A DNA stretch of 36,728 nucleotides, taken from positions 1 through 36,728 of the IMG/VR virus record IMGVR_UViG_3300036791_001063; one strand, 5' to 3'. The stretch's first letter is position 1; the number at the start of each line of letters is the position of its first letter. Shown in pieces: positions 1 to 36,728 of the stretch. The translations under genes and the position numbers were made by a program. Under the pieces are notes generated by a model. That model ran no database searches. It was given only the letters and a program-made list of their open reading frames with translations, and had not been told where the DNA came from. The stretch comes from a virus.

Positions 1-237
1 AACGACACCGACATCCCGACACTGAACCAGGACTACCTGCACCTGCTCGTCGACTACGCGCTGCAGAAGGCGTTCCTCGGCGAGGACGACTACGAGGCCG
101 CCCAGGTCTTCCAGACCGACTACGAGAAGAAGCTCGACCAGTACGCCACCGACGTCCAGTTCCGTTCGGTCGACCGGCCGCGGATCGTCGGCGGCACATG
201 GCAGGCCGTCGGCCGCACCGTCGGCGGCTTCTACTAG
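1..237 (+). CDS. Head-tail adaptor-like virion protein (3' end only)
   Basis: Frame 1 is open from the first base to TAG at 235-237, giving the last 78 residues of a longer protein; the start lies left of the window. The visible part is acidic and helical (it begins NDTDIPTLNQDYLHLLVDYA) and has a repeated Asp/Tyr/Glu pattern. This resembles the C-terminal part of phage adaptor or connector proteins that sit between portal and tail; that is family memory, not a search result. It stands just upstream of the nozzle-like and fibre genes, where an adaptor is expected. It could be another neck protein. Confidence 0.55.
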   Translation, partial: NDTDIPTLNQDYLHLLVDYALQKAFLGEDDYEAAQVFQTDYEKKLDQYATDVQFRSVDRPRIVGGTWQAVGRTVGGFY

Positions 238-248
238 AGGAGGACACC

Positions 249-482
249 TTGCCCGCATACAACGTGTTCGTGCCAGGCCAGATCGGCGCGCTCGACCCGT
301 CGACGATCGAAGGCGGTCTGGCAGAGCCCGACGAGGGCGCGGCGCAGACGGCCGGGCTGATGATCGTCGGTGTCACCGCGTCGGCACCCGTGGCGGCCGG
401 CATGATCGTGCAGGAGGCGCTCCAGGGCAACCAGCACGGCTTCCTGCACGTCATCCTGCAGTCCGGCGACACCCCGGTCTGA
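249..482 (+). CDS. Small virion-operon protein, unknown function
   Basis: The product has 77 residues. I chose TTG at 249 because an AGGAGG box at 238-243 sits five bases upstream, whereas the in-frame ATG at 198 lies inside the previous gene and has no ribosome site. The protein starts MPAYNVFVPG and has a hydrophobic Ala/Gly/Val-rich middle (residues about 34-55) that could be a beta-rich core or a weak membrane segment. It ends in TGATG overlap with the next gene, so the two are probably translated together. I do not recognise the family; its place among neck genes suggests a minor capsid or neck component. Confidence 0.7.
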   Translation: MPAYNVFVPGQIGALDPSTIEGGLAEPDEGAAQTAGLMIVGVTASAPVAAGMIVQEALQGNQHGFLHVILQSGDTPV

Positions 483-718
483 TGGCGACCCTGACCCCGC
501 GCGTACGCGCGCGCTCCGCGACGTTCCGCCAGCCGGGCCGCACCGGCGGCGAGAAGAACCGCTTCCCGATGCCCGACCTGCGTCACGCCCGGCTGGCGCT
601 GCAGATGCTGCCGCGAGCGAAGAACATGCCGCCCGGCCGTGCGACACAGGTACGCGCCAGAGCGAACCGGATGCTCGCGGGCTCGAGGAGAGCGGCGGCT
701 GCGAAGGCGGTCAAGTGA
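482..718 (+). CDS. Small basic protein, unknown function
   Basis: The product has 78 residues and is strongly basic (many Arg and Lys), with an Arg/Ala-rich C-terminus. The ATG at 482 overlaps the upstream stop as TGATG, and the stop overlaps the GTG of the next gene as GTGA. Charge and size suggest contact with DNA or with acidic virion parts, but no domain is recognised. Confidence 0.6.
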   Translation: MATLTPRVRARSATFRQPGRTGGEKNRFPMPDLRHARLALQMLPRAKNMPPGRATQVRARANRMLAGSRRAAAAKAVK

Positions 719-2358
719 GAGGCTCGCCGTTCCTGTACGACAACTTCACCGACGGCCTCAACACGATCGACGCGCCGTTCGCGATTCAGGACAGCGAGGC
801 TCGCGACGCGATCAACGTGGCGGCGACACCCAGAGGCTCGATCCAGAAGCGGCTCGGCACGATCGCGTTCACGCCGACCCCGCCAGCGGTCGAGCTGACA
901 TCGATACAGCCGATCGCGATTGCGGGCGTGCGCTCGCTGATCGCTGTTGGCGGCACCAAGATCTACCGCATCTCGGCGGCGGGCGCGGCAACCGATATCA
1001 CCGGGTCAGCAACCGTTACGGCCGGCTCGCGCTGGTGCATCGTGCAGGCGCCTGTCTCGACCGGCTATCCCGGCCAGGGCCCGGTCTACATGTCGAACGG
1101 CATCGACCCGCCGTTGCAGTGGACGGGCACCGGCAACGTCACGGCTTGGAACGGCGTCAGCGACGGCAACCATTACGGCACCGCGCCCTACGTCCCGAAC
1201 GGCGCCTACATGATCTTCCACGAGAACCGGATCTGGATGACCGGCGTCGCGGGCGATCCGTCGGCGGTCTGGTTCTCCGATCTCATCACGGCTGGCGCCT
1301 CCGGTGGCGTCGGCGATCCGAGCTCGTGGCCGCTCGTGAACTTCATCCGCTTCGACTCGTTCGACGGCAAGCCGATCACCGGCATCGGCGAGGCTGGTCC
1401 CTGGATCCTCGTCTTCAAGGAGTTCAAGAGTTGGGTGATCACCGATCCCAACGGCCAGGTCGCGCGTCAGCTCGACGACGGCGTCGGCTGCATCGCGCAC
1501 CGCTCGATCGCGGGCGGCGTCGACGGCACGTACTTCCTGACGTCCGATCGCGGCATCTACGTCACGAGCGGTACCAAGATCGGCGAAGCCGGCTACAAGG
1601 TGCGGCCCACGATCCTCGCGATCAACCAGGCGAACCGCGCGAACGCGTGCGCCACCGTCTACAACAACCACTACTACCTGAGCTTCCCGCTGGGCTCGAG
1701 CACCCAGAACAATCGCACGCTCGACTACGACGAGCAGCTCAAGAGCTGGTGGCTGCACGACCTCGTCGCCAACGACTTCGCGATCTTCGACCCGGTCGCC
1801 GCACCGATGCTGTACGCCGCGTTGCCCGGCTCCGGCACCGGCATCGCGCAATGGCTCGCCGCCGGCGTCTATACCGATCTCGGTGTGCCGTACGCCGGCC
1901 AGAACGGGTTCTCGGCCTACTGGCTCGCGGGCTGGCAGCGCTTCTACGAGTACTTCCTCAGACATAGATTGCCGATGCCGATGGTCAAGAAACGCGTGCG
2001 CCAGGTCTACTTCACCGGCAACGGCCTGATCGTGCCGATGATCGCCAAGAACTTCAAGGCCGGCCTGCCGCAGTACCCGGCGACCGTCAACAACCAGGAT
2101 CAGGCGTACCCGACGCTGCCGGTCAACTTCATGCAGCAGCCGCCTGAGCTGTTCGGCAACCCGGACACGGCGCAGCTGTTTGGTGGCACGACCTATGGTG
2201 GTGCGACGATGATCTTCGGCGGCCTGTCGCCGATCGGCGACGCTCGCATCTACGCGCCCGGCATCGCTGAGGAGTGGTCGGTCGGCTTCGGCAACGCGAC
2301 CGCCGATCCGTTCCGTGTCGACGCCTACTCATACGCGATCTCGACGAGGAAGAGCTGA
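715..2358 (+). CDS. Beta-propeller nozzle-like tail protein
   Basis: The product has 547 residues and starts at GTG 715 in a GTGA overlap. The N-terminus (LYDNFTDGLNTIDAPFAIQD, then an NVAATPRGSIQKRLGT stretch) follows the pattern of podovirus nozzle and P22 gp10-like proteins, in which the chain begins with a gene-wide 'the following loci are defined' region and then runs as a propeller. Many short Gly-, Trp- and Tyr-rich strands follow, with no membrane or signal segment. Likely role: distal part of the short-tail tube that holds packaged DNA and binds fibres. The family call is by pattern only. It could also be a propeller-type minor tail protein of another tail class. Confidence 0.55.
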   Translation: MRGSPFLYDNFTDGLNTIDAPFAIQDSEARDAINVAATPRGSIQKRLGTIAFTPTPPAVELTSIQPIAIAGVRSLIAVGGTKIYRISAAGAATDITGSATVTAGSRWCIVQAPVSTGYPGQGPVYMSNGIDPPLQWTGTGNVTAWNGVSDGNHYGTAPYVPNGAYMIFHENRIWMTGVAGDPSAVWFSDLITAGASGGVGDPSSWPLVNFIRFDSFDGKPITGIGEAGPWILVFKEFKSWVITDPNGQVARQLDDGVGCIAHRSIAGGVDGTYFLTSDRGIYVTSGTKIGEAGYKVRPTILAINQANRANACATVYNNHYYLSFPLGSSTQNNRTLDYDEQLKSWWLHDLVANDFAIFDPVAAPMLYAALPGSGTGIAQWLAAGVYTDLGVPYAGQNGFSAYWLAGWQRFYEYFLRHRLPMPMVKKRVRQVYFTGNGLIVPMIAKNFKAGLPQYPATVNNQDQAYPTLPVNFMQQPPELFGNPDTAQLFGGTTYGGATMIFGGLSPIGDARIYAPGIAEEWSVGFGNATADPFRVDAYSYAISTRKS

Positions 2359-2359
2359 C

Positions 2360-2785
2360 ATGAGCCATCTGACGCTGACCTTGCCGATCCTCAACCAGCC
2401 CGACTCGACCGAGGACCCGAAGATCATCAATGCGTTCACGGCAATCCAGACGTGGGCGAACGGCAACGTCGACTGGTCGAACTTCCCGACGCCACCGCCG
2501 GTCGACGCGACGGTGCGCGGTTTCGGCACGATCTACACGCCGAACAGCTCGAGACCGACGTTCGTGACGGCCTCCGTTCAGGTCGTCGGCACCGCCGGCG
2601 CGCCGGGCCTCACCTACATGCTGGTCAACGGCGCTGTCGTCGGCCGCGTCGCGGTCTACGCCGCGATCACCATGTACGGGCAGATCGCTGGCATGGTGCC
2701 GATCGGCGGCAACTACCAGCTCGTCAACGCCAACGATCCGGCTCCCGGCAACGCCGTCATCGATACGACCTGGACGGTGCTGTGA
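2360..2785 (+). CDS. Fibre-associated virion protein, unknown function
   Basis: The product has 141 residues. I chose ATG 2360 because a purine-rich AGGAAGAG box stands just upstream, while the earlier in-frame start at 2315 lies inside the nozzle-like gene. The protein begins [20 protein letters not shown], and a short helical stretch is followed by a Gly/Thr/Val-rich beta region. This architecture (N-terminal attachment helix, then a small beta domain) is common in short fibre or fibre-attachment proteins. Its stop overlaps the GTG of the collagen-like gene, so the two are probably made in fixed ratio. Confidence 0.6.
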
Positions 2786-5571
2786 GTCCGTACTCGCTGA
2801 CCGCGATCTCCGAGGATCGCCCGGCCCAGCTCAACTTCGAGCAGATCGCCAGAACCCTCGGCAACGGCGCTCAGGGCTATGTGCTGACGGCCGACAAGTA
2901 CGGCAACGCGATCTGGGCGCCGGCGCCGAGCGGCGGTGGGGGCGGCACCGTTGCGGTCACGGCCTGCCGCATGTACTGCTCGAGCGCTCCGGGCCTGACG
3001 GTGGGGGCATACGCGAAGGTGTTCGTAAATACCACGTCATACGACGCGCTCGGCAACATGGCCGACCTCGCGAACTACCGGATCGTGATTCCGACGACCG
3101 GCTACTACGCCGTCGGCGCCAACGTCGAGGTGATCGCCCAGACAACCAGCCAGGACGTGATCGCCGCGATCTATGTCAACGGCGCCGAGCGCAGTCGCGG
3201 CAACCGTGACGCCAGGGCGACGGTCGCCAACAACATCTTCGAGGCGCTTGTCACCGACATCCTGCACCTGAACGCAGGCGACACGGTCGAGCTCTACGCG
3301 TACACCGGCTACGCGGCGGGACTGACGACGACGGCCGCGCCCGGCATCAAGAACTTCCTGGCGGCGGCACTGATCACCTCCGGTGTCGGCGCGCAGGGGC
3401 CACAGGGCGCGCAGGGGCCGACCGGCGTGACAGGTTCGACGGGGCCCGCGGGATCGCCGGGCACGACGGGGCCTCAGGGCTCGACGGGACCGCAGGGACC
3501 GCAGGGGACGCCGGGCAGCACCGGCGCGACGGGACCGCAGGGACCGCAGGGAACTCAGGGATCGCAAGGAGCGCAGGGTGCCGCGTCCACGATTGCCGGC
3601 CCGCAGGGCGCGATCGGCCCACAGGGAAGTCAGGGACCACAGGGCACGACCGGCGCGGCGGGATCGACGGGATCGCAAGGACCGCAGGGCGCCACGGGCT
3701 CGACGGGCGGCGCCGGTCCTCAAGGACCACAGGGCGCGAGCGTCACCGGAGCTCAGGGTCCGCAGGGCGCGACGGGTTCGACGGGCGGTACTGGTCCGCA
3801 GGGCACTCAGGGTCCGCAAGGAACAACGGGCGCGACCGGCACGACGGGTGCTCAAGGAGCGACCGGCGCGACCGGCTCGACCGGTCCGCAAGGTCCACAG
3901 GGAGCCGGCGTCACTGGCGCTCAGGGCGCCACCGGCGCCCAGGGTCCAATCGGACCAACAGGAACAACGGGCGCGACCGGTCCACAAGGCGCAACGGGTG
4001 CCGCGTCAACGGTGCCGGGCCCGCAGGGAACCCAAGGCCCGCAAGGCGCAACCGGGACGACGGGCGCGACGGGTGGTGCCGGCCCGCAGGGTCCACAGGG
4101 AGCGTCGGGCACGACTGGCGGCACAGGCCCACAGGGGCCTCAGGGCGCAAGCGTCATCGGCCCGCAGGGTGCGACTGGCGCCACGGGTGGAACCGGTCCG
4201 CAGGGCACACAGGGACCTCAGGGTGCGACAGGAACAACCGGTACGACTGGCGCGACCGGCACCCAAGGACCGCAGGGAACCCAGGGTCCTCAGGGTGCGA
4301 TCGGCACCACTGGAGGCACCGGCCCGCAAGGCACTCAGGGCCCGCAAGGCGCCATTGGAACCACCGGCACGCAGGGACCGCAAGGCAGCCAGGGATCGTT
4401 CGGTGGTGACGCGTTCGCGTACACGTTCGACACCGCCGTCACCGACGCTGATCCGGGCGCAGGCAAGCTGCGGCTCAACAACGCGACCGTCGCGTCCGCC
4501 ACGTTCATCTACATCGACCAAGTCAACGCGGCCGGCACGAACATCTCGGCGTGGCTGAGCTCGCTCGCGGTCGGCAGCCGCATCAGGCTGTACCGCTCGA
4601 GCGCGCCCGCCAACTTCGCGGTCTTCACGCTGTCCGGCGCGATCGTCAACGCGGCCCCGGAGTTCAAGCTGCCGGTCACGTACGTCACGGGCAGCGGCTC
4701 GTTCACGACCACCGCATCCGACACGATCATCGACTACTCGCCCGTCGGCACGCAGGGGTCGCAGGGCGTTCAAGGAGCAACCGGTGCGACCGGCACCCAG
4801 GGACCGCAAGGTGCGACGGGTACGACCGGCAGCACCGGTCCACAGGGTACGCAGGGTCCACAGGGCGCCACGGGCACAACGGGAGCGGTGGGTGGAACGG
4901 GACCGCAGGGTCCACAGGGTGCGACAGGAACAATCGGTGGCACGGGGCCACAAGGGACACAGGGGCCGCAGGGAGCGACTGGGACCACCGGATCGACCGG
5001 CGGCGTTGGCCCGCAGGGCACTCAGGGCCCGCAAGGCGCGGTCGGTGCTACGGGCACGACCGGCGGCACCGGCTCGCAGGGGCCTCAGGGCGCGACGGGA
5101 ACCACCGGATCGCAAGGACCGCAAGGCGCCACGGGTGCGCCTCCTTCGGTGTTGGCCTGCCGCATGTATTGCTCTTCGACGCCAGCGCTGTCCTCGTCCG
5201 CGTTCAACAAGATATTCGTGAACACCACGAACTTCGATGCGCAGAGCAACATGGCGGACACCACCAACTTCCGCGTCAACATTCCCGCTGCCGGCTACTA
5301 TCGCGTCGGCGGCAGCGTCGAGGTGGTCGCAAACACGACGAGCTGGGATGTCGTCGCGACCATATATGTGAACGGGGTAGAGCGCAGTCGTGGCAGCAGG
5401 ATCAGCGGCACGATCGCGTCCGGCCAGTTCTGCGAATCGGTGGTCAGCGACGTGCTGTCGCTGGCCCAGAACGATTATGTCGAGCTGTACGTGTATACGG
5501 GGTTCGCCGCGATACTCAGTGCGACCGGCGCGCCGGGGTTCAAGAACTACCTGTCGGTAGCGAGGTTCTGA
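2782..5571 (+). CDS. Collagen-like tail fibre with duplicated jelly-roll-like domains
   Basis: The product has 929 residues; GTG 2782 overlaps the previous stop. Order of parts: N-terminal attachment region (1-55); beta domain A (about 57-200, starting TACRMYCSS); collagen-like Gly-X-Y tract of about 112 triplets (203-538); a central beta domain (about 542-655, [10 protein letters not shown]...[10 protein letters not shown]); a second Gly-X-Y tract of about 43 triplets (656-786); and domain B (about 790-929, LACRMYCSS). Domains A and B are clear copies: both have VNTT, GYY, IYVNG-ERSRG, VELY-YTG and APG-KN motifs. X and Y positions are mostly Pro, Gln, Thr, Ala and Ser. Trimeric collagen-like rods capped by C1q/TNF-like domains are known in phage fibres, so receptor binding is the expected role. 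Confidence 0.9.
3388..4395 (+). repeat. First Gly-X-Y (collagen-like) coding repeat tract
   Basis: About 112 consecutive triplets with Gly at every third residue, mostly GPQGPQG, GATGTTG and GSTG units. Codon use at Gly and at the X/Y residues varies, so the protein period is tighter than the DNA period. Tracts of this kind change length easily by recombination. Confidence 0.9.
4747..5136 (+). repeat. Second Gly-X-Y (collagen-like) coding repeat tract
   Basis: About 43 Gly-X-Y triplets of the same composition as the first tract, separated from it by a non-repetitive beta domain of about 115 residues. It leads straight into the C-terminal copy of the cap-like domain. Confidence 0.9.
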
Positions 5572-6413
5572 TGGCGCTCGTCAACGCAACCGCCTCGGGC
5601 ACGCAGGTCAAGGTGCCGATGGCGGGCAATCCGACGCCCGGCGCGCTGGGTGCGCCGACGGCCGGAAAGCCCGCTGCGACCGGCCCGGCACCACAGACAC
5701 CGGCGGTAGCTCTGAGCTCGCCGGCGCCGGTCACCGGCGACCCGCGCGACGCTCAGTACTACCAGCAGGTCGCCGCGATCAATCTGTCGCTGCAGAACGG
5801 CATGGCGAACTACGGCGCCGGCGGCCAGCAGGACGTGCTGAACCAGTCAGCCCGCGACCTCGCGAACAAGCAGCTGACGGCGGCGCAGCCGGCGATCATG
5901 CAGAACACGCTCAACCAGGCGAACCGCGCTGGCGTCCTGACGTCGGGCATCACGGGTCAGCGCGAGTCGCAGAACGTCACGAACTATGAGACCGGCGCCG
6001 GCCGAATCGCATCAACGTTCGCGACCGCGGACCAGGCGCGCATCGGCGCGCTGGCGGGCGCGCAAGACACGTACGGGTCCGCCATGAACACTGCCCTCAG
6101 CGACGCGAACGCTCGCTACCTGGCGTATCTGCAGGCCAATCCGCCGGCGCTGACGCCGGTCGGCCAGATCCCGATCTGGCAGCAGGTCCAGCAGGTCACG
6201 AAGGGGCTCGAGCCGTCGACGTGGCTCGGCCCGAACGCGGCGAGCCTCTACGCGCAGCGCAGTACCGCGGCGGCGAAGCTGCCGATCGCAACGCAGATCG
6301 CGATGGTCCGCGCCGGCATCCATCCGGTGTCGTGGCTTGGCCCGAACGCCAAGAAGATCTACCAGGCGGGTGGCACCCGTAGAACCGCGGCCAACAAGGC
6401 GGTGAAGAAGTAA
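5571..6413 (+). CDS. Ala/Gln-rich virion protein with WLGPNA repeat, unknown function
   Basis: The product has 280 residues; ATG 5571 overlaps the fibre stop as TGATG. It has a short N-terminal motif (VNATASGTQVKVP), a Pro/Ala/Gly-rich linker to about residue 60, then a long helical Ala/Gln/Asn-rich body. Near the end two related segments appear, GLEPSTWLGPNA (about residue 213) and GIHPVSWLGPNA (about residue 249), so the C-terminus holds a duplicated motif. The tail is basic. The N-terminal motif recurs in the gene at 6610. An internal or ejected virion protein is plausible, but no family is recognised. Confidence 0.75.
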   Translation: MALVNATASGTQVKVPMAGNPTPGALGAPTAGKPAATGPAPQTPAVALSSPAPVTGDPRDAQYYQQVAAINLSLQNGMANYGAGGQQDVLNQSARDLANKQLTAAQPAIMQNTLNQANRAGVLTSGITGQRESQNVTNYETGAGRIASTFATADQARIGALAGAQDTYGSAMNTALSDANARYLAYLQANPPALTPVGQIPIWQQVQQVTKGLEPSTWLGPNAASLYAQRSTAAAKLPIATQIAMVRAGIHPVSWLGPNAKKIYQAGGTRRTAANKAVKK

Positions 6414-6610
6414 TGCCGATCAGATCCGCAAGCGGCCAGGTGCTTCCGAGCCTGTCGGGCACGAGCTTTCCGTTGGCGCCGCAGCAGATGAACATGAACG
6501 CGGTCTGGGCGATGCGCCGGCTGCAACGCCAGCAATCGAGTCTCGGCAAGCAGGCGCCGCCCGGCAAGATCCAGGGCCCGCCGCGACCACTGAAGTTGAA
6601 GAGGTACTGA
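6413..6610 (+). CDS. Small basic virion-operon protein, unknown
   Basis: The product has 65 residues; ATG 6413 overlaps the previous stop as TAATG, and its own stop overlaps the next ATG as TGATG. The chain is Gln/Arg/Pro-rich with one predicted helix (about 24-42) and a basic PRPLKLKRY end. It lies between two Ala/Gln-rich virion proteins and is presumably co-translated with them. Confidence 0.65.
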   Translation: MPIRSASGQVLPSLSGTSFPLAPQQMNMNAVWAMRRLQRQQSSLGKQAPPGKIQGPPRPLKLKRY

Positions 6611-8391
6611 TGGCTGTCACCAACGTCACCGGGGGCGGGACTCAGGTTCGCGTGCCACTGCCGACCGCTGCGCAGGTCGCGCAGTTTCAGGCGCAGCAGA
6701 ACGCTGCGGGGAATAGAGCCCTCGCCGCGGGAAAGATCACGGGGCGACCGGTCACGACCACGCCGCAGTTCACCGGCAACACGTACGGCACGGTGCCGAA
6801 CACCGTGAACACGTCGAAGCCGGCGCCGAAGCCCGCGGCGAAGCCTGCTGCGGCGAAGCCGGCGGCTCCCACGAAGCCGGCACCGAAGCCTGCGGCGGCG
6901 AAACCACAGGCGAAGACGACCGTCACGATCAAGCACAACGTGACGGGCCACCCCAACGTCACGGTCGCGCATACGCACCCGGCTGCCCAGCCGAAAGCAC
7001 CGCAGCAGCCCGTCAGCCTTGCTCAGCGTGCCGCCAACATGGGCGTCGTCAACCCGGCGTACAACTACTCGAGCGCGCAGTTGCTGCAGATCGCGCGGCA
7101 GATCACGGCCGGCCAGACCAACGCGGTCGTCAATCCGCTGCGCCAGCAGGCCGCCGACATCGGCGCTCAGGGCCGCGCAGCCACCGGTCTCTACCAGGCC
7201 GGGCTCGCGAAGGGCCAGAACATTCTCGCCGGGCTGGCGGCCGATCAAGCCGCGGGCCAAGGCCAGCTCGCGGGCGCGCAGACGCAGCAGGCGCAGGACG
7301 TCGCGAACATGATCAGCGGTGCCGGCAACACGGCGACGCAGCTGTACGGCGGCACGCTGTCGCCGCAGGCGCAGGCGGCGCAGCAGGCAATCGCTGGCGC
7401 TGCCGGCGCGACCGCCGGAGCTCGCACCGCATTCACCAACACGGCCGCACAGAACCAGGCCAACTACCTCAGAGATCTGCGCGGCAACGCGGCAGCGGTG
7501 GCGGGTCCGGCGGGCGCCGCGCAGCTCGGGACGGCGTACGCGCGGCTGTCGGCGCCGGTCCAGCAGGCGATCCAGACCGCGCTGTCGAAGCAGGGTCCGG
7601 CGGCGAAGCAGTTGGCGCAGACGCTCGGCCAGCAGCAGTTCGCGAACCAGATCCTGCGCAAGGAGTACGGCCTCAAGGCGTACACGGCGCAGACGCAACG
7701 CAAGGTTGCGACCTACAACTACCTGCTCGGTCAGGGCAAGGAGCAGATCGCGGCGGCGAACTCGCAGACCGCGGCGTTCAACGCGCAGACGCAGCGCGCG
7801 TACGACCAGGCGAAGACTAAGAACGACGTGGCCAACACCCAGCTGAAGACGTATCTCGGCAACCAGAACATCGCGATCCGCAACGCCCAGCTCGCGATCA
7901 ATCAGGCGAACGCGGACACCGCAGCGGGCCGGTTGACCGAAACTCAACGCCACAACCGTGTGACAGAGCAGCAGGCGATCATCAAGCAGGCGAGAAAGAA
8001 CGCGACGAACCCGACGAGCCTCAAGGGGATCGGGAACATCTACACGGCGATGGGCGTCTACCGCAGCAACACCCAGATCCCGCACGCCTACACGAATGCC
8101 GCGGGCCAGTCGGTGACAGGCAAGGTGCCAGCGGTGCAGGCGCGCGTCATGCTGCACGGCGATCGCCGCTTCTCGGGACCGGAGGCCGAGGCGGCATACG
8201 AGATGGTGACCTACGGCTACATCTCGCCGACGACCGAGCGGCAGTTGCGCCAGTCAGGCGTGAATCCGCCGTACTCGATGTTGACGAAACGGCCGACGAG
8301 CGGCGCTGTGTCCGCCGCAGGCCGCAACACTGGTGGCGTATCGGGTCGTGCCCAGGTTCCCAAGAGCGACATCACCGCCCCGAAGAAGTAG
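6610..8391 (+). CDS. Large Ala/Gln-rich helical virion protein (internal/ejection-type candidate)
   Basis: The product has 593 residues from ATG 6610. The N-terminus (VTGGGTQVRVPLP) matches that of the 5571 gene. Residues about 70-120 are a Lys-Pro-Ala linker (repeated KPAPKPAA-type units). Residues about 130-480 are nearly all Ala, Gln, Asn and short helices, which suggests long amphipathic helices or coiled coils. The C-terminal 100 residues are more globular. Long helical proteins in this position are often internal or ejection proteins that cross the wall with the DNA. A tape-measure role is less likely, because there are no hydrophobic segments and the nozzle-like protein argues for a short tail. 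Confidence 0.7.
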   Translation: MAVTNVTGGGTQVRVPLPTAAQVAQFQAQQNAAGNRALAAGKITGRPVTTTPQFTGNTYGTVPNTVNTSKPAPKPAAKPAAAKPAAPTKPAPKPAAAKPQAKTTVTIKHNVTGHPNVTVAHTHPAAQPKAPQQPVSLAQRAANMGVVNPAYNYSSAQLLQIARQITAGQTNAVVNPLRQQAADIGAQGRAATGLYQAGLAKGQNILAGLAADQAAGQGQLAGAQTQQAQDVANMISGAGNTATQLYGGTLSPQAQAAQQAIAGAAGATAGARTAFTNTAAQNQANYLRDLRGNAAAVAGPAGAAQLGTAYARLSAPVQQAIQTALSKQGPAAKQLAQTLGQQQFANQILRKEYGLKAYTAQTQRKVATYNYLLGQGKEQIAAANSQTAAFNAQTQRAYDQAKTKNDVANTQLKTYLGNQNIAIRNAQLAINQANADTAAGRLTETQRHNRVTEQQAIIKQARKNATNPTSLKGIGNIYTAMGVYRSNTQIPHAYTNAAGQSVTGKVPAVQARVMLHGDRRFSGPEAEAAYEMVTYGYISPTTERQLRQSGVNPPYSMLTKRPTSGAVSAAGRNTGGVSGRAQVPKSDITAPKK

Positions 8392-11300
8392 ATGGCGCCG
8401 CCGCTGACAGGCGTCTGGCTGCACATCGCGCAGCTCGTCGCCCAAGCGAAAGCGACGCAGGCGAAAACGGGCAAGCCCGCATTCCCCTCGCCGGCGCGTG
8501 GCGTCACGGGCGGCGTGTCGGCGGCGAAGCCCGCACCGGCGCGCGGTGTCGCGGGAGGCTACCGGCCACCACCGCCGCCGCGGCCTGCGTCGCCGCCGCG
8601 GCCTGCTCCAATCGTCGGCAAGGTGTACGCACCGGGCCGCTCGTTCGGTCCCGTCGCCGGCAAGGTGCAGGTGCCGGTCGTGCCTGCGAAGGCGCCGAAG
8701 GCGGCGGTGGCAATTCCGACGAGGCCGCCCCTGGTGAGAGTGCCGGTGACGCCGCAAGCACGACTGCGGATGATCCGAGCAGCCACGCCGAAGCCGCCCG
8801 CGATGCCGAAGGCTCCGAAGGGCATGCCGCTACGGGTGGTGACTCCCAACGGGCCGGGACTGCTGCCGACGACGAGTCGCTACGACCCGAGCTCCGGCTC
8901 GTGGATATCGGATGCGGCGGTCACGCGCATGCTGAATCTGGGGCTCTCGGCAAGCAAGGCGACGGGCAAGACCATGATCGCGCTGCCGCCGCCGGTGCGG
9001 GTGCTGCCACGCGGCACGCAGTCGACGCCCGCGATCTGGAACCCCTACCAGAGCCGCTATCTCAACTCGAAGGAGATGGACCAGGCGCGCAGCCAGATGC
9101 TGGCGACCGGGCGCAACCCGGTGATCGGCGGCCGCACGCTGCCGGTTCCGCGCAACGTCTACAACTACTGGACGACACCGAAGCCGGGCGGCGGCATCGG
9201 CGGCGACATTCGCTCGGCGACGAACTGGCTGGCGCAGGCCGGCATGACTGGCGGTAACTGGCTTGGCACGGCAGCCGCGAACGCGGTCGGCACGACCGGC
9301 GCCGAGGCAGCCAAGATCGCGCAGACGTTGACGCCGAGCTTCGGCAAGGGTCCCGGCGGCGGCGCCGGCAAGGGACCGCCGATCGCGACCGGCATCACGC
9401 CTGCAGCGGCGATCCTCGAGGGCCGCAAGCTGGTCCAGAGCGGCGTCAGACAGATCGTGAGCTCGACGGCCGAGGCGGTACCGAGCGCGTACTTCGTCGG
9501 CCAGGCAGCACGCCAGGCGGTCGAGGGAGACCCGACGCAGCTCGACTCGATCCTCAAGCAGCAGTGGGACGCGCTGACGACCGCGAAGGGCTGGGAGCAG
9601 AACTGGGCGAACAACATTCTGCTGCTGCGTGGCCTGTGGGACGCCGGCACGGCTGGGGCGCTGCGCTTCAGGCGCGTCGTGAGCGCGATGCCGGCCGCGC
9701 AGCGCGAGATGGTCGGCGGCATCTTCCGCGGCGGTCCGATCGGCAAGCTAGTGGAGCTGCCGCCGGCGGGTGGCGAGCGCTCGCCGCTCGTGATCAAGCA
9801 GGGCACGGAGATTCCGCGCCAGTCATGGGCGCTGGGGCGAGCGAAGCGGCGCGCGCAGATGCTGCGGGGCGCACCCTGGTATCGCAAGGCGCTGCGCTTC
9901 GGGCCGGTCCGCGACAACCCGATGGTCAACGCGAAGGGCGAGGCGACCGGCGTCTACCACCAAGTCGTCAAGCACCTCAACGACTTCATGGTCGGACGCG
10001 ACCACACCGATCTGCGCCACGGCCGCCAGGCGATCCAGGCCGAAGCGCTCAACCGCATCACGGACACGCGCTCGAGCGCGCGCTGGCAGGCCGCGAAACG
10101 GCACGCGCTCAACCCCTTAGAGCCGCTGTTGCACCCGATCATGAACGGGGCGGACCTGCAGAGCCTGATCGCACAGGGCGCGATCAGGGCGAACCGTGGC
10201 AGGGCCATCTTGGAGGCCGACATCCGCAAGGTCAGGGATATCTTCGCCAAGGAGCAGCACAAGCCGGGCTCCGTCGAGGAGCAGATCCAAGCGCACAATG
10301 TCAACGTGCTCGAGGGGCTGCTGCACAATGACCAGTTCCTCGACCATCCGATGGACGTGCTGAATGCGGCGCGTCAGCAGGCGCGCGCGATGAACCCGAT
10401 GAAGGACGAGATGGTCGACCGCGGCCTCTTGAACGGGGCGGCCGGCGATCGTGCGCCGCTGCAGCCATTCCAGTATGTGCAGCAGGACGCGCGCATGGGC
10501 TTGACGCCGGAGGGACGGCTGTACGAGCGCGCGAACGCGGACTACCAGCAGGCGCGCCAGGAGTGGCTGCAGGCGCGCAACAGCCTCTGGCGCGGCGTCC
10601 ACGGAGGACCGAGGGTGCGTGTCGAGTCGTCGTCGAACATCAAGGGTCTGCGGATCGTCGCCGAGAACGCGCAGGCGAAGATGGCGAAGGCGCTGGAGTA
10701 CCGCAACGGCCTCGAGAAGCAGGGCTTCAAGGGCCAGGAGGGCATGATCCACCCGGACAGCTACCCGGACCTCGTGGTCCACAAGGGCCGCGCCGGTCAG
10801 CCGCACGAGCGCGCCGGCGAGGTCGTCACGAACGAGGAAACGCACGCCGCGATGCGCGGCGAGGGCATCGATCCGGCGGACGTGACGCATGTGTCGCACC
10901 GGGCGATGACGGACGAGCAGGCGGCGTACGGCAGCATGACGCGGCTGCCGCTGGCGGCGACCAAGCGCCGCACGATGGCGTCGTTCGCAGGCGGCCTGAT
11001 CGACATTTCCCACAACGCGCTCGTGAACCAGCACATGGCGATGTGGCAGAAGATCGCGCGCACCGATCACATCGTTAGCTTCATCCGCGAGTTCGGGCTG
11101 CCGGCGAGCCCGACGAACGCGGCATTCCGGCTGCTGAAGCAGGCGCGCGACGCGGCCAACAGCAACGAGTTCAAGGACGCGCACGGGATCCCGCACAACG
11201 TCGAGCTGACGGTCATGCGCGGCCCGCCCGAATACGCGACCCACATGCAGGCAGCCGCACTGAACCGGCAGATCCTGCAGAATCGCAACCTCGCCGACGT

Positions 11301-12846
11301 CGGCCAGCACGAGGAGGACTTGCTGCCCAACGAGGCGGACGCGACACCGTTGACGGCGGCTGAGGCTGCGACGCACGGCGCCGGCGACCAGGCGGCCGGT
11401 CCGTGGGTTGTCGTGATCAAGTCGGCGCTCGACAACGAGCTGCAGCACGAGCGCGCGACCGGCTACAACTTCATCCGCGGCGTCGGCGACATCTCGAGCC
11501 GCTTCCGGATGGCGGTGCTGCCGTGGTCGCCGCGCGCTGTTGTCGGCGCTCCGATCGAGACCGGGATCCGGGCGCTGCCGGCGGTCGGCGGCAACCCGTT
11601 GGGGTTGGCGCGTGGCTGGCGCTATGCGGGCAACGTGGCGCGCGAGTCGAGGTTTGAGAAGCGGGGACGGGTGACTGTGCCCGTGAGAGTACGCAAGGCG
11701 CCCGTAGCCGGTTACGGGGTGCGCGGCACGCTCGAGAACATGAGCATCGACGACGCGAGCAGCCCCAAGGCTCAGAAGCTCGCGAAGCAGGCGCTGCGGG
11801 GAATCCAGGCCGACATCGGCGTCGGCAACTACGGCGGCCAGGCGCTGCGCGACGTCTACCACGTCCCCGATAAGCGCTACCAGGGCCCGATCGTGGACAA
11901 GAGTCGGGCCGCCTCGGAGCTCATTCGCCGTCTGCCGGGGCCCGGACATCTCGTTAAGTACTTCACGGCGTCATCGAAGAACGTCCTGGCAGCCACGCGG
12001 CGGTTCTGGGAGATCCAAGGCAACCGGGCCGTGTATGGCCACCGCATGCTGCAGACGGCGCAGGAGCAGTTCCCCGAGAAGACGATGCGTGACCAGATGC
12101 GGGCGATGACACCGGCGATCACGGATCTGCTCGAGCACGGCAAGATGAACACGCCGGCGCAGCACGCGGCAATGGCGGAGATGGAGCGCGCGATGGGCAA
12201 GTACGCGAACCAGGGTCCGCTGATGCGCGGCATCCTGAACTTCGCGCCGTTCCTGAGCTGGACGCTGAACTCGTACAAGTTCCTCTTTGCGGTATTGCCG
12301 TCCGACCATCCTCTGCTGACGGGCCTGCTGGCGGCGGCGAACACGGCGACGGCGCAGCAGCGTGCCGCGGCCGGCTTCGGCGGGCCGGGCCAACGAGGCG
12401 AGGTGCCGGGCTACGAGGAGTCGGGGCTGCCGCTGCCGGGCAACAAGGTCGCGACGACGTTCGGCTACTACGGGCCGTCCAGCGCAGTCGGTGACTTTCC
12501 GTCGTCGTTCACGAGCCAGGTGCTGCCGTGGGCGCAGCCGGCGATCCTCGCGGCCGGCGGTGTCGACTACACGTTCCGGGTTCCGAAGAACGCGCAGGGC
12601 AAGCGTGTCCCGCTGAGCTTGTGGGACCGGGTCGTGCTCGGCTTCACGAGCACGGTCAACGCTGCGGTACCGGGCGCCGAGCCGATCACGCGGCTGATCC
12701 AGAATCCCGGCAGCTTCCTGAACCCGTTCGGGATTCGCGCTGCGTATCCGGCGATCACGCCGAAGAAGCCCGGCGGCAGCTCGGGCTTCAGCACCGGCAG
12801 CGGCTTCAGCTCGGGCTTCAGCAAGGGCAGCGGCTTCGGCGGATGA
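8392..12846 (+). CDS. Giant internal/ejection-type virion protein
   Basis: The product has 1484 residues; ATG 8392 directly follows the previous TAG. Residues about 20-150 are Pro/Ala/Lys-rich and probably disordered. The middle (about 200-1150) is mixed helical. A Trp/Phe-rich, partly hydrophobic section (about 1260-1320, including NFAPFLSWTLNSYKFLFAVL) could insert in a membrane. The last 25 residues are a Gly/Ser/Phe repeat (SGFS, GSGF units). Size, position before the wall hydrolase and the late hydrophobic segment fit ejection proteins that form a conduit through the envelope. No catalytic motif was recognised, and the functional call is inference. Confidence 0.7.
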   Translation: MAPPLTGVWLHIAQLVAQAKATQAKTGKPAFPSPARGVTGGVSAAKPAPARGVAGGYRPPPPPRPASPPRPAPIVGKVYAPGRSFGPVAGKVQVPVVPAKAPKAAVAIPTRPPLVRVPVTPQARLRMIRAATPKPPAMPKAPKGMPLRVVTPNGPGLLPTTSRYDPSSGSWISDAAVTRMLNLGLSASKATGKTMIALPPPVRVLPRGTQSTPAIWNPYQSRYLNSKEMDQARSQMLATGRNPVIGGRTLPVPRNVYNYWTTPKPGGGIGGDIRSATNWLAQAGMTGGNWLGTAAANAVGTTGAEAAKIAQTLTPSFGKGPGGGAGKGPPIATGITPAAAILEGRKLVQSGVRQIVSSTAEAVPSAYFVGQAARQAVEGDPTQLDSILKQQWDALTTAKGWEQNWANNILLLRGLWDAGTAGALRFRRVVSAMPAAQREMVGGIFRGGPIGKLVELPPAGGERSPLVIKQGTEIPRQSWALGRAKRRAQMLRGAPWYRKALRFGPVRDNPMVNAKGEATGVYHQVVKHLNDFMVGRDHTDLRHGRQAIQAEALNRITDTRSSARWQAAKRHALNPLEPLLHPIMNGADLQSLIAQGAIRANRGRAILEADIRKVRDIFAKEQHKPGSVEEQIQAHNVNVLEGLLHNDQFLDHPMDVLNAARQQARAMNPMKDEMVDRGLLNGAAGDRAPLQPFQYVQQDARMGLTPEGRLYERANADYQQARQEWLQARNSLWRGVHGGPRVRVESSSNIKGLRIVAENAQAKMAKALEYRNGLEKQGFKGQEGMIHPDSYPDLVVHKGRAGQPHERAGEVVTNEETHAAMRGEGIDPADVTHVSHRAMTDEQAAYGSMTRLPLAATKRRTMASFAGGLIDISHNALVNQHMAMWQKIARTDHIVSFIREFGLPASPTNAAFRLLKQARDAANSNEFKDAHGIPHNVELTVMRGPPEYATHMQAAALNRQILQNRNLADVGQHEEDLLPNEADATPLTAAEAATHGAGDQAAGPWVVVIKSALDNELQHERATGYNFIRGVGDISSRFRMAVLPWSPRAVVGAPIETGIRALPAVGGNPLGLARGWRYAGNVARESRFEKRGRVTVPVRVRKAPVAGYGVRGTLENMSIDDASSPKAQKLAKQALRGIQADIGVGNYGGQALRDVYHVPDKRYQGPIVDKSRAASELIRRLPGPGHLVKYFTASSKNVLAATRRFWEIQGNRAVYGHRMLQTAQEQFPEKTMRDQMRAMTPAITDLLEHGKMNTPAQHAAMAEMERAMGKYANQGPLMRGILNFAPFLSWTLNSYKFLFAVLPSDHPLLTGLLAAANTATAQQRAAAGFGGPGQRGEVPGYEESGLPLPGNKVATTFGYYGPSSAVGDFPSSFTSQVLPWAQPAILAAGGVDYTFRVPKNAQGKRVPLSLWDRVVLGFTSTVNAAVPGAEPITRLIQNPGSFLNPFGIRAAYPAITPKKPGGSSGFSTGSGFSSGFSKGSGFGG

Positions 12847-14072
12847 TCTCGCCGACGGCATCGCTCGGCGCGAAACAGATCGTGCTCGGCGCGATGGCGA
12901 AGCACGGGATCACGCCGGGTGCGGCGAACCGGGCGATCCAGTCGCCGGACTTCACCGTCAGCGTGCTGCACGCGATCGGGGCTCCGGTCACGCCGAATAC
13001 GACTGCGGCGCTGCAGGAATGGCAGCGCGCCGAGGGTGGCCCCCACGACAACCCGATGAACACGACGCTCGGTCAGGCTGGTGCGCAGGGTTCTGCGATC
13101 AAGGGTTACGGGTCGACGAACGCCGGCATCGACGCGACGGTGAAGACGCTCCAGAACGGTCTCTACCGCAACGTGATCAAGGCGTTTCAGAACAACCAGA
13201 GTCCAGCCCAGATCCGCCAGGCGATCATCAACTCGCCGTGGGATGTGAACCATTACTCCGGCACGGATTTCGCGAGAGGCCTGATCTCGGCGAAGGGCTA
13301 CTCGGCGCCTCCGGCGAAAGGAGTCCAGCCGCAGCAGCTGCAACAATCGAATCTGCTGTCGTTCCCGGCGCTGCCAGGAATCCCGAACATCCAGGCGATC
13401 AAGCTGCCGAACGATCAAGCGGCGACGCAGACACGGCTCGAGGCGCTGACCAGCATGCTGCGCGCGAATCCCGGCAAGGCGCTGACGACGAGCCAGCTCT
13501 TGCGCGCAGCCAGCCTACCGACGAGCGCGCAGGCAATGCCGACCGTGAACATCCCGAACCTGCCGAACCCGCCAGCGCCCCCGAACATCGGCAGTTCCAC
13601 GACGACCACTCCGCCGGCGACGAGCAAAGACCCGTTCGGTGGCCCGCTCGTCAAGCCCAACTTCTATGGTCACCCCGAGAACGTTTCGAGCAGCGTGCGG
13701 ACGCTGATCGCGCTGATGGAAACCAAGTTCCCTGGCTTGCAGGTCACCTCGACCCTGTCGGGCTCGCACGCCCAGGACTCCTACCACTACCGTGGCGAGG
13801 CCGTCGACATGGCCGGTCCGCCAGCAGTGATGAATCAGGCGGCGCAATGGATCATGAGCTCGGGGCTCTACCGTTCGCTGGTCGAGGCGATCCACAATGG
13901 CGGCGGCGGTCTCAGCGTCAAGAACGGCAAGATCGTGCCGTCGAGCTTTTGGGGAGCGCCAACGTGGGCGGAGCACGCCAACCACATCCATCTCGCGCTC
14001 ACGGGTACGATCGGCGGCTTGCACGTCCATCCGCAGACCGGGGCGGTGATCCCATACCGAACGCAAAAGTAA
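12843..14072 (+). CDS. Virion-associated peptidoglycan hydrolase: lysozyme-like plus M15-like peptidase domains
   Basis: The product has 409 residues; ATG 12843 overlaps the previous stop (ATGA). Residues about 50-150 carry a lysozyme-like pattern (W60-QRAEGG with E64 as candidate acid, NPMNTT, GYGSTNAGIDATVKTL). A Pro/Asn/Ala-rich linker runs to about 265. The C-terminal domain has the M15 peptidase signature S313-Y-H315-x2-G-x-A-x-D322 and, later, H381-I-H383, so H315, D322 and H383 are the expected zinc ligands. There is no signal peptide, as expected for a protein carried in the virion. Role: local cutting of glycan strands and peptide stems during DNA entry, with possible help in lysis. 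Confidence 0.85.
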   Translation: MISPTASLGAKQIVLGAMAKHGITPGAANRAIQSPDFTVSVLHAIGAPVTPNTTAALQEWQRAEGGPHDNPMNTTLGQAGAQGSAIKGYGSTNAGIDATVKTLQNGLYRNVIKAFQNNQSPAQIRQAIINSPWDVNHYSGTDFARGLISAKGYSAPPAKGVQPQQLQQSNLLSFPALPGIPNIQAIKLPNDQAATQTRLEALTSMLRANPGKALTTSQLLRAASLPTSAQAMPTVNIPNLPNPPAPPNIGSSTTTTPPATSKDPFGGPLVKPNFYGHPENVSSSVRTLIALMETKFPGLQVTSTLSGSHAQDSYHYRGEAVDMAGPPAVMNQAAQWIMSSGLYRSLVEAIHNGGGGLSVKNGKIVPSSFWGAPTWAEHANHIHLALTGTIGGLHVHPQTGAVIPYRTQK

Positions 14073-14140
14073 TCGGCCCCGCCCAAGAGGTTGTCGTCGC
14101 CTCGGAGCACGCGATCGAGCGCGCCCATGTCGCGGTGATC

Positions 14141-14578
14141 ATGTCGACGACGATGGAGGAAGCCGTCAGCCTGCTGCGCGCCCAAGGCCAGCCGTGCACG
14201 CCCGGCGTGCTGCGAGCCATGTGCACCGGTCCGTACGCCGAACGCTTCGAGAAGCGCCGGCTCGAGCTCGCGCCGGCGGTCGAAGCGAAGCTCGCGAACG
14301 ATCTGCTCGACAACGCGCGCCGCGCCCAGCTCGGCATGAAGCTCGCGGTCAAGCGCACGTACGAGAAGCTGAAGCGCGGCGAGATCGACGATCCTGCGCG
14401 GGCGGCGCGAGACCTGTCGCAGGTTGCGACACAGTCGATCGACAAGCGGCTCGCGATCCTGGGCCGCCCGACCGTCATCACCGAGCACCGTGACGTCGCC
14501 GAGATCATCCGTGCGCTCGAGGGATTGAAGGTCGCGCAGATCATCGACGGCACTGCCGAGGAGCTGCCCGCCACCTGA
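14141..14578 (+). CDS. Helix-rich protein, possible small-terminase-like DNA-binding protein
   Basis: The product has about 145 residues from ATG 14141. No good ribosome site is visible and GTG 14135 is an alternative, so the start is uncertain. The N-terminal part (EEAVSLLRAQGQPCTPGVLR) could be a helix-turn-helix. The body is Arg/Ala/Leu helical and ends with QSIDKRLAILGRPTVITEHR, a pattern I associate with phage small-terminase or HTH proteins (DK-L--GRPT). It sits between the tail hydrolase and the holin candidate, far from the large terminase at 35613, which weakens the terminase reading. Confidence 0.6.
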   Translation: MSTTMEEAVSLLRAQGQPCTPGVLRAMCTGPYAERFEKRRLELAPAVEAKLANDLLDNARRAQLGMKLAVKRTYEKLKRGEIDDPARAARDLSQVATQSIDKRLAILGRPTVITEHRDVAEIIRALEGLKVAQIIDGTAEELPAT

Positions 14579-14763
14579 TGAGCGCGGCGCGCAAGGTCGC
14601 CGTCCTGATCGGGCTCGGCGTGCTGATGCTGGTCGGCGCGATCATCGTCTGGTCGACGAGCCGCCAGGTCGACGTCGACATTCTCGCCGGGGTCGCAGTG
14701 CTCGGCGGGATCGCGTGCGTCGTGATCACGCTGCCGACGAACGGTTCTAACGGCAAGCGGTGA
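14578..14763 (+). CDS. Two-helix membrane protein, holin candidate
   Basis: The product has 61 residues; ATG 14578 overlaps the previous stop. Two hydrophobic segments (about 8-25, VAVLIGLGVLMLVGAIIVW; about 36-53, ILAGVAVLGGIACVVITL) are joined by a short charged turn, and the tail is basic. Size, topology and position, just before an intrinsic terminator and a secreted wall enzyme, fit a class II-type holin. Any small membrane protein would look the same, so the role is inference. Confidence 0.7.
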   Translation: MSAARKVAVLIGLGVLMLVGAIIVWSTSRQVDVDILAGVAVLGGIACVVITLPTNGSNGKR

Positions 14764-14821
14764 TAGCCTGCGGGCGGGCATCCCCTGCCCGGTGCATCCT
14801 CGAATTGAATAGCTGGACATT

Positions 14822-14850
14822 GAGCCTCGCGGTCGCCCGCGGGGCTCTTT
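14822..14850 (+). terminator. Intrinsic terminator closing the virion operon
   Basis: An 11-bp stem (GAGCCTCGCGG with CCGCGGGGCTC, one G-U pair) closes a TCGC loop at 14822-14847 and is followed by TTTCT. It lies 59 bases after the holin candidate. It should end, or greatly lower, transcription of the plus-strand virion operon. Confidence 0.85.
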
Positions 14851-14941
14851 CTACGTTCGCTGCTAGCCTCCCCCGCGCAGCCGCCGGTCAGCGGCTAGAC
14901 GGTCGAAGCACCGTACGGGGCGATAGAGGTCGTCCGAAACG

Positions 14942-15429
14942 ATGAGGAGGGACATGGGATTCTCCGACTCGCCATCACTCTCGTCGCCATCGCCGGCGGC
15001 GTTCATAAGCACCACGACGTCCACTGCGGCCGCAACCACGCGTGCATCGAGCACGTAGCGCGCCGCGCCTGTAGAGCCAACCCGCAGGATCGCCACCATT
15101 GTCGGGAGGTCGCGCGCGAGCGCTGGCGCCACCGGCCACACCTGACGACACGGGTACAGACACCCGCCCCAGCGCCGAGCTCGAGCTTCGACGCGTGCGT
15201 CGCGTTCCGCGAATCCTCGGGCAACCCCGACGCGATCGGCGACGGCGGCGTCTACTGGGGCAGCTACCAGTTCGACGCCGCGACCTGGGCTGAGGCGACC
15301 GCCGCGATGGGCGTCAGCTGGCCTTGGGGAGCCAGTCCTCCGGGGGAGCAGACCGCCGTGTTCGACTACTGGTCGGCACGGCATCCGGAGGCGTGGCCTC
15401 TGACGATCCCTGCGTGCGGCGGAGCCTGA
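14942..15429 (+). CDS. Secreted Rpf/lysozyme-like wall enzyme with broken or non-standard start
   Basis: Frame 1 reads an N-terminal hydrophobic stretch (ILRLAITLVAIAGG), a Cys/His/Arg-rich spacer, a TPAPAPSSS linker, and a domain FDACVAFRESSGNP...GGVYWGSYQF...TWAEA, ending at TGA 15427-15429. The domain matches resuscitation-promoting-factor/transglycosylase-like enzymes, with E of FRESSG as candidate catalytic acid. No ATG, GTG or TTG occurs in this frame before 15307. ATG 14942 and 14954 are in another frame; one extra G in the run at 14956-14958 would join ATG to this frame as MRRDMGILRL. The alternative is an ATT start at 14959, six bases after GGAGGG. Role: wall cutting at lysis, exported by its own leader. 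Confidence 0.65.
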
Positions 15430-15583
15430 CCTGGATCGCCCACAGATGCAGGTCCATTGCGCTCGGTGCGTCACCAGTGTTCGGGTCGATGATCCCGCAC
15501 TCGCGCTCGAGCGTGATGTTCTGGCGCATCAGGTCGTAATCGCGGCGCTCCGCCTCGGTCAACAGGCCGGCGAAGTCATCCAA
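15314..15583 (-). CDS. Small unknown protein, last gene of the minus-strand DNA-metabolism operon
   Basis: The product has 89 residues (MDDFAGLLTEAERRDYDLMR), with an acidic/Arg-rich helical start and a Pro/Ser-rich tail. The ATG at 15583 overlaps the end of the gene above by 8 bases. Its 3' end runs 116 bases into the plus-strand Rpf-like gene, antisense to that gene's catalytic-domain end. No family recognised. Confidence 0.6.
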   Translation of the reverse strand: MDDFAGLLTEAERRDYDLMRQNITLERECGIIDPNTGDAPSAMDLHLWAIQVRLRRTQGSSEATPPDAVPTSSRTRRSAPPEDWLPKAS

Positions 15584-15851
15584 CGCCGCAGCGCCCAGTG
15601 TTGTTGCGGTACCAGTACGGCACCGGCGGATCGGTCAGCCACGTCACCCCTAACGCCATGTCCGGCAGCGCCGGGAACCGCTCGAAGCCTCGCAGCAGAC
15701 ACGCGCACACGCGCTTCGACCCCTGGATGTTGCCGTTCGGGTTCTCGCACGCGCGCAGGAACGTGTTCTGCGCCGGGTGCGGCCACATCATCACTGCGAC
15801 CACAGACAGGGCGATCAACGAGTCGAGCCCGCGACGGGGATGGCGTATCAC
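15576..15851 (-). CDS. Small exported Cys-containing protein, unknown
   Basis: The product has about 91 residues if read from GTG 15851 (MIRHPRRGLDSLIALSVVAV). A basic start is followed by one hydrophobic helix (about 11-24), which looks like a signal peptide or membrane anchor. Then come AQNTFLRACENPNGN and KRVCACLLRGFER, a C-x(n)-C-x-C pattern that I associate with small secreted actinobacterial proteins (FL-ACE ... CAC-L--FE). No strong ribosome site is visible, and the longer frame reaches 15986. Being next to the Rpf-like enzyme, it may act at the envelope. Confidence 0.55.
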   Translation of the reverse strand: MIRHPRRGLDSLIALSVVAVMMWPHPAQNTFLRACENPNGNIQGSKRVCACLLRGFERFPALPDMALGVTWLTDPPVPYWYRNNTGRCGVG

Positions 15852-15896
15852 GGGCTCGACTACGGAGGTAGCCGTTCGAGTGTAGCCCGATGAGTG

Positions 15897-15947
15897 GGGG
15901 GGCGAGATTCCCCCCGCTCCGGGTCGCACGGTTCGACCTCGCCCCCC
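15897..15947. other. Strong inverted repeat between minus-strand genes
   Basis: GGGGGGCGAG (15897-15906) pairs perfectly with CTCGCCCCCC (15938-15947). Inside is a second small hairpin, GTCG-CACGGTT-CGAC (15923-15937). The element lies in the 163-base gap between the 16015 stop and the 15851 start, and no T run follows on either strand. It is probably an RNA structure for attenuation, processing or stability. The rest of the gap shows nothing recognisable. Confidence 0.6.
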
Positions 15948-16014
15948 AGGCCGGTTCCTATCCGGCCATCGGCCCGTGCTCCGCACCTTGGCGCCAGGCG
16001 CAGCGGGTCGATAC

Positions 16015-16143
16015 TTACGGAGTCGTCGAAGGCTGCTGCGGCTGCTCGGTCGGCCGCTCAGCTTCCCGCTCCTCTTCGAGCTCGTCCTCTTCCTCCTCGG
16101 TCAGATCCTCTTGAGGCTCGGGCTGTGGTACGGGCTCGGTCAT
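16015..16143 (-). CDS. 42-residue acidic protein
   Basis: ATG 16143 overlaps the stop of the upstream gene (ATGA). The product is 42 residues, with a core of Glu and Asp (LTEEEEDELEEEREAER) between Pro/Gln-rich ends. It is too short to place in a family. A highly acidic peptide could mimic DNA, but that is only a guess from composition. Confidence 0.55.
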   Translation of the reverse strand: MTEPVPQPEPQEDLTEEEEDELEEEREAERPTEQPQQPSTTP

Positions 16144-16373
16144 GGCGTCCTCTCTACGGTTTCCCTGGGGTCGCCAGTGAGGCTACACGGCAGTCGTTCG
16201 ACCCGCCCGCTCGTCATCAGCAGCGCCTCGACACCTGAGCGGTAGCGCAGCACCGGCAGTCCGTAGCGAACGCCGACGACCCTGACGCCGCCGCCGCGCT
16301 TCGCGATCTTGTCGAGCGCGACCGACATGCTGACCGTGAAGATCGGCGCGTAATCGTTATCGTCAGCGGCCAT
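16140..16373 (-). CDS. Small unknown protein
   Basis: The product has 77 residues from ATG 16373 (MAADDNDYAPIFTVSMSVAL), with a central basic segment IAKRGGGVRVVGVRYG and a Leu/Arg-rich end. Its start codon lies on the same CATG palindrome as the start of rusA on the other strand, so the two genes diverge with no space for separate leaders. No family recognised. Confidence 0.6.
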   Translation of the reverse strand: MAADDNDYAPIFTVSMSVALDKIAKRGGGVRVVGVRYGLPVLRYRSGVEALLMTSGRVERLPCSLTGDPRETVERTP

Positions 16374-16869
16374 GCTGTACCTCAGGGTAGACGGCAGTCC
16401 TGTCGCCGCCGGACGGCCGCGCTGGAATCGCGCGTCGGGACGCCCGTACAATCCGCCAGCGAACGCGGCCTGGAAGGACGCTGTGATTGTCGCGTATGAC
16501 CGTCAGCATCCAGCGTCGCCGCGGCCGCTGTTCACGCTCGGCACGCCGGTCGGGCTGACCGCGCGGCTCGTGTTTCCACGTCCTGTCAGCCACTATGGGA
16601 CGGGCCGCAACGCCGGCGTCGTGAAGCCATCCGCCCCACACTGGCACACCGGCCGGCCGGATCTCGACAACATTCTGAAGCTCGTCACCGACGCCTTGCA
16701 CGGTCGCATCTTCGCGAACGACTCGCAGATCGCGAAGATCGCCGAGATCGAGAAGCTGTACGCCGACTCGGGCGAGGCGCCGTGCACGGAGCTGTGGTTC
16801 TGGGAGCAGCGCGATCGTGGTGTCGGGCACCAGTTCGAATTGGTCGATCACGAGAACTCGTCGTCGTGA
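16372..16869 (+). CDS. rusA: RusA-like Holliday-junction resolvase
   Basis: The product has 165 residues from ATG 16372. The start MLYLRVDGSPVAAGRPR fits RusA N-termini. The signature RPDLDNILKLVTDAL...FANDSQI gives acidic residues D97, D99 and D117 and lysine K103, with the spacing of E. coli RusA D70, D72, D91 and K76. It acts as a dimer that cuts Holliday junctions, here probably to resolve recombination intermediates made with the ERF and exonuclease proteins, or branched DNA before packaging. It is the only plus-strand gene inside a minus-strand operon, and its 3' end overlaps the convergent gene by 22 bases. Confidence 0.9.
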   Translation: MLYLRVDGSPVAAGRPRWNRASGRPYNPPANAAWKDAVIVAYDRQHPASPRPLFTLGTPVGLTARLVFPRPVSHYGTGRNAGVVKPSAPHWHTGRPDLDNILKLVTDALHGRIFANDSQIAKIAEIEKLYADSGEAPCTELWFWEQRDRGVGHQFELVDHENSSS

Positions 16870-17105
16870 GTCTTGCCGCCGCGGTGAGCGTGGAACCGCG
16901 TCCGGCGTCCTGACGGCACGATCTCCACCTCGACATGTTCGTGGACCGGGTCGAAGTCGCGGCCGCCACAACGAGCGCAGCGGCCAGCGGTACCCATGTC
17001 GTAGCGGTGCGTCGCCAGTGTGCCCTGAGCGATCGCGGCACGCTGGGCGGCGATCCGTCCCAGGTCGGACTCGAGGTAGCCAGTCTCGCCCTTACGCTTC
17101 GGCAT
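16848..17105 (-). CDS. Small Cys/His zinc-binding-like protein
   Basis: The product has 85 residues from ATG 17105 (MPKRKGETGYLESDLGRI). It has CARCGG near the middle, then HEHVEVEIVPSGRRTRFHAHRGGK; CxxC plus HxH pairs suggest one zinc site. The start overlaps the end of the cysteine-cluster gene above. The longer frame to 17159 lies inside that gene and was not used. Function unknown. Confidence 0.6.
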   Translation of the reverse strand: MPKRKGETGYLESDLGRIAAQRAAIAQGTLATHRYDMGTAGRCARCGGRDFDPVHEHVEVEIVPSGRRTRFHAHRGGKTHDDEFS

Positions 17106-17532
17106 AGATGAATGCAGCGAGCTGCTCGGTCGGAATGCGTGCTCCGCTGACCATGACATGGGTTATGCCGAGATCGCCGCAGAGCCTCGCAACGCGGGTC
17201 AGCACGTCGGCCACTTCCTCCCGCGACATGATTCGTTCAGGCTTGCAGCCGTAAGGGCAGGTGAGACCGGACGCGGTGCCGTACAGGCGGCAGATTATGG
17301 GTCGCACGGCGTGGATTGCGCAGCGCCGATCGGCAGTCAGGGCGCTGCACACAAGCTCGTGGCCGGTCGCCTCAAGCGTTCGACCAAGCGCGTCGCTGCC
17401 GCGCCGGCGCTCACGATCGGTCATCGGGATTGGGCCGCAGCACTCGTAGCACGCACCGGTGCACGGGGTTGCCGGAATCGTTGCGTAGATCGCGTCAAGT
17501 TCGGCATAGAGGCGACGCGGGTTACGTGCCAT
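17092..17532 (-). CDS. YkgJ-type cysteine-cluster protein
   Basis: The product has 146 residues from ATG 17532 (MARNPRRLYAELDAIYATIP). Cysteines C24, C28, C31 and C32 (CTGACYECCGP) are followed by CSALTADRRCAIHAVRPIICR and CPYGC. This order of conserved Cys with a short CxxxCxxCC start and a CAIH-RP-ICR-YG core is typical of the YkgJ (Fe-S or zinc cluster) family. The role in phages is unknown; metal-cluster binding and modification of a host protein are possibilities. It overlaps both neighbours, consistent with an operon. Confidence 0.75.
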   Translation of the reverse strand: MARNPRRLYAELDAIYATIPATPCTGACYECCGPIPMTDRERRRGSDALGRTLEATGHELVCSALTADRRCAIHAVRPIICRLYGTASGLTCPYGCKPERIMSREEVADVLTRVARLCGDLGITHVMVSGARIPTEQLAAFIYAEA

Positions 17533-17857
17533 GCGGATAGGTTCTGTCGAGGTATGCGAGACCAGGATCGCCGAGCCGTTCGGCGAGCTCGAGCGTGCGC
17601 GCCGGTAGCTGCTCACGCTTGATGCGAGCGAACGCGCTCTCGTGACGGGCGTGACAGCCGATATGGATCGTCACGATGTTCGCCGAGTCGTTGCGAAGCT
17701 CCGGCCATCGGCTCTTAGGGAGGACGTGATGGAAGGCCCAGAGTTCGCCGATGGACACGCGCTCTCCGCAGACGATGCAGCAGCCTTCGTCGAGCAGGTA
17801 GACGTCGCGGAGCACCCACTCAGGCACGCGCTTCGAGCGACGATCGCTGCGCCTCAT
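17522..17857 (-). CDS. HNH endonuclease-like protein
   Basis: The product has 111 residues from ATG 17857. It has C27-IVC30, H43-H44 (AFHHVLPKSRWPELRNDSAN), N60 and IGCH, the usual HNH order of zinc Cys pair, catalytic HH, Asn and a final CH. An SKRVPEWVLRDVYLLDEG start supports a free-standing HNH protein rather than an intron nuclease. In phages such proteins nick DNA during packaging or home into intergenic sites; here it lies inside a metabolism operon, far from the terminase. It overlaps both neighbours. Confidence 0.8.
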   Translation of the reverse strand: MRRSDRRSKRVPEWVLRDVYLLDEGCCIVCGERVSIGELWAFHHVLPKSRWPELRNDSANIVTIHIGCHARHESAFARIKREQLPARTLELAERLGDPGLAYLDRTYPHGT

Positions 17858-18333
17858 GCGAGCTGGCGTGCGAGCCGTTCGACCTCGGCGCGCACGTACG
17901 CCACATCGCGGTAGGTGTCGACGATCCCGTAATCGCCCAGCATCGCCCGCATGCCCGGCATCAAATCCATCGAATGGCCGCAGTCGAACCCGAACCACCA
18001 GATCTCGGGCGAGCGCCCCGGATACGGCGTGTGACAGACCAGCCGAATGTCGTCAACATCCTCGGCTTCCTGACAGCGGTCGGAGTACGTCAGGCCACCA
18101 TGAGCGCTGATGTCCTCGCCCGCATCCTCGAGCGCTCTGTAAGTGATGTCGTAGAAGCGGTGTCCCGGCGCCACGCCGACGTAGCCGCACCAGCACCCCC
18201 ACCGGTTGCGGACCATCAGGCAGTCGAGGTCGGTCGCCTCATCGATCCACTGGATCTTCGAGGGCTCGTCCTGCCACGGGCCGGGCCCCCAATCGGACAT
18301 GTCGTGGCCGCCCCGCCATTCGATCTTGTTCAT
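17854..18333 (-). CDS. Conserved phage-type unknown protein
   Basis: The product has 159 residues. I chose ATG 18333 (MNKIEWRGGHDMSDWGPGPW) because GAGGG stands six bases upstream; ATG 18339 would sit right on that box. The protein is rich in Trp, Asp and Gly, with two WG-W/CGY stretches (RWGCWCGYVGVAPGHRFYD) and a short helical end. It looks like an enzyme-like small protein of the phage type 'WRGGHD', but no function is known to me. ATGA-type overlap with the HNH gene. Confidence 0.7.
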   Translation of the reverse strand: MNKIEWRGGHDMSDWGPGPWQDEPSKIQWIDEATDLDCLMVRNRWGCWCGYVGVAPGHRFYDITYRALEDAGEDISAHGGLTYSDRCQEAEDVDDIRLVCHTPYPGRSPEIWWFGFDCGHSMDLMPGMRAMLGDYGIVDTYRDVAYVRAEVERLARQLA

Positions 18334-18641
18334 CTCCATCCCTCGCCGTTCAGACTCGCGATCAGCAACTGCAATCCCAGCCCGCCGAGCCGTCGCACCG
18401 TACAGCCGTAGGGGATTCCGCACGACGCCAAGAGCTTCGCGGTGCGTCGGTCGCCATAGCCCGGCAGCGCGTTCACGAGCTTGTCGAGGCGCATGCCGAG
18501 CACCCAGTCCGGTGGTTTGTCGAGCACGGTCACGACCGAAACCTCGCCAGCGGCGATCTGACGGCGCACCGCGGCGCGCGCGCTGCGCACCTGGTTTGCG
18601 AGCAGCAGCGCCCGGCGGCTGTCCTCGGCGCTGATCATCAT
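18330..18641 (-). CDS. Actinobacterial-type integration host factor (mIHF)-like protein
   Basis: The product has about 103 residues from ATG 18641, which overlaps the upstream stop as TGATG; ATG 18656 would add five residues. The pattern SRRALLLANQVRSARAAVRR, then a beta turn, LVNALPGYGDRRTAKLLASCGI and VRRLGGLGLQLL matches the mIHF order of N-terminal helices, an H2TH core (LPGxGxxRAxxxLxxxGI) and a C-terminal RRLxGLG motif. It should bind and bend DNA without strong sequence need, and could serve recombination, replication or transcription control of the phage. It is the best host marker in the window. Confidence 0.75.
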   Translation of the reverse strand: MMISAEDSRRALLLANQVRSARAAVRRQIAAGEVSVVTVLDKPPDWVLGMRLDKLVNALPGYGDRRTAKLLASCGIPYGCTVRRLGGLGLQLLIASLNGEGWR

Positions 18642-18919
18642 CAGAGCGTTTCCCATTTGATGTCGGCAGCATAGGACACACGGCCGATACCCCAGCGCAG
18701 CCATTCACCATATGACATTGCAGTTTCACTGGTCTCGCCCCAGATTCGTGCCTCGGCGAACACCAGGGCCGCGATGAAGCGCTCGGCAGCAGCATGCGTC
18801 ATGGTCACGGTCACCAATTCGTCCTCGGTCATGACTGCCTCGACGCGCGATCTTCCACCAGCAGCGAGTTCAATTGTGACTGGCGCCCGGCGGCTCTCGT
18901 CAGCGGTCCGGGTCGCCAT
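18641..18919 (-). CDS. Unknown protein
   Basis: The product has 92 residues from ATG 18919, with GGAG seven bases upstream. An acidic middle (MTEDELVTVTMTHAAAERF) and one helix are visible; no domain is recognised. Its start lies 19 bases inside the end of the methyltransferase frame, and its stop overlaps the mIHF-like start. Confidence 0.6.
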   Translation of the reverse strand: MATRTADESRRAPVTIELAAGGRSRVEAVMTEDELVTVTMTHAAAERFIAALVFAEARIWGETSETAMSYGEWLRWGIGRVSYAADIKWETL

Positions 18920-20008
18920 CGGGCTGCTCCCAGGTCATGATGCGTCGTCCGATCCACTCGGCAATTTGGGGCACCAAGGCATTACCTAACGCCCTAAGTC
19001 GGTCCACCCGAGCGGGAACCCCATCAGCCACTCGACCCACGTCGGGTTCAGCGAGCCACTGTTCTCTGTCGCGCGGATCCGGTCGGAGAGATCGGAGCGG
19101 CGATTCTGCGACGTGCCGTCGTATCTCGCCTGGCCGCCCCGGTTGTTGCCATCCCACGCTTTCGGTGTCGGCCACTTGATCGCCGCGTTCAGTGGCAGGC
19201 TGTTGCGCTTGAGCTGGGCCGAGCCACCATTGTTGTGAGCGTCCTGCGTCGTTGGTGTCGGCCAGCGTGGCGTCGTCGAGTTGCCCGTCTTCACGTAGTC
19301 CGCGACCTGGACATGCAGGAGATCCTTGTTCGGGTCGCGACTCATCTCGTAGTCCGTCGCCGCCGCGTGCTTGCCGTCTTGGCTGCGAGGGGTAGGCCAG
19401 GTGTCGTGGCGTGCCATCGTCGACAGCGACGCCCGTACTGGTCCGACTCGCCCCATTCCACCGCCCTGGTTCGTTCCGTACTCCACTGCCGCCGGGGTAG
19501 GCAACAATCCAGACGCGGTCCCTCTGGTGAGGGGCGCCGAAGGCTGATGCTGGTAGACAGTCCCATTCCGCATCGAGCCCGAGCGCGGCAAGGTCTTCAA
19601 GGACTCGTGCTCCTCCCCGAGCAAGGAGAGCTGGGACGTTCTCAATGATCGTGTAGCGGGGTCGAAGCTCGCGAATGAGCCTTGCGAACTCGTGCCATAG
19701 ACCCGACCGGGTGCCGTCGAGCCCGGCGCCCTTGCCGGCGTAGGAGAGGTCTTGGCATGGTCACGGGAAGCCCCCGCAGAGAACGTCGACTCGCTCAGGG
19801 CTTCCATCGGCACCACCTCCCCCCAATTCCCTGATGTCCGAGAAACACGGGACGCGGGGCCAGTGGCGGCCGAGGACTCGGCGGCAGTAGGGGTCCGACT
19901 CGCATTGCCACATAACGCGCATGCCGGCGCGTTCGAGGCCGAGGTCGAATCCTCCGGTTGAATGCCCGCGAACAGCGAACCCACGGTCAGCTTCTCAGGC
20001 ATCGGCAT
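18900..20008 (-). pseudogene. Disrupted DNA (cytosine-5) methyltransferase
   Basis: The start at 20008 (MPMPEKLTVGSLFAGI) carries motif I. Motifs then continue in a different frame: GFDLGLERAGM, VLCGGFP, PCQDLSYAGKGAG (motif IV), ENVPALLARG, FGAPHQRDRVWIVAYP, and at the end RVDRLRALGNALVPQIAEW (motifs IX-X) to the stop at 18900. Two lesions break it. The shift at 19951-19952 can be mended by one G. The TGA at 19761-19763 stands just before the catalytic Pro-Cys and is not mended by one base. If intact it would be about 368 residues, methylating cytosine to protect phage DNA from host restriction. Ribosomes must cope with both lesions, so it is probably dead or an assembly problem. Confidence 0.75.
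18986..20008 (-). CDS. Uninterrupted second frame across the methyltransferase locus
   Basis: From ATG 20008 one frame stays open for 340 residues to the stop at 18986. It begins with methyltransferase motif I, then leaves the enzyme frame at 19951. It reads TSPTPARAPGS, SLRTSQLSLLGE, TLPRSGSMRNG, three or more PTP motifs (DTWPTPRSQDG, RWPTPTTQDAHNNGG, KWPTPKAWDG) and LNPTWVEWLMGFPLGWTDL. That last motif is one I know from phage methyltransferase-linked proteins. This may be a real overprinted product or just the alternative reading of a conserved enzyme; most of it lies over the enzyme frame. Treat as uncertain. Confidence 0.35.
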   Translation of the reverse strand: MPMPEKLTVGSLFAGIQPEDSTSASNAPACALCGNASRTPTAAESSAATGPASRVSRTSGNWGEVVPMEALSESTFSAGASRDHAKTSPTPARAPGSTAPGRVYGTSSQGSFASFDPATRSLRTSQLSLLGEEHESLKTLPRSGSMRNGTVYQHQPSAPLTRGTASGLLPTPAAVEYGTNQGGGMGRVGPVRASLSTMARHDTWPTPRSQDGKHAAATDYEMSRDPNKDLLHVQVADYVKTGNSTTPRWPTPTTQDAHNNGGSAQLKRNSLPLNAAIKWPTPKAWDGNNRGGQARYDGTSQNRRSDLSDRIRATENSGSLNPTWVEWLMGFPLGWTDLGR

Positions 20009-20415
20009 CACCCCCTGGCGCTCGCGGCGCGATCTTCGCTGAGCAGCGAGTTCAACTGCGACTGGCGTCCCGACAGCTCCTTCTCGACCTTGCGCGACCA
20101 CTTCTCGAGCGCCTCGACCCTGCGCTCCAGCCGCCGCATCGCATGATGGCGCTCCCTGACATCCGGTGACCGATGGATCAGCGCGCGCCTGATGTCCTCG
20201 CCGGGGAGTCGCTTGCCATCCAAATCCTCGAACAGCTGGACGAGCGCCTCGTCGCGAATGTCGCCGTAGGAGAGCTCGGCGTCGGCGAGTTCCGAGATCC
20301 TGATCCCGAGCTCGCGCGCGCCGGCGTCGAGGCCACGGCACAGCCGATCGATCTCGAGTTGGAGTTCGGCTGGGCTGTTGATGACGGCGAGGCCGTCGGA
20401 GTCAGGCAAGCTCAT
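20008..20415 (-). CDS. Coiled-coil protein, unknown
   Basis: The product has 135 residues from ATG 20415 (MSLPDSDGLAVINSPAELQL). The N-terminal 90 residues look globular and acidic, and the C-terminal part (about 92-130, RRLERRVEALEKWSRKVEKE) is a heptad coiled coil. The stop overlaps the methyltransferase ATG (TGATG), so the two may be expressed together. Confidence 0.65.
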   Translation of the reverse strand: MSLPDSDGLAVINSPAELQLEIDRLCRGLDAGARELGIRISELADAELSYGDIRDEALVQLFEDLDGKRLPGEDIRRALIHRSPDVRERHHAMRRLERRVEALEKWSRKVEKELSGRQSQLNSLLSEDRAASARG

Positions 20416-20828
20416 CGCAGCGACCTCTGCAACGGACCGACCGGCTGGCCGCCGATCTGAACCTCGTCGGACCCGTGGATCTGACGCCACTCGCCCAGCA
20501 CCGGCGGCACGCCTGCGAGGCGCGCGATCGGCGCGACCCAGAACTCGACGCGCTCACCGTCGACGATGACGAGCGTCATACACGTCTGCGGGCCGCCGAA
20601 AAACAGCGCCTCGCACAGCACCGCCAGCTTCGACGCGTGCATGTCATGCGTGACCGCCTGGAGCGCGCCGACCCAGTCCTCGTCATCCATGTCGAGATGC
20701 AGCATGTTCATGCCGATGCGCGTGTCGAGGAATGCGACCGGCGACCAGCAGTCATCCGGGTTGGTGAACTGGCGGTTGATCTCGTGCGCCGCGGTGCAGG
20801 CCAGTTCCTGTAGCTCGCGGTAGCTCAT
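20412..20828 (-). CDS. Unknown protein of the recombination operon
   Basis: The product has 138 residues. I chose ATG 20828, which overlaps the HNH stop as TGATG, rather than 20831. It has a helical start (MSYRELQELACTAAHEIN), an acidic middle (LHLDMDDEDWVGALQAVTHD) and a beta-rich end. No domain recognised. Confidence 0.6.
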   Translation of the reverse strand: MSYRELQELACTAAHEINRQFTNPDDCWSPVAFLDTRIGMNMLHLDMDDEDWVGALQAVTHDMHASKLAVLCEALFFGGPQTCMTLVIVDGERVEFWVAPIARLAGVPPVLGEWRQIHGSDEVQIGGQPVGPLQRSLR

Positions 20829-21361
20829 CATCGCGCCGCTCCATGCCAGCGAGAATGCATCGTCGCCTTGCTCGCACACGATCGGGTGCAGTAGCGACGC
20901 TTGGCCCCGTTCTCATGCAGCGTGAGCGATCTCTCGCGGCCGCACCATTCACAGACGATCGTGACCAGCGTGGCCGACTGACGCGGGGCATGTCCATGTA
21001 TCCGTCGAGCGCGATCGCGGAAGTAGCATCGCGAGCACAGTCCTCGCCCAGTGTGTTTGCGGGCCGTGGTGCCGCACTCCGCGCAGGATGGATGATCCAG
21101 CGACCACTCGTACTTCCAGGTCGCCCGCATCAGAGCGTCGTGCTCGGGCTGGTGCAGCCTCGCATGCTCGACGGTCGTGACGAGTCGTAGATTCTCAAGG
21201 CGGTCGTCGGCCCTGTCGCCATTGAGGTGATGGACGTGCTCATCGCTGGTGAGGCGACGACCGAGATGCTCCTCCATGACGAGGCGATAGCGGTAGATGT
21301 TGCCGCGACCGGGAACCCACACCGTCCATCGCCCGAGAGCGGGATTGAACGACGCACTCAT
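20828..21361 (-). CDS. HNH/His-Me finger endonuclease with two zinc ribbons
   Basis: The product has 177 residues from ATG 21361. It has the HNH core YRLVMEEHLGRRLTSDEHVHHLNGD (H44, H45, N47, D49), then ENLRLVTTVEHARLH (N58, H66). Two zinc ribbons follow: CAECGTT...CSRC and CEWCGRE...CTRSC. The order matches the phage group of HNH nucleases with C-terminal zinc DNA-binding units, which often home into phage genes. It sits between recombination genes with ATGA overlaps on both sides, so if it is mobile it has been absorbed into the operon. Confidence 0.85.
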   Translation of the reverse strand: MSASFNPALGRWTVWVPGRGNIYRYRLVMEEHLGRRLTSDEHVHHLNGDRADDRLENLRLVTTVEHARLHQPEHDALMRATWKYEWSLDHPSCAECGTTARKHTGRGLCSRCYFRDRARRIHGHAPRQSATLVTIVCEWCGRERSLTLHENGAKRRYCTRSCASKATMHSRWHGAAR

Positions 21362-22158
21362 GCGCGCCGGGCCGTCAGCGCGCTGCTCAAGCGTGCCATT
21401 CGCCGATGGGTGTCGAGGATCGAGATGAAGTCCTCCGGAGATGCCTCGCAGGCGACCTGCTCATAAGAGCCGTCTTCTCCGACCGCCACCAGGATCACGC
21501 CTTGGGGTTCCATGCCGCACTCAAGCATTGCCGCCTCGTATCCTGCCGCCTGGGCGTGGTGTTCGGCGTAAATGCGGCCGTTAGGGTTGGTCTTCAGGTC
21601 GCATAACGTCGGGATCGCAAGCTCGCCGATCTCGGCGAACAGGTCGAAGCGACCCGCGAACCCGTACAGCCGCGACGCGACCACGGTCTCGACCGCGAGC
21701 GGCACCGGAGCGGCCTCCAGCAGCCAGCGACATAGGCCCTGGACGTAGCCTCTCCACGGAAGCGGAAAGTCGCCCACGTCCGGCACGATGCCCTCGGACG
21801 CCCAGGTCGACAGCACCTTGTGGACGAGCGTGCCGCGCTCCGCGCCCTCGTCGCGCTTGGAGTCGACGTCGAGCTTGAACAGCTCGAGCCGCTCGACGAT
21901 CTCGTACGGGTCGGTGATGCCGTCGAGCTCGCCCTGGCGCTCGAGGATCACGGCGCCGTGTGCGCCGGTGCGCTGCGCCCACGGCACGAGCTGCTTGCCG
22001 AGCACCTTCAGCGCGTTGGTGATCGAGACCGCGTCGCGGCGTTCCACGCCTTCGTGCAGCCAGTACCGATGACTCGCATCGCGGTACTCGACCGAGAAGC
22101 CGTCGTAGTACGTGAACTCCGAGCCGTCGCGCTCCTCGTAGGCGACGTCAGCCTTCAT
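21358..22158 (-). CDS. PD-(D/E)XK nuclease (Cas4/RecB-like)
   Basis: The product has 266 residues from ATG 22158. Motifs: ERGTLVHKVLSTWA (H113), GFAGRFDLF (D172), TLCDLKTN (D187 and K189) and HHAQAAGYEAA (Q203, Y207). This is the exact order of PD-(D/E)XK exonucleases of the Cas4/RecB group. Placed directly after an ERF protein, it probably chews DNA ends to supply single strands for annealing, as in phage exonuclease-annealase pairs. Confidence 0.85.
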   Translation of the reverse strand: MKADVAYEERDGSEFTYYDGFSVEYRDASHRYWLHEGVERRDAVSITNALKVLGKQLVPWAQRTGAHGAVILERQGELDGITDPYEIVERLELFKLDVDSKRDEGAERGTLVHKVLSTWASEGIVPDVGDFPLPWRGYVQGLCRWLLEAAPVPLAVETVVASRLYGFAGRFDLFAEIGELAIPTLCDLKTNPNGRIYAEHHAQAAGYEAAMLECGMEPQGVILVAVGEDGSYEQVACEASPEDFISILDTHRRMARLSSALTARRA

Positions 22159-22795
22159 AGCCTCCGCTCGGCTCGTCGAGGTCCTGGGCGCGCTCGTCGA
22201 TCGCGTGCCGGATCCTGAGCGCATCCGTACTTGTCCACCGCGACGGATCGGATGACACGCCCACCGACGCCAGCAGCAACTCGAAGTCCTTCGGCTCGGC
22301 CTCGAGCACCGCGCTCATCACCTTGTTGCGCTCCGCCTCCGACAACGGGCGTCCGATCGCGGGCGCGCGCCGCGCCCCCGGCCGCACCGACGCCTTCGCA
22401 CCATCGTCGTCGGTGTCGCGCGCGACTAGATTCAGCAAGCACATCAGCGTGTAGCGCCGCATGTAGCTGTAGCCCGAGCCGGCCTCCTGCGGGTTCGGAT
22501 CGTCCCCAACGCAGAGATCCACGAGCCCGGTCAGCGCCTCGCCGGTCTTCACATGCGTCAGCGTGTACTTCAGGCCCGGCCGGTAGCCGCGCTCCGGAAT
22601 CATCGCCGGCTCGGTCAGCCACAACAGCCCGTAGTGCGTCAGCCGGGGCAGCAACTGCTCGTTGATGCCGCCGAGACCCGCGTACTTGTAGGTGCGCGAG
22701 CCGATCTGGCCGTCGGTGTCCTTCTGGATCGTCAGCGCCTCGCCCTGCAACGCCAGCAGTGCCGTCCACAGGGTGTCTCTGCTCTCCTCGCTCAT
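22148..22795 (-). CDS. erf: ERF family single-strand annealing protein
   Basis: The product has 215 residues from ATG 22795, with GGAAGG upstream. Core: ALLALQGEALTIQKDTDGQI, KYAGLGGINEQLLPRL and GSGYSYMRRYTLMCLLNL, the latter being the ERF hallmark (G--Y-RRY-L---L). The C-terminal 70 residues are Pro/Arg- and acid-rich. It anneals complementary single strands; with the nuclease and RusA it completes a recombination set. First gene of the minus-strand operon, 11 bases inside the next gene's start region. Confidence 0.85.
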   Translation of the reverse strand: MSEESRDTLWTALLALQGEALTIQKDTDGQIGSRTYKYAGLGGINEQLLPRLTHYGLLWLTEPAMIPERGYRPGLKYTLTHVKTGEALTGLVDLCVGDDPNPQEAGSGYSYMRRYTLMCLLNLVARDTDDDGAKASVRPGARRAPAIGRPLSEAERNKVMSAVLEAEPKDFELLLASVGVSSDPSRWTSTDALRIRHAIDERAQDLDEPSGGYEG

Positions 22796-22820
22796 CGTGC
22801 CCTTCCTTCCCTAAGGGTCG

Positions 22821-22841
22821 AGTCCTATGTCCTACATCCTA
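22821..22841 (-). promoter_or_regulatory. Three heptad repeats upstream of the erf operon
   Basis: Read on the minus strand the segment is TAGGATG-TAGGACA-TAGGACT, three 7-base copies in a row. TAGGAT and TAGGAC resemble actinobacterial -10 boxes, and the array ends 25 bases upstream of the erf start. It is either overlapping promoter boxes or an iterated operator. The rest of the 191-base gap between 22795 and 22987 holds the inverted repeat at 22886-22940. Confidence 0.5.
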
Positions 22842-22885
22842 CCGGCAGTTACGGACGGAACTCAAGGAATGAGCCGCAAAATGCG

Positions 22886-22940
22886 GGGGCCCCTGCAGTG
22901 CGATCGGACATGGGAAGGTACAACCGGGTGCAGGAGCCCC
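22886..22940. other. Inverted repeat in the divergent control region
   Basis: GGGGCCCCTGCA (22886-22897) pairs with TGCAGGAGCCCC (22929-22940) with one C-A mismatch and a 31-base loop. It lies between the divergent erf operon and the plus-strand gene at 22987, 46 bases before that start. A regulatory hairpin in the plus-strand leader is the likeliest reading. Confidence 0.45.
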
Positions 22941-22986
22941 GGCCATCCAGCATACGGACTCGAGAGGGGATACGCTGCGCACCGGC

Positions 22987-23241
22987 ATGGGAAATCGCCC
23001 CCTCGGTCAGCGGGCGGCCACGTTCAGACAGCGCATCATCGACGCGATCTACGACGAGCGTGAGCCCGAACGCTATTGGCACATCGACCGCGATCGAGTC
23101 GTCGGTGTCTGCCCAGCGTGCGACTACCCGATCCACGTCTGGTTTCACGGCACCGCGCCCAGGGCGAACATCTGGTGCGAGACCGGCTGCTCGCAGCGGC
23201 TGATCATCGCCGCGATCCGCTCACAGTCTGGGTGGCGATGA
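22987..23241 (+). CDS. Small zinc-finger-like protein
   Basis: The product has 84 residues (ATG 22987). A helical start (RAATFRQRIIDAIYDE) is followed by CPACDYPIHVWFHG and WCETGC, a CxxC plus C-x(3)-C layout consistent with one zinc ribbon like those in primase-type proteins. Its stop overlaps the next ATG (ATGA). First gene of the plus-strand accessory block; function unknown. Confidence 0.65.
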   Translation: MGNRPLGQRAATFRQRIIDAIYDEREPERYWHIDRDRVVGVCPACDYPIHVWFHGTAPRANIWCETGCSQRLIIAAIRSQSGWR

Positions 23242-23771
23242 CCGTCCGCCTGGTCAGCAGGGAAGGCGAGCTGATCGAGGATGCCGAGGCCAGGATCCAG
23301 TACCTCGAGGACCAGATCGCCGGGATGCAGCGCGAGCTGAACGCGTGGCGGCTGCGATACCGCGAGCTGGAACGCGCCAACGACGAGCGTGACCGCCGGG
23401 ATGCGCTGTGGCCGATCGTAATGGCGCTGTTCGACGAGTGGCGCGAAGCGACCCGGCACGAGCGCTCGCAGTGGTCACCGAGCCGCTTCCGGATGGCGAA
23501 ACCGTACCTGCGCACTTACGGAAGGGAGATCGTGCGCTGCGGCATCCACGGGATCGCGCTCGACCCGTTCAAGACGAAGCGCGCGAACGGCACGGTCGAG
23601 CGCCACGACGGCTGGGCGCTGCTGTTCCGCGACACCGACCACTTCGAGCGCTACGTCAACCGCGCTCCGCTCGCGATGCTGGCGGCGCTGCCGAAGCTGA
23701 AGAAACCCGTAAGAGTCGAGGCGGCGCTGCCGCAGATCGGGCTGTTCGAGATCCAAACGGAGGCCACATGA
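23238..23771 (+). CDS. Unknown protein with N-terminal coiled coil
   Basis: The product has 177 residues from ATG 23238. Residues about 12-60 are a strong coiled coil (EDAEARIQYLEDQIAGMQRE). A globular domain follows, with Trp/Tyr/Arg-rich helices and a basic loop (FKTKRANGTVERH). It ends EIQTEAT and overlaps the VUT-like gene by 4 bases. No family recognised; a DNA-associated role is possible. Confidence 0.65.
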   Translation: MTVRLVSREGELIEDAEARIQYLEDQIAGMQRELNAWRLRYRELERANDERDRRDALWPIVMALFDEWREATRHERSQWSPSRFRMAKPYLRTYGREIVRCGIHGIALDPFKTKRANGTVERHDGWALLFRDTDHFERYVNRAPLAMLAALPKLKKPVRVEAALPQIGLFEIQTEAT

Positions 23772-23953
23772 CCCGCAGACTGCAGATCGCCCTACTCGTC
23801 GCCACGTTCCTCGCCGCGATCGTCGCGGCCAACCTGATCACGACGCACTACGGCGTCAGCGCCGTCTACTACGTAGCGGTCGGCCTGATCGGCCTCGATC
23901 TGGTCAGTCGAGACCGCTTGAGCGACTGGTGGGGCACGACGCGGTGGGCCTAG
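23768..23953 (+). CDS. Truncated VUT/YhhQ-like membrane protein
   Basis: The product has 61 residues from ATG 23768. Two hydrophobic helices are visible (about 8-27, LLVATFLAAIVAANLITTHY; about 33-46). The pattern AAIVAANL and GLIGLDLVSRDRLSD follows the N-terminus of VUT (YhhQ) proteins, which import queuosine precursors. Family members are usually some 150 residues or more, so this chain ends early, at TAG 23951. The frame continues after the TAG into the TGT-like sequence, so it appears to be a deletion junction. If made, it is probably not a working transporter. Confidence 0.6.
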   Translation: MTRRLQIALLVATFLAAIVAANLITTHYGVSAVYYVAVGLIGLDLVSRDRLSDWWGTTRWA

Positions 23954-24379
23954 CTCGCCGGCGTTCCTGGCTGCCTGTTCGTCGTTGCCCCCGACGTCGT
24001 CGGCGATCACGCCGCGACGCGCGCGCGCTTCGATGACTGGTGGCCCGAGCTCGACGTATGCGGGCAGCCGATCGCGTTCGCCGCCCAGGACGGCATCGAG
24101 CTCGACGACGTGCCGTGGGATCGCATTAGCGCCCTGTTCCTCGGCGGCTCGACCCATTTCAAGCTCGGCCCCGACGGCGCGCGCGCGGCGCGCGAGGCGA
24201 AGCGCCGCGGGCTGTGGCTGCACATGGGGCGCGTCAATACCGCGAACCGAGCTAGGTATGCCGCGACGATCGGCTGCGACTCGTTCGACGGCTCGAAGTT
24301 CTCGCGCTGGCGCACGACGTGGCTGGCCGACGGCTTCGCGTTCGCGCAAGCCCCGCCGCAGCTCGCGTTCGAGTTCTAG
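23954..24379 (+). pseudogene. TGT/DpdA-like barrel protein, N-terminus lost
   Basis: Frame 2 is open from just after TAG 23951-23953 to TAG 24377-24379 and reads GCLFVVAPDVVGDHAATRAR, IAFAAQDG, LFLGGSTHFKLGPDGA, LWLHMGRVNT and IGCDSFDGSKFSRW. I associate this pattern with short phage proteins related to the tRNA-guanine transglycosylase/DpdA barrel, which place 7-deazaguanine in nucleic acid; that link is from memory. The family normally has about 60-80 more residues before the VVAPDVVGD motif, and none are here. The first usual start in frame is GTG 24110, so only an 89-residue fragment could be made without read-through. Confidence 0.6.
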
Positions 24380-24558
24380 CCCGGCGACCGCGGCCAGACC
24401 GCCGGGCCGACCGCGTAGCCAGCGGTCAGCATGTCCAGCGCGATCCCGAGCACGCCGCCGATGAACCATGCCTGCGTGTTGGTGCCGCTGATCACGTCGG
24501 TCGCGGCGAGCAGCGCGATCACGAGCGAGATGCAGGCGCCGATCAGAAAGATCCGCAT
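24376..24558 (-). CDS. Two-helix small membrane protein
   Basis: The product has 60 residues from ATG 24558 (MRIFLIGACISLVIALLAAT), with a second hydrophobic helix (about 32-50, WFIGGVLGIALDMLTAGYAV). It runs opposite to its neighbours and overlaps the TGT-like end by 4 bases. The ribosome site is weak. A membrane role, possibly holin-like, is open. Confidence 0.5.
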   Translation of the reverse strand: MRIFLIGACISLVIALLAATDVISGTNTQAWFIGGVLGIALDMLTAGYAVGPAVWPRSPG

Positions 24559-24890
24559 CTTGCGGCATCGTACCCGCGCGCGCGCGCGAGGGAACCCCGG
24601 AGATAGCGGAGCCCCCGCACGTTCTGTCCGGAGGCTCCACTAGACCTTGCGTGATGACCCGAAAGGTGGACCCAGCCTAGCGGACTGCGCAGACAACGCC
24701 ATCGCGACGCAGGCTGGTCGGGAATATCGGCCGACGGGGCCCAACCTGGGGGCCTAGTCGCAACGGCACACCAAACGGGACGCGACGGAGCCAGTCGAAA
24801 CCTCGCCCAGCGGTCGCTATCAGCCCGTGCGATGCGATCCGAAGCGACCCGTTCCAGGAACTCGATCTCCTCTTGCGTGGGTGGCTTCAT
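24543..24890 (-). CDS. Doubtful unknown protein
   Basis: The frame gives 115 residues from ATG 24890. The first 30 (MKPPTQEEIEFLERVASDRI) look like a real helical phage protein, but the rest is Arg/Pro/Trp-rich without structure and contains the 24608 stem-loop. No clear ribosome site. Either a true gene with a poor end or an open frame by chance. Apart from this frame and that stem-loop, 24559-24959 shows only the short repeat CACCCA/TGGGTG (24895-24913). Confidence 0.3.
   Translation of the reverse strand: MKPPTQEEIEFLERVASDRIARADSDRWARFRLAPSRPVWCAVATRPPGWAPSADIPDQPASRWRCLRSPLGWVHLSGHHARSSGASGQNVRGLRYLRGSLARARGYDAARCGSF
24608..24638. terminator. Stem-loop, possible bidirectional terminator
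   Basis: GGAGCC-C-CCG pairs with CGG-A-GGCTCC around an 11-base loop, one C-A mismatch, as in the 22886 element. There is no strong T run, so a role in transcription termination is only suggested. It lies within the 3' half of the doubtful 24543-24890 frame. Confidence 0.4.
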
Positions 24891-24959
24891 GAGACACCCA
24901 GCCCTGGTGGGTGCTACCAGGAAGGTCTGGCCTGAACTATGCCCAAACGGAGGAACCTA

Positions 24960-25343
24960 ATGGCTCGGAAATCGCAGAGATCTCGGCGACGCGAATACGA
25001 TCGGCCACTGGAGCCGGGACCGATGGAGAAGCGCGGGATCAGCGTCGCGTGTCCCGTGTGCGGTGCTCCGCCGGGTCGTTTCTGCGTTGGCCTGGTCAAT
25101 CAGCCGCCGCACGAGGAGCGCCGCAAGCGTGTGGCGGTGTTCGGCGAGATGCGCGTGGAGGGCCTGAACGCGCGGCAGCGCTTCGAGAAGGTCGGGATTC
25201 CGATTGCTCGCCGACGTCAGCGCGAGACCCAGCGCTGGGCCCGGAAGAGCGGGCAGTTGACGATTCGGTTCGTCTGCCCGATCTGCGGTGGCGAGCACGT
25301 GCGCGCGGAGTGTCCAAACCTCGAGGGCGGACCGCAGAGCTGA
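24960..25343 (+). CDS. Zinc-finger protein, unknown
   Basis: The product has 127 residues. ATG 24960 is preferred because GGAGG lies seven bases upstream; ATG 24939 is an alternative. It has a very basic N-terminus (ARKSQRSRRREYDR), then CPVCGAPPGRFC with a HEERRKR partner, and at the end CPICGGEHVRAEC. Two zinc sites and a basic arm suggest nucleic-acid binding. A 146-base gap to the next gene shows no clear signal apart from that gene's ribosome site. Confidence 0.65.
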   Translation: MARKSQRSRRREYDRPLEPGPMEKRGISVACPVCGAPPGRFCVGLVNQPPHEERRKRVAVFGEMRVEGLNARQRFEKVGIPIARRRQRETQRWARKSGQLTIRFVCPICGGEHVRAECPNLEGGPQS

Positions 25344-25489
25344 GATTCGCCCAGAATTTTCAAGGTGCCTCGGGCGAAGCGAGCCCCGCCGGGGGATATG
25401 TCCTCCGCGGTCGCGGCGTTGATATCCAGCCAGCCGACGGGGCTCGGGCCAGCACCGTAGCATCAGCCTGACCGCTAGGAAGGAGCGAG

Positions 25490-25693
25490 ATGGACGAGCA
25501 ACGCGAACGACGCGAACCGGTCCCGGAACCCGCGCGCGAGGTCGCCGACATGCACAGCATGCCGCTCGACCGCGACGACGACGCGCAATGGCTGCGCGAA
25601 GACGATCCGCGCCGCATCGAGATCGAGCGCCGGCGCGGCCGACCGTTCGCGCGCATCAAGGAGTGGGTCCACGATCTGCGGGACGACAATTGA
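25490..25693 (+). CDS. Small charged protein, unknown
   Basis: The product has 67 residues with a good AGGAAGGAG ribosome site six bases before ATG 25490. It is very rich in Arg, Asp and Glu (EVADMHSMPLDRDDDAQWLR), probably helical. It is coupled to the amidase gene by a TGATG overlap. No family recognised. Confidence 0.65.
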   Translation: MDEQRERREPVPEPAREVADMHSMPLDRDDDAQWLREDDPRRIEIERRRGRPFARIKEWVHDLRDDN

Positions 25694-26526
25694 TGGCGCT
25701 GAAGCGAGTCTGGATCCCGTCGCAGTTCTACAGCTCGCGCGGAGGAGCGAGCGTGCGGCTGATCGTGGTGCATACGGCGGAGGGCGCGACGACGATTGAG
25801 AGTCTCGGATCGTGGTTCCAGAACCCATCGGCGCAGTGCTCGAGCCACGCCGGCGCCGACGACAAGGTCAATACGATCGGTGAGTACGTCGACCAGGACA
25901 AGGCGTGGACGCAGGCCGACTACAACCCGGTCGCGGTGTCGATCGAGTTGTGTGGCTTCGCGGCCTGGACAGCTTCGGACTGGGCGGCGCATCCGAACAT
26001 GCTCGACAACTGCGCCAAGTGGATCGCCGAGGAAGCGAAAGCGCTCGGGATCCCGATCACGAAGCTCAGCGCGAGCGAGGCGCAGGGGTCAGGCCGCGGC
26101 GTCTGCCAGCACGCCGATCTCGGCGCCGGCGGCGGCGGACACTGGGACTGCGGCTCGTCGTTCCCGATGGACGACGTGCTCGACATGGCTCGCGGCGGCG
26201 GGCAACCGGCACCATCGATAACGGAGGGCGAGATGATCGCATCAGGCTCGAACGCCGGCGACACGCCGCATGTGTTCTGGGTCGGCTCGAACCACCAGGA
26301 GATCTACTACCGCTGGAAGTCCGACGGCCACTGGCAGGGCGGCAACCTGTTCGCGAAGACCTCGAAGGACGTGACCGGCCTGTCGTGCGTCACCGACGCC
26401 GGCGGCAACTTCAACGTCTTCGCGCGCCTCGCCGACGGCAACGTGCGCTACACCTGGCAGGCGAAGGGCAAGGGCGACTGGAACGGCAAGGGCTCAACGC
26501 CGGCGGGGCTGATCGCATTCCCATAG
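25693..26526 (+). CDS. N-acetylmuramoyl-L-alanine amidase endolysin with lectin-like C-terminus
   Basis: The product has 277 residues from ATG 25693. Residues about 15-165 form an Amidase_2 (PGRP-like) domain: VVHTAEG (H27), SSHAGAD, NPVAVSIELCG, GVCQHADLG (H140) and HWDCG (D152/C153). H27, H140 and D152/C153 are the expected zinc ligands. Residues about 190-275 have repeated HVFWVGSNHQEIYYRWK and FNVFARLADGNVRYTWQ segments, a beta-propeller/PLL-like pattern that suggests wall or glycan binding. It has no signal peptide, so release depends on a holin. Role: cutting peptidoglycan at lysis. Confidence 0.88.
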   Translation: MALKRVWIPSQFYSSRGGASVRLIVVHTAEGATTIESLGSWFQNPSAQCSSHAGADDKVNTIGEYVDQDKAWTQADYNPVAVSIELCGFAAWTASDWAAHPNMLDNCAKWIAEEAKALGIPITKLSASEAQGSGRGVCQHADLGAGGGGHWDCGSSFPMDDVLDMARGGGQPAPSITEGEMIASGSNAGDTPHVFWVGSNHQEIYYRWKSDGHWQGGNLFAKTSKDVTGLSCVTDAGGNFNVFARLADGNVRYTWQAKGKGDWNGKGSTPAGLIAFP

Positions 26527-27009
26527 ATGGGCCTGACCTTCGATGAGTTGGAGATTGCCGCGCACGCCGGCACCGACCGTGAGCTGCGCGCGCTGCGGCT
26601 CGGGCGCAAGCACCGTTACGGCTACGCGCCCGTGGCGAACTGGACGACGCATATCGAGGCGGCGATCGCCGAGGCGACCGCGGCGAAGTGGCGCGGGTAC
26701 AAGTGGGTTCCGACTGCGGACACCGACGCGGCCGGCGACATTGCTCCCGGCGTCCAGGTGCGGCATAGCCTGCGGCTCGATGGGCACATGCCGCTGCACC
26801 CACCGGATCCTGCCGACCACGCGTACGTGTTCGTCGTCGGCGCCGGCCTCGGCCAGCGCATCGTCGGCTGGTGCTGGGGGTACGAGGGCAAGCAGGAGCG
26901 GTACTGGCGTGCGGACCTCGAACGGCCGTGCTTCTTCGTGCCGCAGTCGGTGTTGCGCTGGCTGCCGGCGAAGAATGGCAACCACGAAATAGGAGAACAC
27001 GATGGCTGA
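26527..27009 (+). CDS. Unknown lysis-block protein
   Basis: The product has 160 residues; ATG 26527 directly follows the amidase stop. It starts GLTFDELEIAAHAGTDRELR and contains YKWVPTADTDAAGD and VFVVGAGLGQRIVGWCWGYE. No membrane segment or catalytic motif recognised. It ends inside the next gene's leader. Host-directed function possible; none can be named. Confidence 0.65.
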   Translation: MGLTFDELEIAAHAGTDRELRALRLGRKHRYGYAPVANWTTHIEAAIAEATAAKWRGYKWVPTADTDAAGDIAPGVQVRHSLRLDGHMPLHPPDPADHAYVFVVGAGLGQRIVGWCWGYEGKQERYWRADLERPCFFVPQSVLRWLPAKNGNHEIGEHDG

Positions 27010-27214
27010 AGAAGTAGTCGACGTCGCGACGATCAAGGCCGACATGGAGGCGCTGACGACCGCGGCGAACGAGGCGGCGACGCTGATCGGCGAGCTGTCC
27101 GACGCGCCCGGCGTGACGCAGGAGCAGCTCGACAACCTGCACGCGGCGCTGCTCGACGTCACGAAGACGCTGACCGACGCGACCGACGCCGCCGCGGGGC
27201 CGGCGGGCCGATGA
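27002..27214 (+). CDS. Small acidic helical protein
   Basis: The product has 70 residues from ATG 27002, with AGGAGA nine bases upstream. It is almost all Ala, Asp, Thr, Leu (MAEEVVDVATIKADMEALTT), so probably one or two amphipathic helices, possibly an oligomer. The stop overlaps the GH16-like gene start. Confidence 0.65.
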   Translation: MAEEVVDVATIKADMEALTTAANEAATLIGELSDAPGVTQEQLDNLHAALLDVTKTLTDATDAAAGPAGR

Positions 27215-28023
27215 CGGGCGTTCCGACCCAGGTGCAGGTCCAGTTCGACTACGAGGACGGCTCGAGCGTCGTCGTCCCGGTCGGGCCGCCCACCTATACG
27301 CCGGGCGGCGGAACCCCGCCCGAGCCGCCGAGCGGACAGTACAAGCCCACCTTGCCAGCCTTGATCGCGACGCAGCTCGACCCGGTGCCGATCTTCGACA
27401 TGGTCTTCGCGAGCATGCCGCAGTGGGGTGAGGAGTGGGCGCCGACATGGTTCGGCGGCAACGATTTCAACGGCATGGCGCTCGATCCCGGCAACATCGT
27501 GCTCGGCGGCGGAGGACTTGAGCTGAACGTGTCGAACGGTGGTCGTACGGGCTGTTTCATGGTCACGAATCCTCAGAACGGCGACTGCCAGGGCTTCGAG
27601 TTCGATTACGGCTACGACGAGACCGACGCGATCGTCGTGTCGCCGGCGGCGTGGCCGTCGATCTGGAACAACGGCCAGAACTGGCCGACCGATGGCGAGA
27701 ACGACATCATGGAGCTGCTCGGCGGCTCGAGCTTCACGTCGAACTATCACGGCGGCAGCGCCAGCGATCCGGGCAACGATCATCCGCAGCATTCCGGCGA
27801 CATCGCCGGCAACTGGGCGGGCAAGCGCGTCAAGTACGGGTCGCTGCGCACGCCGGACGGCGGCGGCATGGTGCAGTCGTACTGGGACGGCGCGCTCGTC
27901 GCCCAGTTCCAGACGTACGACCAGGGTGCGCCGCACTACCTGATCCTCAGCATCGGCGACAAGAACGAGGGCGGCAACGGGCCGCTGACGGTGTTCCGGC
28001 GTACGGTCTGGGCGCTTGCGTGA
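27211..28023 (+). CDS. GH16-like (concanavalin A-like) glycoside hydrolase
   Basis: The product has 270 residues from ATG 27211. After a Gly/Pro-rich start, the core contains FGGNDFNGMALDPGN, an Asn/Trp-rich strand region, and WPTDGENDIMELLGG, where E163-N-D165-IM-E168 fits the GH16 catalytic pattern ExDxxE. Then come SNYHGG and further beta strands (VQSYWDGALVAQF). No signal peptide. It could cut host surface or capsular polysaccharide, either as a released enzyme or as part of the virion; its place in the lysis block suggests action at lysis. Some lectin-only proteins share this fold. Confidence 0.7.
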   Translation: MTGVPTQVQVQFDYEDGSSVVVPVGPPTYTPGGGTPPEPPSGQYKPTLPALIATQLDPVPIFDMVFASMPQWGEEWAPTWFGGNDFNGMALDPGNIVLGGGGLELNVSNGGRTGCFMVTNPQNGDCQGFEFDYGYDETDAIVVSPAAWPSIWNNGQNWPTDGENDIMELLGGSSFTSNYHGGSASDPGNDHPQHSGDIAGNWAGKRVKYGSLRTPDGGGMVQSYWDGALVAQFQTYDQGAPHYLILSIGDKNEGGNGPLTVFRRTVWALA

Positions 28024-28172
28024 CCGACGTCAGCGCGCGCGACATCCCGGCATGGCAGTGGGCGTGGCGGATCCCGTGGGCGCTCGGGCTGATGGCGTTC
28101 GGCGTGATCGCGATGATCGTGCTCGCGCTCGTCGAGGCGGTTAGGGCGGCGTGGCGCTGGTGCTACGCGTGA
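28020..28172 (+). CDS. One-helix membrane protein, holin or spanin-like candidate
   Basis: The product has 50 residues from GTG 28020 (GTGA overlap). One hydrophobic helix (about 17-38, IPWALGLMAFGVIAMIVLAL) has aromatic residues at both ends. The position just after amidase and GH16 genes and its size fit a small lysis-membrane protein. Confidence 0.6.
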   Translation: MTDVSARDIPAWQWAWRIPWALGLMAFGVIAMIVLALVEAVRAAWRWCYA

Positions 28173-28462
28173 GCAACCAGGGGCAGGCGCTGACGGCCAG
28201 ACTGGCGCTCGAGCGGCTGCAGGGCGCGATCGATCGGGCCGAGCTGATCGCGGAGGAGATCCTGGCCGCCGACATGATCCCGCGCCATCAGGCGCTGCGG
28301 TTCGCGGAGGTCGGCGCGATGCTCGCGGTCGCTCGCTCCGAGCTCGTCAAGGTCCGCGAGAATATGTCGCGCCGGTCGCTGGTAGCGTTGGGCGGCGCGC
28401 GTGGACCTCGACCCGGAGATTGCTCGAGCCGCAGCCCAACACCGCCGACTCCAGCGGCGTGA
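28169..28462 (+). CDS. Helical protein, unknown
   Basis: The product has 97 residues from GTG 28169 (GTGA overlap with the previous gene). Residues 5-70 are amphipathic helices (LALERLQGAIDRAELIAEEI), and the C-terminus is a Gly/Pro/Ser-rich tail. No family recognised. Confidence 0.55.
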   Translation: MSNQGQALTARLALERLQGAIDRAELIAEEILAADMIPRHQALRFAEVGAMLAVARSELVKVRENMSRRSLVALGGARGPRPGDCSSRSPTPPTPAA

Positions 28463-28886
28463 CTCTCAGCCCCTGTGGGCTCGCCTGCGGGCGTGCGAGG
28501 CACGCATAGGGCTGCGGTCCACCGTGGCCGCGAAAGCGTACGACGTGACCGGAGAGAGCGCGTGGGAGAGCATGCCGCCGCCCGGTGTCGGCGACGACGG
28601 CACGCATGACACCGGTGTCGGTCCGCTTGACCGTCTGACGCGTCCCGTCGCCAACGCGATCTTCGCGCTCGAGCAGGCGCTCGACTTCGACGACGGCTGG
28701 AGCGCGGTGCGCGAAACATCGACACTTATGGAACATGAGAAGGATGTCGAGCTCGTCGAGCGGTGGGCCGGCATCGACCCGGTCGATGTCGCGCACTACG
28801 CGCCGCATCTCGGCTCCCCGCGCGCGGTCGAGTACGCACGCCGCCGACTGGGATTGCGGGCGAAGTCCGGGCTGCCGCTCGAATGA
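28401..28886 (+). CDS. Unknown protein with possible HTH-like C-terminus
   Basis: The product has 161 residues from GTG 28401 and overlaps the previous gene by 62 bases. An N-terminal Arg-rich helix is followed by a Pro/Gly loop, and the C-terminal VELVERWAGIDPVDVAHYAP then RAVEYARRRLG could be a small helix-turn-helix. Function unknown; a regulatory role is open. Confidence 0.55.
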   Translation: MDLDPEIARAAAQHRRLQRRDSQPLWARLRACEARIGLRSTVAAKAYDVTGESAWESMPPPGVGDDGTHDTGVGPLDRLTRPVANAIFALEQALDFDDGWSAVRETSTLMEHEKDVELVERWAGIDPVDVAHYAPHLGSPRAVEYARRRLGLRAKSGLPLE

Positions 28887-29092
28887 CCGAATGCTGGTGT
28901 CTCGAGGCCGGGCTGCTCGACGACGAGCACCCGCAGGGCACCTGTCTCGACTGTCCGAACCCGCTGCCTAAGCCCGAACTGCACGTCGAGGTAGTGGTCC
29001 CGCGGCGACCGCGCCTTACGCTCGAGCCGCGGCGGCGCTACGTCAGGCACCCGAGCAAGCTACCGAGCGACATCCGCGAGTGGCAGTTGTGA
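28883..29092 (+). CDS. Small Cys-containing protein
   Basis: The product has 69 residues from ATG 28883 (ATGA). Two Cys pairs (CWC and CLDC) suggest one zinc site, and the C-terminus is basic (PRRPRLTLEPRRRYVRHP). Probably nucleic-acid related; unknown. Confidence 0.55.
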   Translation: MTECWCLEAGLLDDEHPQGTCLDCPNPLPKPELHVEVVVPRRPRLTLEPRRRYVRHPSKLPSDIREWQL

Positions 29093-29526
29093 GCCTTGAG
29101 ATCTGCCCGCTGACGTTCCGCCAGGCGTGCGCGTACGTCGAGCGCCACCACCGGCATCACGGTATTCAGGCGGACCAGCTGCACGGCGTCGCGATTATCG
29201 GTAGGCCGATCGCGCGCGCGTACGACGATGGCTTCACGGCCGAGGTGCTGCGTACCTGCACGGATGGGACGCGCAACGCCAACAGCCTGCTCTACGGCGC
29301 CGCATGGCGGGCTGCAAAGGCGATGGGCTACCGTCGCCTTGTGACCTACACCCAGCACGGTGAATCGGGTGCGAGCCTGCGCGGTGCTGGCTGGCATGTC
29401 GTCGCAGAGCGGCCAGCTCGCGCCAGTTGGGCCGACTCGACCGCGGATCCGCGGCTCGTCGCGTTGCGCGATCCGATCGGCGCCGGTGGCGTTCAGCGCA
29501 CGCTCTGGGAAGCCGTTGTCGGTTGA
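29089..29526 (+). CDS. XF1762 family protein
   Basis: The product has 145 residues from GTG 29089 (GTGA). Pattern: PLTFRQACAYVERHHRHHG, VAIIGRPIARAYDDGFTAEV, CTDGTRNANSLLYGAAWRAAKAMGYRRL and YTQHGESGASLRGAGW. These are the marks of the XF1762 family of phage and plasmid proteins, which look GNAT-like, though their activity is not known to me. Between HHRHH and GVAIIGRP the chain is some 15-20 residues shorter than the family members I recall. Ends at the next gene's leader. Confidence 0.8.
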   Translation: MSLEICPLTFRQACAYVERHHRHHGIQADQLHGVAIIGRPIARAYDDGFTAEVLRTCTDGTRNANSLLYGAAWRAAKAMGYRRLVTYTQHGESGASLRGAGWHVVAERPARASWADSTADPRLVALRDPIGAGGVQRTLWEAVVG

Positions 29527-29536
29527 TCCTCCAACC

Positions 29537-29770
29537 GTGCGACTGAAGCCAGCGAGAGTCGAGGCGCCACTCGTCGTCGGCGAGGAGCGCGAGCTGCTCG
29601 AACGGCTGATTGGATGCGAGCGCCAGATCGCGGATCTGCGAGCGCGCGAGGCGAGGATGCGCGAAGCGGTCGCGTGGGCCGCGATGACGGCGAAGGGCCT
29701 GTCGCTCGACGCGGTCGCGGAGATGCTCGAGGCGTTGCTGTTCGATCAGGGCGGGAGTCGCGGCGGTTGA
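29537..29770 (+). CDS. Coiled-coil-like small protein, last gene of the plus block
   Basis: About 77 residues from GTG 29537 (start uncertain; the frame is open further up). It is rich in Glu, Arg, Ala and Leu, with heptad-like spacing (ERELLERLIGCERQIADLRA). The 78 bases to the convergent gene at 29849 contain a CGCCG/CGGCG hairpin without a T run. Confidence 0.5.
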   Translation: MRLKPARVEAPLVVGEERELLERLIGCERQIADLRAREARMREAVAWAAMTAKGLSLDAVAEMLEALLFDQGGSRGG

Positions 29771-29848
29771 TGAGTCCGCCGCGCCCCCGCGGGACAACGC
29801 CGCTACCGACGGCGTCACCACTTTACCTGCGTGTCGCGCCGAAAATGT

Positions 29849-30052
29849 TTACGATTCGTCGCGGCTTTCTGCGCTCTTCGGCCAGAGCGTCAGCGCAATC
29901 GCGCGGATCCGCTCCTGGCGCTCCAGCGGCAGCTCGTGAACAGCCCGTTGGGCTTGGCCGCGCAGCACCTCGTACTCGACGAGCAGCGCGAGCCGAGATA
30001 GCGCGGACACGCCGGTCTCGATCTCCCCGTAGATGTCGTTCAGCGAGGTCAC
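29849..30052 (-). CDS. Small helical protein, last gene of the second minus operon
   Basis: 67 residues from GTG 30052, which overlaps the upstream stop (GTGA). Sequence SLNDIYGEIETGVSALSRLA, then an acidic/basic helical rest. Longer frames to 30349 lie inside the next gene. No family recognised. Confidence 0.5.
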   Translation of the reverse strand: MTSLNDIYGEIETGVSALSRLALLVEYEVLRGQAQRAVHELPLERQERIRAIALTLWPKSAESRDES

Positions 30053-30543
30053 CGGCGCTTGCGCGCCTCGCGCGCGACAACGAACGGATTCATCGGCTCC
30101 GAGCAGCGCATCACCTCGGCGCAGATCGCCGCGACCATTTCGACCACGAGCGGCCGCGGGCGCGGCTTCCCGGCATACCCGTAGAGGTTGCGTTGGATCA
30201 GCCGCAGCGCCTCGGCGCCGGCGCTCTGAGAGCCCGCGTGCTCGGCGCCCCATAGCACGCCGGCGAGCTCGGCGGTGTCCATGAAGTACTCGCCGTCCGC
30301 CGGCAGTCTCGCCTCGCTCATTTGGTCTGGCTCCGCCACGAAGGCGCAATGCCAGCGATTCGTGATGACCCGCTCAGCCCACCGGTCGAGCAGCAGCTGA
30401 TCTTCAACGGCGGCGGCGCCCAGCATGTGCCGTTGCTCCTCGACCGTGAAGTACGCGCGTACCTGCTCGGGCGAGCCGAACCGGTCGCCATAGTCGAATC
30501 CGGTCGCGTCGCTTATCTCCTGTTCGAGACTGTCAATGCCCAT
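30049..30543 (-). CDS. Unknown protein
   Basis: The product has 164 residues. ATG 30543 is chosen for the GGAAGG site seven bases upstream, part of the repeated leader described elsewhere. N-terminus GIDSLEQEISDATGFDYGD; mid-region YFMDTAELAGVLWGAEHAG; end FVVAREARKRR. Mostly helical and acidic, with no motif known to me. The tRNA-like element lies 42 bases upstream of this start. Confidence 0.65.
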   Translation of the reverse strand: MGIDSLEQEISDATGFDYGDRFGSPEQVRAYFTVEEQRHMLGAAAVEDQLLLDRWAERVITNRWHCAFVAEPDQMSEARLPADGEYFMDTAELAGVLWGAEHAGSQSAGAEALRLIQRNLYGYAGKPRPRPLVVEMVAAICAEVMRCSEPMNPFVVAREARKRR

Positions 30544-30584
30544 CTGTTCACCTTCCCATCTCAAGAGCCGCCCGATTGCGGCAT

Positions 30585-30626
30585 GACGCGGTAGCGGAGT
30601 CGAACCGCCATTGACCATCCCGCGTC
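30585..30626 (-). ncRNA. tRNA-like minihelix (acceptor stem plus T-arm)
   Basis: On the minus strand GACGCGG (30626-30620) pairs with CCGCGTC (30591-30585). Between them are a 10-base linker and a T-arm, GGCGG-TTCGACT-CCGCT (one G-U pair), with the usual 7-base T-loop. The D and anticodon arms are absent. It lies between the 30645 gene and the 30543 start in a transcribed operon. It may be a tRNA relic, a processing site or a regulatory RNA; homologous elements recur at 32980 and 34501. Confidence 0.45.
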
Positions 30627-30644
30627 TTTACTTCTGCTTCGGTC

Positions 30645-30923
30645 CTAACGCGACCGCAACGCCCGCCAGAACATCCACGCCCATACCAGCACGCCCAACA
30701 GCGGGCCCCAGCCGTCGAGCGTCGGAATCCCGCTCGGTCTGAAGCCCCACAACACGACCAGCGCCAGCGGGATCAACCGCGGCAGCAGGTAGCGCACGAT
30801 CGTGCGCCGGCGCCGCCAGATATCGATCAGCGCGCCGAACGGCTGCACATCCTTGATCGAGCTCGCGCCGTCCAACGTCAGCGCGATTGGCACGACGACG
30901 AGCAGCAGCACGAACGACCACAT
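30645..30923 (-). CDS. Membrane protein with three hydrophobic segments
   Basis: The product has 92 residues from ATG 30923 (the ATG three bases earlier, at 30926, is possible); GGAGG lies seven bases upstream. Hydrophobic stretches about 3-19 (FVLLLVVVPIALTL), about 52-64 and about 74-86, with a basic turn (WRRRRTIVRYLLPR). A small integral membrane protein of the early block; function unknown. Confidence 0.65.
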   Translation of the reverse strand: MWSFVLLLVVVPIALTLDGASSIKDVQPFGALIDIWRRRRTIVRYLLPRLIPLALVVLWGFRPSGIPTLDGWGPLLGVLVWAWMFWRALRSR

Positions 30924-31195
30924 CATGGCTCCTCCGCGTCGGCGCGCCACACGATCTGATTGATCCGACCGATCGTCAGATCCACCACGGTCGCGACATC
31001 GCGCCGCGACCAGCCGCCATCGACCGCTTGCATCACGACCAGATTGCGCGCCTGGCGCAACCGCTCCGTCTGCTCAGCTGCAGCACGATAGGTCCGCTCA
31101 GCCGCGACCAGATCGGCCACGGTCACCAGCATCGCCGGCCGCGATGAAAACCCTTCCTCGCCCATGTCCCAGTCGATAAGGCTATCCGAGCTCAT
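30923..31195 (-). CDS. Small HTH-type protein
   Basis: 90 residues from ATG 31195 (ATGA overlap). The C-terminal part QAVDGGWSRRDVATVVDLTI and GRINQIV fits a helix-turn-helix of the ArsR/resolvase-like size. The N-terminus is acidic, with a helix rich in Ala/Glu/Arg (LVAAERTYRAAAEQTERL). It may regulate the early operon. Confidence 0.65.
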   Translation of the reverse strand: MSSDSLIDWDMGEEGFSSRPAMLVTVADLVAAERTYRAAAEQTERLRQARNLVVMQAVDGGWSRRDVATVVDLTIGRINQIVWRADAEEP

Positions 31196-31659
31196 GACAC
31201 GCGGCCGCAGTGCGGGCACGGCTCCGTCAGGTCAAGCGCGCACGCCTTGCACGTCCACTGCTTGCGGCCCAGCGCGACCGCGACATGCTCTGCGAGCGTG
31301 CTTGCATAGTCGGCGTACTCGTCAGCCTCGCGAGGACTCGTCATGCCCCCGCACGCGCACGGCACCTCGGCGCTGATCTCCCAGCCATCGCCGCGACTGT
31401 TGGGCTGCAGCCGAAACACGACCCCGTCGACGCTCCAGCGCCAGACGTTGTAGTTGCCCCACCACACGCGGCCGCCATCCTGGCGCGGCGCCTTCACGTT
31501 GACCACGTCGAGCTCGACGATCTCGTAGCCCTTGCCGCCGCGACGCTCGAGCTCCTCGCGCTGCTCGACACGCCGGCGCTCGCGCGCCTCGGCGTGCTGC
31601 TGATGCGTCCGTTCGCGCTTCGCCTGCGCCTGCTCGGCGCCTTGTTCCATCAGCCCCAT
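31192..31659 (-). CDS. Coiled-coil protein with zinc ribbon
   Basis: The product has 155 residues. ATG 31659 is chosen for the GGAAGG box eight bases upstream; GTG 31668 is nearer that box than normal. N-terminal Glu/Arg/Gln helix (QAQAKRERTHQQHAEARERR), a Trp-rich middle, then PCACGG and a C-terminal zinc ribbon CKAC-ALDLTEPCPHC. A DNA- or RNA-binding protein, function unknown. Confidence 0.65.
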   Translation of the reverse strand: MGLMEQGAEQAQAKRERTHQQHAEARERRRVEQREELERRGGKGYEIVELDVVNVKAPRQDGGRVWWGNYNVWRWSVDGVVFRLQPNSRGDGWEISAEVPCACGGMTSPREADEYADYASTLAEHVAVALGRKQWTCKACALDLTEPCPHCGRVS

Positions 31660-31707
31660 CACATTCACCTTCCCTTGTCGGTATCCCGCCAGTGAGCGAG
31701 CGCCGCG

Positions 31708-31730
31708 GGCGCCAGGAAGATCCCAGCGCC
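31708..31730 (-). other. 10-bp hairpin in the gap before the 31659 gene
   Basis: On the minus strand GGCGCTGGGA folds onto TTCCTGGCGCC with a 3-base loop (10 pairs, two of them G-U). It sits after the 31747 gene and is followed by the repeated ACAAGGGAAGGTGA leader. Possible processing site or attenuator; no T run follows. Confidence 0.5.
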
Positions 31731-31746
31731 AGCCGCGTCCGTTCCG

Positions 31747-31932
31747 CTAGGCCTGATCCTGACTCTCGGCATCCGTCGCAGCCCACGCCTCGTTGATCGC
31801 GCGGCTGAAGTGATCGCGCGTCCAAGTGAGCTCGCGGTCATCCGGCGCAATGAATCGCACGCGCTCGCGGTCCGAGAGCGTGATGTCGACGATCACGACG
31901 ACGCCGTCATAGACGATCTGTGCGCGATCCAT
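31747..31932 (-). CDS. Small acidic protein
   Basis: 61 residues from ATG 31932, which overlaps the upstream stop (TGATG). Sequence MDRAQIVYDGVVVIVDITLS and an acidic DDRELTWTRDHF part. Short beta then helix; no family. Confidence 0.6.
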   Translation of the reverse strand: MDRAQIVYDGVVVIVDITLSDRERVRFIAPDDRELTWTRDHFSRAINEAWAATDAESQDQA

Positions 31933-32264
31933 CAGGATCCCCGCTCCGCTGCGATCCGATCGCGCACAAGCGCTGCGTGTAGCTCGCCCATGAGCAACGT
32001 CACGCTGACCTTCGTCGCCGTGTCCGTACCAGCCGCCCAGCCGCCATTCGCGCTCGAGCCGACCTCGCCGAGCGCCCAGTAGACGATCTGCGCCTCATCC
32101 GTCGACAGCACGCCCGAGACATGCGCGTGGGCCTGCGCCTCCTGGTACGCGAAGTGCTCCTCGAAGTCGACCGCCATGTCGTGGTCGAGGTTCTCGCGTG
32201 CGACATCGTCGAGAGCTGCGACGCGCGTCCGCAGCTCGGCGATATGCCTCTCGATTCTGTTCAT
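31932..32264 (-). CDS. Unknown helical protein
   Basis: 110 residues. ATG 32264 is chosen because GGGAG stands five bases upstream, whereas 32276 and 32345 are poorly placed. N-terminus MNRIERHIAELRTRVAALDD is helical, a His/Glu-rich middle follows, then an Ala/Gly end. No motif recognised. Between its start and the 32346 stop lies an 81-base spacer with nothing notable. Confidence 0.6.
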   Translation of the reverse strand: MNRIERHIAELRTRVAALDDVARENLDHDMAVDFEEHFAYQEAQAHAHVSGVLSTDEAQIVYWALGEVGSSANGGWAAGTDTATKVSVTLLMGELHAALVRDRIAAERGS

Positions 32265-32345
32265 CGTTGCTCCCATGTCGTGTTGATTCGCCCAAGTGGG
32301 CAGGACCGCGCGCCGATCCGCGAGCGCACGCGCGGTTGACTGCAT

Positions 32346-32715
32346 CTACGCGAGCTCGACGTCCTCGCCAAAGATCGTCCACGGCGCCAGATCGTTCGCG
32401 TAATCGTCATCAGGCGTCCACACGACCTCGTTGTCCCAAACGCTGTCCACTCGCGATCGCCGTCGTGTAGATGACGCGCCGTCCAGTCGCTCAGCCAGTC
32501 CTGTACGAACGCCCACTGCGCGTAATCGTCGAGGTTCACGATCGCCTCGTCGCGCTCGAACCCCTCAGGACCGACCCACGAATCGTCGCCAGGATCCGCC
32601 TCGAGACCCAGCGAGCGCGCGCCTGATCCTCCGCGGCGTTCGCGCTCGCGAACGGACCGTAGATCGTCGGGTCACGCCACATCCCGCCATCGACGTACAG
32701 CAGCGCGTACGTCAT
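32346..32715 (-). CDS. Conserved-looking small protein broken by two single-base frameshifts
   Basis: From ATG 32715 the chain begins MTYALLYVDGGMWRDPTIYG. At 32607-32609 the sensible reading moves one frame (GLEADPGDDSWVGPEGFERD, then NLDDYAQWAFVQDWLSDWTA). At 32447-32448 it moves again (DSVWDNEVVWTPDDDY, ending FGEDVELA at the stop 32346). Each break is mended by one extra G in a G run, which gives 123 residues with no internal stop. The mended protein has acidic and Trp/Asp-rich helices. ATGA overlap with the gene above. Unknown function; sequencing error is the first explanation to test. Confidence 0.65.
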
Positions 32716-32936
32716 GACTCCTCCAACACGGCGCCATACTCCGCCGCGAGCGCGCGCGCCTGCGGCAACGTGACCCACCGCGGCGGCGGCCGGTCAGGAT
32801 CGAACGGGCGGCTGAAATACCCTGGCGCGACCTCTACCGCCTCGACGAGATCCGCCGGCGTATAGACCTCGACCGGCCCGATCGGCACGCCGTCGACATC
32901 GTCCTCATGCTTGAACACCACGCGGTGTCCCTCCAT
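32712..32936 (-). CDS. Small unknown protein
   Basis: 74 residues from ATG 32936 (MEGHRVVFKHEDDVDGVPIG), with GGAAGG seven bases upstream in the repeated leader. Beta/acidic N-terminus and a helical end (LPQARALAAEYGAVLE). No family. Confidence 0.6.
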   Translation of the reverse strand: MEGHRVVFKHEDDVDGVPIGPVEVYTPADLVEAVEVAPGYFSRPFDPDRPPPRWVTLPQARALAAEYGAVLEES

Positions 32937-32979
32937 CACGTCACCTTCCCTTGTCGTTTGATCCCGCCATCAGGCGGAG

Positions 32980-33028
32980 CGGCGCGCCGCGGACTCGAAC
33001 CGCGGCCATGGGCAACCTGCCCGCGCCG
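32980..33028 (-). ncRNA. Second tRNA-like minihelix
   Basis: On the minus strand CGGCGCG (33028-33022) pairs with CGCGCCG (32986-32980). Inside is a small hairpin GGCA-GGT-TGCC (33021-33011), then a T-arm CCGCGG-TTCGAGT-CCGCGG (33005-32987) with a 7-base T-loop. It is followed by CCGCC-TGAT-GGCGG (another small hairpin) and the ACAAGGGAAGGTGA leader of the 32936 gene. The anticodon arm is lacking. Confidence 0.45.
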
Positions 33029-33035
33029 GCGCTGC

Positions 33036-33176
33036 TCAGCGATCCTCGAAACCGTGCCACCGAACCCACAGATCGCGCACGCGCTCGAGCGCCTCGAGAT
33101 CCTCGAGCCGGCCCTCCGGATCGTTCCCGGGCTCGAGCCCATCGTCAGCGATGAACTCCTGCGTCGACTCGATCAT
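33036..33176 (-). CDS. Small acidic protein
   Basis: 46 residues from ATG 33176 (IESTQEFIADDGLEPG; then EDLEALERVRDLWVRWHGFED). The start is uncertain: a strong GGAGGGG box about 30 bases upstream serves ATGs in a different frame. Helical, acidic; no family. Confidence 0.5.
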   Translation of the reverse strand: MIESTQEFIADDGLEPGNDPEGRLEDLEALERVRDLWVRWHGFEDR

Positions 33177-33211
33177 GCCGTCGAGTACGTTCCGTCATCC
33201 TCATCCCCTCC

Positions 33212-33949
33212 TTAGTGCAGCCTGTAGTTGACCCAGCGAACGCTGGGATCCCAGCACGCGCGACAGTCGCCGCACGAATTGCCCTGATCGAGCGACGGAC
33301 ACTGATGTGCGTCCGCGGCGTCATCGCAGCCCACGGTCGAATACGCCAGTCCGAGCGGATCCTCCTTGAAGGTCTCGCCGACCATGTGGTTGGAGATCCG
33401 TACGTTCAAGTTCGGCGGGATCACGCCGCCGCGCCGCAGGTACTCCCGTACGATCCCGGTTTCGCGGGTAGGGATCCAATATTCGACGTCTTCGGTCTCC
33501 CGAGCAACCGCACAGATAGCCGCGAAGTGCTCGACCGACTGGATATCGCCCGAATCGTGCCAGCGACCATAGCCGCACGCACTCGGTTTCGAGTGCGGCT
33601 GAGAACCTTCGGCGCGGCTCCACAACCACGCTTGGGCTGCGACCCAGTCCGGATGTCCAAGGCTCGCTATGCGCCGCGCGTGCGCCGCTTTAACGTTCTC
33701 CTGGGTGTAGAAACCACCCATGGCGTAGCACTCAATGTCCGAGTCGGCCGGCCCCGCACAAACGGATCCCGGCACGTTTCGCAGCTGACTGCCAGTGATG
33801 CAGTCCAGCGCCGACAGACCGTACGTATGCCCCGGCATCTTGGACGCCTTACCGAGCAATCCGCCAACCACGCGCGCCGCTGCGGAGTCGATCGCCCCGA
33901 GCTTCGCCCCAGACTCGGCTAACGCCACCAAGTCAAATTCGTGCTCCAT
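33212..33949 (-). CDS. GP88 family protein
   Basis: The product has 245 residues. ATG 33949 is chosen for the GGAAGG box six bases upstream. Pattern: KMPGHTYGLSALDCITGSQL, GSVCAGPADSD-ECYAMGGFY, WLWSRAEG, FRWHDSGD-type RWHDSGDIQSVEHFA, IPTRETGIVREYLRRGG, then HQCPSLDQGNSCGDCRACWD. This matches the phage GP88 family, whose cysteines suggest metal binding, perhaps an Fe-S site; activity is unknown to me. It begins near the top of the second minus-strand operon. Confidence 0.85.
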   Translation of the reverse strand: MEHEFDLVALAESGAKLGAIDSAAARVVGGLLGKASKMPGHTYGLSALDCITGSQLRNVPGSVCAGPADSDIECYAMGGFYTQENVKAAHARRIASLGHPDWVAAQAWLWSRAEGSQPHSKPSACGYGRWHDSGDIQSVEHFAAICAVARETEDVEYWIPTRETGIVREYLRRGGVIPPNLNVRISNHMVGETFKEDPLGLAYSTVGCDDAADAHQCPSLDQGNSCGDCRACWDPSVRWVNYRLH

Positions 33950-34031
33950 GTCATCCCTTCCCATGTCTTCCCGTCGGTAGTGATCGGGTGCCAGCACCCG
34001 GACCGTAGCCCAGGTGCTCGCATCCGCTCCG

Positions 34032-34178
34032 CTACTCGCAGGCCGCGATAAACGCCTCGAGGCCGCCTTCGTAGTGGCGATGCACCGCGGCGATGACCTC
34101 CGCGTCCGTTAGGTGCTGCGGGCAATCCTCGAAGCAATCCGCGAGCCAGTCGCGCGCCTCGACGAGCTCGAACCCCAT
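34032..34178 (-). CDS. Small Cys-containing protein
   Basis: 48 residues from ATG 34178 (MGFELVEARDWLADCFEDCP), with GGAAGG four bases upstream. The frame is open to 34292, but the ribosome site decides for 34178. Acidic, helical, three Cys. First gene of the second minus operon. Confidence 0.6.
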   Translation of the reverse strand: MGFELVEARDWLADCFEDCPQHLTDAEVIAAVHRHYEGGLEAFIAACE

Positions 34179-34254
34179 CAGACCTTCCTCAGGCCGCTCC
34201 TCAAGTCGCGCTTCGCATGCTGCACTGACGTGATGTCCCATGTCCGACTCCCAT

Positions 34255-34500
34255 GTCCTGCGGCCGCCGAACGCGACCGACCAACACAACATACACCCCT
34301 ATCACGACGAAGGCGACGGTACCCCGAAAACCCAGCAGCCGCGGGCAATCACGGATCAACCAAACGTCCAGACCCGACCCCCAGAGCCCATATCACCCCA
34401 CAGCCCACGAGACCAACCAAGACTACGACAAGCAACAGCAGAACCCAACCAACCAAGCAACCACAACAGACCGAACCAGACAGACAAAGGGGAAGCCGCT
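34255..34500 (-). other. GT-rich non-coding leader
   Basis: No gene on either strand. On the minus strand the segment is unusually rich in G and T (TTGGTTGGTTGGG-type runs), unlike the coding DNA around it. It lies upstream of the minus-strand early operon. A promoter or leader is likely; a site for an initiator or a G-rich structured leader is possible. The strand bias suggests a long untranslated RNA. Confidence 0.5.
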
Positions 34501-34558
34501 CGCCTTGACTCGAACCGAAATCGCCATCCCGCCTTGACTCGAACCGGAATCGCCATCA
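34501..34558. repeat. Tandem 29-base repeat with T-loop-like core
   Basis: Two adjacent copies (34501-34529 and 34530-34558) differ at two positions. Each contains, on the minus strand, GGTTCGAGTC, the T-loop-like core also found in the two minihelices. The stretch from 34559 to 34820 shows no gene and nothing else I recognise. Confidence 0.85.
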
Positions 34559-34821
34559 CGCGTGATTAGCAGCTCATCGCTGGTCGCCGCGGCGCACAAG
34601 CAATCCCTTGCCAGCATTGGCCGGCTGGCCGCACTTGACACAAGCACAACAGCGCCTCGAGACCACGCCACAGACCCTCCGGCGACCCTCTCCGCGGCCG
34701 CGCAACCTTGGCATTTGCGCATGCGCGAGCGCGGCATAGCACGGGGGGCACGGCAGTCATCGGCGTCCTGAGCGTTCCCGTGAGAGGGTCCCGTCCAGCC
34801 ATTTGAGCCTTCTCGGGGCCT

Positions 34822-34870
34822 GATATCACGCCTCCTCCGCGCCCCGTGATATCACTCCCGGCGATATCAC
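34822..34870 (+). promoter_or_regulatory. Three GATATCAC operator boxes
   Basis: GATATCAC at 34822-34829, 34848-34855 and 34863-34870. The middle copy is a full palindrome GTGATATCAC (34846-34855). They are 26 and 15 bases apart and end 17 bases before the start of the triple-RHH gene. Iterated short palindromes near a ribbon-helix-helix gene are typical of autoregulation. A promoter is not clear. Confidence 0.75.
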
Positions 34871-34886
34871 TCGATCGGAGGTCGTG

Positions 34887-35444
34887 ATGGCCGAACTGAA
34901 GGCTGTGGCGTGGCGTTTTCCGCCGGTGCTGGTGGATGCGTTGGATGTGCTGGCGGCGGAGCGTGGCTGGTCGCGCAATCGGGCGGCGGTCGAGATCTTG
35001 GGGTTGCATTTGGGTATTGGGGCGGGCGAGCTGCCGGCCGTCGAGCCTTCGGCTTCCGTGCCTCCCGATGAGGATCCCGAGCCGATGTTCTTCCATCGCT
35101 CGAAGCTCGCGGAGATCGACCGCCGGCGTGGCGATAAGAGCCGGGGCGAGTGGGTTAGGACTGCGGTCGAGGAGATCTTGGGCGCGGGCCCGAAGGCGTA
35201 TACCACCACGGATCCGTTGCCGCTGGAGCTGTCGAAGGCTCTGAACCGCTACGCGACGGAGCACTCGCTGGGCTACGCCGAGGCGATCGAGTTCGCGGTC
35301 TGCTGCCTGCTGGGTGTGAAGCCGCCGCCGGGGCCTGAGCCGCAGGGCGCGTGGTATCGGCCGACGAGTGCGGAGGCGAAGCGCGGTGTCGAGGTCGATC
35401 CCAAGCTGCTGGAGGATGCGTTGACGAGGGGGAGAAGGCGATGA
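34887..35444 (+). CDS. Triple ribbon-helix-helix DNA-binding protein
   Basis: The product has 185 residues from ATG 34887 (GGAGG five bases upstream; GTG 34884 also possible). Three RHH-like units: about 5-41 (AVAWRFPPVLVDALDVLAAE, RNRAAVEIL), about 70-99 (SKLAEIDRRRGDKSRGEWVR) and about 109-143 (LPLELSKALNRYATEHSLGY). Pro-rich linkers join them. A single chain with three units could bind several boxes at once. It likely represses its own operon through the GATATCAC sites and may be the small terminase or a packaging regulator, since the terminase follows; both uses are inference. Confidence 0.7.
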   Translation: MAELKAVAWRFPPVLVDALDVLAAERGWSRNRAAVEILGLHLGIGAGELPAVEPSASVPPDEDPEPMFFHRSKLAEIDRRRGDKSRGEWVRTAVEEILGAGPKAYTTTDPLPLELSKALNRYATEHSLGYAEAIEFAVCCLLGVKPPPGPEPQGAWYRPTSAEAKRGVEVDPKLLEDALTRGRRR

Positions 35445-35629
35445 TGGCCGATCCGTTGGTGGCTACGCGTCTTTTGGTGCGCCGCTCGGAACGCGAGCGT
35501 CAGGCCTATGTGGCGGGATTGCGGGCGGCGATCGACACGCTGGAGCGGCTGGGATCTAAGCGGGGGTTGATCGCGTTGCGCGCGGCGGTGGAGCTCGGAC
35601 AATTGGAGCGAGATGCGGATCAGGATTGA
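35441..35629 (+). CDS. Small protein between RHH regulator and terminase
   Basis: 62 residues from ATG 35441 (ATGA overlap with the previous stop; ATG 35444 also possible), with GGAG six bases upstream. Arg/Leu-rich helices (VATRLLVRRSERERQAYVAG), likely DNA- or terminase-associated. It overlaps the terminase start by 17 bases. Confidence 0.6.
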   Translation: MMADPLVATRLLVRRSERERQAYVAGLRAAIDTLERLGSKRGLIALRAAVELGQLERDADQD

Positions 35630-36719
35630 CTGGCAGGCGCTCGAGGCGCTTCCGAAGCGCGAGCGCGAGCAGGCCCGTTCTCTGCTGGAGGAGTATGAGC
35701 GCGCGCTGAAGGCGAATCCGCTCGAGGGTTACGTGCCGCATACGAAGCAGGAGATCTTTCACTACTCCCGGGCGCCGGCGAAGTGTTTCTACGGCGGCAA
35801 TCGCAGTGGCAAGACGACGGCGGGGATTCTGGATGATCTGATCCAGACGGTGGATGACAGCGTCGTGCCGGATCATCTGAAACCGTACAAGTGGGGTCGG
35901 CCGCCGTTCTACTGCCGGATCGTGACGCCGGATTTCACCTCGACGATGGAGGGCGTCGTGTTCCAGAAGCTGCGGGATTGGACGCCAAGAGGCCAGCTGA
36001 TCGGTGACTCCTGGGACCGGGCCTACGAGAAGCAGCACCGGCGGCTGAATTTCAAGAACGGGTCGTGGTTCGACTTCATGACGTTCGAGCAGGATCTCGA
36101 CAAGTTCGGTGGTGTCGCTCTTCACAGGGTTCACTACGACGAGGAGCCGCCGAAGCTGATTCGCCAGGAGTGCCAGTTCCGGCTGCTCGACTTCGCGGGT
36201 GACGAACTGTTCACGATGACGCCGCTGAAGGGCATGAGCTGGATGTTCGAGGAGTTCTACGACCCGTGGGAGAGGGGCGTGCTTGAGGATGCGTCTGTCG
36301 TGCTGGTCGACATGGATGACAACCCGTATCTGGATGAGCGCACGAAGCAGCGTGTCCTCGCGGGACTCAGTAGGGAAGAACGTGCTGCTCGAAAGTCCGG
36401 TCGTTTCGTGCATTTCGCTGGCATGGTCTACCCGGAGTTCAACCGCGCCACCCATGTCACCCCTAGTGCTGCTGTTCCTGAGAACGCCACTGTGGTCGGA
36501 GCTATCGACCCAGGAACAAGACATATGGCGGCGGTGGTGTGGGCGTATCTGGGTACCAACGACGATCTGGTCATCTTCGAGGAGCTCGGGTTGCCGGAGA
36601 TGACGGTCGCCCAGGTCTGCAAGCGGATCCGCCTGGTCGAGGCGAAGCACCAGCTTCACATCAATGCGTACATCATCGATCCTGCTGCCAGGAACACGAG
36701 CCATCAGACGGGTCGATGA
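35613..36719 (+). CDS. terL: Terminase large subunit, frame broken near the window end
   Basis: 368 residues visible from ATG 35613. Walker A G61-GNRSGKTT (K67), Walker B VALHRVHYDEE (D176-E177), coupling motif TMTP (201-204) and the start of the nuclease domain: VVGAIDPGTRH (D299) and YIIDPAARNTSHQTGR (D356). It packages DNA with ATP and cuts concatemers. A TGA at 36717-36719 ends the frame inside the RNase H-like nuclease, where more is expected. One extra base in the G run 36710-36712 would keep it open to the window end (reading SMMYA). The true 3' end is outside the window. Confidence 0.85.
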   Translation: MRIRIDWQALEALPKREREQARSLLEEYERALKANPLEGYVPHTKQEIFHYSRAPAKCFYGGNRSGKTTAGILDDLIQTVDDSVVPDHLKPYKWGRPPFYCRIVTPDFTSTMEGVVFQKLRDWTPRGQLIGDSWDRAYEKQHRRLNFKNGSWFDFMTFEQDLDKFGGVALHRVHYDEEPPKLIRQECQFRLLDFAGDELFTMTPLKGMSWMFEEFYDPWERGVLEDASVVLVDMDDNPYLDERTKQRVLAGLSREERAARKSGRFVHFAGMVYPEFNRATHVTPSAAVPENATVVGAIDPGTRHMAAVVWAYLGTNDDLVIFEELGLPEMTVAQVCKRIRLVEAKHQLHINAYIIDPAARNTSHQTGR

Positions 36720-36728
36720 TGTACGCAT

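Follow-up and report, generated by a model that had tools for sequence, protein, structure and literature searches.

A virus record of 36,728 bases, analysed over its whole length (the window), carries at 23768-24379 on the plus strand the remains of two genes that meet at an amber codon. The first is the beginning of a VUT (YhhQ-like) transporter gene and the second the end of a short DpdA-like transglycosylase gene. The site is quite probably a deletion scar, left when a deletion inactivated a pair of genes for the salvage and insertion of preQ0/queuine. The observations behind this reading are that both pieces have homologues, that both are truncated, that relatives show the two genes in this order, and that the missing part of the enzyme is not encoded in the window. 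The pair is most likely an ordinary deletion relic, an ordinary case of the loss of an accessory phage module, and the target of the lost module was most likely the modification of DNA or tRNA.

The sequence-only reading placed the site at 23930-24115, an interval that covers the junction but only part of the feature, which spans 23768-24379. It also described two halves in one frame split by TAG at 23951-23953, and the reading-frame analysis bears this out. The frame opened by ATG at 23768 reaches that TAG after 61 aa, and 141 further codons (23954-24376) follow in the unchanged frame up to TAG 24377-24379. The features of the region are:

23238..23771, plus strand: upstream gene, intact-looking, 177 aa (open reading frame; GC3 0.89, similar to its neighbours)
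23768..23953, plus strand: N-terminal remnant of a VUT/YhhQ-like transporter, 61 aa, ended by TAG (phrog_4899, E=3e-7; 53% identity to L137)
23951..23953, plus strand: amber codon TAG where the two homologies meet, to within about 5 codons either way (extents of both homologies)
23954..24379, plus strand: C-terminal remnant of a DpdA-like tRNA-guanine transglycosylase (TGT; phrog_15826), 141 codons, without start codon or barrel strands 1-3 (phrog_15826, E=4e-43; 65% identity to L001)
24110..24379, plus strand: longest product of the second half with a normal start, GTG, 89 aa (open reading frame list; positions of alignment motifs)

The upstream gene overlaps the start codon of the transporter piece as ATGA (23768-23771), and a family search with it gave no confident family (best E=0.016). 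VUT homology extends to residue 55-60 of the 61 in the transporter piece, and DpdA homology begins 0-6 codons past the amber codon; both homologies are far too strong to be put down to chance. The earliest in-frame ATG, GTG or TTG after the amber codon is the GTG at 24110, which lies 3' of the conserved CLFVVAPDVVGD...AQDG motifs; judged by alignment positions, the 89-aa product that starts there lacks the PDVVGD and QDG motifs. Either piece has a GC3 of ~0.90, and from the amber codon to GTG 24110 the value is 0.88. Because these values match those of the neighbouring genes, base composition indicates that the entire stretch is coding now or was until lately. TAG acts as an ordinary stop elsewhere in the window (endolysin, 26524-26526; gene 6610-8391), and recoding of TAG was rejected because other window genes end in this codon.

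For the 61-aa piece the family match is phrog_4899 (E=3e-7, positions 5-61 of 175), and it is through this family that sequence homology assigns it to the VUT/YhhQ-like proteins (Pfam Vut_1, phrog_4899). In our controls phrog_4899 has matches in nine genomes, those of E. coli and B. subtilis included, and these nine are also the ones with Pfam Vut_1. A blastp comparison with complete VUT proteins in a small custom database gave E=7e-12, and the best relative, L137, is 53% identical over 53 aa without a gap. Counted from the N terminus, the piece covers ~37% of a phage VUT/YhhQ-like transporter. Relatives with a closed frame are all 144-214 aa long as against 61 aa in the window, in agreement with the earlier view that the C-terminal two thirds of a VUT protein are lacking, and the piece falls short of a complete membrane domain (~155-200 aa). 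In a Pfam search the stub itself has no Vut_1 match because the Vut_1 matches of its relatives fall in the missing part; four of the nearest complete relatives and gp04 of phage ReqiPine5 exceed the Vut_1 gathering score (38.9-49.1 bits vs 27.2). An independent family of small membrane proteins (phrog_16898, 57 aa) was tried for this frame and rejected, its match having E=0.24 vs 3e-7 for the VUT family.

The 61-aa piece is short and has drifted, and for this reason queries with it alone brought up no relative among phages and viral contigs (one match at E=5). The VUT relatives found first had a slightly different loop. The motif IGLDLT-x-RD-x-LH was then scanned for with a degenerate DNA pattern, which returned a large phage subfamily, gapless over ~50 residues and up to 53% identical to the window piece. 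Among 20 sequences the window piece is the worst at family-conserved positions, keeping 14 of 20 where the others keep at least 17; two of its six lost positions (T and H) belonged to the collecting pattern, so that their loss counts less. Four losses, one of them conservative, remain at positions free of this bias.

The 141-codon piece matches positions 70-183 of the 212 in the profile of phrog_15826 (E=4e-43), which makes it the C-terminal two thirds of this family. In Mycobacterium and Arthrobacter phages, members of phrog_15826 carry the annotation DpdA-like tRNA-guanine transglycosylase, and the best relative, L001, is 65% identical to the window piece. In the C-terminal part of the family 27 columns reach a conservation of 90% or more, and the piece keeps every one of them, which with the profile match establishes homology to the C-terminal half of the barrel; it is also free of frameshifts and additional stops. 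Missing from it are the first ~65 residues, including P26 and D45, which are invariant in the 19-member alignment. An unfiltered search of all six frames of the window with the DpdA N-terminal profile (the region of the W-A-A-D-N motif) gave no match. The P26/D45 region is absent from these frames, as expected if the second half lacks the N-terminal part of the TGT-like family, which the sequence-only reading had claimed.

L001 is modelled, at pLDDT 90, as an eight-strand barrel whose strands occupy residues 2-5, 20-25, 42-44, 70-74, 103-107, 123-126, 151-154 and 173-175. The window piece starts at the equivalent of L001 residue ~64-67, and predicted barrel strands 1-3 are therefore gone. D45 stands after strand 3, and from its position and order we take it to be, probably, the counterpart of the catalytic Asp102 of the Zymomonas TGT. 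TGT structures dominate among the Foldseek matches of the model (best E=3e-5), and in VIA-align TGTs are tied with pyruvate kinase barrels at Z 14-14.5. The Pfam TGT family (PF01702) has no match in the 19 complete relatives, and hhalign against four actinobacterial TGTs, with thin alignments, gave none. It is thus the modelled fold and the annotation by others that point to TGT kinship of the second half; sequence profiles give no link.

Complete copies of both genes as neighbours, which the sequence-only reading had proposed to look for in related phages, are present at some twenty loci, a few of them duplicating one phage. Short proteins like those of the window occur in no complete relative, and no other family is a better fit for either half. 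In many metagenomic phages the complete VUT and DpdA genes share a strand, usually with VUT first, and overlap or nearly do so; in some relatives a few hundred bases separate them or the order is reversed. Rhodococcus phage ReqiPine5 has both families in the order and on the strand seen in the window (gp04-gp03), but its genes are complete (177 and 206 aa) and overlap by 4 bases. Mycobacterium phage GreaseLightnin (gp54-gp55) and related Mycobacterium phages have a VUT-like gene directly 5' of a 'DpdA-like tRNA-guanine transglycosylase' that is 54.6% identical to the window over the common part; unlike in the window, both genes are complete. The IMG/VR contigs L137, L086 and L120 contain the nearest VUT subfamily (IGLDLTxRDxLH) and the closest transporter relatives, each with a DpdA gene directly behind, and these pairs too are complete where that of the window is not. 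Control loci fetched by endolysin or terminase (L026-L058) have neither VUT nor DpdA, and near relatives of the whole phage, sought with the 1484-aa protein, TerL and the endolysin as queries, gave no syntenic copy of the site.

The order DpdA then VUT is found in L001:4800-5965, L065, L077, L108 and L096, so the pairing persists through rearrangement. A second, independently broken pair occurs at L012:4338-5393 (IMGVR_UViG_3300031521_000089), where only the C-terminal part of VUT is left, split over two frames, and the DpdA gene has an in-frame TGA inside its ...STD-stop-KLG... stretch.

The distance from the RD motif of VUT to the F before PDVVG of DpdA is 511-600 nt in tight VUT-then-DpdA pairs vs 69 nt in the window. 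Therefore ~440-530 nt are missing, at the spot where both homologies stop. The earlier proposal that one deletion took the 3' part of the first gene and the 5' part of the second holds for the double truncation at the meeting point, while the single event is what we infer as the simplest cause from the sequences compared: the closest relative has only 65% amino acid identity, no parent is close enough to define the break, and the exact break is visible in none of the relatives. The ancestor would have had a complete VUT (YhhQ-like) transporter gene with a short DpdA-like transglycosylase gene directly behind it, a module that may have imported preQ0 or queuine from outside and swapped guanine for that base in DNA or RNA. 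A deletion of ~440-530 nt would then have taken ~100 codons from the 3' end of the transporter gene and ~65 codons, the start codon among them, from the 5' end of the enzyme gene. The remaining product would be at most a 61-aa membrane stub with two predicted hydrophobic stretches, because the amber codon stops translation at the seam. No active protein would come from the enzyme half: it has no normal start before its motifs and lacks two invariant residues and three barrel strands, and the loss of these first three strands should leave the barrel unable to fold or act. We infer loss of function for the remnant and a salvage role for the intact pair.

The DpdA half appears to have been lost only recently or to be still under some constraint, because 27 of 27 conserved columns are kept, frameshifts and extra stops are absent, and GC3 is 0.88-0.90. 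The transporter half has drifted too, and decay may not have been one recent step. A possible though unlikely variant of the deletion reading, compatible with it, is stepwise decay in which the transporter was lost first, through a point mutation or small deletion, and drifted before one or more later deletions took the start of the enzyme. Conservation is indeed uneven, with drift in the VUT half and none in the DpdA half, which may reflect an earlier loss of the transporter and a recent loss of the enzyme, and different lesions break the two genes in L012. In the window, however, a single point, give or take about 5 codons, marks the end of both homologies, and one deletion needs fewer steps.

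The barely decayed look of the DpdA half also suits an assembly misjoin, in which a metagenomic contig joined two strains or copies and skipped ~500 nt, leaving both genes whole in the living phage. The window is a metagenomic virus record of the IMG/VR type, the 13 bases at its end repeat 36664-36676 in inverted form (reverse complement), and contig L027 has 126 bases identical to the window and then diverges, so there is an assembly branch nearby. A pure misjoin, however, would not be expected to cost the VUT half its conserved residues, and the viral_contigs search found no contig with an intact version of these pieces; we regard a misjoin as improbable. Readthrough of the amber codon into a membrane-tethered half-TGT of ~203 residues that is made, used and maintained by selection, say as a decoy for the host TGT or as its partner, would fit the single frame, the lack of any other stop and the coding-type base composition, but is extremely improbable given that TAG is an ordinary stop in the window, that the product would lack three barrel strands and the invariant D45, and that no relative among the loci read has such a fusion.

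The intact pair would belong to the 7-deazaguanine pathway. YhhQ transports preQ0, and DpdA is tied to 7-deazaguanines in phage DNA (PMC6884629; PMC11888242). The presumed pathway of the intact pair is that of phages with DpdA-dependent 7-deazaguanine DNA modification such as CAjan, Rosebush and 9g, which carry preQ0-synthesis genes and a DpdA linked to modification (PMC6884629), unlike the window, which has none of the synthesis genes sought. Searches for the TGT, QueC, QueD and FolE families gave no match in the window record, which may be a fragment, and QueC is present in only 2 of 12 tested records with the DpdA family (absent from 10). Because of these absences and the known roles of YhhQ and DpdA, the natural reading of the intact pair, by analogy, would be that a base from the host or the medium is imported and then inserted. 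Phage Orion, however, which encodes DpdA with no preQ0 synthesis in phage or host, had no modification (PMC6884629). The site is a mildly useful pointer to VUT plus short DpdA as a recurrent unit of two adjacent genes in phages that mostly lack QueC. A salvage-plus-insertion unit that is gained and lost offers a simple, testable model for the phages of Hutinet et al. that encode DpdA without preQ0 synthesis.

Several further features were observed at the end of the window and in relatives of the enzyme. Compared with L027:1-126, the end of the window (36590-36728) looks like an assembly branch plus a hairpin-type end artefact, and L027 may continue the phage. A DpdA-like protein at L013:5001-5492 has an insertion of ~28 aa with two CxxC-type motifs (zinc-ribbon-like) between its GG and K-L motifs. 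Arthrobacter phage Sonali (L014) combines a short DpdA-like gene with a separate 'queuine tRNA-ribosyltransferase' (gp81 and gp87) and QueC, and has no VUT match. In Escherichia phage phiG7 (L193:1294-1886) the DpdA-like family is apparently split over two overlapping annotated genes, possibly by a frameshift, and these are flanked by the annotated genes for a DNA polymerase beta subunit and a DNA polymerase.

Follow-up and report, generated by a model that had tools for sequence, protein, structure and literature searches.

The leftward operon and its flanks

The window, by which we mean the whole 36,728-nucleotide stretch that was analyzed (IMG/VR record IMGVR_UViG_3300036791_001063), is a fragment (36.7 kb) from the genome of an uncultured tailed phage with high GC content. 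A terminase gene lies on the plus strand at its right end (35613-36719); the product has a Walker A motif (GGNRSGKT) and matches PHROG terminases, and its closest GenBank relatives, at ~32% amino acid identity, belong to Arthrobacter phages. The last bases of the window (36713-36728, TCGATGATGTACGCAT) repeat, in inverted orientation, a stretch ~50 bases before, and L005 diverges there; the inversion probably arose as a fold-back during assembly and cuts the terminase short.

From ~34.2 kb to 29.8 kb runs a leftward block of small genes, among them a GP88-family gene (33212-33949, minus strand; Pfam PF17338), a gene encoding an HTH protein (30923-31189), and two minus-strand genes without assigned function (30049-30543 and 32712-32936) that follow the elements A and B described below. 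No intrinsic terminator (hairpin and then a T run) was found at 29600-35700. Upstream of the operon lies R (34503-34560, minus strand), an unstructured 29-bp tandem repeat that carries GGTTCGAGTC twice. Between R and the first leftward gene, the minus strand is strongly T/G-rich (34290-34500), with no match to a sigma-70 promoter.

Two tRNA-like minihelices in intergenic gaps

A sequence-only reading of this DNA had proposed that the minus strand at two intergenic sites, each just upstream of a gene with the same ribosome leader, folds into a 7-bp acceptor-like stem and a T-arm (TTCGA(C/G)T) with no anticodon arm; sequence and fold confirm the elements and their placement. Element A (30585-30626, minus strand) reads, from 30626 to 30585, GACGCGG GATGGTCAA TGGCGG TTCGACT CCGCTA CCGCGTC: a 7-bp acceptor, a 9-nt linker containing GGU, a 6-bp T-stem, and the loop UUCGACU, with an MFE of −20.3 kcal/mol. 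Element B (32980-33028, minus strand) reads, from 33028 to 32980, CGGCGCG GGCAGGTTGCCCATGG CCGCGG TTCGAGT CCGCGG CGCGCCG; its loop is UUCGAGU, and its 16-nt linker contains a small GGGCA-GGT-TGCCC hairpin that resembles a miniature D-arm (GGGCA-GGU-UGCCC in RNA). Each element is thus a minihelix of 42-49 nt, with an unbroken acceptor-plus-T-arm stack of 12-13 bp, a tRNA-perfect T-loop (GGTTCGA[C/G]TCC), and GGU in the linker. Folding energy is ordinary for such GC-rich DNA (z of −2.0 for A and −1.1 for B in tight windows, and ∼−0.1 to −0.6 in wider ones), so stability provides no argument for either element.

Like a tRNA gene, A and B have a 7-bp acceptor and a T-arm with a 7-nt TTCRANY loop, though their T-stems have 6 bp where tRNA has 5; their linkers, of only 9 and 16 nt, hold no D-arm plus anticodon arm of a tRNA gene. 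ARAGORN found no tRNA gene in the window, and both elements score below the Rfam tRNA gathering threshold; on these grounds, we rejected A and B as tRNA genes. In a relaxed-threshold Rfam search, the window's two top bit scores were for tRNA-like families exactly at A and B, both sub-gathering; B matched the mascRNA-menRNA covariance model (RF01684) weakly, at 24.6 bits, short of the gathering threshold of 42.5.

The joint tRNA geometry of A and B is far beyond chance. Our scan required a T-loop closed by a perfect stem of 5 to 7 bp, a perfect 7-bp acceptor stacked beneath that stem, and a short linker; the window gave two matches, A and B only. Dinucleotide shuffles of the window yielded a mean of 0.026 minihelices, and two were seen in 0 of 2,500 shuffles; when GG..CC closure was also required, the shuffle mean fell to 0.0004. 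In real phage sequence, the same scan returned one weak match in the 393 kb from terminase relatives (in L004, lacking the GG closure) and no match in the 953 kb from GP88 loci, that is, one weak minihelix in 1.35 Mb of other phage loci pooled. A chance origin of A and B is ruled out by the shuffles and by this 1.35 Mb.

A probable repeat family with limited covariation

The window contains exactly four copies of the T-loop block CGGTTCGASTC (CGGTTCGA[C/G]TC), always on the minus strand and outside called genes: once in A, once in B, and twice in the R tandem repeat, whose copies (34506-34560) have the form GCGGGATGG-N6-CGGTTCGAGTC (first copy, GCGTGATGG). The block's presence in R as well suggests that A and B belong to a small family of repeats. 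The resemblance extends to a 5' block, GCGGGATGG, common to A and R and located 6 to 7 nt upstream of the T-loop block; for A versus R2, the 5' block match has a P value of 0.006 against shuffles and 0.001 against 21-mers of the window. The counterpart in B is GCGGGCAGG, at a longer spacing (13 nt). Across the whole window, CGCGGG-NN-GGT and ATGG-N0-4-CGGTTCGA are found at A and B alone; taken on its own, the similarity of their 5' halves falls short of significance (P = 0.12).

With these blocks as anchors for aligning A to B, both members of three stem pairs differ and pairing is kept (A-U/G-C, U-A/C-G, and G-U/C-G). We read these compensations by hand, MAFFT having given no structural register for the two elements. 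The covariation is modest, being that of A versus B in one genome; the search for covariation proposed in the sequence-only reading therefore yielded stem compensation between the two elements themselves and none from relatives.

This shared sequence bears on two other explanations. A and B, together with R, may be remnants of decayed or miniaturized tRNA copies that spread as a repeat and have no present function, perhaps tRNA-Met minus its middle: GCGGGATGG, found in A and R, is similar to the 5' end of tRNA-Met (GCGGGGTAG in L115 and L116), the 5' block is held in common by A and R2, and the copies of R have no fold at all (z = +1.6). However, the stems of A and B are perfect despite their differing sequences, and decay should break pairs. 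We regard this origin as unlikely, and the earlier suggestion of a decayed tRNA is borne out in its sequence resemblance but not in the state of its stems. If A and B are inert remnants, they would show the spread of tRNA pieces as small repeats in phage intergenic gaps.

Alternatively, the repeat may act at the DNA level: a phage regulator would bind GCGGGATGG-N6/7-CGGTTCGASTC, and the RNA fold would be a by-product. In favor of this, the tandem copies R1 and R2 have no structure and lie ahead of the operon, and the operon encodes an HTH protein. This explanation is very unlikely: the sequence is not palindromic, the spacing in B differs, and the complementary flanks that make the minihelices of A and B are left unexplained.

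Position of the minihelices relative to a hairpin and a start leader

The layout at A and B is the same: a minihelix, a 5- to 6-bp hairpin, a shared Shine-Dalgarno leader, and an ATG. The hairpins directly 3' of A (30567-30582, minus strand; GCCGC/GCGGC) and of B (32963-32978, minus strand; (C)CGCC/GGCG(G)) lie ≤4 nt after the minihelix; the base rate of such a hairpin is 14% per site. The leader GACAAGGGAAGGTGA or a near variant then stands 4 to 5 nt ahead of the ATG, as GAGATGGGAAGGTGAACAG before ATG 30543 (30544-30562, minus strand) and GACAAGGGAAGGTGACGTG before ATG 32936 (32937-32955, minus strand). In total, there were five matches to the start leader at ≤3 mismatches, compared with 1.1 expected, and 0 of 100 shuffles gave as many. 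The frame of the gene after A is open through the element up to ATG 30618; we prefer ATG 30543 as its start because, of the two, it alone is preceded by the Shine-Dalgarno leader.

The shared ribosome leader reported earlier is real at both genes (GGGAAGGTGA at 30557 and 32950), but it is not peculiar to them, because it also heads the gene after gap C (at 31674), which has no T-loop. Gap C (31660-31746, minus strand) has a plain, tall hairpin and the same start leader (31679-31665). Gap D (32265-32345, minus strand) has a hairpin, a second hairpin (GCCCACTTGGGC), and the leader GACATGGGAG; gap E (33950-34031, minus strand) has a perfect 11-bp hairpin (z = −4.2) and the leader GACATGGGAAGG before the GP88 gene. 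The hairpins of gaps C, D, and E are all without T-loops, and variants of GACATGGGA head the genes after gaps D, E, and F. Exact words of ≥9 nt common among the gaps number 14, compared with a shuffle mean of 1.8. Genes after gaps C to E carry leaders of this kind, so such a leader does not require a T-loop. These start-associated sequences thus make up a family, and the tRNA-like fold is one of the structures that can occupy the slot ahead of them.

Such a slot is reminiscent of the start-associated sequences (SAS/ESAS) of cluster K mycobacteriophages, in which a short, conserved sequence that includes the Shine-Dalgarno immediately precedes small nonstructural genes and some SAS have an inverted repeat immediately upstream (PMC3203893). 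The likeness lies in the repeated, ribosome-binding-site-containing, GACAWGGGAAGGTGA-like leader a few nucleotides from start codons in gaps A, B, C, and E. The SAS consensus GGGATAGGAGCCC has no match at ≤2 mismatches, and we rejected the cluster K SAS as the identity of the leader. The upstream structures also differ: a 17-bp inverted repeat there, and here, at A and B, asymmetric bipartite minihelices with a one-sided linker.

The plain hairpins and related leaders of gaps C, D, and E raise the possibility that A and B are ordinary structured leaders as well, in an operon where, much as with SAS/ESAS, every gap combines a hairpin with a start leader, with the T-loop incidental and no tRNA enzyme involved. 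In L143 (same genome as L133), GGTTCGATTCC serves as a hairpin stem arm and not as a loop, which fits an incidental T-loop. We consider this explanation possible, if somewhat improbable: a generic hairpin seems too unspecific to explain why a consensus T-loop is combined, twice, with a 7-bp acceptor and a linker on one side only.

Comparison with related phages

Terminase alignment added 27 viral contigs as relatives, and none of the 27 has the minihelices. Only L026 is syntenic with the leftward operon (GP88, 46% identical; 29089-29526 gene, 74% identical); its operon is shorter and lacks both A and B, and one gap has a plain hairpin plus a ribosome-binding site with no T-loop. The stem conservation in relatives that the sequence-only reading had called for was thus not found in this one syntenic relative.

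Homologues of the elements were absent from all other searches. Against phages, blastn with the region or with A and B as query returned tRNA T-arms and unrelated stretches only; a T-loop-plus-leader pattern in viral contigs returned mostly ordinary tRNAs near chance leaders, and the leader pattern returned unrelated coding DNA. Protein queries from 8392-12846 and 30049-30540 against viral contigs, and terminase alignment against genome contigs, likewise gave no element homologue. The T-arm/acceptor 21-mer of A has no match among genomes of 84,980 species, although the host may be unsampled.

The relatives do contain tRNA sequences. L113, L115, and L116 have an intact tRNA-Met 1 to 2 kb before the terminase, which would fit the tRNA remnants considered above; these genes share the strand of the terminase, whereas R, A, and B are on the other one, and the unmatched 21-mer of A also speaks against a tRNA origin. 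L127, L130, and L132 carry TGGTAAGGAAGGGGTC(G/A)CCGGTTCGAGTCCGG... on the minus strand (L127:3148, L130:3804, and L132:4183), which we read as the 3' half of tRNA-Thr(GGT). Because a tyrosine integrase is nearby in two of them (1.1 kb off in L127 and 0.4 kb in L130), these halves are likely attP sites of temperate relatives.

Could A or B likewise be an attP carrying the 3' end of a host tRNA? Despite the precedent in these relatives, and a T-loop and acceptor sequence like those of phage tRNA genes and attP tRNA halves, this is highly improbable. The window has no tyrosine or serine recombinase (PF00589 and PF00239 absent), though the record is a fragment and an integrase could lie outside it; there are two copies, both in the leftward operon and without an anticodon arm; and the 5' strand of the acceptor is present too. 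With no integrase in the window and no sampled genome that matches A at its 3' end, the two elements are probably not attachment sites.

A more distant GP88 relative than L026, L045 (IMGVR 3300005535_000025), has a repeated two-hairpin leader before small genes at 9500-13050, in the order tall variable hairpin, TGTCCCTNCGGGACA, and ACACGAAAGGAG. In seven copies, 99% of cells are paired and 19 cells are compensated, a result reached in 0 of 500 shuffles. L045 has no Rfam match, and the leader is a candidate for a phage RNA motif without a name. Its strong covariation argues that, in at least one such phage, selection maintains RNA structure ahead of small-gene starts, and it lends weight to an ordinary structured leader in the window as well. 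We do not claim the two-hairpin module as general, because a strict scan for it showed enrichment in L045 only and not in the window or the terminase relatives. Hairpin-plus-start-leader modules here and in L045 may represent a common, little-studied layer of phage gene expression.

A possible role as tRNA-like leader elements

We tentatively favor, at rather less than even probability, the explanation that A and B are two members of a small repeat family of the leftward operon, acting in cis as tRNA-like leader elements of the next gene. Of the three possibilities raised in the sequence-only reading (a site for RNase P or another tRNA enzyme, a structured leader, or a decayed tRNA), each of which finds partial support, a structured leader fits best because each element occupies the slot before a small hairpin and the shared start leader. 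Once the polycistronic mRNA is made, the minihelix would fold and be recognized as the top half of a tRNA, most plausibly by host RNase P. A cut by RNase P would detach the upstream message, and the transcript of the downstream gene would then begin with structured RNA and the gene's ribosome site. Even uncut, the element would still serve as a structured insulating or stabilizing leader.

While the fold and placement of A and B are read from the DNA itself, recognition by RNase P is what we infer from them, with support from geometry and precedent. A stacked acceptor/T helix of ~12 bp with a T-loop is typical of an RNase P substrate of the mRNA/tRNA-like kind, and A and B have 12 to 13 bp, along with GG in the linker. 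On the other side, the 3' RCCA of such substrates is missing at both elements, whose acceptors are followed by ATGCC (A) and CTCCG (B); its absence, together with the lack of conservation in L026, weakens the case for cutting. As for precedent, both polycistronic mRNAs and the C4 RNA precursor of phages P1/P7 are cut by the bacterial enzyme, and many of its non-tRNA substrates are thought to be tRNA-like (PMC4919922). These intercistronic sites and the C4 precursor are like A and B in being non-tRNA RNAs, a phage RNA among them; they differ in that here the fold directly precedes a ribosome leader and has no 3' RCCA.

mascRNA/menRNA (RF01684) and the t-elements of plant mitochondria offer a second likeness: a tRNA-like top half, without a full anticodon arm, in a longer transcript. 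Their T-arm consensus is like that of A and B, and mascRNA is the best Rfam match to B. They have been shown to be RNase P substrates, whereas A and B are putative ones, and organism and context differ.

A stronger version of the RNase P proposal, in which A and B are minimal, anticodon-less tRNA mimics that punctuate the phage operon and host RNase P (possibly with RNase Z) excises each minihelix, seems to us distinctly doubtful. If it is true, the downstream gene would gain a processed, hairpin-protected 5' end with a ribosome site, in a bacterial counterpart of mitochondrial tRNA punctuation made from tRNA top halves. Should A and B be true cut sites, an element of only 42-49 nt would let a phage borrow its host's essential tRNA maturation machinery to split an operon message.

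Several other short elements came to light in these contigs. At L012:6412 and L008:119, short tRNA-like sequences with an acceptor, a T-arm, and a 17- to 25-nt middle lie near phage tRNA genes and are possibly truncated tRNAs. L017 has several nearly identical copies of a cassette (TTGACTTCTAGGAGTCGGTGCCCTATCTG ... GGGGCAATCCTGCCCCTTTTTGGAGTCTGCCATG) at 5380-6870, in which a promoter-like sequence is followed by a terminator-like hairpin right before the ribosome-binding site; it resembles per-gene attenuator modules. Finally, the GP88-bearing phages L042, L043, L058, and L064 contain ATTTTCTTGT 13 to 16 times per 18 to 21 kb, in a stoperator-like pattern.
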